A stretch of DNA of 48,643 nt from a virus. The DNA lies in IMG/VR virus record IMGVR_UViG_3300017631_000004, positions 1 to 48,643 of that record. One strand, 5' to 3'. A program made the position numbers and the translations under genes. Positions 1 through 48,643 of this stretch are shown here, piece by piece. Below the pieces are notes generated by a model. The model ran no database searches. It worked only from the letters and a program-made list of their open reading frames with translations, and was not told the DNA's origin. Position 1 is the stretch's first letter. Each line of letters begins with the position of its first letter.

Positions 1-1896
1 TCAACGAACCGACTGTTCCCCGGCGAGAATCCGATCGAGCCAGGCAACGTCCCAGATCCGATCGGCGATGCGGCGATAGAGGGCCTGACGTGCGTCAAGG
101 TCGGCCTTCTTGAACTGGCCGTGTGCCCGGAACGGGAGGTCCTGATCCTTCACGAATCGGACAAACCCAGGATTGTGCTCATACGCGCGAGGGTGCAGCG
201 TCTTGGCGAGCGGGTTCTGTCCGAAATAGTGCTCTAGCTTGTCGGCGTATGGCGTGTCGCCGTACGAGGCGTTGAACGATTTTGGAAGCAGGAGGAGCCC
301 GCCGAACCTGTTGCGGTAGTCCTCGAAGTCGGACTTGTGCGGAAACTCCTCGCGGAAGTCCTCTGGGTGGTTGGGCCAGATGTGCTCGACCTCGTAGCCC
401 TTCTTGCCGCGGAGCGTGATGTACTCGGCGTAGCGGGACTGGCCGCCAGAACTCACGTCGATGTGGTCGGCCATGCGTGCCAGCAGGCGCTTGATTGGCT
501 TGTGGCTCCACTGATTGAGGTAGAAGCCGTCGAAGCCTGCCAACTTCTCTGGCTGCTCGTCGAGACGCTTGCGCAGCGCCACCGCGATCTCCTTCGGACT
601 ACCGCCGCGGATGTCTCGGACGACCGTGTACACGTTGTACTGCAGCGAGTTGTAGTCGCAGTTGCGGAAGTTGCACAGGCGGCGTGACAGGTAGATGTCT
701 GCGTATTTGGCGACGAGCCGCATCTTTAGCCGGATCACGTCGTCGGAATCGCTCCGCGACAAGGCAGCCAGCAACAGCGTCGGTTGGTGGGTGAACTGGT
801 GCGTGGCGTTGTGGAAGAGGTTCTCAAGCCCCGGTGTCAGTTGGAGCTCGGCACGCCGAATCACCATGTACCACTTCGAGTAGAACGACATCTCCGCGGT
901 GATGAAGTCTCGATATGCCGGGGAGTGAGGCTGTCCGCTCTTCGTCAGGCCAACGCGATCTGCATCCTCCCGCACCCAGCGATGGAACTCGGTGCCGATC
1001 CGGTCCCACGCCTCGGGGCGGGAGTTCTTCTTGCGCTCACGGATGCTGTCGGCATACTGGCTTCGCAGCCAAGCTTTGAAGAAATCTGAGTCGTATTCCT
1101 GATTGTCGGGCGCAAGCGCCCGCATTTCAGCGAGCATGCGCTTCCACTCGGCGCTGGCGGCATCCCTGGCCTTGGAATCCGTGATGTTGGCCAGCAGGTA
1201 TCCCTTGAGCATGTCCGTAGGGGACAGTGACAGGCCACGGTCGTTCATGGTCTCGAAGATCGTGTACGCCACATCGTCGGAATATGCGGTGATCTCGACG
1301 AGGTGGACGTTCTTGGTGAGCCAGTCCACGAAGTAGGGAAGGGCCGCGTCGTCAATCTCCTCGGGGCAGAGTTCCTCGATCTCGTTGTACCGGGCCACGA
1401 TGTTCCGCGACGACTCGGGTAGGTCCTCATCGTCGATCTCGGTCCCATCGAACAGCGCCTGCATGATGGCCCGTCTCTCGGGCACGTCGACGTTGAAGGA
1501 CTTCTCGCCGTACTCCTCGGAGTAGATCATCTCGCCGACGCTGTTTTGCTGCTTCGCTGCCTGCTGCCGCTTCATCAAGAACAGCAGTAGCAGCGTGAGG
1601 GTCGTCAGTCGTTGCTGCCCGTCAATGATGTAGTCGCGTCCATCCTTCTGACTGACGATGATCGAGCCAAGGAAGTAGCGGTCATAGCCGGCGACGGCGC
1701 GGCGCTCGTGCCCGGGCTCGTAGCTCCGGAAGAAGACGTCCGTCAGGTCGCTGATCAACTCCTCCAGTTGCTTGGTCTGCCACTTGTACTCGCGCTGGTA
1801 GTAGTCGATGTAGAACTTTCGACCGAACAGGATCTCGCGGAGGGTCTTGCCCTTGCCGTCAATGTTCTTCCGTTGAATGGAGTCGGTTCCGCTCAT
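1..1896 (-). CDS. DUF262/DUF1524 (GmrSD-like) nuclease
   Basis: 631 aa. The N-terminal DUF262 domain is marked by the DGQQR motif at residues 92-96. This ParB-like NTPase/nicking fold is found in GmrS-type proteins. The C-terminal DUF1524 domain is marked by an EHIWP motif near residue 505, an HNH-type nuclease signature. Fused GmrSD-like proteins are type IV restriction enzymes that cleave modified (often glucosylated) phage DNA in an NTP-dependent way. The ATG start overlaps the stop of the type III Res gene by four bases, so it is the last, translationally coupled gene of the defence operon. The position suggests a second restriction layer aimed at DNA that escapes or mimics the Mod methylation; that part is inference. 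The length is normal and both domains look intact. Confidence 0.88.
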   Translation of the reverse strand: MSGTDSIQRKNIDGKGKTLREILFGRKFYIDYYQREYKWQTKQLEELISDLTDVFFRSYEPGHERRAVAGYDRYFLGSIIVSQKDGRDYIIDGQQRLTTLTLLLLFLMKRQQAAKQQNSVGEMIYSEEYGEKSFNVDVPERRAIMQALFDGTEIDDEDLPESSRNIVARYNEIEELCPEEIDDAALPYFVDWLTKNVHLVEITAYSDDVAYTIFETMNDRGLSLSPTDMLKGYLLANITDSKARDAASAEWKRMLAEMRALAPDNQEYDSDFFKAWLRSQYADSIRERKKNSRPEAWDRIGTEFHRWVREDADRVGLTKSGQPHSPAYRDFITAEMSFYSKWYMVIRRAELQLTPGLENLFHNATHQFTHQPTLLLAALSRSDSDDVIRLKMRLVAKYADIYLSRRLCNFRNCDYNSLQYNVYTVVRDIRGGSPKEIAVALRKRLDEQPEKLAGFDGFYLNQWSHKPIKRLLARMADHIDVSSGGQSRYAEYITLRGKKGYEVEHIWPNHPEDFREEFPHKSDFEDYRNRFGGLLLLPKSFNASYGDTPYADKLEHYFGQNPLAKTLHPRAYEHNPGFVRFVKDQDLPFRAHGQFKKADLDARQALYRRIADRIWDVAWLDRILAGEQSVR

Positions 1897-4800
1897 GTGC
1901 GAGTCCTCGGTTTATTGGTTGGAGCGCTCGCCTGGTTCCCGTTGTTGGGGACCGAGTTGTTGAGCACATCGTCGAACGACGCCGCCACGATGAACCGTGC
2001 GGGATTGTCACCGGCGGCGATCGCCGTGAAGTGTGCCTTGCCGCACTGGATTTTGGCGTTCTCCGTGCCGCGCCGGGCGTCGTCGAACAACAGCGCCGTG
2101 CTCTTGGTCTCGACCACGAAGTACAGTCGCTCCTGGCCGTCGTGCTGCACGAGCACAGCCCAGTCCGGGTTGTAGTTCCCCAAGGGCGTTGGAACCAGGA
2201 ACCATCCCGGCAACTTGGCGTAGACCTTGATCGCGGCGTTCTGCTCCAGGTTCTCCGCAAAGGTCTTCTCAACGCCCGATCCGTAGACTACCTGCTCGTG
2301 CGTGGACTTCGAAGCGTCCATCATGTTGCGGAGGTATCCGGTGAGCTCCTCGTTCTCGAAGAGCTCCTGGGCGTAGTAGAACTCGTCGCCCAGCCGCTGG
2401 TACTTGATACCGTCCACGAGGGCCATCCGCTTGCACCGATTGATGGCGTCGGCGGCAAGCTCGATGAACTCCTGAGGGTTTCGGGCGAAGTCGTCCAAGC
2501 GAGTGCTCTCGGAGAGGATTCGCTGGATGCTCCTGCGCGTTAGGCGCGTGCGGTCCTGAAGATCGGTCAGGATGTCCGGCAGGTCGATGTCGGACTCGCT
2601 CAGCACCACCACGGTCGCGCCCTGGCTCTCCGTCGCCTCGACGCCAGCCTTACCGATGGCGATGTCGGCCTTCCGCCACTGGAGCCGCGTCCTGGGGATT
2701 GCCGGCGCATCCTTCAGCGCCTTCGTGCAGTCCCGAATGAGCTTCTCGTTGTCAAAATGGACGCGGTAGGTGGTCTGGTCCCTGATTCGCTTCCAGAGGT
2801 CCTTGAACTCCTCGCTGTCAAGGACGGCGCGGCGGGTCTTCACCTGCCGGCGCTCGTCGGCGTTCTTGATCTCCAACCGCCCGGAGAGCCTGCGCAGGAT
2901 CTCCGCAACCTGGTCCTTTTGCTCGGCGAACGCGGGTGGCAGCACGAGCGTCTTGTCCTTGATCGCCCGCTTGAGGGAATCCTGTACCTTGCCACGCGCA
3001 TCGATGTACCCTTGGGCCTTGAGGTGTTCCCAGACCACCTTCGACTGATCCACGCCCATCGCCCGCACGCCGCCGTCTGCGGTTGGCACCCCCACCTGGG
3101 CAAACTGGTGGTGCTCGACGACGCCGAACCGGATGCCCGTGTCCTCCTCGATCTCCTTCTGGAGATTATCGGCGAAGGCCTCGTAGCTCTCATTGGCAAT
3201 GACCGTGAGGGTGTTGACCTCGAAGCCCCGGAGCCGCTGGCCATCCTGGTTCACGCAGAGACGCAGGCCGCGCCCGATTGTCTGCCGACGTTCCCGTTCG
3301 GTGCGGATATCCCTCAGCGAGCAGATCTGGAACACGTTGGGGTTGTCCCAGCCCTCCCTCAGCGCCGAGTGCGAGAAGATGAACTTCAACGGCGTGTCGA
3401 AGCCGAGGAGCTTCTCCTTCTCCTTCATGATCAGGTTGTACGCCCGCTCCGCAGCGTCGCGCCCGGTCTGGTTCCCTTCTTCGGTGTCCACGCTGCGTCC
3501 GGACTTCTTGTCGATCGAGAAGTACCCGTCATGCACCTCCTCGGCGGCGCGATCGAGGTCCACTTCGTTGAACAACGTGTTGTAGTCGGGGTGCCGGGCC
3601 CAGCGCTTGTACTCCTCCTCGAAGATCTTGGCATACTCGCCCTTCACCGGGTTGGCGGCCGCGTCGTACTGCCTGTACTTGTCCACGGCGTCGATGAAGA
3701 ACAGACTGAGCACCTTGATGCCCTGTCGTCGGAGCCGCTTCTCCTTGTCCAGGTGCTCCTTGATCGTGCGTTTGATCATCTCGCGCTGGACGCTGGTGGC
3801 ATCCACATCGCCCCACGACTCGCCCGGCTTCAGGTACTTCTCCCCGCCCGGATACCGCAGCTCCAGAAACTCGTTCCCCGCCTGCACGCGGATCTCGCCG
3901 ACACGGCAGTTGGCGTACATCGCCCGGCGAGTTGTCTGCTCCAAGTCGTCGCCGTCCTGCACAGTCACCTCGCGACGTTCAACGCCGTGGAGCGTGTCCA
4001 TATCGAGCTCGACCTTGGCGGTGATGACGTTCCGGCGGTTCTGCACGGAGACGAGCCGAACGAACGGCCGGTTGTGTGCACTCTCCACCGTCGCCGCCGC
4101 GACCTCGATCTGCTTCACAAGCTTCCGCTCGTAGGCATCCACCGCGTCGAGGCGGTAGACCATGTGGTGCTTGTTCGCGTGTGTCGCCGAATAGCGGAGC
4201 GTGCAGAGGGGGTTCATTGCGTCGAGGGCTTGCTTGCCCGCGCCGCTCAGGCCACCATCCACACTCTGGGGCTCATCGACGATGAGGATGGGGCGTGTGG
4301 CCTTGATCAGATCGATGGGCTTCTCGCCGCCGGTCTTCTCGCTGTCCTTGTAGAGGTTGTTGATGTCCTTCTTGTTGATCGCACCGACCGTCGTCACCAT
4401 GATCTGGATGTGCGAGCTGGTGGCGAAGTTGCGCACCTGCCCGAGACGGTTCGAGTCGTACAAGAAGAATTCAAATGGAACGCCTGCGTAGAGGCCGCGG
4501 AAGTGCTCCGCCATCGCGTCGATGGAGTGATAGACACCCTCCTTGATGGCCACCGACGGGACGATGATGACGAACTTCGTGAAGCCGAACCGTTTGTTCA
4601 GCTCGAAGATCGTGCGGAGGTAGACATAGGTCTTGCCCGTGCCGGTCTCCATCTCGACGGTGAAGTCGCCGGACGCCAGTGACGACGACGGGGACAGGCC
4701 ATTTCCGAGTTGGACACTCTTGAGGTTCTCGAGTAGTTCATCGTCCAGCAGCGTCAGTCGGTTGCCTACCCCGAGATCCCCCTCGGAGAAACCCATCCGC

Positions 4801-4931
4801 ATTTGTGGGTCGGCCGCATCACGGACAACTGTGAACTCCGTTCGACAAAGCTCCTGCCCTCGGAAGAGGTTGCAGACGGACTCAATGGCTCGCAGCTGGT
4901 AATCAAGATCAGGTTCGAAGTGAAGTTTCAT
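1893..4931 (-). CDS. Type III restriction enzyme, Res subunit
   Basis: 1012 aa SF2 helicase-nuclease. Walker A GTGK is at about residues 97-100 and motif II is DEPQ at 219-222, a form typical of type III Res subunits. An SATH motif III follows, and the arginine-finger motif VI (QTIGRGLRL) is near 550. A C-terminal PD-(D/E)XK nuclease is visible as PDWAVLV then VVETKS at about 922-943. Res subunits translocate or diffuse along DNA using ATP and cut when two unmethylated sites are engaged, acting in a complex with Mod. The Mod gene lies 10 bp upstream and the GmrSD-like gene overlaps the 3' end. Length and motif set match the family, so the enzyme looks functional. Confidence 0.93.
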   Translation of the reverse strand: MKLHFEPDLDYQLRAIESVCNLFRGQELCRTEFTVVRDAADPQMRMGFSEGDLGVGNRLTLLDDELLENLKSVQLGNGLSPSSSLASGDFTVEMETGTGKTYVYLRTIFELNKRFGFTKFVIIVPSVAIKEGVYHSIDAMAEHFRGLYAGVPFEFFLYDSNRLGQVRNFATSSHIQIMVTTVGAINKKDINNLYKDSEKTGGEKPIDLIKATRPILIVDEPQSVDGGLSGAGKQALDAMNPLCTLRYSATHANKHHMVYRLDAVDAYERKLVKQIEVAAATVESAHNRPFVRLVSVQNRRNVITAKVELDMDTLHGVERREVTVQDGDDLEQTTRRAMYANCRVGEIRVQAGNEFLELRYPGGEKYLKPGESWGDVDATSVQREMIKRTIKEHLDKEKRLRRQGIKVLSLFFIDAVDKYRQYDAAANPVKGEYAKIFEEEYKRWARHPDYNTLFNEVDLDRAAEEVHDGYFSIDKKSGRSVDTEEGNQTGRDAAERAYNLIMKEKEKLLGFDTPLKFIFSHSALREGWDNPNVFQICSLRDIRTERERRQTIGRGLRLCVNQDGQRLRGFEVNTLTVIANESYEAFADNLQKEIEEDTGIRFGVVEHHQFAQVGVPTADGGVRAMGVDQSKVVWEHLKAQGYIDARGKVQDSLKRAIKDKTLVLPPAFAEQKDQVAEILRRLSGRLEIKNADERRQVKTRRAVLDSEEFKDLWKRIRDQTTYRVHFDNEKLIRDCTKALKDAPAIPRTRLQWRKADIAIGKAGVEATESQGATVVVLSESDIDLPDILTDLQDRTRLTRRSIQRILSESTRLDDFARNPQEFIELAADAINRCKRMALVDGIKYQRLGDEFYYAQELFENEELTGYLRNMMDASKSTHEQVVYGSGVEKTFAENLEQNAAIKVYAKLPGWFLVPTPLGNYNPDWAVLVQHDGQERLYFVVETKSTALLFDDARRGTENAKIQCGKAHFTAIAAGDNPARFIVAASFDDVLNNSVPNNGNQASAPTNKPRTRT

Positions 4932-4941
4932 GGGCTCGCTC

Positions 4942-6870
4942 TCAGAGGCTCCGCACGTTCTTCAGCCCGTGCTGTTCGAGAATCGCGGCGACATTGGTCT
5001 TAACGACATCGTCGGCAAATGCGTCGTCGCGGAACACGACAGCCGTTTCACCTGCTGGGTTGATTTCCTTGTGCCAGGCGGCGATGCCGAGCGCCAGCGA
5101 CTCGCCGTTGTCTCGTGTGATTCGCTTTTCGAGGCAGGTGATGAGCGAGCCTCCGCCGATCGAATGGACCCTTTTGCCCGCAATCACTTTCTCGTCCATA
5201 GGCACGCAGATGTCGAGGCCCCGCTTCAGAAGAAGCTCGTAAAGCAGGTCATGGTCGGACCGCCCCGCTTCCACATGCTCGACCGCCGAATCGAGCGTCT
5301 CGCCGATGTCGCCGCCATCAGGTGCCCATGCGCGAATGTTCGACGAGTCCAGCTTGAACACGCGTACACCACGGTCTTGGCCGCGATCGCCAAGCTCAGG
5401 AGGCGCTGACTTTGCCTCCGCAATGACGGCTCGCAAGCGAGCCATTCCCATATCAAAAATCGACTGCATGCCCTTAGTGGGACTAGGTAGCGGCTCACGC
5501 ATCTGCACCAAGATGAACCGTCGGTTACCGCCGTCCGTCTCGTTCTGCTTGAGAACCGCATGACCAGTTGGCGCACTACCTGCGAAACAATCGAGCACGA
5601 TGTCGTTCGCGTCGGCAGTAGTTCCGATCTGCAGAATCCTCTCGATTAGGCGAGTTGGCTTTACGGAATTGAGCACGTTGTCGTTGCTCTCAAACTTGAT
5701 GTACTCCAGCAGCTCCTTCTTGGCTTCCTGCGTGTGTCCCACGTCCTTGTAGAACCACATAGTCTGCGGAACGATTCCCTGTTGTACTTCGGTCAAAAAT
5801 CGCTTCTGTGCGGGCATCGCATCGCCCTTCGGACCCCACCACACACGATTGTCCTGCACTAGTTCGTCGAATGCCTCGCGTGACTGCCTCCAGTAGCGAC
5901 CCGTTCCGGATGTGAACTTCTTCCCAGTGGGTCCGGTCACTTCGTAAAGCCCTTTGCTGTAGTAATTGCGGGCGGTCAGGTCGCTGGGCTTCCACGGACC
6001 GCGAGGATCGTCGTCGATGTTCTCGTATCGAGCATCGGCTTCCGCAGACCGGGGAAGTAAAGTCGGACGCCAAGCCGAAGCATTTTTGGCGTAGACGACG
6101 ACGTAGTCGTGGTCTTCCGAGAAGTGCCTCGCGCTGTTCTTTGGTGAATAAACCTTCTGCCAGAGCACTGTGGCGACAAAGTTCTCCTCGCCGAATATCT
6201 CCGAACACAGCTTCCTGAGGTTGTCCACTTCGCAGTCATCAATCGAAATGAAGATCGCTCCATCCTGCCGCAGCATGGAGTGTGCCAGCTTAAGCCTCGG
6301 GTACATCATGTTGACCCAAGCGGTGTGATATCGCCCGGATGTGTCGCTGTTCGTCGTCATCCGACGACCATCCGATTCGCGTTGGCCGGTCAGCATCTGG
6401 TAGTTCTGAATGCTGTCCTTGAAGTCATCCGGATAGATGAACTCGTGCCCAGTGTTGTAAGGCGGATCGATATAGATCAGTCGGACCCGACCGGCGTAGG
6501 ACTTCTGAAGAATCTTCAGCACCTCCAGGTTGTCGCCTTCGATGAATAGATTCTGAGTGGTGTCCCAATCCACGCTCTCCTCAGGGCAGGGGCGCAATGT
6601 CCCCATGCTGGAGGTGAGTGCCAGTTGTCGCGCCCGGCGCTTGCCGTGCCAGTTCAGTCCGAACTTCTCCTCCGCATCGGTCACCGTTCGGTCGCCCACA
6701 AGTTGCTTCAACACATCCACGTTGACGGATGTCCCGTTCGCCCCCTCGGTGACGAGCTCAGGGAACATCGATTTCAACGCGGCGATGTTGTTGGCCACCA
6801 TGTCGGCCGAGCGGGCCAACGGGTCTTCGGCGGTGATCTTCCGGATTGAGGGGGCAGATTGCTCGGGCAT
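4942..6870 (-). CDS. Type III restriction-modification DNA methyltransferase, Mod subunit
   Basis: 642 aa beta-class adenine-N6 methyltransferase. Catalytic motif IV DPPYNTG is at 135-141 and the SAM-binding motif I follows at about 422-435. The region between them should hold the target-recognition domain, which gives the system its sequence specificity. Motif I reads FAGSAPTGHAV where the family usually has FAGSGTTGHAV, so two residues of the glycine loop are changed. The gene directly precedes res, the standard mod-res order, with a 10 bp gap. The start is ATG, 58 bp after the DUF4391 stop. It both protects host DNA and is required by Res for cleavage. Assignment is firm; whether the altered motif I lowers SAM binding is unknown. 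Confidence 0.93.
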   Translation of the reverse strand: MPEQSAPSIRKITAEDPLARSADMVANNIAALKSMFPELVTEGANGTSVNVDVLKQLVGDRTVTDAEEKFGLNWHGKRRARQLALTSSMGTLRPCPEESVDWDTTQNLFIEGDNLEVLKILQKSYAGRVRLIYIDPPYNTGHEFIYPDDFKDSIQNYQMLTGQRESDGRRMTTNSDTSGRYHTAWVNMMYPRLKLAHSMLRQDGAIFISIDDCEVDNLRKLCSEIFGEENFVATVLWQKVYSPKNSARHFSEDHDYVVVYAKNASAWRPTLLPRSAEADARYENIDDDPRGPWKPSDLTARNYYSKGLYEVTGPTGKKFTSGTGRYWRQSREAFDELVQDNRVWWGPKGDAMPAQKRFLTEVQQGIVPQTMWFYKDVGHTQEAKKELLEYIKFESNDNVLNSVKPTRLIERILQIGTTADANDIVLDCFAGSAPTGHAVLKQNETDGGNRRFILVQMREPLPSPTKGMQSIFDMGMARLRAVIAEAKSAPPELGDRGQDRGVRVFKLDSSNIRAWAPDGGDIGETLDSAVEHVEAGRSDHDLLYELLLKRGLDICVPMDEKVIAGKRVHSIGGGSLITCLEKRITRDNGESLALGIAAWHKEINPAGETAVVFRDDAFADDVVKTNVAAILEQHGLKNVRSL

Positions 6871-6928
6871 GGTTGGCTGGTCTCTTTGCAGAGGTGAAAC
6901 GGACTAGAGTGAGGAGACGTGACAGGAC

Positions 6929-7702
6929 TCAGAGCTTTCGGCGGGCTTCGTCGTGCTGGGCTTGGAGGCGTTTGAGCTGAAGGTTCAGTTCGACCTGGCG
7001 GGCCATCTGCTTCTCCTTCGCGGCGGCGGAACGGAGGGAAGCGATCGCTGCCTCCAAGGTTGTGCAGGTTTGCAGGGCCGCCTGGCGCTCGGCGGCCCGC
7101 TGCGGCGTCTCCGCGGCGGCGAACGTGCCGGTGTGCCTCGCCGCCTGGGCGGCAAGCACGGCGTCGATCCAACCCCGGTAGACCGTATAGAGCGTGGTCC
7201 GAGGTTGGCGGGCAAGCGCCAGGGCTGCGGCGAGTTCGGTGCGGACCTGTGGCGAGTGGGTGGCCAGATCGGAGTCAACGATGTCGCCATCGAGGACAAC
7301 CTTGCCGCCCTCGTTCTGGGCCCAGCGTTTGTCCGCGAGTGAGAGTTTGGGCAGCGAGGCAGCGTCGCTCGTGATGAGCAACATGTGGTAGGGAATGGCC
7401 CGGTGGATGAGCTCGATGAGCCGGGTGCATTTGGTTCCGGTCAGTTCTCCCCCCGATCGCAACGTGAGCGACAGAACGGCAACCTCGACAACCTCTCGCG
7501 TGGAATCGCGGAATGCTGCGATTCCCACGGTCGTCGGCTTGAGGGCCGCGATCCAGCGGAGTTCCTCGACACCACCTTCGATGAGGCGTTTGTCGGCTGC
7601 CGTGGGCGCGCCGTTCTCCACCAGCAGCGTCTTGGGGACGCGTTGGCCGACCATCGCCTCGCGCGGCAGTGCGAGGGCCTCGATGACCTGATCGGGCGTC
7701 AC
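6929..7702 (-). CDS. DUF4391 domain protein
   Basis: 257 aa. The N-terminal half matches my memory of DUF4391: a short lead with P(K/R)TLLVENG, then an ADKRLIEGGVEELRW segment and a LKPTTVGIAAF strand. The C-terminal 70 residues are an alanine/glutamine-rich helix with coiled-coil character, rich in K, R and E. The biochemical function is unknown. The family commonly sits between an SNF2-type helicase gene and type III mod/res genes, as here, so it is probably an accessory subunit of the defence complex. The GTG start overlaps the helicase stop (GTGA), indicating translational coupling. Confidence 0.75.
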   Translation of the reverse strand: MTPDQVIEALALPREAMVGQRVPKTLLVENGAPTAADKRLIEGGVEELRWIAALKPTTVGIAAFRDSTREVVEVAVLSLTLRSGGELTGTKCTRLIELIHRAIPYHMLLITSDAASLPKLSLADKRWAQNEGGKVVLDGDIVDSDLATHSPQVRTELAAALALARQPRTTLYTVYRGWIDAVLAAQAARHTGTFAAAETPQRAAERQAALQTCTTLEAAIASLRSAAAKEKQMARQVELNLQLKRLQAQHDEARRKL

Positions 7703-10700
7703 GGGGTAGGACCTCCCCCGGAATCAGACGCGGTCGTGCCGGGCAACACGGCGAGGTACGCGAGCACCTCGAAGTTGCCGGTGCCGGAGAACTCGCCCCC
7801 CCGCCCGCCAGAACCCAAGCCCCCGCGACCAACCTGCGTGCCGCCCGGAGTGAAGAGGCTGGCAATCGCCCGTTCCTGGCCCTTGCCGATGACCGAGGCG
7901 ACGCCGGCTGCCAGGAGGCGCTGAGGTTCCTTCATCTCGCGGCCGTGCTTCGTGTTCTTGTCGAAACGGGCGCAAGCCGCGGCGTCGGGGAGGTCCTTGC
8001 CGACACAGAGGCGTTTGAGGCGGTCGAGGATTCGTTTCGCCTGCGTGTACGACAGGACAACAGCACCATCGTCCCCGACATGGACCAGGTAGTGCGGCGC
8101 GAGGGGATAGCCCGGTTCGGGACTGACGTTCGCGCCCGTTCCCTCGGCGCGGAGACAGAAGATGATGCCGGGCTCGATGTCGGCATCGGCGGCTGTTGTG
8201 GCGGCGAATGCACCGAGCGGTTGGCGTTCGAGCACGCCTTCGTGTTTGCGTGCGTACTCGGCGAGGTCGATGCGGAAGTCCGTGAGCGTGAGGTCGGCGA
8301 TGGAGACGCCGGTGGAGAGGTCCTCGATGTCGATGACCGCATCCTGGAGCTTGAGCAACTGTGAACGGCGGTACTCCAGGTCATTCATCGGGTTGCCGGA
8401 CTGCGCTTCGATCAGGTTCTCTTCGCCACTCGCTGAAACATCGAGCAGGACCATCTTGCCGCTGACGCGCTGTTCGAGGTTGATGTACTCCTCGAGTTCC
8501 ATATTCGGCCAGAAGTTGACGAGCTGGATCTGCTGGTTGGGCGAGCCGATCCGGTCGATGCGCCCGAATCGCTGGATGATGCGGACGGGGTTCCAGTGGA
8601 TGTCGTAGTTGATGAGCCAGTCGCAATCCTGAAGGTTCTGACCCTCGGAAATGCAGTCGGTGCCGATGAGCAGGTCGATCGTGCCCTCCTGCGCGAACTC
8701 CTCTGGCCGCTCCTTTGCCCGAGGCGCAAAGGCCGTGAGAATCGAGCCGAAGTCCTTCCGGAGGCTGCCGATCGTCGTCTGGTTGCGGCCGCTGCCCGTG
8801 ACGACGGCCGACTCGACACCGAGCGTGCGCTTCGCCCATGGGGCGAGGTGCTGGTAGAGGTACTCGGCGGTGTCGGCGAAGGCCGTGAAAATGAGCACCT
8901 TGCGATTGCCGGGGTTTACTGGGCGCTCGCACTTCTCCTGAATGACCCGGCGCAGTTCCGCGAGCTTGGCATCACGCTCGGGCACGACCTGGCTCGCGGT
9001 GGAGACGAGCATCGACAGACGGTTGCGGTCTTCGATGAGGTCCTGCCGCCATCGTACGAGGTCCACGTCGGAGAGCAGTACCTTGACCTTTCGACCGACG
9101 AGCAGACCATCGAACGCCGGGTCGTCGATGTCCACATCCTCGATGTTGATCTCTTCGACTTCGTCGCCCTTGGCGTCGATGCGAGCCAACGTTGCCTCGA
9201 CATCGCGGAGCTGTCGGCTCACGGTGAGGGCGAAGGACTGCACCGAGCTTTCCAGTCGCTTCAGCACGTTCACGCGGAGCAGGTGGATGAGGCTTTCCTC
9301 GCGGTCCACCTGACGCCAGAAGCCCTTGCCGCCGGACACTTCGGTGCTGTACTTCTTGTCGTAGGCTTCCTGCTTGTGCGTCAGCACATAGCGCAGCGGG
9401 GCGTAGGACGCGAGATTGAGACGACGGATCTCCTGATTCAACTCTCGGATCGAACGGAACTCGCCGGTGAGGTCGATGTCGGCTTTGACGTTGATCGGCT
9501 TGCGCCGCTCGGGGAACTTGCCTGTCTCGGCCGTGCCGTAGTACTTCTCGATGTGCTTGCGCGACCGGGCGATGGTGAGCAAGTCGAGCAGCTTGAAGTA
9601 GTCGAACCCGAGCATGTCCACGAGGCGACCGGGCGTGCGTTCGGAGGCATCGAGGTCCAGCCAGCGGTTGAACTGCTTCTGAGCGTGGCGGGTAGTCGAG
9701 TCGATGCTGGCGATGCCCTGGTCGGCGAGGGCGGTGTCGTCACCCTCGGTGGCGAAGGCGATCTGGTTGCGGAGATCAGCAAGACGGTTGTTCACCGGCG
9801 TGGCCGAGAGCATGAGCACCCGAGTGCGCACGCCCTGCTTGATGATCTGCTTCATCAGGCAGTCGTACCGCGTCTGCCCTCCCTGCCGAGGGCTCTTCTT
9901 GTTGCGGAAGTTGTGCGACTCGTCGATGACCACGAGGTCGTAGTTGCCCCAGTTGATGTGCGCGAGGTCAATGTCGCCGGACAACCCGCCGTCGCGGGAG
10001 AGATCGGTGTGGTTCAGCACGTCGTAGTTGAAACGGTCGGCCGCGAGGACGTTCCGGCGGTCGTTGGTGGCGTACAGCGTCCAGTTGTCACGGAGGCGCT
10101 TCGGGCACAGCACGAGCACGCGGTCGTTGCGGAGCTCGTGATACTTGATGATTGCCAACGCCTCGAACGTCTTTCCCAGTCCGACGCTGTCGGCGATGAT
10201 GCACCCGCCGAATCGGTTGAGCTTGTCGATCGCGCCGACGACCCCGTCTCGCTGGAACTTGAACAGCTTCTTCCAGACCACGGTGTTGCGGATGCCCGTA
10301 GCGGCGTTGACAACGCGGTCCTCGTCGAGGGCATCGCCGCGCAGCCCAAGCAGGTGATGGAGCATCAGCGCGTAGACAGACGCTGGATCACGATGGTCGC
10401 TGATGGAGGCGAGCAGCGAGAGCAGGTGCTGCTTGGTGGCTTCGTTTCCACGAAGTGAGTTCCATTGTGCGTCGAGCCAGCCACCGATCGTGCCCGCCTC
10501 GGCGGCGTTCTCGGAGGCCTGAATGAGGCTCAACGGATTGCCCGGCGCTATGCCAAGACCGCTGGTGCTGAAGGCGAACGCGCCGAGGATCGCCTGAACC
10601 GCGTTGTTGTCCTGCCCACGGACGACGGCTGCGCCCTGCGGAATGCCCGCGGACGCTTCACGCACCTCGGCACGGTCCCGAACCCAGGCGGCGAACTCTC

Positions 10701-10950
10701 GTGCTAGCCACGGAGCAAGCAGTTGGTTGCGTGCTTCGCGGTCGCCATCGTCCCCGAGCGGGCTCCCGAGGTGATCCGCAGTCGGGATCAGGATGCGTGC
10801 GCGTGCCACGGCTGCGAACTGCTGCATCAGCTCCCGAAAGGCGAAGAGGGACACGGTGGGCGTCACGAGGTCCAATTGGGACCCGGCACCGAGATGTCCA
10901 CGCAAAGCGTCAAGCACACGATCATCGCCGGCGTTGCGGATGACTTTCAT
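7699..10950 (-). CDS. PLD-like/SNF2-family helicase of the defence operon
   Basis: 1083 aa. Residues 1 to about 180 resemble the phospholipase D-like domain found in front of many defence helicases (a FSTSGLG segment followed by a SLIQASEN strand), but I see no HKD catalytic motif. The SNF2 core follows: GLGKT Walker A near 256, VIDESHNF motif II near 340, a SATPVNNR motif III, and the helicase C-terminal lobe with GTDCISEGQNL and QRFGRIDRIG near 800. Such enzymes are ATP-driven dsDNA translocases. It overlaps the HTH gene upstream and the DUF4391 gene downstream by four bases each. It probably acts as a sensor or translocase beside the type III system; a fully independent system is the alternative. 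Confidence 0.85.
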   Translation of the reverse strand: MKVIRNAGDDRVLDALRGHLGAGSQLDLVTPTVSLFAFRELMQQFAAVARARILIPTADHLGSPLGDDGDREARNQLLAPWLAREFAAWVRDRAEVREASAGIPQGAAVVRGQDNNAVQAILGAFAFSTSGLGIAPGNPLSLIQASENAAEAGTIGGWLDAQWNSLRGNEATKQHLLSLLASISDHRDPASVYALMLHHLLGLRGDALDEDRVVNAATGIRNTVVWKKLFKFQRDGVVGAIDKLNRFGGCIIADSVGLGKTFEALAIIKYHELRNDRVLVLCPKRLRDNWTLYATNDRRNVLAADRFNYDVLNHTDLSRDGGLSGDIDLAHINWGNYDLVVIDESHNFRNKKSPRQGGQTRYDCLMKQIIKQGVRTRVLMLSATPVNNRLADLRNQIAFATEGDDTALADQGIASIDSTTRHAQKQFNRWLDLDASERTPGRLVDMLGFDYFKLLDLLTIARSRKHIEKYYGTAETGKFPERRKPINVKADIDLTGEFRSIRELNQEIRRLNLASYAPLRYVLTHKQEAYDKKYSTEVSGGKGFWRQVDREESLIHLLRVNVLKRLESSVQSFALTVSRQLRDVEATLARIDAKGDEVEEINIEDVDIDDPAFDGLLVGRKVKVLLSDVDLVRWRQDLIEDRNRLSMLVSTASQVVPERDAKLAELRRVIQEKCERPVNPGNRKVLIFTAFADTAEYLYQHLAPWAKRTLGVESAVVTGSGRNQTTIGSLRKDFGSILTAFAPRAKERPEEFAQEGTIDLLIGTDCISEGQNLQDCDWLINYDIHWNPVRIIQRFGRIDRIGSPNQQIQLVNFWPNMELEEYINLEQRVSGKMVLLDVSASGEENLIEAQSGNPMNDLEYRRSQLLKLQDAVIDIEDLSTGVSIADLTLTDFRIDLAEYARKHEGVLERQPLGAFAATTAADADIEPGIIFCLRAEGTGANVSPEPGYPLAPHYLVHVGDDGAVVLSYTQAKRILDRLKRLCVGKDLPDAAACARFDKNTKHGREMKEPQRLLAAGVASVIGKGQERAIASLFTPGGTQVGRGGLGSGGRGGEFSGTGNFEVLAYLAVLPGTTASDSGGGPTP

Positions 10951-11210
10951 GCAGCACCCCCTCGCTGGGCACGGCGGCCGCGAACAACGCTGGCGACGGG
11001 AACGCCGTGTTCATTGGAGGTCAGCCAGCGATCTACGGCGTCCTTGTGGAACCGCCAGTGCTTGCCAACCTTCTGCCCGGGAACCTTGCCGTCCTGGGCG
11101 AGCTTGTAGAGCGACGACTTTGAAACCTGTAGGTAGCGGGCTAGGTCATCGATGGTCATGACCTCATGGGCTGCGGGTGGCCGGGATTTCGGAGTGCGTG
11201 TCCGGGGCAT
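10947..11210 (-). CDS. Excisionase-family helix-turn-helix protein
   Basis: 87 aa. A MerR/excisionase-type winged HTH covers residues of about 19-62 (MTIDDLARYLQVSKSSLYKL, then GQKVGKHWRFHKDAVDRWL). The basic N-terminal tail is disordered. It is the first gene of the minus-strand defence operon and overlaps the helicase gene by ATGA. Similar small HTH genes often lead restriction-modification operons, where they are thought to delay or tune expression. Excisionase-like proteins also serve phage integrases, and a serine recombinase lies divergently 950 bp away, so a recombination directionality role cannot be excluded. Operon position favours a regulatory role for the defence genes. Confidence 0.8.
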   Translation of the reverse strand: MPRTRTPKSRPPAAHEVMTIDDLARYLQVSKSSLYKLAQDGKVPGQKVGKHWRFHKDAVDRWLTSNEHGVPVASVVRGRRAQRGGAA

Positions 11211-11287
11211 GATGCCGATGGTAGCAGTTCCTGGCAGTTGCTGCTCCGTGCTTGCTGTCGCGATCGGCTCCTGCCTCCGAGGTGTGG

Positions 11288-11324
11288 GCGCGACAAACCC
11301 GGCTGGTTAGCAGAGGGGTAGTGG
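11288..11324 (+). repeat. Three-copy composite element, copy 1
   Basis: GCGCGACAA at 11288-11296, 13 bases of unrelated sequence, then GCAGAGGGGTAGTGG at 11310-11324. The same two blocks at the same spacing recur at 17832 and 33359, always on the plus strand. This copy has one change (G for C) in the second block. It lies ahead of the integration module and differs from the other two in lacking an in-register GTG codon. Confidence 0.85.
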
Positions 11325-11347
11325 CGAGGGCACCGAGTCCTCGCCAC
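11321..11347 (+). promoter_or_regulatory. 9 bp hairpin downstream of element copy 1
   Basis: GTGGCGAGG (11321-11329) pairs perfectly with CCTCGCCAC (11339-11347) around a 9-base loop. No T-run follows, so it is not an obvious intrinsic terminator. The stem starts inside the conserved element and ends directly before ATG 11348. Copy 2 has a comparable stem with changed but still paired bases. Confidence 0.6.
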
Positions 11348-11623
11348 ATGCCACATCCGCGAACCAAGAACATCCCGATGATCGAGAGCGGGTGTGCATC
11401 CTGCCTACCTGCTCGTGCGGTCGAGTTGCTGGCGGCGGCCACGGCCAGGCTGATCGATGCGAACGTCCCGGTTCTGGGGCCGAACATCGAGCATGCCGGT
11501 TCTTTGGCGGCGGGACTTGACGTTTCGGATCAGCCAGCCCTCAGTGTGCCTACGGGTGAACGCGACCGTCCCGAACCGGAGAGCGCGCCGCGATGTGACC
11601 CGAAGGAGCCTGACCGCCGATGA
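11348..11623 (+). CDS. Possible small hypothetical protein
   Basis: 91 aa reading frame from ATG 11348 (ATG 11378 is an alternative). Its TGA overlaps the ATG of the DUF2924 gene by ATGA, the same coupling used by the next two gene pairs, which is the main reason to list it. There is no recognisable domain. The protein has a Cys-x-x-Cys near the start, an alanine-rich helix and a charged tail. No strong ribosome binding site is visible and the composition is not convincing, so it may be a transcribed leader. Confidence 0.3.
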   Translation: MPHPRTKNIPMIESGCASCLPARAVELLAAATARLIDANVPVLGPNIEHAGSLAAGLDVSDQPALSVPTGERDRPEPESAPRCDPKEPDRR

Positions 11624-12159
11624 CGCCCCCCACGCACGCCCCCTCAACCGCGACGAAGACCATCCAGCAACAGATCGAAGAACTCCGCCAAATGCCCGTG
11701 TCGCGGCTCCGGGACCGCTACGCCGACGCCTTCGGCGAGCCGACGACATCCGGGAACCGCCAATGGCTGTTCCGCCGTGTGGCCTGGCGAATCCAGTCAC
11801 TGGCGGAGGGAGACCTTTCCGAGCGGGCGCGGCGGCGTGCCGCCGAGTTGGCACGGGATGTCGACGTTCGGGTCCGGCCCCCCAGCGACGGGGAACCCGC
11901 CGAGGCCGTCCGCACCGGCACCCGCTTGGTGACGATCACCGGACGGATCGCCTCGGCGGGCAACGACCGCCTGCCTGCGCCCGGCTCCGTCCTTCGCCGG
12001 GTGTTCAAGGAGAAGGAGCATGAGGTCACGGTGCTCCCCCAAGGCTTCGAGTACGAGGGGAAGGTGTACCGCTCACTGTCGGCGGTGGCGACGGCGATCA
12101 CCGGTTCGCACTGGAACGGTTTCCTGTTCTTCGGGCTTACCAAGAAGGGGGCCGTATGA
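11620..12159 (+). CDS. DUF2924 domain protein
   Basis: 179 aa. The family signature is visible: an N-terminal LRQMPVSRLRDRYADAFGE segment, NRQWLFRRVAWRIQ, then LPAPGSVLRRVFKEKEHEV and a C-terminal YEGKVYRSLSAVATAITGSH segment that looks like a small DNA-binding fold. The function is unknown, but DUF2924 genes are regularly paired with large serine recombinases. Here the stop overlaps the recombinase start by ATGA. The C-terminal fold and strict pairing suggest an accessory factor for integration or excision, for instance a directionality factor; that is inference. Confidence 0.85.
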   Translation: MTPPTHAPSTATKTIQQQIEELRQMPVSRLRDRYADAFGEPTTSGNRQWLFRRVAWRIQSLAEGDLSERARRRAAELARDVDVRVRPPSDGEPAEAVRTGTRLVTITGRIASAGNDRLPAPGSVLRRVFKEKEHEVTVLPQGFEYEGKVYRSLSAVATAITGSHWNGFLFFGLTKKGAV

Positions 12160-13742
12160 CTACCGCCACGTCACAACGCTCGCGCCGAGCCGCCGTGAAC
12201 GGCACAGTGGGTGAACACGGAGCGCCCACGCCGGGGCCCCGATCGATCCGCTGCGCCATCTACACCCGCAAGAGCACCGAGGAGGGGCTCAACCAGGAGT
12301 TCAACAGCCTCGACGCCCAGCGCGAGAGCGCGATCGCGTACATCGCCAGCCAGAAGAACGAGGGGTGGCAGTGCCTCCCCGAGAAATACGACGACGGCGG
12401 GTTCACCGGCGGGAACATCGAGCGTCCGGCGCTCAAGCGCCTGATGGCCGATATCGAAACGGGGAAGGTCAACTGCGTCGTGGTCTACAAGGTCGACCGC
12501 TTGAGCCGGTCGCTCATGGACTTCGCACGGCTCATGGAGCTCTTCGACCGCAAGGGCGTGTCGTTTGTGAGCGTGACGCAGCAGTTCAATACGACCCACT
12601 CGATGGGGCGGCTGACGCTCAACATTCTTCTGTCGTTCGCGCAGTTCGAACGCGAGATCATCTCCGAGCGCACGCGTGACAAGATCGCGGCGGCGCGCCG
12701 CAAGGGGAAGTACGCGCTCGGCAAGCCGATCCTCGGGTACGACTACGTGCCCTACCCGCCGCCGTTTACGGGTCGGCGGTTAGTGGTCAACAAGGCCGAG
12801 GCGGAGCGGATTCGGCGGATCTTTGAGTTGTACCTCGAGGCACGGAGCATCATGCACGTCGCCGACGAGTGCAACGCACGGGGGTGGTCAACCAAGACCT
12901 GGACGACGACCGCCGGTCGCGTCGTCGGTAACCGGGCATTCGACAAGACCATCATCTCGCGGCTCCTCCGTAATCCCCTCTACGTCGGCAAGGTGCCGCA
13001 CAACGGAGCGGTCTACGACGGCGAGCACGAGGCCATCGTCGACGAGGATCTCTTTCGCCGCGTGCAGACCCAACTGAAGCTGGCGGCGGAACGCGGCGGG
13101 GCGAGCGTCAAGAATTCGACCGGCTCGCTGCTCGGCGGGTTGGTACGGTGCAAGCGGTGCGGGTGTGCCATGTGCCCAAGCAGTGCGTCGAAGAAGAAGC
13201 CCGACGGCTCGCGCGTCCGCTACCGCTACTACGTCTGCTCCAACGCGGTGAAGCGTGGGCGGAAGCACTGCGCTGCGCCGTCGCTACCCGGGCCTGCGCT
13301 TGAAACGTTCGTCATCGAGCAGGTTAAGGCCGTCCTCGTCAATGACCTGTCGATGCGTGCCGTCGTCGCCCGGGCGCTGGATCTGTTGCGCGAAGCGGCG
13401 GACCTCCGCGTCGCGGAGCGCACACGGTTGCAAAACGTGCTTGAACGACTGTCAGGCGAGGAGCAGACGCCAGCGACGCTCCGGGAGATCGAGCGTGTTC
13501 GTCGAACGCTGGCGGCCTTGGCCAGGCAGATTGACCTCGACGCCGACCGCCTGATCGACGAGGACGAGGTGGTCGGGGCCGTCGAAGCGTTCGACGGCGT
13601 GTGGGGCGCGATGACCCTCGCCGAAAAAGCAGAGTTCCTCCACGTCGTGATCGCCAGCGTCGAGTACGACGGCCAGTCGCAGAACGTCTCCATCACCTTT
13701 CACCCCGGAGCGGAAGCCTCGGAGAAACCAGCCCTGCCATGA
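12156..13742 (+). CDS. Large serine recombinase (phage integrase)
   Basis: 528 aa. The resolvase domain has the nucleophile in YTRKS (Ser40) and a VYKVDRLSRSLMDF segment. The LSFAQFEREIISERTRD helix leads into the recombinase domain and a zinc ribbon with cysteines at about 332-372 (CKRCGCAMC, then YYVCSN and KHC). A coiled-coil region follows near 410-480. Large serine recombinases integrate phage genomes at short att sites without host factors and need a directionality protein to excise. It lies in a three-gene cassette with DUF2924 upstream and an HTH gene downstream, both overlapping by ATGA. All key regions look intact. Confidence 0.95.
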   Translation: MTTATSQRSRRAAVNGTVGEHGAPTPGPRSIRCAIYTRKSTEEGLNQEFNSLDAQRESAIAYIASQKNEGWQCLPEKYDDGGFTGGNIERPALKRLMADIETGKVNCVVVYKVDRLSRSLMDFARLMELFDRKGVSFVSVTQQFNTTHSMGRLTLNILLSFAQFEREIISERTRDKIAAARRKGKYALGKPILGYDYVPYPPPFTGRRLVVNKAEAERIRRIFELYLEARSIMHVADECNARGWSTKTWTTTAGRVVGNRAFDKTIISRLLRNPLYVGKVPHNGAVYDGEHEAIVDEDLFRRVQTQLKLAAERGGASVKNSTGSLLGGLVRCKRCGCAMCPSSASKKKPDGSRVRYRYYVCSNAVKRGRKHCAAPSLPGPALETFVIEQVKAVLVNDLSMRAVVARALDLLREAADLRVAERTRLQNVLERLSGEEQTPATLREIERVRRTLAALARQIDLDADRLIDEDEVVGAVEAFDGVWGAMTLAEKAEFLHVVIASVEYDGQSQNVSITFHPGAEASEKPALP

Positions 13743-14176
13743 ACACTCCCACCGAATCTCGTGAATGCCAACCCGCGCACCAGTCGATCACGACGACGGC
13801 ACGATTCGTCGTTGGCGGGCGCGGTCGGTCGGCGTCCGAGCAGGCGGGCTTGCCACCAGTGGCGTTGCCGGGGCGCGTTCCCCGCGTGGCCAGGCTGATG
13901 GCGTTGGCGATCCGCTTCGACGCCCTTGTTCGGGAGGGCACGGTTTCCACGCAGGCCGATCTCGCAGCGGTTGGACACGTCACCCGCGCCCGCGTTACGC
14001 AGATCATGAACCTGCTCCATCTTGCCCCAGACCTCCAAGAGGCGATCCTCGACCTACCGCCCGTTCGTGCGGGCCGCGACCCGATCACTGAACACGACCT
14101 TCGCCCGATCGCGGCGGAGGTCGACTGGAAGGTTCAGCGGCATCTCTGGAGAGAGCATTATCAGACCAGGACGTAG
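13739..14176 (+). CDS. ParB/KorB-type HTH protein of the recombinase cassette
   Basis: 145 aa from ATG 13739, which overlaps the recombinase TGA. The N-terminal 45 residues are polar and probably disordered. Residues of about 50-110 form a helix-turn-helix like that of ParB proteins (STQADLAAVGHVTRARVTQI followed by a LLHLAPDLQEAILDLPP helix). The ParB nuclease domain is absent. The gene is the third member of the DUF2924-recombinase-HTH set. It probably binds DNA and may regulate the cassette or bias recombination direction; there is no direct evidence for either. Confidence 0.75.
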   Translation: MNTPTESRECQPAHQSITTTARFVVGGRGRSASEQAGLPPVALPGRVPRVARLMALAIRFDALVREGTVSTQADLAAVGHVTRARVTQIMNLLHLAPDLQEAILDLPPVRAGRDPITEHDLRPIAAEVDWKVQRHLWREHYQTRT

Positions 14177-14302
14177 GTGCCGACCGTGAACATGGGCTGG
14201 CTCCCTTGAAGACATGGCGCTCGGCGGCCGATACCAATAACAGCGACCTGCCAGTGAAGGCGGAGCAGCGTGCTCTGATCTCGTGGTCGTGAGGCCACCG
14301 AG

Positions 14303-15082
14303 ATGGGACATACCCGATTAGGCAATCTGCCGCGAACGCGGAAATGGCAGGAGGTGGTCGGCCTCATTGCTATCGGTGCGGGCGCAGACCAGATCGCCAA
14401 CGCTGTGATTCGAGCGGCCGAGCAGGGGCTCAAGCAGGCCGCCCACCACAAGGGTCTGGTTGAAGCGTTCTGGTCGTTGACCCAGTTGACGGCCGCCGCG
14501 CGTGAGAAGGACTTTGCTGCAGCGCTCAGGGAGCGCGGTTTCAACGTTCCGAACAACCCGAGTCTTCCCGCAATCCTCGCTGCAGTTTCGGACGCAATCG
14601 ACCGGAGCATGCCCAACAACAAGGGCCGTACTGACCTCGGCGAGATGGCTCAGAGTGCAGCCACGGAGACCATCAACCGGATCGTTACGGAGCGAACTTC
14701 TTCTCTGTTCGGCTCAACGTCCGAAGACGTTCAGCGTGCCTTCCGCGAACTGGGCACGGTGAAGAACTTTGGCGATCTGGGTCGCCGCTTCTACGGACAA
14801 CTGATGGGCAAGGTGCTGCAGTCCTATGTAAGCAGAGAGAGCGCAAACCATGTGGGCGAAGGCCAGCGCTTTGCTAATCTCGCCTCGAAGGCCAGCTTTG
14901 ATGACGCCTTGAGCACGCACTGTCGCCAGGCATCAGTCATCGTCGAGCGGTTCGCCGGGGAGTGGGTTTCAAAGAAGACGTGGCAGAACGGGGAGGTTGG
15001 TATCTCGCGTGCAGATGCCGAGGGCTTCGCGCACGTGGCGATGAAGAAGATCGTGGCGGAGCTCAAGGAGGGTGCCAAGTGA
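14303..15082 (+). CDS. Unknown partner protein of the QueC-like enzyme
   Basis: 259 aa, mostly helical, no recognised domain. It begins Met-Gly and has no signal peptide or membrane segment. Three helical blocks are separated by a polar stretch near 90-110. Its stop overlaps the GTG of the QueC-like gene (GTGA), so the two are translated together. In the Qat defence system the QueC-like QatC has a partner, QatB, of similar size just upstream; this protein has that position, but I cannot show sequence similarity to QatB. An N-terminal glycine next to a QueC-like enzyme is notable, because I recall proposals that such enzymes modify protein N-termini. The cassette lies between phage modules, a common place for cargo. 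Confidence 0.7.
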   Translation: MGHTRLGNLPRTRKWQEVVGLIAIGAGADQIANAVIRAAEQGLKQAAHHKGLVEAFWSLTQLTAAAREKDFAAALRERGFNVPNNPSLPAILAAVSDAIDRSMPNNKGRTDLGEMAQSAATETINRIVTERTSSLFGSTSEDVQRAFRELGTVKNFGDLGRRFYGQLMGKVLQSYVSRESANHVGEGQRFANLASKASFDDALSTHCRQASVIVERFAGEWVSKKTWQNGEVGISRADAEGFAHVAMKKIVAELKEGAK

Positions 15083-17106
15083 ACGCACCCGACATGCTGT
15101 TTCTCTGCAATGAATCGGCCGCGGGCCGCTCGGGGTCTACCAACGGCGTGGCGAAACTTCGCACGGTTGGGTCCGGCAAGAACGTTCGGCTTGAGCTCGA
15201 CGACGTTGGTCGGCAGCTCAATCAGGACATCCCCGCCGCACTGATTGACCTCGTCGAGATTGCAGCTCTGGTGTACGTCGCCGATCAGATGGAGCATCGC
15301 GGTGCCAACGACGTAGAGTCGATGGGCGCTGGCTGGCGGCGGCGACTGCGCTTCGAGATCCCTGTCCGGGTGCCAACACTCTGGAAGTCAGCAGCGGTAT
15401 CCGACGCCCTCATTGAACTGCTCAGTTTTCTGTCCGAGGACGAGTACGAGTTCACATTTACCCAGTACAAGTCACCGCCAAGCCTTGACAGCTATCTGAA
15501 CTTCGCAGGCTCGACAACCGACAAGGCTCCCGATTCAGTGATCCTGTTCTCTGGAGGACTGGACTCTCTTGGCGGCGTGGTCAAAGAGGTTGCTCAGGAA
15601 GGGCGATCCGCCTTGTTGCTGACCCATGAGTCAACGACCAAGCTGCGCACACGCCATCGCGCCCTTCGCGGGATGATCGACTCGGCTGCCAAGGGACCGC
15701 CGCCTCAGCACATCACCGTGCGAGTGAACAAGAAGGATCAGGTCGAGCGTGAGTACACGCAGCGGGCTCGTTCGTTCCTATACGCATCGCTGGCCGTCGC
15801 CGTCTCACGGATGGCCGGGCTCGACGCAATCCGGTTCTACGAGAACGGCATTGTCAGCCTGAACCTTCCGCTGTCGCCGCAGGTTGTGGGGTCGCGTGCA
15901 ACGCGAACGACGCATCCACGCGTGTTGGCCTGCATGCGCCGGCTCTTCTCGCTCGTGACGGATACGACGTTCGGTGTCGACAATGGCTTCATCTGGAAGA
16001 CCAAGTCCGACGTGGTCCGTGACATTGTGGCAAGCGGGAACGGGTCGATGATTCCGCTGTCTACCAGTTGTACGCACACCTGGGTGTTTAGCAACGCCAA
16101 GCCCCACTGTGGCACATGCTCGCAGTGTATCGATCGACGTTTTGCAGTGCTCGCGGGCGGTGCCGGTGCATTCGAGCGAGCGGACACATACTCGCACGAC
16201 CTCTTGGTGGATGCGCGTGAAGCGGGCGAATCGCGAGTGATGCTCGCCTCATATGTGGAGATCGCCCAGCAGGTGTCGGAGATGTCCGAAACCGACTTCT
16301 TCAACAGGTTCGGCGAGGCTGCCCGTGTGCTCATCCACGTGGGGCTTCCCGCAGACGAGGCGGCCCGAAAGGTTCACCAGCTCTATCAGCAGCATGGCAA
16401 GCAGGTGATGTCCGTCGTTGACTCCGCGATCGACGCGCACAAGGCGGCGATCCGTAAGCGCACCCTTCCGGAGAGTTGTCTGCTCCGCCTGGTTCAGGAT
16501 CCCAATCCAGTCGTCGTCGCGTCCGGCGTCGTCGGGGTCGCGCCACAGCCCGAGCCGCCGCCGCCCGGGTATCAGCTCGTGCAGATGGGTCAGGGGTGGA
16601 CACTCCGATTCGATGGCGTCGAGAAGCACTTCGAGTTGAGCGTCGGGATGATTTACCTCCGCGAGATGATCGCGTTCCCAGCCAAGCGGTTCACCGTGGC
16701 TGAGCTCTATGTGCTTGCACGTCCGCACATGAAGGACATCCCGTCGGCGCGCTCCGAGGCGGTGTTCGACCAAGCAGCGGCCCATGCGTATTGGAAACGG
16801 TTGTCGGAATTCGACGAACTGATTGCGGCCGCGGAGAAGGCTGGCGACGACACGGCAGCGAGCGTGGCAAAGAACGAGAAGGAAGGGCTCCTCGCTGAAC
16901 TGAAGGCGGCCAACTTCAAGGGACGGCCCAAGACCGAGAGCAAAGACCACAAGCGCCTGCGCGACCGTGTCCGCAACGCGGTCGACCGCGCAATCGCGAC
17001 CATCACGAAGTACCACAGCGCGGCCGGCGCACATTTTGAGGCCGCCGTAACCCGTGGATCGGTCATGGGTTACAACCCGCCCGAGACTCCGCCGTGGGAG
17101 TTTTGA
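15079..17106 (+). CDS. QueC-like PP-loop enzyme with fused C-terminal domain
   Basis: 675 aa from GTG 15079, chosen because AAGGAGGG lies about six bases upstream and the codon overlaps the preceding stop. The N-PP/PP-loop motif SGGLDS is at 158-163. A zinc site follows at Cys331, Cys344, Cys347 and Cys350. Both are hallmarks of QueC, which makes 7-cyano-7-deazaguanine. QueC itself is only about 230 aa, and no other queuosine-pathway gene is nearby, so this is a repurposed relative like QatC of Qat or Cap9 of some CBASS systems. Residues of about 497-675 (WTLRFDGVEKHFELSVGMIY, ending near GYNPPETPPWEF) resemble a C-terminal domain I associate with ATPase-type transcriptional regulators. Such a fusion is not the usual QatC architecture. 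Candidate anti-phage cargo. Confidence 0.8.
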   Translation: MNAPDMLFLCNESAAGRSGSTNGVAKLRTVGSGKNVRLELDDVGRQLNQDIPAALIDLVEIAALVYVADQMEHRGANDVESMGAGWRRRLRFEIPVRVPTLWKSAAVSDALIELLSFLSEDEYEFTFTQYKSPPSLDSYLNFAGSTTDKAPDSVILFSGGLDSLGGVVKEVAQEGRSALLLTHESTTKLRTRHRALRGMIDSAAKGPPPQHITVRVNKKDQVEREYTQRARSFLYASLAVAVSRMAGLDAIRFYENGIVSLNLPLSPQVVGSRATRTTHPRVLACMRRLFSLVTDTTFGVDNGFIWKTKSDVVRDIVASGNGSMIPLSTSCTHTWVFSNAKPHCGTCSQCIDRRFAVLAGGAGAFERADTYSHDLLVDAREAGESRVMLASYVEIAQQVSEMSETDFFNRFGEAARVLIHVGLPADEAARKVHQLYQQHGKQVMSVVDSAIDAHKAAIRKRTLPESCLLRLVQDPNPVVVASGVVGVAPQPEPPPPGYQLVQMGQGWTLRFDGVEKHFELSVGMIYLREMIAFPAKRFTVAELYVLARPHMKDIPSARSEAVFDQAAAHAYWKRLSEFDELIAAAEKAGDDTAASVAKNEKEGLLAELKAANFKGRPKTESKDHKRLRDRVRNAVDRAIATITKYHSAAGAHFEAAVTRGSVMGYNPPETPPWEF

Positions 17107-17150
17107 GCCCGCTACGCCGGATGTAGCGGCGAGCTACGCCGCGAGTCGCC
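17107..17150 (+). terminator. Overlapping hairpins after the QueC-like gene
   Basis: CGCTAC (17110-17115) pairs with GTAGCG (17123-17128). GCGGCG (17126-17131) pairs with CGCCGC (17137-17142). The two stems share bases, so only one can form at a time, and GCTACGCCG occurs twice. There is no U-tract. A Rho-independent terminator of GC-rich type or a regulatory site for the following sigma gene are both possible. Confidence 0.4.
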
Positions 17151-17263
17151 CCGGGGATGCCGGAGCGGCTGCCCGGCAGGACGTCCTCCTCGATCACTGA
17201 TCCACATCTCGCTCCGAGCTGCTGCCGGGCCCCTGCGGGCGATGTCTGAAACGAGGAGGCTTC

Positions 17264-17830
17264 ATGCCTTCGATCGCAGCAGACGTGGCGCTGTCGTGCG
17301 CCGATCGTAGCGGGCCGTCCGCTTTCCCTTCCCTCACCGTTCAGCAGATCCGGTTCCGCACCGATCGGCTGGGCCGGCTGTTCGCCCTCTCAACGGAGGA
17401 GATCGCTGATCTCCGCCAGGAGGTAGCAGCCGAGATCACGCGTGCGATGCGACGCTTCAACCCCGCGATCGCATCGCAGACGACGTACTGCAAAGGGGTC
17501 ATGAATCTGTGGTACGGCAACAAGTGCAAACAGCTCCGCCGCGAGGCGAAGTGGCGTGCGCGACTGGAGCCACTCCCGCCGTTCGGCTCTGAGACGGCGG
17601 ACTACGTCGAGCGCCGCCAGAGCGCCATCTCAGCGGTCGACCTCCGGTTGGACATCGAGACTGCAATCGCACGCCTCCCCGATGGGCTCTTGCACGTCGC
17701 GCGTGACCTTCTGTGCGGCAAGTCGATCCCGGAGATCGCGGCGGCACGCGGAGTTCACCGCGGGACAGTGAATCGGATCGTGTTGCAGCTGCGGGTCTAC
17801 CTGGCAGACCTGGACCCGCATTCCAACTAG
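17264..17830 (+). CDS. Phage sigma-70-like factor
   Basis: 188 aa. The first half matches a sigma region 2 helix pair (IADLRQEVAAEITRAMRRF, then a YCKGVMNLWYGNKCKQLRR segment). Residues of about 125-185 match region 4 (AIARLPDGLLHVARDLL and a helix-turn-helix with SIPEIAAARGVHRGTVNRI). Size and two-domain layout fit ECF-like sigma factors. A GAGGAGG site precedes the ATG. It is the first gene before the replication module, and copy 2 of the three-copy element starts 2 bp after its stop. It could direct RNA polymerase to phage promoters; a plain HTH regulator is the alternative. Confidence 0.75.
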   Translation: MPSIAADVALSCADRSGPSAFPSLTVQQIRFRTDRLGRLFALSTEEIADLRQEVAAEITRAMRRFNPAIASQTTYCKGVMNLWYGNKCKQLRREAKWRARLEPLPPFGSETADYVERRQSAISAVDLRLDIETAIARLPDGLLHVARDLLCGKSIPEIAAARGVHRGTVNRIVLQLRVYLADLDPHSN

Positions 17831-17831
17831 T

Positions 17832-17872
17832 GCGCGACAAGCGGCGGCCGTGGGCAGAGGGGTACTGGCGTG
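17832..17872 (+). repeat. Three-copy composite element, copy 2
   Basis: GCGCGACAA at 17832-17840, 13 variable bases, then GCAGAGGGGTACTGG at 17854-17868. The GAGGGG inside the second block stands seven bases before GTG 17870-17872, so it could act as a ribosome binding site. It lies between the sigma-like gene and the replication module. With copy 3 it also shares the preceding T and the following G of the first block. Confidence 0.88.
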
Positions 17873-17888
17873 CCCCTCGCCCACGCCA
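17866..17888 (+). promoter_or_regulatory. 7 bp hairpin downstream of element copy 2
   Basis: TGGCGTG (17866-17872) pairs with CACGCCA (17882-17888) around a 9-base loop. It is in the same register as the copy 1 hairpin, and the outer TGGCG/CGCCA pairs are shared. It would bury GTG 17870, which argues for the downstream ATG at 18002 as the true start of the ATPase gene when the stem is formed. Confidence 0.5.
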
Positions 17889-18001
17889 CGCCGCTCCAGC
17901 CCGATCGAGCGATCCCGCTCGTCCGGCTTGGCCAGGGTGCTTTCACCCGCGACGTCTGGGCCGAAGACCTCGATCCCGCATTCCGCAGCCACGGAGAACC
18001 A

Positions 18002-18817
18002 ATGCCCGCTACCGCAACAGCCACCCTCATGAATCAGATCAGCAAGGGCCGCAAGGTCCGTCCGCGCCGCGTGATGCTGTACGGCACTCACGGCATCGGC
18101 AAGAGCACCTTCGGCGCGATGGCCGAGAAGCCCATCTTCGTTCCCACCGAAGACGGTCTGGCCGACATCGACTGCGAGTCGTTCCCGCTGGCACGCAGCC
18201 TCGGCGAGGTGATGGCGGCGCTCGAGTCCCTGTACTCGGGTGATCACGACTACCGCACCGTCGTCATCGACAGCCTGGATTGGCTCGAACGCCTGATCTG
18301 GGGCGAGGTCTGCGCCGACGAGAGCGTCGAGAACATCGAGAAGATCGGGTATGCGAAGGGCTTTGCCTTCGCAGTCGACAAGTGGCGTGCGGTACTCGGC
18401 GCGCTCGATGCGCTCCGCAGCGATCGCGGCATGACGGTCGTGCTGATCGCCCACGCCAAGATCGAGAAGTTCGAGAACCCCGAGACTGTGCCGTACGACC
18501 GCTACTCGCCGCGCCTGCACAAGCTCGCGTCGGCGCTGGTGCAGGAGTGGGCCGACGAGGTGCTCTTCGCCACGTACAAGGTCCACACCATCAAGGTCGA
18601 CGAGGGCTTCAACAAGGCCAAGCACAACGGTGTCTCCACCGGCGAGCGGATCATCCGCACCGTCGAGCGTCCGGCGCACGTCGCCAAGAACCGCTTGGGT
18701 CTGCCCGAGGAGATCCCGCTGGACTACCGCGTCTTTGCGGCGCTCGTGCGCGGCGAGGACCCCTCCGCAGCCGTCGTCACCCCTGCCCCCACCACCGACA
18801 ACGCCGGCGCGGCCTGA
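18002..18817 (+). CDS. RecA-like phage ATPase (AAA_24/Sak4-type)
   Basis: 271 aa from ATG 18002, preceded by GGAG at five bases' distance. An in-frame GTG at 17870 would add 44 residues that look unlike the family. The Walker A GTHGIGKST is at about 28-36 and a Walker B-like VVIDSLDWLERL segment follows near 80. Proteins of this type are small RecA-core ATPases encoded beside SSB-like genes; Sak4 members promote single-strand annealing and recombination in phage replication. The DUF669 gene follows after 59 bp, which fits that pairing. The C-terminal tail is Ala/Pro/Thr-rich and likely disordered. Confidence 0.85.
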   Translation: MPATATATLMNQISKGRKVRPRRVMLYGTHGIGKSTFGAMAEKPIFVPTEDGLADIDCESFPLARSLGEVMAALESLYSGDHDYRTVVIDSLDWLERLIWGEVCADESVENIEKIGYAKGFAFAVDKWRAVLGALDALRSDRGMTVVLIAHAKIEKFENPETVPYDRYSPRLHKLASALVQEWADEVLFATYKVHTIKVDEGFNKAKHNGVSTGERIIRTVERPAHVAKNRLGLPEEIPLDYRVFAALVRGEDPSAAVVTPAPTTDNAGAA

Positions 18818-18876
18818 GCGCCGTTGCCGTTGCCCATCCCTCATCCGTCCATCACCAATCGCAAAGGAACTGACTC

Positions 18877-19347
18877 ATGGCAACTCTGAACAACTTCGAC
18901 GCACACCAGGTTGACCCGTCCGTCGCGCTCGATCCGCTCCCCGCGGGCAAGTACCTCGCCGTCGTCTCCGAGTCGGAGCTCAAGCCGACCAAGACCGGGG
19001 GCGGCAAGTACCTGCAGCTGACATTCCAGATCATCGACGGCGAGTTCAAGGGCCGCCTGGTCTGGGCCCGCCTCAACCTCGAGAACAAGAGCGAGATGAC
19101 CGTCAAGATCGCTCGCGGCGAGCTCTCGGCCATCTGCCGCGCCATCGGCGTGATGCAGCCCAAGGACTCGGTCGAGCTCCACAACGTCCCCCTGGAGATC
19201 AACGTCGGGCTGAAGAAGCGCGACGACAACGGCGAGTTCACCAACGTCATCAAGGGCTACGCCAAGAAAGGCGGCGGCGGTTCGCCCGTGAGCGCCCGCG
19301 CTCCCGTCGGCGTTGGCCCGGGGAGCACGCCGCCCTGGAAACGCTGA
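18877..19347 (+). CDS. DUF669 phage single-strand DNA-binding-like protein
   Basis: 156 aa. The DUF669 pattern is clear: DPLPAGKYLAVVSESELKPT, a GGGKYLQLTFQIIDGEFKG strand pair and LPAGKY-like start, then the LSAICRAIGV helix. The C-terminal tail is rich in Gly, Ser and Pro and ends PPWKR, resembling the flexible tails of SSB proteins. DUF669 proteins usually accompany Sak4-type ATPases and are thought to coat single-stranded phage DNA. An AAAGGA site precedes the ATG. The RusA-like frame begins at or just after its stop. Confidence 0.88.
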   Translation: MATLNNFDAHQVDPSVALDPLPAGKYLAVVSESELKPTKTGGGKYLQLTFQIIDGEFKGRLVWARLNLENKSEMTVKIARGELSAICRAIGVMQPKDSVELHNVPLEINVGLKKRDDNGEFTNVIKGYAKKGGGGSPVSARAPVGVGPGSTPPWKR

Positions 19348-19388
19348 GTCCATCCGGTCGCGTCCTCGAGCTCCCGTACCCGCCCAGT

Positions 19389-19706
19389 GTGAACCACATC
19401 TGGCGACGGATGGGCTCCAGGACCGTGCTGAGCCGCGAGGGGCGGCGCTACCGCGCAAGCGTGTGCGCCGCCCTCGCGGTGATGCGTGTGGTGCGGATGA
19501 ACGGTCGGCTGGAGGTGCGTGTCACCGTCTGCCCGCCCGACAACCGCCGCCGCGATCTGGACAACGTGCAGAAGGCCCTGCTCGATGCCCTGGCCAAGGG
19601 TGGGGCGTACCGCGACGACTCGCAGATCGATCGGCTGGTTGTTGAACGCGGCCCGGTGACGCCGAGCGGCAAAGTGCTGGTGGAGATCACGCAAATCAAA
19701 CCATGA
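19389..19706 (+). CDS. RusA-like Holliday junction resolvase
   Basis: 105 aa from GTG 19389, but the family motif LPYPPSVNHIWR begins before this codon, so the true start is upstream. No ATG, GTG or TTG occurs in frame there. CTG 19344 overlaps the DUF669 stop as CTGA and would give 120 aa, close to the usual RusA length. The RusA catalytic aspartates are in the PDNRRRDLDNVQKALLDAL segment and the later YRDDSQI. RusA resolves Holliday junctions as a dimer. The gene lies in the replication module and overlaps the helicase start by ATGA. Confidence 0.85.
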   Translation: MNHIWRRMGSRTVLSREGRRYRASVCAALAVMRVVRMNGRLEVRVTVCPPDNRRRDLDNVQKALLDALAKGGAYRDDSQIDRLVVERGPVTPSGKVLVEITQIKP

Positions 19707-21394
19707 ACCTTCGACCCTACCAATCCGAATCGATCGCTGCGGTGTACGAGCACCTGCGGACCCGCGACGACAACCCCTGCGTGGTCATCCCGACCGGCGG
19801 GGGCAAGACGCCGGTCATCGCCACGATCTGTCGCGATGCCGTCGGCCACTGGGGCGGCCGAGTCGTGCTGCTGGCCCACGTGAAGGAACTCCTCGAGCAG
19901 GCGGCCGACAAGCTCCGCGTCATCGCGCCCGATGTGCCGATGGGCATCTACTCGGCGGGCCTCAAGCGCAAGGACCTCGGCTACGCAGTCACCGTCGCGG
20001 GCATCCAGAGCATCTGGAAGAAGGCCTGCGACCTGGGGCCCGTCGATCTGATCATCGTCGATGAGGCCCACATGGTCCCCGCCGAGGACGACGGCATGTA
20101 CCGCCAGTTCATCGCTGACGCCAAGGTGGTGAACCCCAACGTCCGCATCATCGGGCTGACCGCCACGCCGTACCGCATGAAGTCGGGCTCGATTTGCGCC
20201 GCCGAGAACATCCTCAACCACGTCTGCTACGAGGTCGGCGTCCGCGAGCTGATCGTGCAGGGCTTCCTGTCGCCGCTCAAGACCAAGGCGGGCCTGCAGA
20301 AGATCAGCACCGATGACCTACACGTCCGCGCCGGCGAGTTCGTCGCCAGCGAGGTCGAGGACCTCATGGACAAGGATGGGCTCGTTGAGGGCGCGTGCGC
20401 GGAGATCGCGCAGCACACCAAGGACCGCAGCGCCACGCTGATCTTCTCCTCGGGCATCCGCCACGGGCAGCACATCGTCGACGTGCTCAAGACCAAACAC
20501 GGCATCGAGTGCGGATTCGTGACCGGCGACACCCCCGACGGCGTGCGTGCGGCGATCCTTGGCCGCTTCCGCTCGGGCGAGCTCAAGTACCTGTGCAACG
20601 TGAACGTGCTGACGACCGGCTTCGATGCACCGCACATCGACTGCGTGGCGCTCGTGCGCCCGACCATGTCGCCGGGTCTGTACTACCAGATGGTGGGCCG
20701 GGGCTTCCGCCTCCACCCGGGCAAGTCCGACTGCCTCGTGCTGGACTTCGGCGGCAACGTGCTCCGCCACGGCCCGGTCGACGCGATCCGCATCGCCACC
20801 GACGATCGCGGCGACGGCGAAGCGCCGGCAAAGGAGTGTCCGAACTGCCAGGCCCTGATTGCGGCGGGCTACCAGACCTGCCCGCAGTGCGGCCACCAGT
20901 TCCCCGAGCCCAACAGGCAACAGCACGAGGCGAAGGCCAGCACCGAGGGCATCCTCAGCGGCCAGACCACGCGCGAGGAACACCGCGTCAGCGAGACCAC
21001 GTACCACGTGCACTACAAGCGAAGCGATCCTTCAGCGCCGCTGACGATGCGCGTCGAGTACCGCGTCGGCTTCAACCGCTTCTTTCGCGAGTGGGTCTGC
21101 TTCGACCACACCGGCTACGCCCGGACGAAGGCGGAGGCCTGGTGGCGGGCACGCTCGGTCGAGCCGGTGCCCGGCGGAACGGAGGAGGCGGTCGACATGG
21201 CCAAGGCAGGGGCGCTCGCCCCGACGCTCTCGATCACCGTCGAGAAGAAGGCCGGCGACCAGTTCGAGCGCGTCACGCAGCACGTGCTCGGCGATAAGCC
21301 CCCGCGCCTTGACAGCGAAGAAGGCCTGCCGGACCGGTCGCCGGAGCCCGCGGGCATGACGTACGGCATCCCCGAAGACGAAATCCCCTTCTGA
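19703..21394 (+). CDS. SF2 DEAD/DEAH-type phage helicase
   Basis: 563 aa. It starts LRPYQSESIAAVYEHLR (Q-like motif), with Walker A PTGGGKT near 34-40, DEAH near 118, a LTATP motif III, and the C-terminal lobe with TTGFDAPHIDCVALV and the arginine motif QMVGRGFRLHPGK. A four-cysteine zinc finger follows (CPNC, then CPQCG, near 375-395), after which comes a phage-specific C-terminal region of about 160 residues. Such UvsW/RecG-like or XPB-like helicases act in phage replication and recombination. It is coupled to RusA upstream by ATGA and followed by a small gene with its own AAGGAG site. Confidence 0.92.
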   Translation: MNLRPYQSESIAAVYEHLRTRDDNPCVVIPTGGGKTPVIATICRDAVGHWGGRVVLLAHVKELLEQAADKLRVIAPDVPMGIYSAGLKRKDLGYAVTVAGIQSIWKKACDLGPVDLIIVDEAHMVPAEDDGMYRQFIADAKVVNPNVRIIGLTATPYRMKSGSICAAENILNHVCYEVGVRELIVQGFLSPLKTKAGLQKISTDDLHVRAGEFVASEVEDLMDKDGLVEGACAEIAQHTKDRSATLIFSSGIRHGQHIVDVLKTKHGIECGFVTGDTPDGVRAAILGRFRSGELKYLCNVNVLTTGFDAPHIDCVALVRPTMSPGLYYQMVGRGFRLHPGKSDCLVLDFGGNVLRHGPVDAIRIATDDRGDGEAPAKECPNCQALIAAGYQTCPQCGHQFPEPNRQQHEAKASTEGILSGQTTREEHRVSETTYHVHYKRSDPSAPLTMRVEYRVGFNRFFREWVCFDHTGYARTKAEAWWRARSVEPVPGGTEEAVDMAKAGALAPTLSITVEKKAGDQFERVTQHVLGDKPPRLDSEEGLPDRSPEPAGMTYGIPEDEIPF

Positions 21395-21408
21395 ACAAGG
21401 AGTACCGC

Positions 21409-21801
21409 ATGATCACGATCACGATCGAAGAGACCGACAAGGACGGGCAGTTGCTCGGACGCCACGTGGCCTCCGCGCCCATCGACAAGAACGACACCAA
21501 GGGCATCGGCTCGCTGCTGGCGCGGAGCGTCGGCGGCCTGATGTACCACACCGAAGCCCGCGCGGAGATCCCGCTGCTGATCGCGGCCGCTGGCACGCAC
21601 CGGGCGAGTTCATGCACGCGGGCGATCGGCCACGCGGCGGGCCTGGCCACAGGGACGTACGGCTTCGACCTGGCGATCAAGCCCGTGATCGAGATCGACC
21701 GCCTGCTGGACTACCGCGCCAGCAAGCGCGACCGCGAGACCGCAGCGCAGACGCTCAAGATCATGGGCGCCACCATCCGCCGCCGCGAGGACAACGAATA
21801 A
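21409..21801 (+). CDS. Small phage replication-module protein, unknown function
   Basis: 130 aa, no recognised domain. It begins with a beta-strand MITITIEETDK segment and ends with a basic helix (DYRASKRDRETAAQTLKIM). Two cysteine residues are not arranged as a metal site. A clear AAGGAG precedes the ATG, and the primase-helicase gene starts four bases after its stop, so it is certainly part of the replication operon. Confidence 0.75.
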   Translation: MITITIEETDKDGQLLGRHVASAPIDKNDTKGIGSLLARSVGGLMYHTEARAEIPLLIAAAGTHRASSCTRAIGHAAGLATGTYGFDLAIKPVIEIDRLLDYRASKRDRETAAQTLKIMGATIRRREDNE

Positions 21802-21804
21802 GCG

Positions 21805-23991
21805 ATGAGCGATGGCCCCTCCATCCTGCTCGAGTCGGCGCGCACGTACCTCGCTCGCGGGTACGCGGTCATCCCTGTGCCGGCGCGGAAGAAGATCCCC
21901 GTGCTCAAGGGATGGACGGACCTGCGCCTTTCCGAGAGCGACCTGCCGGCGCACTTCAACGGCACCGGCAACATCGGCGTGCTGCTGGGCGAACCGAGCG
22001 GGTGGCTGGTGGATGTGGACCTCGACTGCGAGGAGGCGGTGGCGCTCGCGCCGAAGTTCCTGCCGCCGACGGGCGCGATGTCCGGGCGGCCGGGCAAGCC
22101 CGCGTCGCACTGGTGGTACGTGTGCGAGGGGATGAAGACCCGCAAGCACCAGGACCCAGTGTCGAAGAAGATGATCGTGGAACTGCGGAGCACCGGCGCA
22201 CAGACGGTCGTCGGCCCGAGCATCCATCCCAGCGGGGAGCCGTACGACCCGCTCGACGGCGAACCCGCCGTGGTCGACGCCGGGGAATTGGCCGCCGCCG
22301 TTGCGGCGCTGGCTGAGGCTGTGACCGAGGCCAGGCATGGGCGCAAAGAAGCGATCGTTTCAAAGCCAACGTCACTTCGAAACGATCGCTTCCCAGCGGT
22401 CGACGCCGTGCTCCGGCGCGCCGCGGCGTACCTCGACCGCATCCCGCCAGCAATCTCCGGCTCTGGCGGGCACAGCCAGACCTACACGGCTGCGACGGCG
22501 ATGGTGCATGGGTTCGGCCTCGATCCCGAGGCGGCGTTCTCGCTGCTGTGGGATCGGTACAACCCGCGGTGCGAGCCGCCGTGGTCTGAGAAAGAGCTGC
22601 GGCACAAGGTGACCGACGCCGCCAGCAAGCCGCACGACCGTCCACTCGGCTGGCTCCGCGATGCTCAGAAGGCCGAGGATCTGGGCGGCGTGGACCTGTC
22701 GGGATTCCTGGCAGCGCCGGCGAAGGCGAGCGACGACACGGCCGCTCCGGACGAGGACACGCCGATCGATCCCGGCACGCTCCCCGATCGCTACCTCGCC
22801 GTGCCCGGGTTCATCTCCGAGGTCATGGCGTTCAACAGGGAGACGGCCCACCGTTGGCAGCCGATGCTCGCGCTCGCCGGCGCGATGTGCCTGCAGGCCG
22901 TGCTCGCGGGGCGCAAGGTCCGCGACGAGCGCGGCAACCGCACGAACCTCTACGTCGTGTGCCTCGCGGGGTCCGGCTCCGGCAAAGACAACGCGAGGCT
23001 CATCAACAAAGCGGTGCTCTTCAAGGCCGGTCTCAACGGGCTCGAGGGCAACGAGGACCTCGCCAGCGACGCCGGGCTGGTCACCGCCGTCGAAGCCGAG
23101 CCCGCGATCCTCTTCCAGATCGACGAGTTCGGGCGTTGGCTCCGCACCATTGGCGACCCGAAGAAGGCCCCGCACCTTTTTAACGTCATCTCGACGCTCA
23201 TGAAGATGTACTCGTCGGCGCGGAGCATCTTCAAGGGCAAGGCCTACGCCGACGCCAAGCGGAACAAGGTCATCGATCAGCCGTGCGTGTCACTCCTGGC
23301 GACAACCGCGCCCGAGCACTTCAAGCACGCGCTCACGCCCGACGCCATGAGCGACGGGTTCATGGCCCGGCTCATCGTGTTCGAGACCGGGGAGATGCCG
23401 CCACGCGTGTGGCAGCCCGAGAAGGACCCGCCGCAGGCGATCGTGGACGCGGCAGCTTGGTGGGGCGCGTTCAACCCCGGTGGCAACCTCAGCCGCGAGC
23501 ACCCCAAGCCGACGGTCGTTCCCACGACCGACGACGCCCGCGCCGTGTTCAACCGCCTCGCGGCGCTCGCCGACACCGAGATGGAGCGCCCGCGCGAGGA
23601 CCTGCGGTCGATCTGGGCTCGCGTTGAGGAGAAGGCGTGCCGCTTGGCTCTGATCTACGCCTGCTCCAAGAACCGCGAGAAGCCGGTCATCGATGCCGAC
23701 GCAGCGGAATGGGCGTGCGGCCTGTCCGAGCACCTGACCCGGCGCGTCCTGTACCTCGCCCACGAGTATGTGTCGCAGGGCGAGTTCGACGCCAAGCAGA
23801 AGGCCGTGCTCCGCGCGATGCGAACGGCGGGCGGACGCATGACCCGGTCGCAGATGTGCCGCGTGACCCAGCACCTGACCCAGCGGGAGCGGGACGAGGT
23901 GCTTGAGAACCTCAAAGAGACCGGCCGCTTGAAAGAAGGGGTCGAGCCGACCGCCGGGCGGTCAAGGAGGGTGTATGAACTCCTGCCGTAG
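21805..23991 (+). CDS. PrimPol-DUF3987 primase-helicase
   Basis: 728 aa. The N-terminal PrimPol domain (1 to about 180) starts with a GYAVIPVPARKKIPVLKGW segment, carries catalytic DVDLD near 70 and has TGAQTVVGPSIHPSG with the third motif histidine. A linker and primase C-terminal region (about 190-290) leads to a DUF3987 helicase-like ATPase with GSGSGKDN near 390 and QIDEFGRWL near 438. Such fusions prime and unwind phage or plasmid DNA at the fork. The coding sequence of the linker contains a long inverted repeat. It ends the replication operon. A C-terminal winged helix (near 670-728) is likely. Confidence 0.9.
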   Translation: MSDGPSILLESARTYLARGYAVIPVPARKKIPVLKGWTDLRLSESDLPAHFNGTGNIGVLLGEPSGWLVDVDLDCEEAVALAPKFLPPTGAMSGRPGKPASHWWYVCEGMKTRKHQDPVSKKMIVELRSTGAQTVVGPSIHPSGEPYDPLDGEPAVVDAGELAAAVAALAEAVTEARHGRKEAIVSKPTSLRNDRFPAVDAVLRRAAAYLDRIPPAISGSGGHSQTYTAATAMVHGFGLDPEAAFSLLWDRYNPRCEPPWSEKELRHKVTDAASKPHDRPLGWLRDAQKAEDLGGVDLSGFLAAPAKASDDTAAPDEDTPIDPGTLPDRYLAVPGFISEVMAFNRETAHRWQPMLALAGAMCLQAVLAGRKVRDERGNRTNLYVVCLAGSGSGKDNARLINKAVLFKAGLNGLEGNEDLASDAGLVTAVEAEPAILFQIDEFGRWLRTIGDPKKAPHLFNVISTLMKMYSSARSIFKGKAYADAKRNKVIDQPCVSLLATTAPEHFKHALTPDAMSDGFMARLIVFETGEMPPRVWQPEKDPPQAIVDAAAWWGAFNPGGNLSREHPKPTVVPTTDDARAVFNRLAALADTEMERPREDLRSIWARVEEKACRLALIYACSKNREKPVIDADAAEWACGLSEHLTRRVLYLAHEYVSQGEFDAKQKAVLRAMRTAGGRMTRSQMCRVTQHLTQRERDEVLENLKETGRLKEGVEPTAGRSRRVYELLP
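22348..22392. repeat. Long inverted repeat inside the primase gene
   Basis: GAAGCGATCGTTTC (22348-22361) and GAAACGATCGCTTC (22379-22392) are perfect 14-base inverted copies. After one mismatch three more pairs form, leaving a 9-base loop. Each arm contains the palindrome CGATCG. It lies in the part of the primase-helicase gene that encodes the linker between the PrimPol and helicase domains. A replication origin, single-strand initiation hairpin or repressor site are possible. Confidence 0.8.
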
Positions 23992-24024
23992 CAGGTCAGA
24001 AACGCGGGTTGGCTGTGGTCGGAC

Positions 24025-24108
24025 CCTTCTTTCACATTCTTCACGCGCGATCTCTCGGGCGGGCGGGATGGGAGCAGAGAAGGAGGGGTTGAAGAAAGTG
24101 AAAGAAGG
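24025..24108. repeat. 19-base inverted repeat with 46-base loop
   Basis: CCTTCTTTCACATTCTTCA (24025-24043) and TGAAGAAAGTGAAAGAAGG (24090-24108) are inverted copies with one mismatch in 19. As DNA this is a large operator-like dyad; as RNA it is a long stem. The right arm overlaps the left arm of the next hairpin. Confidence 0.8.
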
Positions 24109-24132
24109 TATCTCTCTCCTCTCTATACCTTC
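24104..24132 (+). promoter_or_regulatory. 8 bp hairpin, mutually exclusive with the larger stem
   Basis: GAAGGTAT (24104-24111) pairs with ATACCTTC (24125-24132) around a 13-base pyrimidine loop. Five bases are shared with the right arm of the 19-base repeat, so in RNA only one structure can form. This is the geometry of an attenuator or switch, although no poly-U follows. Confidence 0.6.
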
Positions 24133-24591
24133 CCCCACCCCTCCCCCGGCCCCCCGCCTCCCCACCGCAGCGCCCATGCAGGTCGTGTGCCAGGCCGCGC
24201 CTAGCGGGAGCCTTACAGCCGGAAGCCTTACGGGAGGGGAGGCGGATGGCGTTAGGTACTCCCCGGGCCAGATCGCGTGGCTAGGCCCGCGGGAACAGCC
24301 GCGCTTGGCGACAGAGTTTGTTTCGCCCGTCCGAGCGCGGGGCGGCCCCGTGGCGGGGTTGGTAGAACCGCCCGCCAGGAACGCGACGTGGGCCAACGTG
24401 GGCGGACCCGTGGCCAACGGGCGCGGCCCGTAGCGCGGGGAATCGGGGCGCTAAGCGCTCCCGGACGGGCCCGTCGCCCGAGCGATCCAGCCATCCAGCG
24501 ATCCACCGATCCCCGGACCCACCGCATGTGCGGCGGGCCACCACGACGCTTTGCGCTGGCGTTTCCCGCCGCGCTTCCGACGGAGATCGCT

Positions 24592-25962
24592 ATGAACATC
24601 GAGACGCTGCCCATCGACGCGGTCAAGGAATACGACCGTAATCCCCGCACCATCAACGACGCCGCCATCGACGCGGTGGCCAAGAGCATCGAGGCGTTCG
24701 GCTTCAAGGTGCCGATCCTGATCGACGCCGACGGCGTGATCATCGCCGGGCACACGCGACTCCGCGCGGCGCGGAAACTCGGGATCAAGGAGGTGCCGAC
24801 CATCCGCGCCGATGATCTGACGCCGGAACAGGTCAAGGCGCTGCGCATCGCCGACAACAAGGTCGCCACGCTGACTTCGTGGGACATGGAGCTCCTGCCG
24901 CTGGAGCTGGCCGACCTCAAGGGCGTGGACTTCGACCTCGCGCTGCTCGGCTTCAGCGACGAGGATCTCAGCGCCATCATGGCTCCCGCGGGCAGCGAGG
25001 GTTTGACCGATCCTGATGACGTGCCGGGCGCACCGGACGCAGCTACGACGGTGCCCGGGGACATCTGGGTGCTCGGCAACCACCGGCTGATGTGCGGCGA
25101 CTCGTCCACGCCCGAGGATCTGGACCGTCTGCTCGACGGCCAGCCGATCCACCTCGTGAACACGGACCCGCCGTACAACGTGAAGGTCGAGCCCCGCTCA
25201 AACAACGCCATCGTCGCGGGCCTGAGTTCGTTCGCGCTGCCCGGCAAGGCAGACCAGCACGATCAGCAGAGCGCCGACCTCAACCGCTACCCCGAGAAGA
25301 GCCGCGCCACGCACAAGAAGCTCCGGGCCAAAGACCGGCCGCTCGCCAACGACTTCGTGTCCGACGACGAGTTCGACCGATTGCTCGCGGCGTGGTTCGG
25401 AAACATCACCCGTGTGCTGATCCCCGGCGGCACCTTCTACATCTGGGGCGGCTACGCGAACTGTGGCAACTACCCGCCGGTGCTAAAGCGGTGCGAGCTC
25501 TACTTCGCGCAAGCGATCATCTGGATCAAGGAGCACCCGGTCCTCACGCGGAAGGACTTCATGGGGAACCACGAGTGGTGCTTCTACGGCTGGAAGGAAG
25601 GCGCGGCGCACCGCTTCTTCGGCCCCGCGAACGTGCCCGATACCTGGTCGATCAAGAAGGTCAACCCGCAGAGCATGGTCCACCTCACGGAGAAGCCCGT
25701 GGAACTCGCGCGGCGGGCCATCGAGTTTTCATCGCGTCCGGGAGAGAACGTGCTCGACCTCTTCGGCGGCAGCGGCTCCACGCTCATCGGCGCGGAGATG
25801 ACCGGGCGGCACGCGTTCCTCATGGAGCTCGACGCGCTCTACTGCGATGTCATCGTGCAGCGCTGGGAGAAGTTCACGGGCCGCAAGGCGGAGCGACTCC
25901 CGGCAAAGGGTGTGGCCGAAGAGAAAGCCGCGACGAGCGTCGCGGCTGGGAGCAAGGCCTGA
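24592..25962 (+). CDS. ParB-domain DNA methyltransferase of the phage
   Basis: 456 aa from ATG 24592, preceded by GGAG; an upstream open extension in the same frame lacks protein-like character. Residues 1 to about 110 form a ParB/sulfiredoxin-like domain (EYDRNPRTINDAAIDAV, then GVIIAGHTRLRAARKLG). The methyltransferase follows with DPPYN near 192-196 and motif I FGGSGST near 391-397, an order typical of beta-class N6-adenine or N4-cytosine enzymes. ParB-fused methyltransferases are common in prophages and are thought to protect phage DNA from restriction or mark packaging and replication. It stands alone on the plus strand, convergent with the five small minus-strand genes. Confidence 0.92.
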   Translation: MNIETLPIDAVKEYDRNPRTINDAAIDAVAKSIEAFGFKVPILIDADGVIIAGHTRLRAARKLGIKEVPTIRADDLTPEQVKALRIADNKVATLTSWDMELLPLELADLKGVDFDLALLGFSDEDLSAIMAPAGSEGLTDPDDVPGAPDAATTVPGDIWVLGNHRLMCGDSSTPEDLDRLLDGQPIHLVNTDPPYNVKVEPRSNNAIVAGLSSFALPGKADQHDQQSADLNRYPEKSRATHKKLRAKDRPLANDFVSDDEFDRLLAAWFGNITRVLIPGGTFYIWGGYANCGNYPPVLKRCELYFAQAIIWIKEHPVLTRKDFMGNHEWCFYGWKEGAAHRFFGPANVPDTWSIKKVNPQSMVHLTEKPVELARRAIEFSSRPGENVLDLFGGSGSTLIGAEMTGRHAFLMELDALYCDVIVQRWEKFTGRKAERLPAKGVAEEKAATSVAAGSKA

Positions 25963-25970
25963 TGAACGCC

Positions 25971-26240
25971 TCATTCATCGTCGAGCATGGGCAGAGTGCC
26001 GTCGGTCGCTTCGTCCCATTCAAGGGCGTAGCGCTCGGCGATGTCCTCGAGGTCGTTCTCGGTCAGGTAGTCGGCCGTCTTGCGCTGTTGGCAGGCCGCG
26101 ACGGCTCGGGCGAGGTCCGTCCACTCCTCGATCGTGACCATCCGGTCCTGCCGCGCTCCGAGCAGGTAGAGCGCGGCCTGCAGCACGGCATCGAGTTGGG
26201 CTTGGGTAGGCGCGGGCTGCGGGGCGGGGGTGGCGCTCAT
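25971..26240 (-). CDS. Small phage protein, unknown function
   Basis: 89 aa, last gene of a five-gene minus-strand cluster. The N-terminus is Pro/Ala/Gln-rich and the rest forms helices with an acidic end (TLPMLDDE). No known domain. A GGGAG site lies ahead of the ATG and the gap from the HARE-HTH gene is only three bases, which supports co-transcription. It converges on the methyltransferase gene with an 8 bp gap. Confidence 0.65.
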   Translation of the reverse strand: MSATPAPQPAPTQAQLDAVLQAALYLLGARQDRMVTIEEWTDLARAVAACQQRKTADYLTENDLEDIAERYALEWDEATDGTLPMLDDE

Positions 26241-26243
26241 GGC

Positions 26244-26762
26244 TCAGGCTCCCTTCCCCGCGACAAAGACGCCGCGCTCGTGCTTCTTGAAGCGAGCGGC
26301 AGTCCCCTTGGCGGCGATCTCGCGGATGATGGCGGCGTAGAGCGTGGCCTCGGGCGTCTTACCGCCGGGGCTGGTCCAGAGTTTCTTGGCCTCCATCGCT
26401 GCGATCATCTCCTTGGCCCGCATCGGAACCTCGCTCGCGGCGAGCACCTGCGCTGCCGCGTCGAGGGCGCTGACGCGCTTGGACTTGGGCTCCTTTGCGG
26501 GCTTCGGGGCCTTCGGCGTATTGGGGGCCTTCTCGCCCTTGGCCTTCTTGCCCTTGGTAGCCGCGCCAAGCTTCGCGTTGTTGGCGACCTCCTTCTCGCT
26601 GGGCACCTCGTGGTCCTGCTTCCCGCCTGCCAGCCGACCGCTGATCTCGGCGAGCGCCGCCTTGCGGAGGCGGTCTGTCTTGGCGCTTCCCTCGGCGCGG
26701 GCAGCGCTCTTGGACATCTTCGGTGTGCGGGTCTTCGCGGGCTTCTTGGTCTTCGTACTCAT
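26244..26762 (-). CDS. HARE-HTH domain protein with basic histone-like N-terminus
   Basis: 172 aa. Residues 1 to about 95 are rich in Lys, Ala and Pro, like histone H1 tails. Residues of about 98-168 match a HARE-HTH winged helix (SALDAAAQVLAASEVPMRAK, then GKTPEATLYAAIIREIA and a KHERGVFVAG end). HARE-HTH domains occur in chromatin proteins, RNA polymerase delta and restriction enzymes, and have been proposed to sense modified DNA. The phage methyltransferase is encoded just beyond, so a role linked to methylated DNA is possible but unproven. GGAG precedes the ATG at six bases. Confidence 0.8.
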   Translation of the reverse strand: MSTKTKKPAKTRTPKMSKSAARAEGSAKTDRLRKAALAEISGRLAGGKQDHEVPSEKEVANNAKLGAATKGKKAKGEKAPNTPKAPKPAKEPKSKRVSALDAAAQVLAASEVPMRAKEMIAAMEAKKLWTSPGGKTPEATLYAAIIREIAAKGTAARFKKHERGVFVAGKGA

Positions 26763-26855
26763 GATGATCTCCAGACTCGTGGTGCGGACTCCCGTCGCAC
26801 ATTGCGGCGGGGAAGCGTGGTCGTGGCGGTTTCCCGCGACGCCGCGTGGGGTCTG

Positions 26856-27140
26856 TCAGCAGCCCGCGACGCGCTCCATCTCGTTGAGCACGTCGTGGAC
26901 CATCGAGTTGGTGGCGGCGGCGCGGCCCCGGCGGTCGGTTCCGTAGACCACCTTGGCGACCTCGGCGGCCTTGGCGTAGCGGCTCTCTCGGTCCTCGTCG
27001 CGGGCGATGTGGGCGATGCAGATGTCTTGCCTGCCCGCTCGCCGGGTGTGCTGTTCGATCGTCGCTTCCGCCCCGCGCTCGGTGCGGCGGATGCTGATGT
27101 CTTGGTCGATGCCCTCGATCACGATCGTCTTGATGTTCAT
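26856..27140 (-). CDS. Small phage protein, unknown function
   Basis: 94 aa. It begins with a strand MNIKTIVIEGIDQDISI and continues as charged helices; no domain is recognised. An excellent AAAGGAG site lies seven bases before the ATG. It is the third gene of the minus-strand cluster and sits 93 bp ahead of the HARE-HTH gene. Confidence 0.65.
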   Translation of the reverse strand: MNIKTIVIEGIDQDISIRRTERGAEATIEQHTRRAGRQDICIAHIARDEDRESRYAKAAEVAKVVYGTDRRGRAAATNSMVHDVLNEMERVAGC

Positions 27141-27176
27141 GGCGTTGCTCCTTTAAGGTGGGTGCGTGGCGTGCGG

Positions 27177-27446
27177 TCACTCGGCGTCGTTCAGGAACCG
27201 TTCCATGTCGTCGCGTTCCATGTTGCTGAGGAACCCGACCGTGTCCATCAGGTCGCTGCGGACCTTGCCGAGGTTGCCGGTGATGCCCCAGTTGGTCGGG
27301 TCGGCTTTGGCCTGCTCGTCGTGCTTGTCGAGTTCCATCTGCAGCACATCGATCAGGCGGGCGATGTCGTTCCGCCTCGCGGCGTACATCTGGGCGGCGG
27401 TCGGTTCGGGCTTCGTGGTCTTGGTCTTGGGGGTGTTCTTCTTCAT
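27177..27446 (-). CDS. Small phage protein, unknown function
   Basis: 89 aa, helical, with a Lys/Thr/Pro-rich start and a coiled-coil-like middle (NDIARLIDVLQMELDKHDEQ). No known domain. GAGAGG precedes the ATG. The composition suits a small phage regulator or accessory protein. It is the second gene of the minus-strand cluster. Confidence 0.65.
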   Translation of the reverse strand: MKKNTPKTKTTKPEPTAAQMYAARRNDIARLIDVLQMELDKHDEQAKADPTNWGITGNLGKVRSDLMDTVGFLSNMERDDMERFLNDAE

Positions 27447-27515
27447 ACTGGTACCTCTCGTCGTATGGGGTGCGTGGTGTCTCCGGTAAACACAGAAGCC
27501 CGCATGTCGCGGGCT

Positions 27516-27866
27516 TCAGGTCGTCGGCTTCTTGTCGTTGGTGCGGTCCCAACTCGTCGTGTCCTTGGGTTGACCAACCGCCCGGAGGTAGTCGACCAAT
27601 TCGTCGGCGGTCCATGTGTCGCCGTCGATGGCGTCGTGCTCGTTGGGGGTGTCGGTATCGCGGTCGATCTCGAAAAGGCGGAAGCCGCCCAGCGCTCCGG
27701 GACGCGGTCCCCAGTGGCCGTCGAGGTGGCGGCCGCGTCCGGCGGGGACGGTCGCGATGTTCCAGGTGCGGCCGTCGGGTGTGTGGATCTCAATCGCGGG
27801 GATGTGGAACCCGCTCTTGGCGAGGGTCTTGGCGAGGTCGAGCGTGGTCTTCGTGGTCGCGTTCAT
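27516..27866 (-). CDS. Small phage protein, unknown function
   Basis: 116 aa from ATG 27866, chosen because GGAG lies nine bases upstream; a longer open frame to 28013 adds residues with no protein-like character. The middle has an amphipathic TLDLAKTLAKSGFHIPAIE segment and strands around GRTWNIATVPAG. The C-terminus is charged. It is the first gene of the minus-strand cluster and starts 168 bp from the divergent terminase genes, so its promoter and that of the terminase operon share this gap. Confidence 0.6.
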   Translation of the reverse strand: MNATTKTTLDLAKTLAKSGFHIPAIEIHTPDGRTWNIATVPAGRGRHLDGHWGPRPGALGGFRLFEIDRDTDTPNEHDAIDGDTWTADELVDYLRAVGQPKDTTSWDRTNDKKPTT

Positions 27867-28033
27867 GTTCGTGGTCTCCGTCGCGGGCGGGGCGTTTGTT
27901 CTCGCTCGCGTTGGACACACATTCGTCGGCATGTGGCCAACAGGCAAGGCGTTCGGCCTGCATTTCTCGATGATTCTGCGACATGTGGGCAACTGCGTCC
28001 GCGATCTGGGCAAGTTCGCGCGGGAGGTCCGCG

Positions 28034-28282
28034 ATGACTCCCGAACACGCGCCTAGTTCCCAGCCAGCGGGGGGCGGACAGGGAATGTCCCGGCTCAACC
28101 CGGCCGCGATGCCCGTGGCGGACGCCGCCCGCGTGCTCACCCGGCTTGGCGGCAAGCCCGTCACTGAAGCGATGCTCCGCGCCGACATCGATGCGGGCGT
28201 GCCGACCAACGCCGACGGCAGCGTCAACCTTGTGCACTACGCCGCGTGGCTCGTGAAGGAGATGTCCGCAGGTGGCGATTGA
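28034..28282 (+). CDS. Small HTH-like protein ahead of TerL (candidate small terminase)
   Basis: 82 aa from ATG 28034, preceded by GGGAGG at seven bases. Residues of about 22-78 (NPAAMPVADAARVLTRLGG, then a SVNLVHYAAWLVKEM end) align with the first 60 residues of the adjacent large terminase, which suggests a duplicated DNA-binding domain. It overlaps the terminase GTG start by 11 bases. The position is that of TerS. It is shorter than most TerS proteins and could instead be a regulator. Confidence 0.6.
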   Translation: MTPEHAPSSQPAGGGQGMSRLNPAAMPVADAARVLTRLGGKPVTEAMLRADIDAGVPTNADGSVNLVHYAAWLVKEMSAGGD

Positions 28283-30557
28283 CCCGCGCAAACTCAAGCC
28301 AGGCGAACTCGCGCGGCTGCTCAACAGCACGCCGCTGGGCGAGGTGATCAGCGAGCGGCAGCTCCACCGGCATCGCACGCGCGCCGGGTTCCGCGTCGCC
28401 GCAGACGGAGACGCGGGCAAGGTTGATCTGTTCCGTTACGTGGCGTGGCTGGCGACTACGCGGCACGAGGCGATCGCCGATGCTGCCGATGAGCCTGAGG
28501 GTCTCACGGGCTACGACGCGATGAAAGAGCGTGCCCGGCTCCGCAACGCCATGCTGTCGCTGTCGGGACGGGACATTGGAGATCTGCCTCCAGTCGCGGA
28601 CCCGGCGAGGAAGGCGAATGCGGCCCGCGACTTCCGTTACTTCTGCGAGGCGTATTTCCCGCAGACGTTCCACCTCAAGTGGTCGGACGACCATCTCAAG
28701 GTCATCGCCAAGATCGAACAGGCGGTGCTCGAAGGCGGGCTGTTTGCGATGGCGATGCCTCGCGGCTCGGGCAAAACCTCGCTCTGCGAGATCGCTTGTC
28801 TGTGGGCGTTGGTCTTCGGGCACCGAGAGTTCGTGGCTCTTGTCGGCTCCGACGAGGAACACGCGGCGGGGATGCTCGACTCAATCAAGGCGGAGCTGGA
28901 GAACAGCGAGATTCTCGGCGGCGACTTCCCAGAGGTCTGCCACCCGATCCGCTCGCTCGAAGGTATCCACCAGCGGGCTTCAGGGCAGCTCTACGAAGGC
29001 AAGCAGACCCACATCGGGTGGACCGCGCGAGAGATCGTGCTGCCAACGATCGCTGGATCTGTGGCGTCGGGCGCAATCATCCGCGTGGCCGGGATCACGG
29101 GCCGCATCCGTGGCATGAAGCACAAGCGCGTTGATGGCGTCAGCGTTCGCCCGTCGCTCGTACTGATCGACGACCCGCAGACCGACGAGAGCGCCCGTTC
29201 GCCGTCCCAGTGCGCCAACCGAGAGCGCATCCTCGCTGGTGCGATCCTCGGCATGGCGGGCCCCGGACGGAAGATCGCCGGCCTGATGACGCTGACGGTG
29301 GTCCGCCCTGACGATCTGGCGGACCGCATTCTCGACCGCGACAAGCACCCGCAGTGGCAGGGCGAGCGGACCAAGATGGTCTATTCGTTCCCCAAGAGCG
29401 AGAAGCTCTGGGCCGAGTACGCCCGCGTGCGGGCCGAGGGGCTTCGCGCCGATCGGGGGATCATCGATGCCACGGCGTTCTACGGCAAGCACCGGACGGC
29501 GATGGATGAGGGAGCGGTCATCGCCTGGCCGGAGCGGTTCAACCACGACGAGTTGTCGGCGGTGCAGCACGCCATGAACCTTCGGCTGCAGAACGAGGCC
29601 GCGTTCTTCGCCGAGTACCAGAACGAGCCGCTGCCAGAGGTCGAGGTCGCCGACGACCTGTTGATCGCCGACCAGATCGCAGCGAAGGTGAACGGGCACG
29701 CCCGTGGGCTTGTCCCACTCGGGTGCTCGCACCTGACGATGTTCGTGGACGTGCAGGGCAAGGCACTGTTCTACCTCGTAGCCGCCTGGGAAGACGACTT
29801 CACGGGGCACATCATCGACTATGGCACCGAGCCGGACCAGAAGCAGGCGTACTTCACGCTTCGGGATGTGCGCCGGACGCTCGGGGCCGCTTCGCCACGC
29901 GCCGGCGTTGAAGGCGCGATCTACGGCGGCCTGGAGCGTCTCATCGAGGCGACGGTTGCTCGCGAGTGGCGGCGCGACGACGGCGCGATGGTTCGGATCG
30001 ATCGATGCCTGATCGACGCCAACTGGGGCTCGTCCACGGATGTGGTCTACCAGTTCTGTCGTCAGAGCCCGCATGCCAGCGTGCTAACGCCGAGCCACGG
30101 ACGCTATGTCGGCGCGAGCAGCCTCCCGTTCAGCGATTACAAGCGGAAGCGCGGTGAGCGGGTCGGCCTGAACTGGCGCGTGCCGATCGTGACCGGAAAG
30201 CGGGCGGTGCGGCACGTCCTGTTCGACACGAACTACTGGAAGTCCTTTGTGCACGCGAGGCTGGCGGTGCCCATGGGCGATCCCGGCGGACTCTCTCTGT
30301 TCGGCCAGAAGCCCGAGCCACACCGTCTGTTGTCTGAGCACCTCACCAGTGAGTACCGCGTGCGGACGGAGGGCCGGGGCCGCACCGTGGACGAGTGGAA
30401 GCTTCGGGTCGAAGGGCTCGACAACCACTGGCTCGACGGACTGGTTGGCTGCGCGGTGGCGGCGTCGATGGAGGGAGCGGTCCTCTTCGGGACGGATACG
30501 ACAACGGCGCTCCGACCGCGTGTGAAGTTGTCGACGCTGCGGAGCAAACGCCACTAG
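28272..30557 (+). CDS. Large terminase subunit with extra N-terminal domain
   Basis: 761 aa from GTG 28272. Residues 1 to about 62 are a helix-turn-helix-like domain (IDPRKLKPGELARLLNS, ending KVDLFRYVAWLA). The packaging ATPase has Walker A PRGSGKTSL near 163-171 and Walker B VLIDDPQTDE near 297. The C-terminal RNase H-like nuclease is visible as TMFVDVQGK near 495, IDANWGSS near 580 and a LDNHWLDGLVGCAVAASM end. TerL cuts concatemers and pumps DNA into proheads. It converges on a minus-strand cargo gene with five bases between stops, so the late operon is interrupted here. Confidence 0.93.
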   Translation: MAIDPRKLKPGELARLLNSTPLGEVISERQLHRHRTRAGFRVAADGDAGKVDLFRYVAWLATTRHEAIADAADEPEGLTGYDAMKERARLRNAMLSLSGRDIGDLPPVADPARKANAARDFRYFCEAYFPQTFHLKWSDDHLKVIAKIEQAVLEGGLFAMAMPRGSGKTSLCEIACLWALVFGHREFVALVGSDEEHAAGMLDSIKAELENSEILGGDFPEVCHPIRSLEGIHQRASGQLYEGKQTHIGWTAREIVLPTIAGSVASGAIIRVAGITGRIRGMKHKRVDGVSVRPSLVLIDDPQTDESARSPSQCANRERILAGAILGMAGPGRKIAGLMTLTVVRPDDLADRILDRDKHPQWQGERTKMVYSFPKSEKLWAEYARVRAEGLRADRGIIDATAFYGKHRTAMDEGAVIAWPERFNHDELSAVQHAMNLRLQNEAAFFAEYQNEPLPEVEVADDLLIADQIAAKVNGHARGLVPLGCSHLTMFVDVQGKALFYLVAAWEDDFTGHIIDYGTEPDQKQAYFTLRDVRRTLGAASPRAGVEGAIYGGLERLIEATVAREWRRDDGAMVRIDRCLIDANWGSSTDVVYQFCRQSPHASVLTPSHGRYVGASSLPFSDYKRKRGERVGLNWRVPIVTGKRAVRHVLFDTNYWKSFVHARLAVPMGDPGGLSLFGQKPEPHRLLSEHLTSEYRVRTEGRGRTVDEWKLRVEGLDNHWLDGLVGCAVAASMEGAVLFGTDTTTALRPRVKLSTLRSKRH

Positions 30558-30562
30558 CCGGG

Positions 30563-31273
30563 TTACACCGCGATGGGCGTGTTGGAGATGGCCAGCCGTG
30601 TGACGCCCGGGATCGCGGCAGCGTCGTTGGAAGTCAGCCGCGTATAGACCGCCGCCCACAGTGGGTGCGTGCACGCGCCGACAATGTCCACCCGCACCGC
30701 CTTGCCGTCAGGCATGTCGATGACTGACACGCGAGATGGCACTCGAAACCGCAGACGCTGATTGACCCCATTCGGTGGCATCTCGGGCTCTGCATAGGGA
30801 GTGAACGGCGCAAAGTCCTGTGAGGAGTACTGCGTTCCGTGCGACTTGGGCACACTCAGACAGTTGGTGAAGGTGAACATGCCGCTCGATGTTGAAGGCC
30901 AGAATACCACCCACGCCCGCTTCCGGAACTCCTCGCCGTTGTTGGCTGTGGCAAGAAGCCAGTCCCAATCGTGCGTGAGTTGATCCCATGCCCGCGCGGG
31001 AGGCCGGAAGTACTTAACCTCCGCCCGGATGGTCGGCGCGGTGATCTGCAGGTCGATGACGTTCGGTCCGACCTGGCCTTGGGCGGCGAGGTGGGCTACC
31101 GGCCCAAAGAAACTGCCCAAACGGGCGCAGAGGTCGATCTCCCTCGCCTCGGTCAGCAGCGCCTTCTTGTCTGCGATGGAACGACGCTGACACCGGATGA
31201 TGTAGTCGTGGTTGATCGCAAGGCACGCAGCCGAGAGGTACTCGTGGACGGAGTGTGGCGTTGTATAGCTCAT
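30563..31273 (-). CDS. PD-(D/E)XK-like protein, cargo gene
   Basis: 236 aa with no family I recognise. NVIDLQI with Asp74 is followed ten residues later by AEVKYF with Glu85 and Lys87, the spacing of a PD-(D/E)XK nuclease active site. A preceding TEAREIDLCARLG helix carries the glutamate usually found on helix 1. The C-terminal 120 residues are strand-rich and unknown. It runs against the late operon directly after TerL. Location and nuclease motif suggest a defence or exclusion gene. The base composition looks less GC-biased than the phage genes around it. Confidence 0.6.
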   Translation of the reverse strand: MSYTTPHSVHEYLSAACLAINHDYIIRCQRRSIADKKALLTEAREIDLCARLGSFFGPVAHLAAQGQVGPNVIDLQITAPTIRAEVKYFRPPARAWDQLTHDWDWLLATANNGEEFRKRAWVVFWPSTSSGMFTFTNCLSVPKSHGTQYSSQDFAPFTPYAEPEMPPNGVNQRLRFRVPSRVSVIDMPDGKAVRVDIVGACTHPLWAAVYTRLTSNDAAAIPGVTRLAISNTPIAV

Positions 31274-31488
31274 GGGGTGAGTACGGTGGTTAGCTTGTTT
31301 CGGAGGGTTGGGGGTACGTGTTCGTCCTCAGAGTACGAGATGACGCACGACGCAGCATTCCGATACTGTCAGCCAGCCACCGGTGCAGCGCTCTGGGTGG
31401 TACAGGTGCGAAGAACGCGCTGGATCGCTCGACTCCGTAGCGACACCTGACTCGGACGCCGGCGATGACTGTAGTGGAGAGGCCCCAG

Positions 31489-33294
31489 TTATGGCAGCGC
31501 GTCGGACGGAGCCTCCCCGGCCCGGAGCGCTGCAATCGCCTCCTCGCGGGTCGAGCCGAAGTAGATCTTCCCACGCGGTGGGAACAGTGCGCCAAATCGA
31601 CCGTCACTTGCCTGCATGACGAGGGCCTCGCGTTCCCCAATGAGCACTCGCTCAGTCAATACGCGGTCGAGCCCGTTTGCGTAGAGCCGGAGGACGCGAT
31701 CGAACCTCTTCCCGAGTCCTTCTGCAAGGTCGCCAATGCGGAGGAGCCTGAGCGGCTCGCCGCGCGTGGGGTCGAAGGCGGCCCCTTCTACCCACTCTGA
31801 GGTCTCCGATAGCAGCGTCACCAGCGCCGGGATGTCAGCGGGGCCAAACTCCACAACTTCCTGCGGCTCGGTGAGTTCGTCGGGACCCCACATGGCCAAC
31901 CAGCCCTCTGCCTTAGACCTTTCCGAGAACAGTACCGAGAACTTGCCCATCGGACCGTCATCGTTGGGATCGCTCACAAGGATGAACAGGCCGCCATTCT
32001 GCTTGCCGACAATCCCGTACAACGGGACGTCCAACATGACCCGCGGCTCAGTCGAGAGAGCGGGCGGAGCAGACTTAGAGGGGAACATCGGGGCAAGCGC
32101 CATGTCGGTACGCGACGCAACTTCCCGGCTGGGTAGATCGGGCGCCGCCCGGCGGATCGACGGCTGGAACAACCGGGAGCCAATGCGTCGGAGGCAGTGG
32201 TCGGAGCAAACCATCCACGTAAGCCGCGGCTCAAACGAAATCATGCCCGGGATGAGCATATCGATGAGCTCGTTATCAGCGTCGGTGATCGGGCCGTCGC
32301 CCATGGCCAGCTTGCAGCAGTGCCCAAGCACCCCGGCGAGAATGTCCGCCGCTTGGATCGGCAAGCAAGAGATTGACGTCCTAGTCTCGAAAACCGCGAC
32401 GTGCTCGAGGTTGGAGTATTCCGCGTCGTTGTGGGGTAGGCGTGCGAACAATCGGGGCATTCCGCGGTGCAACTCGAAGATCTGCTTGTACCCCTCCTCG
32501 TAGCTCTGGTGTTCGTCGTGGATGACGCGGATTGGGCGGGCGAGGCCGAGGCGACCGAGGTTCTCGACCAGCATCAAGAAGCTGATGAGGCAGGGCAAGT
32601 TCAGTGTCGCGTCAAGGTTGTGCGGGAGCCAATGGTCCCCTTCGGCCTTGGCGATCGCGTCCATGTGAGCGCGGCTGCCCAGAAGTGCGCGTCCGAGAGC
32701 TTCGGAGATGTCCCGATCGATGGCACTCACCACGTTCGTGAGGGCTGCCTCGAGCGTTCCCGGCGTTGGTTCCATGTACGCCTGGGCGAATCCGTCCATA
32801 GCGCCTCGATCGAGCTGCTCATAGAGTGTGTTGGCGATCTCCTGCTTCGTTTCAACGTCGCTTGTGATTGGGTCGCGAACAAGGTCATTAAACGCTGGAT
32901 CGAGGAAGGTTTCGACGATCTTCCCGGCTACGCAGTACCGCTTCTCAGCGATCAGGTAGAGAGGCACGCAGTGAAGCTGCCCGAGGATCCTGAAGAGCTC
33001 TGCGCCCGCGCGTTTGGTTCGGTCGTTCCGCAGGATCGAGCTGGTCTTGAGCTCCTGGAGCTGGGGGAAGTGCTTCTGCCGGAACTGATCGATAGCGACA
33101 TTCACATCAACTACTCGATCTTCGGGCACGAGCCAGCCGCCCAGGACATAGAACGGCTGTCCTTGGTCGAGATAGTTGGGACCAGAGTTGCCTGATTCGT
33201 CGCAATACACGTCCGCCCGCCCCGGTTGGGTCAGGTGCGCCGGAACAAACAGGCCGTCCGCACGCTGTGTGAATCCGTCGGGCATCGCATACAT
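31489..33294 (-). CDS. DUF3800 protein with large C-terminal extension, cargo gene
   Basis: 601 aa. The DUF3800 signature is YCDESGNSG at 30-38, with QAADILAG near 313, giving an RNase H-like fold whose acidic residues could bind metal. DUF3800 proteins are usually 220-400 aa; here a region of about 170 residues from near 430 (MLDVPLYGIVGKQNGGLFIL onward) follows and is unrecognised. ATG 33294 and ATG 33285 are both possible starts and no strong ribosome site is seen. It lies on the minus strand between TerL and the head genes, with its neighbour in the same direction after 215 bp. Likely mobile defence-type cargo. Confidence 0.75.
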   Translation of the reverse strand: MYAMPDGFTQRADGLFVPAHLTQPGRADVYCDESGNSGPNYLDQGQPFYVLGGWLVPEDRVVDVNVAIDQFRQKHFPQLQELKTSSILRNDRTKRAGAELFRILGQLHCVPLYLIAEKRYCVAGKIVETFLDPAFNDLVRDPITSDVETKQEIANTLYEQLDRGAMDGFAQAYMEPTPGTLEAALTNVVSAIDRDISEALGRALLGSRAHMDAIAKAEGDHWLPHNLDATLNLPCLISFLMLVENLGRLGLARPIRVIHDEHQSYEEGYKQIFELHRGMPRLFARLPHNDAEYSNLEHVAVFETRTSISCLPIQAADILAGVLGHCCKLAMGDGPITDADNELIDMLIPGMISFEPRLTWMVCSDHCLRRIGSRLFQPSIRRAAPDLPSREVASRTDMALAPMFPSKSAPPALSTEPRVMLDVPLYGIVGKQNGGLFILVSDPNDDGPMGKFSVLFSERSKAEGWLAMWGPDELTEPQEVVEFGPADIPALVTLLSETSEWVEGAAFDPTRGEPLRLLRIGDLAEGLGKRFDRVLRLYANGLDRVLTERVLIGEREALVMQASDGRFGALFPPRGKIYFGSTREEAIAALRAGEAPSDALP

Positions 33295-33358
33295 CCCGCA
33301 GGCGATCGGTGACCGCCGTACGAGACACTCTCGCCCTGTCGCGGAAACCTAAATCACT

Positions 33359-33399
33359 GCGCGACAAGTGTACGGGTGAAGCAGAGGGGTACTGGTGTG
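33359..33399 (+). repeat. Three-copy composite element, copy 3
   Basis: GCGCGACAA at 33359-33367, 13 variable bases, then GCAGAGGGGTACTGG at 33381-33395. GAGGGG stands seven bases before GTG 33397. Unlike copies 1 and 2, no hairpin follows the second block. It opens the structural operon, immediately after the inserted cargo genes. Confidence 0.88.
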
Positions 33400-33603
33400 C
33401 CTCCTGATCCGCCCAATGACGTCGACGCTCTGCGCGAAGCCGCCAGACAGCCCGCCAAGGCCTCTGTCGACGGGCAGTCCGTCGAGCAGCACCCGCTGAA
33501 GGACCAGATCGAGGCCGACCGCTACCTCGCGTCCAAGGCCGCCGCGAGGAAGCCCGGCCTCGGCATCAAGTTCGCCAAGATTGTTCCCCCCGGTTCCGTC
33601 TGA
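33397..33603 (+). CDS. Small head-joining protein (gpW-like position)
   Basis: 68 aa from GTG 33397, which has GAGGGG at seven bases; an in-frame GTG at 33376 lies inside the repeated element and is less likely. The C-terminal part is basic and conserved in style (IEADRYLASKAAARKPGLGI followed by KFAKIVPPGSV). Short proteins of this pattern sit between terminase and portal in many siphophages and are thought to be head-tail joining or capsid proteins. The first third is polar and Pro-rich. Confidence 0.65.
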   Translation: MPPDPPNDVDALREAARQPAKASVDGQSVEQHPLKDQIEADRYLASKAAARKPGLGIKFAKIVPPGSV

Positions 33604-33618
33604 CCCGATCCCACGCCC

Positions 33619-35172
33619 ATGCTGAAAGCCATCGCCAACATCATGAGCCGGGTCGGTCGCGGAGCTCCGTCCGCCTCTCCCTCCCCGGCGGCGTCGCCTG
33701 CTCCGCACGGAAGCGGGGCACGCGGCGGCCGTCGTTTGGTCGTCGCCAAGTTCGACTCGGCCAAGACCACGCCGGAGAACCGCAAGCATTGGGCGAACGC
33801 GGACGGGCTCTCCCCCAACGCCGCGATCAACCCTGAGGTGCGGCGCGTCCTCCGCAACCGCGCCCGGTACGAGGTCGCCAACAACTCCTACGCCAAGGGC
33901 ATCGTCCTCACGCTCGCCAACGACACCATCGGCACCGGCCCGCGGCTGCAGATGCTCACAGATGATCCTGACGCGAATGCCCGGATCGAGGATGCGTTCG
34001 AACAGTGGTCGCGGGCGGTCGACCTCCCCGGCAAGCTTCGCACGATGCGGCTGGCCCGCGCCGAGAGCGGCGAGGCGTTCGCGTTGCTGATCAGTAACCC
34101 CGGCATCGGTTCACCAGTGTCGCTGGACCTCAAGCTCATCGAAGCGGACCAGGTCTGTACGCCGCTGCTGCGTCGTGGCCGCAACGACGAGATCGACGGC
34201 ATCGCACTGGACCCGTGGGGCAACCCCTCCGCCTACCGCGTACTCAAGCGCCACCCCGGTGATAGCGGCGTGTTCCGCACGCCGATCGACGACCTCACGG
34301 CCTATGACACGTTCCCTGCCTCGTCGGTCGTGCACTATTTCCGTCCGGATCGGCCCGGCCAACTCCGCGGCATCCCTGACATCACGCCGGCGCTCCCGCT
34401 CTTCGCGCAGCTCCGCCGGTACACGCTCGCGACCATCGCCGCCGCCGAGACCGCCGCCAACTTCGCCGCCGTCATCTACACCGACAGCCCCGCTAACGGC
34501 GAGGCCGATCCGTTGGAGCCGATGGACGAGGTGGAACTCGAACAGCGTCTCGCCACCGTACTTCCGGGCGGATGGAAGCTCGGCCAGGTCCATGCCGAGC
34601 AGCCGACGACGACGTTCGGCGAGTTCAAGCGTGAGATCCTCAACGAGATCGCCCGCTGCCTGAACATGCCGTTCAACGTCGCGGCCGGCAACTCCTCCGG
34701 GTACAACTACGCCAGCGGTCGCCTCGACCATCAGGTGTACTACAAGAGCATCCGCGTCGAGCAGCACCACCTGCAGCTCGCCGTGCTCGATCGCATCCTG
34801 AAGGCGTGGCTCAATGAGGCCGTGCTTGTCGAAGGGCTGCTCCCGCAATCCCTGCGGACCATCGCCGCCACCTTGCCCGAGCATGCGTGGTTCTGGGATG
34901 GCGTCGAGCACGTTGATCCCGCCAAAGAAGCGAACGCCCAGGCCACCCGACTGGCCAACCACACGACCACGCTCGCCGCGGAGTTCGCCCGGCAAGGCCG
35001 CGACTGGGAGCAGGAGCTCCGCCAGCGAGCCAAAGAGCTCACTCTCATGAATGAACTCGGCCTCGCGCTGGCAACCGCACCGGCTGCCGCTCCGGCCACG
35101 AACGCGCCCGCCGAGGACACCGATCCCGCAGACCAAGTTGATGAGGAGACCGCCAGTGCCAGTCACCGCTGA
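33619..35172 (+). CDS. Portal protein (lambda type)
   Basis: 517 aa. The middle has the portal pattern KREILNEIARCLNMPFNVAA with SGYNYASGRLDHQVYYKSIR and a preceding EQRLATVLPGGW segment. The N-terminal 40 residues are basic, Pro/Ala-rich and flexible. The portal forms the dodecameric ring through which TerL packages DNA and to which the tail attaches. It is followed by the protease-capsid gene, whose start overlaps its 3' end by 17 bases. Length fits the lambda gpB family. Confidence 0.93.
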   Translation: MLKAIANIMSRVGRGAPSASPSPAASPAPHGSGARGGRRLVVAKFDSAKTTPENRKHWANADGLSPNAAINPEVRRVLRNRARYEVANNSYAKGIVLTLANDTIGTGPRLQMLTDDPDANARIEDAFEQWSRAVDLPGKLRTMRLARAESGEAFALLISNPGIGSPVSLDLKLIEADQVCTPLLRRGRNDEIDGIALDPWGNPSAYRVLKRHPGDSGVFRTPIDDLTAYDTFPASSVVHYFRPDRPGQLRGIPDITPALPLFAQLRRYTLATIAAAETAANFAAVIYTDSPANGEADPLEPMDEVELEQRLATVLPGGWKLGQVHAEQPTTTFGEFKREILNEIARCLNMPFNVAAGNSSGYNYASGRLDHQVYYKSIRVEQHHLQLAVLDRILKAWLNEAVLVEGLLPQSLRTIAATLPEHAWFWDGVEHVDPAKEANAQATRLANHTTTLAAEFARQGRDWEQELRQRAKELTLMNELGLALATAPAAAPATNAPAEDTDPADQVDEETASASHR

Positions 35173-37099
35173 CCCCAAGAAGACCATTCCCGCTCTCGCG
35201 CTCACCGCAACCGCCGACATCACCGTCGTTGCTGCAGCTGATGGGCAGGCTGCGCCTCTCCCCCGCTTCAAGATGGTCGCGTACACCGGCGGCGCGATGC
35301 GTGTCGCGGGCTGGCGTCACCCGGTCGTGATCGACCTCGCGGGCCTGGCGGTTCCCTCGCAGGCACGCCCCATCCGCTTCGGGCACGACCCGCTATCGGG
35401 CGTCGGCCACACCGATTCGATCCGCGTTGAGGCCGGGCAGCTCGTGGCGACGGGCGTGATCTCGCGTGACACGAGCGCCGCTAAGGAAGTCGTCGCGTCC
35501 TCGCGGAACGGCTTCCCCTGGCAAGCCTCCGTCGGCGCGAGCGTCGAGGAGTTCGAGTTCATCAAGGACAACCAGAAGGCGACGGTCAACGGCCAGGAAC
35601 TCACCGGCCCGGTCAACGTCGTCCGCAAGGCCACGCTCGGCGAGATCAGTTTCGTGGATCTCGGCGCAGACGGCCGCACCAGCGCGAGCATCGCCGCGCG
35701 TCAGAACAAGGAGCCCAGCGTCATGGCCGACGATCCCACGACTTCCAATCCCACCCCGTCCCCAATCATCGCCACCGAGCAGACGCCTGAGCAGGTCCGC
35801 GCTGCAGCCCTTGCTGAGACTGCCCGTATCGCGGCCGTTCGCAAGGTCTGCGGCGGCAAGCACAGCGAGATCGAGGCCCAGGCCATCCGCGACAACTGGG
35901 ATGCCACGCGGACCGAGCTCGAGGTCCTCCGCGCCAGCCGCCCCAAGGCCCCAGCCATCCACGCTCCGGATAACAGCGTCACCAGCGAAGTGCTCGAAGC
36001 CGCGTGCTTCCAGAGCGCCAAGCTCGAGGGCATCGAGAAGGTCTGCTCCACGCAGGCAATCGAGATCGCCGCCAAGCGGTTCCAGGGCGGGCTGGGCCTT
36101 CAGGAGCTCCTGTTCGAGGCCGCGATCGCCAACGGCTACACCGGCCGCACGTTCCGCGACAGCCGCCGCGTGCTCGAGGCCGCGTTCGGTCGTGGCATCG
36201 AGGCGGGCATGACCACCATCGACGTGGGCGGCATCCTCTCCAACGTCGCCAACAAGTTCCTGCTCGAGGGCTTCTTCAGCGTCGAGCGCGTGTGGCGGAG
36301 CATCTGCGCGGTGCGCAACGTCAGCGACTTCAAGACCGTGACCAGCTACCGCCTGGTCGGCAAGGACCAGTACGAGCAGGTCGCCCCCGGCGGCGAGCTC
36401 AAGCAGGGCACGCTCGGCGAGGAAACCTACACGAACAAGGCCGACACCTACGGCTTGATGCTCTCGATCGATCGCCGCGACATCATCAACGATGACCTCG
36501 GCGCGATCACCACGGTTCCCCGCAAGCTCGGCCGTGGCTCGGGCCTGAAGATCAACGACGTCTTCTGGACGGCGTTCATGAACAACGCCGCGTTCTTCAG
36601 CGCCGGCAACAAGAACTTCGTCTCAGGCGCTGACACCGCGCTCGGCATCGACGGCCTCACCAAGGGCGAGGTCGCCTTCATGGACCTTGTGGACTCCGAC
36701 GGCAAGCCCACGGGCGTGATGCCCGCGATCCTGCTGGTGCCCACGGCGCTCTCGGCGATGGGCACGCAGCTCTACAAGAGCGTCGAGCTCCGGGACACGA
36801 CCGCGAACACCAAGTTCCCCGTCGCCAACCCGCACCAGGGCAAGTTCCGCATCGAGGTCAGCCGCTACCTCTCAAACGCGCTCTACACCGGCAACTCGGC
36901 CAAGGCGTGGTACCTCCTCGCGGACCCCAGCGACCTCCCGGTCATCGAGATGGCATTCCTCAACGGCCAGGAAGCCCCGACCGTCGAGACCTCGGACGCG
37001 GACTTCAACATGCTCGGCATTCGGATGCGTGGGTACCACGACTTCGGCGTCAACCTGCAGGACCCGCGTGGCGGCGTGAAGAGCAAGGGCGAGGTGTAA
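35156..37099 (+). CDS. Fused prohead protease-major capsid protein
   Basis: 647 aa from GTG 35156, preceded by GAGGAG at seven bases; upstream in-frame codons lie inside the portal gene. Residues 1 to about 185 look like a Mu-type prohead protease (RFKMVAYTGGAMRV, HPVVIDLAGL, then WQASVGASVEEFEFI and LGEISFVDLGAD). A helical, scaffold-like region follows (about 200-320). The rest is a Mu/HK97-type capsid subunit (GIEAGMTTIDVGGILSNVAN, IDRRDIINDDLGAI). Fusions of this kind release the capsid by self-cleavage. An internal AAGGAG with ATG 35723 could start a protease-free form. Confidence 0.9.
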   Translation: MPVTADPKKTIPALALTATADITVVAAADGQAAPLPRFKMVAYTGGAMRVAGWRHPVVIDLAGLAVPSQARPIRFGHDPLSGVGHTDSIRVEAGQLVATGVISRDTSAAKEVVASSRNGFPWQASVGASVEEFEFIKDNQKATVNGQELTGPVNVVRKATLGEISFVDLGADGRTSASIAARQNKEPSVMADDPTTSNPTPSPIIATEQTPEQVRAAALAETARIAAVRKVCGGKHSEIEAQAIRDNWDATRTELEVLRASRPKAPAIHAPDNSVTSEVLEAACFQSAKLEGIEKVCSTQAIEIAAKRFQGGLGLQELLFEAAIANGYTGRTFRDSRRVLEAAFGRGIEAGMTTIDVGGILSNVANKFLLEGFFSVERVWRSICAVRNVSDFKTVTSYRLVGKDQYEQVAPGGELKQGTLGEETYTNKADTYGLMLSIDRRDIINDDLGAITTVPRKLGRGSGLKINDVFWTAFMNNAAFFSAGNKNFVSGADTALGIDGLTKGEVAFMDLVDSDGKPTGVMPAILLVPTALSAMGTQLYKSVELRDTTANTKFPVANPHQGKFRIEVSRYLSNALYTGNSAKAWYLLADPSDLPVIEMAFLNGQEAPTVETSDADFNMLGIRMRGYHDFGVNLQDPRGGVKSKGEV

Positions 37100-37228
37100 G
37101 CCATGCCCGTGCAGGGAAGCACAGGCGCTGGGGGGCTCGGCGGCGAGCTCCCCAGCGCACTCGGAAGCGGCATCGACCAGCAATCGGGCATCGACATCGA
37201 TGGCCCACCAACAGATGGAGGTTCAGGA

Positions 37229-37576
37229 ATGGCTTCAGGACCAGCAAAGTTCGTTCAGGAAGGCGGCTCGATCGACTACACCCCCGGCGCTGACGTGCTC
37301 GTCGGCGCGGTGGTGGTGCAGGCCGACCTCATCGGGGTCACGCAGGCACCGATCAAGGCGGGCCAGTTGGGATCGATCGCCGTCACCGGCGTCTTCGACT
37401 TCAACAAGGTGGTCGGCGCGGGCAGCGCCATCCCCGCGGGCACGCTCACGTACTGGGATGCGGCCGCCCAAAGCGCTACCAAGAACGCGGCCGCCGGCGC
37501 GAACAAGCTGATCGGTAAGGCGGTGAAGGCCACTGTCGACGCCGACACCATCGTTCGCGTTCGGCTGCAGCAATAA
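37229..37576 (+). CDS. DUF2190 capsid decoration protein
   Basis: 115 aa from ATG 37229, which has GGAGG at seven bases. The family pattern is KFVQEGGSIDYTPGADV, then VGAVVVQADLIGVT and a C-terminal ADTIVRVRLQQ strand. DUF2190 proteins are capsid cement or fibre-stabilising proteins. An in-frame ATG at 37103 would add a 42-residue Gly/Ser-rich leader; this could be a real extension, because it fills the gap exactly after the capsid stop and has its own weaker GAGG. I prefer the shorter form. Confidence 0.85.
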   Translation: MASGPAKFVQEGGSIDYTPGADVLVGAVVVQADLIGVTQAPIKAGQLGSIAVTGVFDFNKVVGAGSAIPAGTLTYWDAAAQSATKNAAAGANKLIGKAVKATVDADTIVRVRLQQ

Positions 37577-37585
37577 GGAGCACCT

Positions 37586-37963
37586 GTGGGCGACCTGCTC
37601 GATCGCGGCGCGGCATTCCTCGATGCCCAGCGTCACCAGCACCTCTCCCGCCCGGTCCTCTACCGGCGTGGCACGGACGAGAAGGAAGTCCAGGCCACCA
37701 TCGGCAAGACCGAGTTCGAGCAGGCGGACGACGCGGGGCTCATTCACCGAGTGGAGTCGCGGGACTTCCTCGTGCGGACGGGGGACCTGGATCTGGGCGC
37801 TGGCCCGATCCTCCCGCGGGCGGGCGATCAGGTGCGAGAGACGGTGGGTACGAGCGTGTTCGTGTACGAGGTCAATGCGCCGGGAGGGCAGCCGCCGTTC
37901 CGGTACAGCGACCCGTACCGCAGGGTTCTTCGGGTTCACACCAAGCACATCGCAACGGAGTAA
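37586..37963 (+). CDS. Head completion/head-tail connector protein
   Basis: 125 aa from GTG 37586 with AAGGAG seven bases upstream. It begins with helices (GDLLDRGAAFLDAQRHQHL) and is otherwise strand-rich, ending RVLRVHTKHIATE. Proteins of this appearance follow DUF2190 genes in many siphophages and act as head completion or head-tail joining proteins. The role is inferred from position and general pattern. Confidence 0.6.
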   Translation: MGDLLDRGAAFLDAQRHQHLSRPVLYRRGTDEKEVQATIGKTEFEQADDAGLIHRVESRDFLVRTGDLDLGAGPILPRAGDQVRETVGTSVFVYEVNAPGGQPPFRYSDPYRRVLRVHTKHIATE

Positions 37964-37965
37964 CG

Positions 37966-38259
37966 ATGGCAGAAGGCAACGGACAGAACGGCAGTGCTCG
38001 GTGGGCCGGCGTGGTCGTCACCGTCGTGCTCGCGGCGGGCGCGATGACCATCCAATGGGGCGTGGTGACCACCAAGCTCCAGCAGGTGGAGAAGCGGCTC
38101 GACGAGTTCATCGGTGAGGCCCGCAGCATCCGCGCTCAGTACGCCGAGATGGAACGCAAGATCTGGTTCCTCGAGGGCAAGCTGTCCGGGCTGACTTCCA
38201 ACTCGCCGCGGCAGAGCGTGCCGACCACCGGCTCCCCCGTCATCGGAGGTGGCCCGTGA
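37966..38259 (+). CDS. Small membrane-anchored coiled-coil protein
   Basis: 97 aa. Residues of about 14-32 form one hydrophobic segment (GVVVTVVLAAGAMTIQWGVV) and 35-75 a coiled coil (QQVEKRLDEFIGEARSI, then YAEMERKIWFLEGKL). A short Pro/Gly tail ends the protein. GGAG precedes the ATG and the stop overlaps the next GTG. It is unusual in the head-tail joining segment. Holin-like or spanin-like small lysis proteins and superinfection factors have such shapes, but I see no specific match. Confidence 0.65.
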   Translation: MAEGNGQNGSARWAGVVVTVVLAAGAMTIQWGVVTTKLQQVEKRLDEFIGEARSIRAQYAEMERKIWFLEGKLSGLTSNSPRQSVPTTGSPVIGGGP

Positions 38260-38687
38260 GCACGATTGCCGCCCTCGCCGACGCCGTCGCGGCGCACATC
38301 AACGCCGGCGCCTTTTCGCAGCCGCTCACGGCCGTGCGAACGTTCCAGCCCGCGTTCACGCTGGAGGACCTCAAAGACCTGCGGGTCTCGGTGGTTCCCC
38401 GCACGCTGCAGATGTCGCCGGTGACGCGGGACAGCCTGGCCATCGAATACGTCGTGGATGTGGGCGTGCAGAAGAAGCTCCCCGCCGATGGGATGGACGC
38501 GGCGATCGACGAACTGCTCGTGCTGGTCGAGGCAATCGCGGATCACCTGCGGTTCAAGCGGCTGGAGGGCTTTCCCGACGCGGCGTGGGTCGGGATCAGC
38601 AACGAGCCGGTGGTGTCGAGCGAGGCGCTCGAGCAGCACCGGGTGTTCACGAGTGTTCTGAGTGTGACGTACCGCGAGCGGAGGTAG
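38256..38687 (+). CDS. Tail terminator-like protein
   Basis: 143 aa from GTG 38256 overlapping the previous stop (GTGA). The pattern of an N-terminal helix, a VVPRTLQMSPVTRDS strand, then AIEYVVDVGVQKKLP and a helix rich in D, E and L (DAAIDELLVLVEAIADHL), ending VTYRERR, resembles tail terminator proteins that cap the tail tube. Position between connector and tube genes agrees. Sequence support is moderate. Confidence 0.65.
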   Translation: MSTIAALADAVAAHINAGAFSQPLTAVRTFQPAFTLEDLKDLRVSVVPRTLQMSPVTRDSLAIEYVVDVGVQKKLPADGMDAAIDELLVLVEAIADHLRFKRLEGFPDAAWVGISNEPVVSSEALEQHRVFTSVLSVTYRERR

Positions 38688-38690
38688 TGC

Positions 38691-38948
38691 GTGAGGAATG
38701 CCATCATCTTCAAAGTCGATCTGGACGGAGGCGACAAGCCGCTGTCGGCGACGAAGCTCGTGGCGACGTTCACGCTCACGGCATCGCACAAGAACACGCA
38801 GGACCTCTTGCTGTCGGATGGCAAAACGGACCCCATCGATGTTGCCCCGGGCACGCAGTACTACTTCGAGCGGGTGAACCTGGCGGATCTGTTGGTCAAG
38901 AGCAAAGGCGGCGAGACGGTCTTCGTGGTCGGCCACAGCGCCGAGTGA
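38691..38948 (+). CDS. Small tail-module protein, unknown function
   Basis: 85 aa from GTG 38691 with GGAGG, part of which overlaps the end of the previous gene. The whole protein looks like beta strands (LVATFTLTASHKNTQDLLL, YYFERVNLADLLV), consistent with a small tail or head accessory protein. No family recognised. It precedes the tube gene by 12 bases. Confidence 0.65.
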   Translation: MRNAIIFKVDLDGGDKPLSATKLVATFTLTASHKNTQDLLLSDGKTDPIDVAPGTQYYFERVNLADLLVKSKGGETVFVVGHSAE

Positions 38949-38960
38949 AAGGAGTCAGCG

Positions 38961-39389
38961 ATGGCAATCAAGCTCGGCATGGAAGCCGCCCTGAAGTACA
39001 AGACGGGCGGCCAGGCAGGCGCAGGCGCATGGACGGCACTCGGCAACACACGAGACGTGACGCTGAACCTCGAAGCGGGCGAGGCGGATGTGACCACACG
39101 AGCCAACAGCGGCTGGCGGGCAACGGTCGCCACGCTCAAGGAAGCGAGTGTTGAGTTCGAGATGGTGTGGGACACCGGCGACGTTGGGTTCACCGCCATC
39201 AAGAACGCCTTCTTCAACAACGACCCCATCGGCCTCCAGATCCTCGATGCGGCCGCGGGCCAGGGCCTGCAAGCGGACTTCTCGATCACCAACTTCAGCC
39301 GCAGTGAAGCCCTCGAAGAGGCCATCACCGTGTCGGTGACCGCAAAGGTCACGTACTCAGCGACGGCGCCTTCATGGATCGGTTCGTAA
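38961..39389 (+). CDS. Major tail tube protein
   Basis: 142 aa. The pattern fits TP901-1/lambda V-type tube proteins: ALGNTRDVTLNLEAGEADVT with TTRANSGWRATVATLKEA, then FEMVWDTGDVGFTAI and a C-terminal SVTAKVTYSATAP strand. The tube protein polymerises around the tape measure to form the tail. AAAGGAG precedes the ATG. It is followed by the chaperone genes, the standard order for siphophages. Confidence 0.88.
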   Translation: MAIKLGMEAALKYKTGGQAGAGAWTALGNTRDVTLNLEAGEADVTTRANSGWRATVATLKEASVEFEMVWDTGDVGFTAIKNAFFNNDPIGLQILDAAAGQGLQADFSITNFSRSEALEEAITVSVTAKVTYSATAPSWIGS

Positions 39390-39462
39390 GCCCGGCGGCG
39401 AAGTCGGTGCAACAGGTGTTCAACCGCTGTGCAACCGGCACAGCGTCTCAACGGAGGCACGG

Positions 39463-39969
39463 ATGCGGCAGTTCAAGGACAACGCGGGTCGGACCTGGAC
39501 GGTGGACATCAACGTCGCCACGCTCAAACGCGTGCGCGGGCTCACGGGCGTCGACCTCATGCAGGTCATCGAGGGGACGCTCATCGAGAAGTTCATCCGC
39601 GATCCCGTGCTCCTGTGCGACGTGGTGTACGCCGTGTGCAAGCCCGAGGCGGATGCCGCCAAGGTCTCGGACGAGGAGTTCGGCAAGGCGATGGCGGGCG
39701 ACGCGATCGAGACCGCGACGGGCGCGGTGCTGGACGAACTCATCAGTTTCTGCCCGAGCCCGAGGGACCGGGCCAACCTCGGGCGGGTGCTCCAGGCCAC
39801 CAACCGCGTGATGGAGAAGGCTCGCGACCTGACGGAGAAGCGGATCGAGACGCTGACCAGCGAGAGCGAGCTGGACAAGCTCGTGAACCGGATGGTCCCC
39901 GAGCCGCTGACGTCTGGAAGTTCATCTACCAGTGCGCCGGAGCCCTCGGCCTCGACCCCGGGCCCCTGA
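39463..39969 (+). CDS. Tail assembly chaperone, N-terminal product
   Basis: 168 aa. Residues 1 to about 145 match tail assembly chaperones (MRQFKDNAGRTWTVDINVAT, GVDLMQVIEGT, SDEEFGKAMAGD). The last 23 residues are low-complexity Ser/Pro/Thr, as expected of an out-of-frame tail beyond a frameshift site. GGAGG precedes the ATG. The chaperone coats the tape measure protein before tube assembly. A second, frameshifted product probably exists (see the next entry). Confidence 0.8.
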   Translation: MRQFKDNAGRTWTVDINVATLKRVRGLTGVDLMQVIEGTLIEKFIRDPVLLCDVVYAVCKPEADAAKVSDEEFGKAMAGDAIETATGAVLDELISFCPSPRDRANLGRVLQATNRVMEKARDLTEKRIETLTSESELDKLVNRMVPEPLTSGSSSTSAPEPSASTPGP

Positions 39970-40211
39970 CGCTGCGGGAGCTGGTCGCCATGCTCGACGG
40001 CCGCCAGCGCCACGACTGGTCAATCGCTGCCGCCGTCATGTCCGTGGTGGCCAACACCGCCCGCGACCCCAAGCGATCCCGCCTGCTCAAACCCGCCGAC
40101 TTCGACCCGTTCCACAAGCCATCCCGGCCCGTCAAGGTTGACGTGTCGGTCCTCAAAGACGTGTTCATCGACCGCCGCATGCCGGAGGTCGCCAAGGAGA
40201 CTCGTGCATGA
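39901..40211 (+). CDS. Tail assembly chaperone, C-terminal part made by -1 frameshift
   Basis: About 103 residues in the -1 frame (ADVWKFIYQCAGALGLDPG then PLTLRELVAMLDGRQRHDW) read as genuine chaperone sequence like lambda T or similar proteins, and overlap the end of the first product. No start codon fits at its beginning. A run C-CCC-G at 39897-39900 allows a slip that joins the reading frames just before the conserved part. A second candidate is G-GGC-CCC at 39960-39966, directly before the zero-frame TGA; this one would skip the WKF segment. The frameshift is inferred by analogy with lambda G-GT. Confidence 0.6.
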
Positions 40212-40699
40212 AGAGCCTGACCACCCGCCATTACGTCTATCTCGGTGCCCTGATCCTGCTGGCGCTCGTGCTCGCGTCGTGCGCCGGCCTGGACCTTGGC
40301 GACATCGTCAAGGTCAAGACGCCCAACACGATCCAGCAGACCACCGGCCTGCCGTCGACGCTGAGCCTCAACGAGGCGGAGGTTGAGTACCAGAACTGGT
40401 TCAACCTCACGCAGACGACCGGAGCGCAGTGGAAGGGCAACATCGAGAAGGCCGGCGAGATCCGCGGGCTGCTCGGCCAACTCACGCTCTCGGCCCTCGA
40501 CACCGTTGGCCCCACCGTCGCGGGCCTACCCGTGCTCGGGCCGGCTCTTCCGGCGCTCACCGGCATCGTCGGCCTGTTCATCGGGTCGGGCCGTCTCCGC
40601 AAGGAGAAGGAGGCGTCCTTCAACAAGGGCCTGGAGAAGGGCAGCGGTCTCGCTGGCACCGGCAGCGGGACCGGCGGTCCGGCTGGGAGTGGTGCGTGA
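40208..40699 (+). CDS. Phage-encoded lipoprotein
   Basis: 163 aa with a signal peptide (residues 1-24) and a clear lipobox LVLASC at Cys25, so it is predicted to be an envelope lipoprotein. A polar stretch follows, then a hydrophobic segment near 100-125 (VGPTVAGLPVLGPALPALTG), and a Gly/Ser-rich tail. The ATG overlaps the stop of the chaperone frame. Lipoproteins in phage tail regions can block superinfection or act in lysis. Its place inside the tail operon implies expression with late genes, though a host-cell surface role during lysogeny is also possible. Confidence 0.75.
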   Translation: MKSLTTRHYVYLGALILLALVLASCAGLDLGDIVKVKTPNTIQQTTGLPSTLSLNEAEVEYQNWFNLTQTTGAQWKGNIEKAGEIRGLLGQLTLSALDTVGPTVAGLPVLGPALPALTGIVGLFIGSGRLRKEKEASFNKGLEKGSGLAGTGSGTGGPAGSGA

Positions 40700-41133
40700 T
40701 CACCATGCGGATCAAGGACATGTTCTTCGACCGCCACGTCGTCATGGCGGCGGTCGACAACGCCAAGCGGAAGGTGCTCAGCAAGGCCGGAGCGTTCATC
40801 CGCACAGCGGCCAAGACGAGCATCCGCAAACGCAAGGGGTCGGCTCCTCCCGGGGCCCCGCCCCATTCGCACGAGGGCAGCCTGCGTCGGCTGATCCTCT
40901 TTGGGTACGACAAGCCCAACGACTCGGTCGTCGTCGGGCCGGTGGGATTCAAGAAGAGCGAGGCACCGAATGTCCTGGAGTACGGCGGCGACACCGTCGT
41001 GTTCCGTAGGCGCGGCGGCAAGCTCACCTCGCAGAAGGTCAAGATCTCGCCGCGGCCGTACATGGCCCCGGCGCTGGAGAAGGAGCGGCCCAACCTGCCG
41101 CTCTTGTGGCGGAACTCGATCAAGAAAGGGTGA
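40696..41133 (+). CDS. HK97 gp10-like tail-completion protein
   Basis: 145 aa from GTG 40696 overlapping the lipoprotein stop (ATG 40705 is the alternative). The pattern KAGAFIRTAAKTSIRKRKG, GAPPHSHEGSLRRLI and the C-terminal PRPYMAPALEKERPNLPLLW fits HK97 gp10-like proteins, which connect head and tail. The usual place is between head completion and tube genes, but here it lies after the chaperone and just before the tape measure, an unusual order. The protein is basic. Confidence 0.8.
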   Translation: MITMRIKDMFFDRHVVMAAVDNAKRKVLSKAGAFIRTAAKTSIRKRKGSAPPGAPPHSHEGSLRRLILFGYDKPNDSVVVGPVGFKKSEAPNVLEYGGDTVVFRRRGGKLTSQKVKISPRPYMAPALEKERPNLPLLWRNSIKKG

Positions 41134-41139
41134 TTACAC

Positions 41140-43134
41140 GTGGCCGATACGCGGGGCATCCGAGCCGGGCGAGCCTTCATTGAGCTGGGCGTCAGCGACA
41201 AGCTGTCGGCTGGACTCAAGGCGGCCCAGAAGAGGCTCGAAGCCTTCGGCGCGGGGCTGCGGTCCATCGGCACGAAGATGGCGGGCATCGGCGTCGCCGC
41301 GATCACGGCGCTGCTCGGCACAGCGAAGGTGTTCAGCGACTCGGGCGATGCGCTCGACAAGATGAGCGCCCGCACGGGCGTGAGCGTTGAGGCCCTGAGC
41401 GAGCTCGGCTACGCGGCGGACCTCTCGGGCACGGACATGGAGACGCTGGAGAACGGCCTCCGCGTTATGCAGAAGACGCTGACGGAGGCGTCGCAAGGTT
41501 CTAAAGGGGCGAATGAAGCCCTCGGTCGGCTCGGTCTGACGGTGCAGGACCTCGCAAAGCTCTCCCCCGACGAGCAGTTCAAGCTGCTGGCCGACCGGAT
41601 CTCTCAGATCCAAGACCCGGCGCTCCGGGCCGCGATGGCGATGGAGCTCTTCGGCAAGGCGGGAACCAAGCTCCTGCCGCTCATGGCCGACGGGGCAGCA
41701 GGCATCAACGAGATGCAGGAACAGGCCCGCAAACTCGGGCTGACGGTGAGCACGGAGACCGCCCGCGATGCCGCCGAACTCAACGATGCCCTCGGCACGC
41801 TGTGGAAGGTCCTCAAGCAGGGCGTCTTCACCATCGGCGGGGCGCTCGCACCGACGATCAAGGACCTGACCGAGCGGATCACTCGCATCGTCGTGAGCGC
41901 CACAGCGTGGGTGAAGGCGAACAAAGAGACGGTGGTCTGGGCGCTCAAGGTCGCGGCCGCCGTGGCGGTCGCGGGGATCGCGATTGTCGGCCTCGGCTAC
42001 ATCATCTCTGGCATCGGCGCGGCGCTGGGCATCGTGGCCGCAGTCATCGGCGGGATCGGTACGGCGTTCAGCCTGATCGGGGCCGCGATCGGTGCTGTGC
42101 TCACGCCCGTCGGTCTGACGATTGCCGCAATCGTGGCGCTGGGCGGCACACTGCTGGTCGTCACCGGCGCGGGTGGCGAGGCGCTGTCGTGGCTCGCGGA
42201 GAAGTTCACCGAGCTGCGTGACTGGGTCGGCAAGGTGGTCGGCGGCATCTCCGACGCCCTCGCCGCCGGCGACATCGCGCTGGCCGCCGAGATCCTGTGG
42301 CTCTCGCTCAAGGTCATCTGGCAGCAGGGCGTCGCGGCGCTGAACAAGGCTTGGCTCGGCGCGAAGGAGTTTTTCGTCTCGACCGCGTACTCGATGTGGT
42401 ACGGGGCGCTGGCTGCTGCTGAGATCGTCTTCCACTCCCTCGAGGTCGCGTGGATCGAGACGACCGCCTTCCTGTCAAAGACCTGGACCAACTTCGCCAC
42501 TGGCTTCCAGATGATCTGGGAGGAAGCTTCGTCGTGGGTCGCCAAGCGAATGCTGGAGATTCAGGGGCTGTTCGATGACGGGCTCGATGTCGAAGCCGCG
42601 AAGAAGGCGGTCGATCAGCAGCTCGAATCCCGGCTCGTCGAACTGGAGAACGCTGCCCAGCAGTCGGTGGCTGCACGCGACAAGGAACGCGAGGCCCAGC
42701 GCCGGGACGCCGCCGCGTTGCATGAGGCGACGCTCGCGGGCATCGGCCAGGACTTCGAGAACGCGCAGGAAGCCTTGCGCAAGGACACGGCCGCAGGACT
42801 CGCCGAATCGCAGGCCGCGTTGGACGCCGCCAAGCAGAAGCTCGCGGCTGCGATCGAGGAGGCCCGCAAGAAGCGAGAGGCCGCCGACGCCGAGAAGGGA
42901 CCAGGTCGCCCGCAGCGGGATCTGATGGCCGACTTCGAGGACCGGCTGTCGGGACTCGGCGCTGCCATCGGCAAGGGCATCAGCGTTACGGGCACGTTCA
43001 GTTCCGCGGCCGTCTCAGGCCTCGGCACCGGTGGCGATGCCGCCGAACGCACAGCCACCGCGACGGAGGCGACGGCCAAGAACACCAAGCGTCTGCTGGA
43101 TGCCAGCGTGGACAACGGAATGCGGTTCGCCTGA
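41140..43134 (+). CDS. Tail tape measure protein
   Basis: 664 aa from GTG 41140. It begins with the TP901-type lead (AGRAFIELGVSDKLSAGLKA), has a helical region, several hydrophobic segments at about 265-345 (KVAAAVAVAGIAIVGLGYII and following) and a long coiled coil near 480-600 rich in A, E, K and Q. The tape measure sets tail length and enters the host membrane on DNA ejection. At 664 aa it predicts a rather short tail, roughly 100 nm by the usual 1.5 angstrom per residue rule. It follows the gp10-like gene by six bases. Confidence 0.9.
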   Translation: MADTRGIRAGRAFIELGVSDKLSAGLKAAQKRLEAFGAGLRSIGTKMAGIGVAAITALLGTAKVFSDSGDALDKMSARTGVSVEALSELGYAADLSGTDMETLENGLRVMQKTLTEASQGSKGANEALGRLGLTVQDLAKLSPDEQFKLLADRISQIQDPALRAAMAMELFGKAGTKLLPLMADGAAGINEMQEQARKLGLTVSTETARDAAELNDALGTLWKVLKQGVFTIGGALAPTIKDLTERITRIVVSATAWVKANKETVVWALKVAAAVAVAGIAIVGLGYIISGIGAALGIVAAVIGGIGTAFSLIGAAIGAVLTPVGLTIAAIVALGGTLLVVTGAGGEALSWLAEKFTELRDWVGKVVGGISDALAAGDIALAAEILWLSLKVIWQQGVAALNKAWLGAKEFFVSTAYSMWYGALAAAEIVFHSLEVAWIETTAFLSKTWTNFATGFQMIWEEASSWVAKRMLEIQGLFDDGLDVEAAKKAVDQQLESRLVELENAAQQSVAARDKEREAQRRDAAALHEATLAGIGQDFENAQEALRKDTAAGLAESQAALDAAKQKLAAAIEEARKKREAADAEKGPGRPQRDLMADFEDRLSGLGAAIGKGISVTGTFSSAAVSGLGTGGDAAERTATATEATAKNTKRLLDASVDNGMRFA

Positions 43135-43155
43135 TCAGAAAGGAGGTCATCGCTC

Positions 43156-43974
43156 GTGCCGGTTGAGGTCTTTGAGAAGTTCGAGAGCCGCCGCTCCACC
43201 AAGGCGAACCAAGTCTCGCAGTCCTCTGCGGAGCTCGGGTACATCGTGCGCGGCACGCCCGACGACCTCGTGGCCCGCAACGCGGCACAGACCAATTCTC
43301 CGGCAACCTACGACGGGCTGGCTCGTCAGAACGTGCAGATCGAGCCGCTCGGCCCGCAGCTGTGGGACGTGACCGTCCGTTACGGCTCCAACGACAGCGG
43401 CGGAACCCCCACGCCCAGCGAGGCTTCATTCAACTTTGAGACCGGCGGCGGCACGCAGCACATCACCCAGAGCAAGGACACGGTGCAGGCACGGGCCGCG
43501 TCCGGATCGACCGCGCCGGACTTTGGCGGCGCGATCGGCGTGACCGCCGACGGTGTCGAGGGCGTGGACATCACGGTGCCGGTGTACCAGTTCTCCGAGA
43601 CGCACTACTTCAGCGATGCGCAGGTGACTGGGTCGTACAAGGGCGCGATCTTCAGCTGCACGGGCAAGACCAATGCTGGCGGGTTCAAGGGCTTCGCACC
43701 CGGTGAAGTGCTCTTCCTGGGCGCGACCGGCTCGAAGCGTGGCGATGGTCCCGACGACGACTGGGAGATCACGTTCCGGTTCGCGGCCAGCCCCAACCAG
43801 ACCGGCCTCTCCGTCGGCACCATCACCGGCATCAGCAAGAAGGGGTGGGAGTACCTGTGGGTCCGCTACGCCGACGCGGAGGACACCGGGTCCGGCGCGA
43901 TCATCAAGAAGCCCATCGCCGCCTACGTCGAGCGTGTGTACGACGACGCCAACTTCGGAGCACTGGGGATCTGA
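43156..43974 (+). CDS. Distal tail-region protein
   Basis: 272 aa from GTG 43156 with a very strong AAAGGAGGT site. Strand-rich and soluble (ELGYIVRGTPDDLVARNAA, then LWDVTVRYGSNDSGG, and a C-terminal IIKKPIAAYVERVYDD). No family I can name with certainty. Position straight after the tape measure gene suggests a distal tail or baseplate hub protein. There are no catalytic motifs. Confidence 0.65.
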   Translation: MPVEVFEKFESRRSTKANQVSQSSAELGYIVRGTPDDLVARNAAQTNSPATYDGLARQNVQIEPLGPQLWDVTVRYGSNDSGGTPTPSEASFNFETGGGTQHITQSKDTVQARAASGSTAPDFGGAIGVTADGVEGVDITVPVYQFSETHYFSDAQVTGSYKGAIFSCTGKTNAGGFKGFAPGEVLFLGATGSKRGDGPDDDWEITFRFAASPNQTGLSVGTITGISKKGWEYLWVRYADAEDTGSGAIIKKPIAAYVERVYDDANFGALGI

Positions 43975-43986
43975 GTCCCTTCAACC

Positions 43987-45021
43987 ATGCCTGACGACCT
44001 CCGCAAAGTCCGATCCGGTGATCCACTCCGCCTTCCCGCGGGCGCGTACAACGCGTTCGTCGATGCGGCTGTGGACTTGCGCCGGCGGCAAGGTCGCGGC
44101 GAAGCCGTCGCCGGCCCGCTCATGGAATCGGCGCAGCGCGGCATCGTGCTTGTGCGCAACGACTCCGGCGAGGAGATCGAGCCGTACCACGCGCTGGCGA
44201 TCACCGGCGTGCTCGTCGAGCCCGGCGAGGACGACCAGGAGCGGACATTTCAGAGCCGCACGCCGCTGACAGGGGACATCGCCACGGAGGAAACGGCAGG
44301 CCCAGCGTTTGTCGTCGCACTCCAGCCAATCAAGCCCAACAAGCTGGGGCGCTGCGTGCTCACGGGCGTCACGGTGGCGCGGGTGTTCATCACCAACGAG
44401 ACCGACACGACCTGCGAGCTCGCGGCCGACGAGACGGTCCTGGCCAGCACGCCCATGGGCGGCATCCCGATCCTCTGGAAAGAAGAGGGCACCGGCGAGA
44501 AGTGGGCCGTGCTCGAGCTCGGCCGCCCGTCGCCCGGGCGCGTGACGGCGATTCTCGGCGCGGCCCAGGCGATCCCCACCGAGCGCAACCGCTGGCGCTA
44601 TCCGTGGGTGGAAGCCCAGATCGACGGCAACCCCGGCAGCGAGACCTACCTCCGGTATGTGCCCATCGAAGGTGGTCTGTCGTCGCAGCTCGCAAGCGGC
44701 GGTGAAGACCCCACGCGGCTGGCGCTCAACCGATTCGAGGCCCACCACATGAATGACTCCGAGCCCGGCTCCGGGTTCGGCGGCTTGCTCGGGCTGGGGC
44801 CGGTGTGCGAGTTGCCCGGCGTGCTTCCCAAGTGCCCGCCCGCGCGGTCGCTCAAACCCAAGCTCGTGCCCATCCCCGAGGGGGTGTGCGTGCAGCTGAC
44901 CTGCGAGCGCAACAGCAAGGGCAAGCCGGTGTGGGTCTTCGAGGCCATGAGCCTCATCGAGATCGCCGACCCCGCCGACGAGGATCGCAAGTTCAACCTC
45001 TACATCGGAGGTGCTGAATGA
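43987..45021 (+). CDS. Tail-tip or fibre-associated protein, unknown family
   Basis: 344 aa. It starts MPDDLRKVRSGDPLRLPAGA, a pattern I associate with tail-associated proteins of related prophages, and is strand-rich with cysteine residues late in the chain (GPVCELPGVLPKCPPARSL, VCVQLTC). No enzyme motif. The stop overlaps the methyltransferase ATG as ATGA. The role as baseplate or tail-tip protein is inferred from position. Confidence 0.6.
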   Translation: MPDDLRKVRSGDPLRLPAGAYNAFVDAAVDLRRRQGRGEAVAGPLMESAQRGIVLVRNDSGEEIEPYHALAITGVLVEPGEDDQERTFQSRTPLTGDIATEETAGPAFVVALQPIKPNKLGRCVLTGVTVARVFITNETDTTCELAADETVLASTPMGGIPILWKEEGTGEKWAVLELGRPSPGRVTAILGAAQAIPTERNRWRYPWVEAQIDGNPGSETYLRYVPIEGGLSSQLASGGEDPTRLALNRFEAHHMNDSEPGSGFGGLLGLGPVCELPGVLPKCPPARSLKPKLVPIPEGVCVQLTCERNSKGKPVWVFEAMSLIEIADPADEDRKFNLYIGGAE

Positions 45022-45611
45022 CCACAGCTCCGACCCCGACCGTACTCGATGCACGCCGCGAACAGGAGCGGGCCAAGTACGTGGCGCTGGCCGCCAAGCC
45101 CGGCTCGACGTACGGCTCGACCAACCACGGCAAGCTTGCCGTCCCGATCATCCACAAATTCAAGCCGAGGTTTGTCGTGGACTTCGGATGCGGCCGCAAC
45201 GACCTCGTGCGTGATCTGCGCCGGCTGGGGATCGACGGCCTGGGTGTGGACTTCGCGTTCCCGGATGCCGACCTCGTGCGTCCCATGCACAAGACCGCGC
45301 TGCACGCGGGCTTGGCGGACGTCGTCACGAGTTTCGATGCGCTCGAGCACCTGCTGCCTGAGGATGTGGACGCAGTGCTCGCAGAAATGCGCCGTGTGGC
45401 CAAGCCGCGCGGCCACTTTGTGTTCTCGATCTGCACCCGTCCCAGCAAGACCACCGTCGCCGGCGAAGGGCTGCACCCGACGGTGCGCCCGCTGGACTGG
45501 TGGCTCGACCGCATCGGCCGTGTCGCCACCGTGACCAACCCGCGGGCGGATCGGCGGTTCATCGTCGGGCGATTCAAGGGCGGAAGTGATGGGGGGTGCT
45601 GCGGTGCGTGA
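45018..45611 (+). CDS. SAM-dependent methyltransferase, class I
   Basis: 197 aa. The SAM-binding motif is VVDFGCGRNDLV near 53-64, followed by the acidic loop GLGVDFAFPD and the SFDALEHLLPEDVDAVLAEM segment typical of small-molecule or glycan methyltransferases. It lacks DPPY and a DNA target-recognition domain, so it is not a DNA methylase. GGAGG precedes the ATG. It is placed with the two glycosyltransferase-like genes, suggesting it methylates a sugar or tail component. Cellular target unknown. Confidence 0.8.
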   Translation: MTTAPTPTVLDARREQERAKYVALAAKPGSTYGSTNHGKLAVPIIHKFKPRFVVDFGCGRNDLVRDLRRLGIDGLGVDFAFPDADLVRPMHKTALHAGLADVVTSFDALEHLLPEDVDAVLAEMRRVAKPRGHFVFSICTRPSKTTVAGEGLHPTVRPLDWWLDRIGRVATVTNPRADRRFIVGRFKGGSDGGCCGA

Positions 45612-46500
45612 GAACCAGTCTGACATCGCGGCGCTCCAGGCCGGTCTGAAGGCGCGCAAGCCGTCGCGGGATGGCCTGCGCCTCTACACCGCCGACTTCG
45701 ACTCCGTGTCGCTCGGCGGGTTCTACCGCGGGCGTTCGGCGTTCCTGATCCTCTCGGGCCCGTCGCTCACGCAGCTCGATCTCTCGGCGCTCAACAAGCG
45801 CGGCATCGTCACGATGGCCGTGAACAACGCATGGGCGGTGCATCGTCCGACGCTGTGGACCTGCGTCGACGATCCCGGCCGCTTCATCGATACCGGCTGG
45901 AAGGACCCGGGCATTCTGAAGTTCGTGCCCACATGCATGTGGGACAAGCGGCTCCGCATCCAGGGCGCTGATGGCGTGATGCGCAACAGCGCGTTCAGAG
46001 TTCGGCAGATGCCCGGAGTCATGTTCTTCCGCCGTGCGGATCACTTCGACCATGAGCGGTTCCTGACCGGAGACAGCGTCCCGTGGGGCAACGACGCCAA
46101 GAACCCAGACTCTTTGGGCATCACCGGCAAGCGCTCGGTCATGCTCGTGGCCCTGCGCCTGTTGCACTACCTCGGCTTCAGCACGGTGTACCTGCTGGGC
46201 TGCGACTTCAAGATGGCCGAGGACCGCAAGTACGCCTTCACCGAGAACCGGGCGGCCAACGCGATCCGGCACAACAACGTGCTGTATGACTCGCTGGCCC
46301 GGCGCTTCGAGGCCCTCAAGCCGCACTTCGAGAAGCACCGCTTCCGCGTGGTGAACTGCTCTCCAGGCAGCGAGCTGCAGGTCTTCGAGCGCATGGAGTT
46401 CGCCGACGCTGTCGCGGCCGCGTCCGCCGAGTGCGGCAAGCCAGTGAACACGCAGGGCTGGTACGAGCCCAACCCGAAAACCCAGGAGGCCGCACGATGA
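45586..46500 (+). CDS. DUF115-like glycosyltransferase-family protein
   Basis: 304 aa; start codon uncertain between ATG 45586, ATG 45589 and GTG 45604. The FLILSGPSLTQLDLSAL and GIVTMAVNNAWAV segments resemble DUF115 (Rossmann-like, related to glycosyltransferases that modify surface proteins such as flagellins). A LHYLGFSTVYLLGCDFKM segment also fits that family. It overlaps the methyltransferase gene by 26 bases and the tail protein gene by four. Together with the GT32 gene it may attach or build glycans on phage or host surface structures. Confidence 0.7.
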   Translation: MMGGAAVRENQSDIAALQAGLKARKPSRDGLRLYTADFDSVSLGGFYRGRSAFLILSGPSLTQLDLSALNKRGIVTMAVNNAWAVHRPTLWTCVDDPGRFIDTGWKDPGILKFVPTCMWDKRLRIQGADGVMRNSAFRVRQMPGVMFFRRADHFDHERFLTGDSVPWGNDAKNPDSLGITGKRSVMLVALRLLHYLGFSTVYLLGCDFKMAEDRKYAFTENRAANAIRHNNVLYDSLARRFEALKPHFEKHRFRVVNCSPGSELQVFERMEFADAVAAASAECGKPVNTQGWYEPNPKTQEAAR

Positions 46501-48023
46501 GCGACGGCCCCACCCGCTACTACCTCTATATCCCGGTCTGGGCCACGGGCCGCGCCCCGCAAGGCGGCGGCTCGAGCAACTACTCGACGCCGTCGGAGTC
46601 GCCCGATTCGTCGTACAGCACGTACTCGACGCCCACCAGCACGCCGAGCATGCCGCCGAGTTACTCGACGACGGGCGATGTGATCTACACGACCGGTCCG
46701 GGTGGCACGCCGACGTTGACGTTCTACACCACCGATGCTTTCACCAGCAACACTCCGGGCACCACGCAGACGCCATCGAGCAGCGGGCCGATGTCATCGA
46801 GCGGTTCGGGAAGCACGCCGACGAGCGACACCCCGAGTTCCATGTCTTCGAGCTCCTCGGGCTCGAGCATGAGCAGCTCCGGCGGCGGCAGTTCGTCGGG
46901 AATGAGCTCATCGGGCGCTTCGTCCGGCATGAGTTCCGGGGCGTCCAGCGGCATGTCGTCGGGGGCGAGTTCCGGTATGTCCTCGGGCGGATCATCGGGT
47001 GCGTCCTCCGGAGGATCGTCCGGAGGGGGCAGTTCAGGGGGCGGCTCGTCGGGCGGGGGCGGGTCCAGTGGCGGCGGCAGTGGCCCGGGCGGCTCGGGTC
47101 CCGGAGGCTCCGGCCCCGGCGGTTCTGGGCCGGGAGGGTCGGGCCCTGGGGGAAGCGGGCCGGGTGGTTCCGGCCCCGGCGGCTCGGGACCCGGTTCAAA
47201 CTGTGTGCTGGCCGGGACGCCGGTTCGGCTGGCCTCGGGCCAGACCGTGCCGATCGAGCATCTGAAACCGGGTGACCGCGTCGCGGCGCTCGATGTGGCG
47301 GGCCTAGATCGCGATGTGCCGTGGCGGGCGCAGTATCAGTGGCTGCGTCAGCGAGCCGAAGCCGTGCTCACGCCCGTCACCGGCTGCGTGGCCAGTGTCA
47401 AGATGGGCACACACGACGGGTTCGTCACCATCAACGGTCGCCTGCGGCTCACTCCCGAGCACCCGGTGCTCCTGCGCCGCGGCGATGAGGTCGGGTTCGT
47501 CTCGGCGGAGTTTGTACTTGTTGGCGACTACCTCGTGCGGCACGACCTCAGCGAGGAACGCGTCGAGACGATCAGCCGCGCCGGCGAGCGCGTCACCACG
47601 GTCGCAGTGCATGTGCCCGGTCTGAACGTCTTCCTGGCCGACGGCGTGTGGGTCCACAACGACATGCCCGCGACGCAGGCAACGGGATCGGGATCGGCTT
47701 CTGGTTCGGGGTCCGGTTCTGGCTCGGGATCAGGCTCCTCCAGCGGCAGCGGGTCGGGTTCCGGCAGCGGCAAGTCCAGCGGCTCGTCCATGTCGAGTTC
47801 TGGAAGCTCGTCAGGATCTGGCAGTTCGTCTGGTTCCTCGAGCGGCAGCGGGAGCGAAAGTGGCTCGGGCCCGCCCGGTTCAGGCTCGGGCTCCGGCAGC
47901 GCCCAGCAGTCCGTGGCGCTCGGTGAGGGTGCATCGTCGTTCATCGAGGGCGGCATGGAGGGCGTGCCTCCCGCGAAGTGGCAGCAGAGCGGTTTGAGCA
48001 GCGAAGAAGAGGTGAAGGCATGA
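46497..48023 (+). CDS. Ser/Gly-rich tail protein with internal Hint (intein-like) domain
   Basis: 508 aa from ATG 46497, preceded by GGAGG at seven bases. Residues 1-55 are Tyr/Gly-rich and tail-like, followed by Ser/Thr/Pro and then SSGMSSGAS and seven GPGGS repeats up to 235. Residues 236-388 are a Hint domain: Cys236 in the CVLAGTPV block, a PIEHLKPGDRVAALD segment, TPEH with His322, and a C-terminal NVFLADGVWVHN with His387-Asn388. The next residue is Asp389, not the Cys, Ser or Thr required for splicing. The rest (389-508) is again a Ser/Gly-rich repeat. Such bacterial intein-like domains self-cleave or form adducts. It lies among glycosyltransferase genes and may be a processed tail fibre. 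Confidence 0.85.
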   Translation: MSDGPTRYYLYIPVWATGRAPQGGGSSNYSTPSESPDSSYSTYSTPTSTPSMPPSYSTTGDVIYTTGPGGTPTLTFYTTDAFTSNTPGTTQTPSSSGPMSSSGSGSTPTSDTPSSMSSSSSGSSMSSSGGGSSSGMSSSGASSGMSSGASSGMSSGASSGMSSGGSSGASSGGSSGGGSSGGGSSGGGGSSGGGSGPGGSGPGGSGPGGSGPGGSGPGGSGPGGSGPGGSGPGSNCVLAGTPVRLASGQTVPIEHLKPGDRVAALDVAGLDRDVPWRAQYQWLRQRAEAVLTPVTGCVASVKMGTHDGFVTINGRLRLTPEHPVLLRRGDEVGFVSAEFVLVGDYLVRHDLSEERVETISRAGERVTTVAVHVPGLNVFLADGVWVHNDMPATQATGSGSASGSGSGSGSGSGSSSGSGSGSGSGKSSGSSMSSSGSSSGSGSSSGSSSGSGSESGSGPPGSGSGSGSAQQSVALGEGASSFIEGGMEGVPPAKWQQSGLSSEEEVKA

Positions 48024-48643
48024 TCCCGAAGGTCATCTACACGGCCGACTTGTCCGAGTCCCCTGACCGTCAGCGGCTTGCTGCGTGGAAGCACGCATGG
48101 CAGACGCTGCACCCCGAGTGGGACGTCGTCACATTCACGCTGGAGAACAGGCCGCCGATCCTGAACCACGATCAGTGGCAGCAGACGCTCGACCTCAGCG
48201 AGCCTGCGGCGTCGGCGGCGCGGCTGAACCTGCTGCGATACGAGGTGCTCGCCCGCGAGGGCGGCGTGTTCGTCGATCCCGATCGTCTGCCGCTGCGCTC
48301 GCTCGATGAACTCGTCGCCGGCGTCGGCGCATTCTGCTCGACGATCGCCAGCCACGGTGCGAGCCGTCCGCACATGCTCTCGCCGTCGGTGCTCGGTGCG
48401 ACGCGGAATCATCCGATGCTCTGGCACGCGATCCGCGACCTGCCGCACTCGGTGCTGGTCTATCGCGGTGTGTGGGACCAGAGCGGGCCGGGGTTCCTCA
48501 CACGCGTGGTCCGCGACCACGGGCACTTCCGCGACGTGGTGCCGTTCCATTGGGCGCTCTTCGAGCAGGGCGAAGAGGCCGCCAAGGCTCACGGCGGGGC
48601 GTTCGGGTTCGTGACCGGCAAGACGGCGGAGGCTGCGGCTTGA
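48020..48643 (+). CDS. GT32-type glycosyltransferase
   Basis: 207 aa from ATG 48020, which overlaps the preceding stop. The family start IPKVIYTADLSESPDRQRL is followed by LNLLRYEVLAREGGVFVDPD, with the DxD metal motif near 86-88, and LRSLDELVAG. GT32 enzymes (Och1-like) transfer sugars from nucleotide sugars in a metal-dependent way. Ends with a TGA at the window edge. It is the last of the tail-tailoring genes and may glycosylate the Ser-rich protein encoded just upstream, although the substrate is not known. The stretch after the motif is shorter than in typical GT32 proteins. Confidence 0.8.
   Translation: MIPKVIYTADLSESPDRQRLAAWKHAWQTLHPEWDVVTFTLENRPPILNHDQWQQTLDLSEPAASAARLNLLRYEVLAREGGVFVDPDRLPLRSLDELVAGVGAFCSTIASHGASRPHMLSPSVLGATRNHPMLWHAIRDLPHSVLVYRGVWDQSGPGFLTRVVRDHGHFRDVVPFHWALFEQGEEAAKAHGGAFGFVTGKTAEAAA

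Follow-up and report, generated by a model that had tools for sequence, protein, structure and literature searches.

A prophage-borne QatB–QatC pair as a probable stand-alone immune module with a variable fused tail

Introduction

What does a QueC-family enzyme do inside a prophage, coupled to a small partner protein? This question is raised by a two-gene locus at positions 14303-17106 of the viral record IMGVR_UViG_3300017631_000004, whose 48,643 nucleotides are called the window. A first-pass annotation had proposed a compact, undescribed defence or protein-modification system. Enzymes of the QueC family are known in immunity. Cap9 attaches CDG to a glycine at the N-terminus (PMC13279940; PMC11996544). 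In engineered operons QatBC without QatA and QatD suffices for defence against lambda-vir, and this defence is abolished by QatB G2D, by deletion of the Pro16/Trp18 stretch and by the QatC changes SS-to-AA and TT-to-AA (PMC13279940). The QatC reaction has not been reconstituted so far, and the same work states as open questions what QatC makes and how modified QatB stops phages (PMC13279940). Our analysis suggests that the present pair is probably a naturally stand-alone, phage-borne QatB–QatC immune module, for which a mechanism can be proposed.

The locus and its phage

Two translationally coupled open reading frames are found on the + strand. Gene A (14303..15082, +) encodes 259 residues of a QatB-like partner and putative substrate protein, starting with MGHTRLGNLPRTRKW. 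Gene B (15079..17106, +) encodes a QatC-like enzyme of 675 residues with a C-terminal extension. Its GTG start overlaps the stop codon of gene A by 4 nt, as GTGA, and a Shine-Dalgarno-like AAGGAGGG for gene B (15065..15072, +) is located inside the end of gene A, six bases upstream of the GTG. The pair had been placed in a prophage, and portal, capsid and terminase genes together with a serine recombinase indeed identify a temperate phage. The large serine recombinase (integrase; 12156..13742, +) lies just upstream of the pair, which it precedes together with a DUF2924 gene (11620-12159), both recognised by Pfam. Synteny with the related loci L001, L002 and L105 begins near 11285 and extends through the pair. 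Compared with the close relative L001, dN/dS is 0.028 for A, 0.046 for the core of B and 0.23 for the C-terminus of B; both genes are under strong purifying selection, far beyond chance.

No other queuosine gene had been noticed nearby, and none was found by us: Pfam scans of the window proteins, in which 25 of 27 families were visible, revealed no queuosine-pathway family, no FolE, QueD, QueE, TGT or DpdA context and no nucleotidyltransferase. A Cap10-like transglycosylase was likewise not seen among the window proteins.

Several other features of the window deserve mention. A defence island on the minus strand (1-10950) contains a GmrSD-like enzyme, type III restriction and methylation subunits, a DUF4391 protein and an HKD+Snf2 helicase. 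Since it is located left of about 11285, where homology to related phages starts, it may belong to the host or be separate cargo. A DNA methyltransferase fused to a ParB-like domain is encoded at 24277-25962 (+). Between the terminase and portal genes, on the opposite strand, lies a gene for a 601-residue protein (31489-33294, -) with a weak match to phrog_12991.

Gene B encodes a QatC homologue

Sequence comparison relates B to QatC of PADLOC (E 2e-49), to the solved QatC in the PDB (E about 1e-31) and to the NCBIfam QatC family, here with 183.6 bits and thus below the cut-off of 280. An AlphaFold2 model of B (46 sequences, pLDDT 82.9) superimposes on Pseudomonas aeruginosa QatC (9y01_B) with Z 32.9 over 400 aligned residues at 25% identity. 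The QatC-homologous region, as delimited by this comparison, covers residues 4-477 (15088..16509, +) and comprises an N-terminal extension, the QueC core and the C-terminal helices that bind QatB.

The SGGLDS motif and the four cysteines reported in the first-pass annotation of the PP-loop enzyme are both present. The SGGLDS loop for ATP pyrophosphate binding (residues 158-163; 15550..15567, +) is found by motif conservation, and S158, G159, G160, D162 and S163 are invariant among 87 family members and 11 canonical QatCs. The zinc-site cysteines C331, C344, C347 and C350 (16069..16128, +) are kept in 86-87 of the 87 members. The QatC-specific loop N262-H279 (15862..15915, +), which in QatC contacts QatB (PMC13279940), has a length of 18 residues in all 98 sequences. 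Within it N262, R276 and H279 are invariant, position 275 is Thr or Ser, and T277 is Thr in 85 of 87 members; T275 and T277 correspond to QatC T278 and T280. B thus keeps the Thr-Arg-Thr that stands in place of the Tyr/Asp substrate residues of QueC and Cap9. Across the 87 members SGGxDS, D57, D69, R74, W86, R229, R231, P280 and the zinc cysteines show little or no variation. Functional roles of the conserved QatC residues have been described (PMC13279940, PMC13329287). In short, B is homologous to QatC, and its ATP site, zinc site, Thr-Arg-Thr loop and QatB-contacting loop are all intact.

Could B instead be a metabolic enzyme of the QueC type that supplies preQ0, either for tRNA or for 7-deazaguanine modification of phage DNA? 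The model does contain the QueC core fold (Z 13.7 against QueC, 12.8 against Cap9), and the sequence matches Pfam QueC weakly, just below the cut-off. However, the nearest fold and the nearest sequence are both QatC, no other queuosine-family match occurs among the scanned window proteins, and E. coli QatC fails to complement queC (PMC13329287). At the positions of the QueC substrate residues B shows the same replacements as QatC. The motif set already contradicts QueC-type metabolism, and on these residues we rejected it; as an explanation of the locus it is scarcely credible.

Gene A has a predicted QatB fold

The partner had been described as an unknown protein, and this description has to be revised. 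No sequence family in Pfam, NCBIfam or PHROGs matches A, and searches against PDB and PADLOC sequences gave chance-level matches only (SgraIR-like). A profile comparison with nine canonical QatBs is weak (P 0.004), too weak to stand alone, so that the identity was settled by structure comparison. The best match of the AlphaFold2 model of A (36 sequences, pLDDT 86.2) is QatB (9y01_A), with 206 of 215 residues aligned at 3.9 Å and a Z of 12.3, which taken alone is borderline for an all-helical protein according to the tool's own note. The next entry after QatB, a dynamin-like protein of unrelated fold, reaches Z 5.9. QatB was missed by Foldseek when ranked by E-value and was recovered by VIA-align. 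We consider the assignment of a QatB fold to the modelled A firm, given how far the next match falls behind in Z, where the gene lies in the operon and the Met-Gly with which the protein begins. Membership of CBASS was rejected on the same comparison, as A has the QatB fold and B has T275/T277 rather than the Cap9-type Tyr/Asp.

Of 245 stretches of 15 alignment columns in A, the N-terminal tail MGHTRLGNLPRTRKW (14303..14347, +) ranks first in conservation. Its Gly2 codon (14306-14308, +) marks the predicted modification site after removal of the methionine. P. aeruginosa QatB requires G2 and the Pro16/Trp18 stretch (PMC13279940). A carries G2, P10 and W15, that is, a Met-Gly start with a Pro and a Trp in the tail; the exact canonical MGTS motif is absent. 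Across the branch the partner starts with MGHxRLGxLPxTxxW. The collection scan for the family used a narrower alignment, and because it also used the MGH motif, N-terminal conservation was measured anew on viral loci retrieved by B alone. In these loci every A with a readable start has a start codon followed by Gly, and His3 follows Gly2 in nearly all of them. Residue 10 of A aligns with residue 64 of QatB, which leaves A a tail of about 12 residues compared with 63 in QatB.

Distribution of the pair

The scans yielded 162 open reading frames of the B type, and A lies directly upstream in 154 of them, as an overlapping two-gene unit; several of the remaining eight loci begin at a contig edge. 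The pair is carried by prophages, on plasmids and on chromosomes across many phyla. The genomes include Planctomycetota, Pseudomonadota, Acidobacteriota, Verrucomicrobiota, Myxococcota, Chloroflexota and others, the closest being Phycisphaerales. A is present in 9 of 392 sampled genomes from the phylum of L104 (Phycisphaeraceae, Planctomycetota) and in 3 of 398 from that of L143 (Comamonadaceae, Pseudomonadota), the centre genome being counted in each case.

QatA and QatD are absent from the examined flanks of every family locus (8-9 kb at most, and shorter where the contig is short); the same test finds both genes at all 11 canonical loci. The earlier statement that QatA, QatD and a CD-NTase are missing therefore stands for these flanks and for the Pfam families of the window, A itself having the predicted QatB fold. 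A and B are inherited together as a coupled unit, without QatA/QatD in the examined flanks. A tree of 98 sequences separates the 11 canonical QatCs from all others at a branch with support 99, a split at which some long branches meet. The family branch is defined by the MGHxRLGxLPxTxxW partner with its short tail, the lack of QatA/QatD and a variable fused C-terminal module. No description of it was found in the literature searched, which covered few subscription journals and no preprints. As the window enzyme and the Pseudomonadota members sampled score below the NCBI QatC cut-off and A has no family match, these systems probably go uncounted.

Three genomes of the Pseudomonadota sample (G613, G654, G805) encode QatC-like proteins of about 460 residues below the NCBI cut-off and without a match to an A-type partner, possibly another divergent QatC group. 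Many of the viral contigs L024-L058 stop where B stops or shortly behind it, as though the pair stood at the prophage border.

The neighbourhood of the pair was surveyed with 132 proteins adjoining 36 chromosomal pairs. Serine recombinases (9), tyrosine integrases (5) and DUF2924 proteins (4) are most frequent, and known defence genes are few among the immediate neighbours in other genomes. A gene-neighbourhood survey had been recommended in the first-pass annotation. The pairs are conserved (154 of 162 loci), with no context of queuosine or deazapurine-DNA operons. Since homologous pairs are conserved and lie outside queuosine operons, the objection that this annotation had raised against its own proposal falls.

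A phage-borne copy of the core of a host defence system might also serve counter-defence, with the QatBC copy poisoning or decoying the host qatABCD; the diverged substrate tail, MGH instead of MGTS, would suit such a role. The active site is nevertheless fully conserved and not dead, and chromosomal and plasmid copies exist. Canonical QatC is rare, with 8 of 398 sampled Pseudomonadota genomes above the cut-off, whereas the pair occurs across many phyla. We regard counter-defence as very improbable.

The fused C-terminal module

Beyond residue 477 or so of B the family diverges. In the window enzyme the variable module covers residues 497-675 (16567..17103, +), as delimited by the secondary structure of the AlphaFold2 model, in which a beta-rich, winged-helix-like part is combined with a coiled coil. 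An extra domain at about 497-675 that resembles one from regulators had been suspected, and this is borne out: the segment lies outside QatC, and the same domain ends a TPR-type protein of Nonomuraea (L093). The tail has no family match in Pfam or the PDB and gave coiled-coil and chance matches only against solved structures. A weak in-register match to Trans_reg_C-type tails (P 0.0019), together with the predicted strands and helices, hints that the window-type tail may be a winged helix.

Among the members of a set reduced at 75%, 39 tails are of the window type, 25 of type II and 6 of type III, and 16 are others or none. Type III tails pass Pfam Trans_reg_C, and type II tails give weak matches, mostly to DNA-binding helix-turn-helix proteins. 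In plasmid p1 of Leptospira noguchii (L008) the tail is a DpnII/MboI-type nuclease (PF18742, 41.4 bits, cut-off 27); this QatC-like nuclease fusion is located at 6780-8645 of that locus, and its partner begins with MGHERLGILPKTRSW. The B protein of L121 has no tail. Two Acidobacteriota loci, L142 and L156, encode B proteins of 914 and 922 residues with a C-terminal extension of about 450 residues, for which no Pfam match was found in L142.

Such tails suggest another role, a switch of lysogeny or gene regulation, in which the winged-helix tail of B would bind phage DNA, modification of A would tune this binding, and defence would play no part. The resemblance of type II and III tails to OmpR/PhoB-type DNA-binding domains, the window-type tail of the TPR-type protein and the adjoining integrase are in line with it. 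But one member has a nuclease as its tail and another has none, the pair occurs in phages, on plasmids and on chromosomes across many phyla beside unrelated neighbours, and defence is an established function of the QatBC core (PMC13279940). We consider a regulatory switch unlikely, though less so than counter-defence.

Proposed mechanism

For a QatB–QatC immune module we count the fold matches of A and B, which far exceed those to the next unrelated folds, the overlapping gene pair, the absence of QatA and QatD from the family loci, the published defence by QatBC, the placement beside integrases, the purifying selection, the Leptospira nuclease, the MG(H) conservation and the QatC residues. 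The scarcity of known defence genes among immediate neighbours in other genomes counts against it. Given the QatC homology and the conserved residues, modification of Gly2 of A by B is the best explanation: by analogy with the studied systems, the N-terminal glycine of A is likely modified in an ATP-dependent manner, with anti-phage immunity as the outcome. B would then couple a small molecule to the start of A.

A and B would form a 1:1 complex. After removal of the methionine, the short tail of A (G2-H3...W15) would enter the active site of B, a predicted reach against which its length of about 12 rather than 63 residues counts. B would spend ATP on activating a small carboxylate donor and link this donor to the terminal amino group of Gly2, in the way that Cap9 uses 7-carboxy-7-deazaguanine (CDG) in type IV CBASS. 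The modified complex would shield the lysogen from other phages. The fused module, winged-helix-like in most members and a DpnII/MboI-type nuclease in the Leptospira plasmid, might replace the contribution of QatA/QatD in qatABCD by sensing, DNA-targeting or effector work.

Since T278/T280 replace the CDG-binding Tyr/Asp, the donor may be a compound other than CDG. Canonical QueC is present in 49 of 64 genomes and QueD-type PTPS in 53. The isolates L145 (Tepidicella) and L178 (Tropicimonas) carry an intact-looking pair and neither QueC nor QueD despite TGT, with draft gaps possible. From these two isolates it is suggestive, for draft assemblies, that de novo supply of CDG is common and perhaps not required. 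A more specific version of the immune reading, in which a widespread undescribed branch uses QatBC alone to join a donor other than de novo CDG to the glycine of a short-tailed QatB, with the swappable tail as sensor or effector, is tentative and may well prove wrong.

The branch is nature's minimal QatBC and shows QatBC persisting alone across many phyla. With almost no tail, its QatB offers a simple substrate for experiments in vitro, hosts apparently without QueC and QueD bear on the identity of the donor, and the exchangeable tails, one of them a recognisable nuclease, point to a possible effector or sensor site.

Comparison with known systems

The evidence points to a natural two-gene form of QatBC-type QueC immunity whose substrate motif differs, whose tail is short and which carries fused modules. 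Of the original proposal, the QueC-family pair with defence or protein modification as its likely role is retained; the cassette is a branch of QatBC and not wholly new.

A comparison with qatABCD shows that the pair shares the predicted QatB fold and Met-Gly N-terminus of A, a QatC homologue with all signature motifs and the same 18-residue loop, and the order of a QatB-type gene before an overlapping QatC-type gene. It differs by the lack of QatA (KAP-type ATPase) and QatD (TatD nuclease), by MGHxRLGxLPxTxxW with about 12 tail residues in place of MGTS with a long disordered tail of 63, by the extra C-terminal module of B, and by its separation in the tree from the 11 canonical QatCs (support 99), the window enzyme scoring below the NCBI cut-off. 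Like Cap9 and its CD-NTase in type IV CBASS, the pair combines a QueC-family enzyme with a partner that has a presumed acceptor glycine at its N-terminus; unlike them, A is no CD-NTase, B has the QatC-type Thr-Arg-Thr instead of Tyr/Asp, and the window proteins include no Cap10-like transglycosylase. With QueC-type enzymes B shares the Rossmann core, SGGxDS and the zinc site, but it has N- and C-terminal extensions, other substrate motifs, a partner protein and no queuosine context. The tails of three members are similar to the OmpR/PhoB-type winged helix (Trans_reg_C) above the Pfam cut-off, whereas here the tail is fused to QatC, and that of the window enzyme is weakly similar, with a coiled-coil insertion.

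Follow-up and report, generated by a model that had tools for sequence, protein, structure and literature searches.

The 48,643-base IMG/VR virus record analyzed here in its entirety (the window) carries a gene that probably encodes a stalk- or fiber-like virion appendage of a Phycisphaerae prophage, equipped with an active Hint domain that resembles type A BIL domains. We base this reading on conserved residues, on a structural model closest to 2LWY and 6Y75, on a +1 pattern of the BIL-A kind, on purifying selection across the Hint domain and its flanks, on synteny, on fusion to a decoration- or head-fiber-like domain, and on a lysine motif. The new observation is this motif, which is conserved in the C-flank beside an N-flank that almost always lacks lysine.

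The window is a siphovirus-like prophage of Phycisphaerae (Planctomycetota). An initial annotation had assigned the gene to a phage tail operon, and the record indeed contains terminase, portal, and tape-measure genes, with the Hint gene located after the last of these (Table 1). In most loci with enough flanking sequence the order is the same: tape measure, the gene corresponding to that at 43156, the gene corresponding to that at 43987, methyltransferase, glycosyltransferase, and Hint. The second glycosyltransferase, 3′ of the Hint gene, is found in the window's subgroup; the Ser/Thr-rich Hint protein is thus encoded between two glycosyltransferase-like genes and may be glycosylated. In several other subgroups the phage genes seem to end with the Hint gene, ahead of defense or host genes. 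In many loci (noted in L011, L024, L103, L110, L115, L125, and L131) the last phage gene is followed at once by an excisionase-like HTH gene (MTIDDLAAYLQVSKSSLYKLAQ...), by a large defense-type gene (DrmD-like, HsdM-like, and others), or by both, which suggests a site for defense cargo at the right end of these prophages. The window itself has a defense cluster on the minus strand at 1-10950 (PADLOC), comprising a DUF262-like protein, type III res and mod genes, and an HKD+SNF2 helicase.

Table 1. Positions in the window of the Hint gene, its parts, and its neighbors
Feature	Position	Strand	Remarks
Tail tape measure protein	41140..43134	+	phrog_8462, E 1e-50
Putative virion surface protein (43987 gene)	43987..45021	+	First ~190 aa fused to the Hint region in four relatives
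Methyltransferase gene	45018..45611	+	PF13489, E 3.5e-11; same operon
Glycosyltransferase-like gene (PHROG sialyltransferase), directly upstream	45586..46500	+	phrog_4603, E 9e-12; synteny
Hint-containing putative appendage protein	46497..48023	+	508 aa, ATG start; open reading frame and translation; >100 relatives
Conserved N-terminal peptide TRYYLYIPVWATGR	46512..46553	+	In full-length nonfused relatives and Hint-less alleles
(GPGGS)x7 repeat in N-flank	47082..47186	+	Residues 196-230
Hint domain	47202..47660	+	Residues 236-388, 153 aa; Cys236, T319-x-x-H322, H387-N388
Ser/Gly-rich C-flank	47661..48020	+	Starts at Asp389; residues 389-508
Lysine motif K426-SSGSSM	47772..47792	+	Conserved; candidate acyl acceptor or docking site
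C-terminal motif EGVPPAKWQQSG	47958..47993	+	Common to Hint-less alleles; EGVPPADWQ in fused form L118
Glycosyltransferase (DXD)	48020..48643	+	PF04488, 29.1 bits (cut-off 23); ATGA overlap with Hint stop codon; synteny

The translation bears out the Hint domain and the residue numbering first proposed for it, and composition, Pfam, and the structural model agree that a real Hint domain is flanked by Ser/Gly and GPGGS sequence. The N-flank (residues 1-235) is 32% Ser and 28% Gly, is also rich in Thr and Pro, and contains neither Lys nor Cys. Its seven GPGGS units are perfect as protein and differ synonymously as DNA. The sequence GPGSN directly precedes Cys236, His322 sits in LTPEHP, and the 120-residue C-flank is 38% Ser and 27% Gly. 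A Pfam scan of the whole protein gave no domain other than Hint and no folded domain in the flanks; a whole-protein NCBIfam search returned nothing useful, and a PHROGs search with the Hint protein gave only a weak match.

The isolated domain matches Pfam Hint_2 at 29.6 bits (E 1.1e-6; cut-off 28.4 bits), and the whole protein lies below this cut-off at 25.3 bits. An AlphaFold2 model of the domain, made with 34 relatives, has a pLDDT of 88.6 and a pTM of 0.83. By Foldseek, its best PDB match is 2LWY (E 1.2e-8), a BIL domain from C. thermocellum that is also the best sequence match of the family profile in the PDB (hmmsearch, E 3e-10). VIA-align instead ranks BIL2 of Tetrahymena first (6Y75, Z 19.4 over 139 residues, rmsd 2.0), a lead shared within 1 Z by several inteins. 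There are 83 PDB chains at Z of at least 8 to the model, and among the matches listed all 50 entries have the Hint fold. The predicted structure thus places the domain in the HINT superfamily, with its horseshoe fold.

Retention of Cys1, TxxH, and HN in more than 100 relatives shows that the catalytic residues are conserved beyond what chance would give. Across 110 distinct proteins we find the starting Cys, TxxH followed by Pro, and the terminal His-Asn, and the same set is seen in relatives ranging from 97% to about 46% identity; Cys, TxxH, and HN are present as well in two phage Hint proteins at 25%-27% identity. Every residue that self-cleavage calls for is present and invariant in the family, which supports the self-cleavage that the initial annotation expected. 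The residue before Cys1 is Asn here and in 109 of the 110. At +1, Asp occupies 106 of the 110 positions (Asp389 here), with Ala in two and Thr in two. A strictly invariant +1 Asp, as suggested by the first 26 relatives, was ruled out by the Ala and Thr of remoter ones. The two Thr cases (L132 and L133, THNT) are the only members with a potential splicing nucleophile, and L133 has a very short C-flank. By predicted fold and motifs, the domain is best described as BIL-A-like and probably autoprocessing rather than as a class 1 intein.

The close relatives are almost confined to Phycisphaerales/Phycisphaeraceae genomes, and 11 of 198 sampled Phycisphaerae genomes have a match. Several genomes of 3.5-4 Mb carry related copies five or six times over, in some cases at distances of only 30-60 kb; these multicopy genomes are CP054186.1 (L038, L040, L046, L053, and L074), ACE_PLA8, HBSAPP03, and ACE_PLA19. 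So many copies in one genome represent unusually heavy polylysogeny. A helicase-Hint chimera (L119) and the truncated L048, L087, and L104 were considered broken or misassembled copies and kept out of the evidence. The open frame of L119 that ends at 8515 combines a phage helicase gene with the last third of the Hint domain plus the C-flank, by natural recombination or by misassembly.

In two subgroups of close relatives, dN/dS is 0.13 and 0.11 for the N-flank, 0.09 and 0.06 for the Hint domain, and 0.05 and 0.18 for the C-flank, rough values since the low-complexity flanks align imperfectly. These ratios indicate that both flanks are under purifying selection and do not drift freely, and they argue against a reading of the flanks as hypervariable. 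The proposal that self-processing yields variable fibers is therefore not supported, although the flanks do differ in length among relatives.

Scanning for the N-terminal peptide YYLYIPVWAT brought up five phages without a Hint domain (L137, L145, L154, L166, and L179). Their alleles keep the same N-terminus, the GPGGS repeats, the C-terminal EGVPPAxWQ, and the same gene order. In the phylogeny of the 43156 protein they branch between lineages that carry the domain, with a support of only 86/77 for the key branch. Five such alleles at the same locus mark the Hint domain as an add-on module; that these phages manage without it counts against an autoprocessing appendage.

Four other relatives (L118, L122, L123, and L134) carry a fusion: their Hint region follows the first ~190 residues of the 43987 protein, and this virion-type domain takes the place of the N-terminal peptide TRYYLYIPVWATGR, which is likely a docking element. 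Residues ~47-181 of the 43987 protein resemble capsid decoration proteins, the phi29 head-fiber base, and a C-terminal fragment of phi29 gp12 (best Z 10.6 over 107 residues), on a model of moderate confidence (mean pLDDT 69). The Foldseek E of about 1e-3 is modest, and the BFVD matches are fiber-like proteins; profiles of the 43987 family found nothing convincing in PHROGs and no PDB match by sequence. Synteny and this fusion to a virion-type domain indirectly support the view of the Hint protein as a virion appendage.

BIL domains cleave at their ends, type A doing so without a +1 nucleophile (Asp in most members of our family fits this pattern) (PMC7765530, PMC7664689). Self-cleavage of the Hint protein is likely, judging from its residues, and by analogy with BIL domains and BIL2 it could proceed in four steps. 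The precursor would be assembled via its N-terminal peptide, a role that the fused decoration- or head-fiber-like domain would take over in some phages. The N-flank would then be shifted onto Cys236 as a thioester, with the assistance of T319xxH322, and cyclization of Asn388, assisted by His387, would free the C-flank. Finally, the thioester would react with water, with the newly released amino terminus, or with the Lys426 side chain of the C-flank. The outcome would be a processed, possibly cross-linked Ser/Gly stalk with the Hint domain no longer in its middle. Location in the virion, activity, order of steps, and fate of the thioester are what we infer from these comparisons.

The lysine itself belongs to a motif, K-S-S-G-S-S-(S)-[MFL] or a close variant (K[S/A/H/G]SGSS-type), which occurs in the C-flank of 118 of 121 relatives, 21-54 residues past the HN. 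The exceptions are two truncated copies (L087 and L107) and L133, whose shortened C-flank has EKSSG. The motif is present in 20 of 20 deep representatives, compared with 0.2 expected in shuffled flanks, although these are related lineages, so that multiplying the probabilities would not yield a P-value. A cause at the DNA level, such as a recombination site, is unlikely: the motif is written in 68 DNA versions, with switches between Ser codon families. The N-flank lacks Lys in 98 of 110 proteins. This conserved placement of the motif makes cross-linking of the flanks, which the initial annotation had raised in general terms, a concrete and testable idea.

The most specific form of that idea, a special case of the preferred autoprocessing appendage, is that Lys426 of the same or a neighboring chain specifically attacks the Cys236 thioester, so that the stalk becomes branched or joined by an isopeptide. 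The precedent is BIL2 with its C-flanking ubiquitin-like domain, the reported product of which is an isopeptide between the end of the N-flank and a Lys of that domain (PMC8616854), and 6Y75 is the structure that heads the VIA-align ranking, close to several inteins. The motif is missing from all five Hint-less alleles; however, the motif region is replaced there along with the Hint domain, so both may be missing simply through linkage. A docking or export signal is another possible role for the motif. We consider Lys426-directed conjugation possible, as a tentative reading made by analogy.

Further evidence on this point comes from unrelated phage tail proteins in which the Hint domain is C-terminal. 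Their short C-flanks contain Lys in 16 of 16 cases, against an expectation of 6.0 based on other C-termini of these loci, and Arg in only three (4.8 expected); eight of the 16 had been seen before the lysine idea arose. Among 11 distinct held-out tails, seen after it, all 11 have Lys (6.3 expected; about 0.01 over seven clusters), eight of them also being among the 16. The comparison is small and partly selected post hoc, and related tails are not independent, so the enrichment is suggestive only. A search started from the distant tail Hint domain L136 matched only itself.

Splicing of the intein kind, in which the Hint domain would be excised and its flanks joined by a peptide bond via the freed amino terminus, as partly occurs for BIL domains, strikes us as unlikely. 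All N- and C-side residues are present, two members have a +1 Thr, and BIL domains are able to ligate without a +1 nucleophile, as cited in PMC7664689. Against this stand the Asp at +1 in nearly all members, in line with the early expectation that class 1 splicing is improbable here, and the low-complexity flanks, in which there is no interrupted domain to restore. Nor did the N-terminal motif scan find the clean empty-site allele expected of a mobile intein: the Hint-less alleles have other sequence in its place. In L137:9576, L154:9200, L166:4679, and similar alleles, a small segment, SDSFTxTLTLGSEGTI...TIGTSSDSFTGTFTT, occupies the Hint site.

It is equally doubtful that the Hint fold serves as a structural or binding module that is no longer reactive. 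Domain position 143, an invariant Asn in the aligned relatives, corresponds to the block F site, which in inteins is usually His. With this His lost and an unusual Asn at -1, reaction rates could be low. However, Cys1, the Thr and His of TxxH, and the terminal His-Asn are invariant in intact members as far as about 46% identity, which is not expected of a purely structural role. Least probable of all is that the protein is not part of the virion, being either a released effector, as in polymorphic toxins whose C-terminal toxin is set free by a Hint domain, or a lysogen surface protein modified by the adjoining glycosyltransferases: the PT-HINT model matches 23 of 34 members, and Ser/Thr-rich flanks between glycosyltransferase genes could be glycosylated, but no toxin-like or other domain follows Hint in the Ser/Gly C-flank, and both the tail synteny and the fusion to a virion-type domain speak against it.

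Compared with known systems, the autoprocessing appendage comes closest to the type A BIL domains exemplified by 2LWY, with which it shares the Hint fold, Cys1, TxxH, and terminal HN, the lack of a +1 nucleophile in most members, and low-complexity flanks. It differs in the nearly fixed +1 Asp and -1 Asn, in its phage late operon, in the conserved lysine motif, and in the purifying selection on its flanks (dN/dS 0.05-0.18); type A BIL domains lie in variable, nonconserved flanks, and those here vary in length. Like BIL2 of Tetrahymena BUBL1 (6Y75, 6TMM), the domain lies between two flanks with a Lys available in the C-flank, but there are no ubiquitin-like domains and no RGG before Cys1, the Lys is in a disordered flank, and isopeptide chemistry would apply only by analogy. 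The A-type BIL domain of Neisseria MafB (PMC4287609) likewise sits at a constant/variable junction and occurs in some alleles but not in others; the signal peptide and C-terminal toxin region of MafB have no counterpart here. Class 1 inteins have the same fold and N-side catalytic residues but interrupt a conserved host domain, whereas here the +1 Cys/Ser/Thr is absent in most members, there is no homing endonuclease, and the flanks are Ser/Gly sequence. Separately, we noted a Vibrio phage helicase with apparently two inteins inserted at separate sites in one gene (OQ622096.1; L031:3152-5653).

The view that no phage system of this kind had been described was overstated. C-terminal Hint or intein domains are annotated in tail or fiber proteins of phage NCTB ("putative phage tail protein, contains intein domain" and "large intein domain protein" in the deposits), with similar genes in Alcaligenes phage Afa-NA1 and Erwinia phages pEa_SNUABM_5/7, and the literature already describes a class of BIL domains located in variable proteins (PMC7765530). 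Those tail proteins also have HN and a C-flank Lys, and collagen-like repeats precede their Hint domain as GPGGS repeats do here; they differ in their identity of about 30%, a C-flank of a few residues, unrelated N-terminal parts, and the lack of KSSGSS. A literature search, with subscription journals largely outside its reach, found no paper giving a function to phage-tail Hint domains.

Hint domains in phage tails are thus already known, and the predicted BIL-A-like domain in a constrained, probable Ser/Gly appendage with a candidate acceptor Lys represents a variant of them. The more than 100 relatives, together with the Hint-less alleles and fused forms, make a role in virion maturation testable with a few point mutants. 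It is a speculative thought that phages use conjugation without ATP or enzymes on their appendages, a Hint-activated thioester of the Ser/Gly stalk being transferred to the Lys of K-SSGSS-[MFL], and that other phage Hint proteins with Lys tails may do likewise. If this were true, the stalk would be covalently branched or cross-linked, within a chain or to its neighbor, and the lysine motif, if it is the acceptor, would represent a protein-ligation tag that occurs naturally in bacterial viruses, comparable to the conjugation by Tetrahymena BIL2 and possibly useful as a tool.
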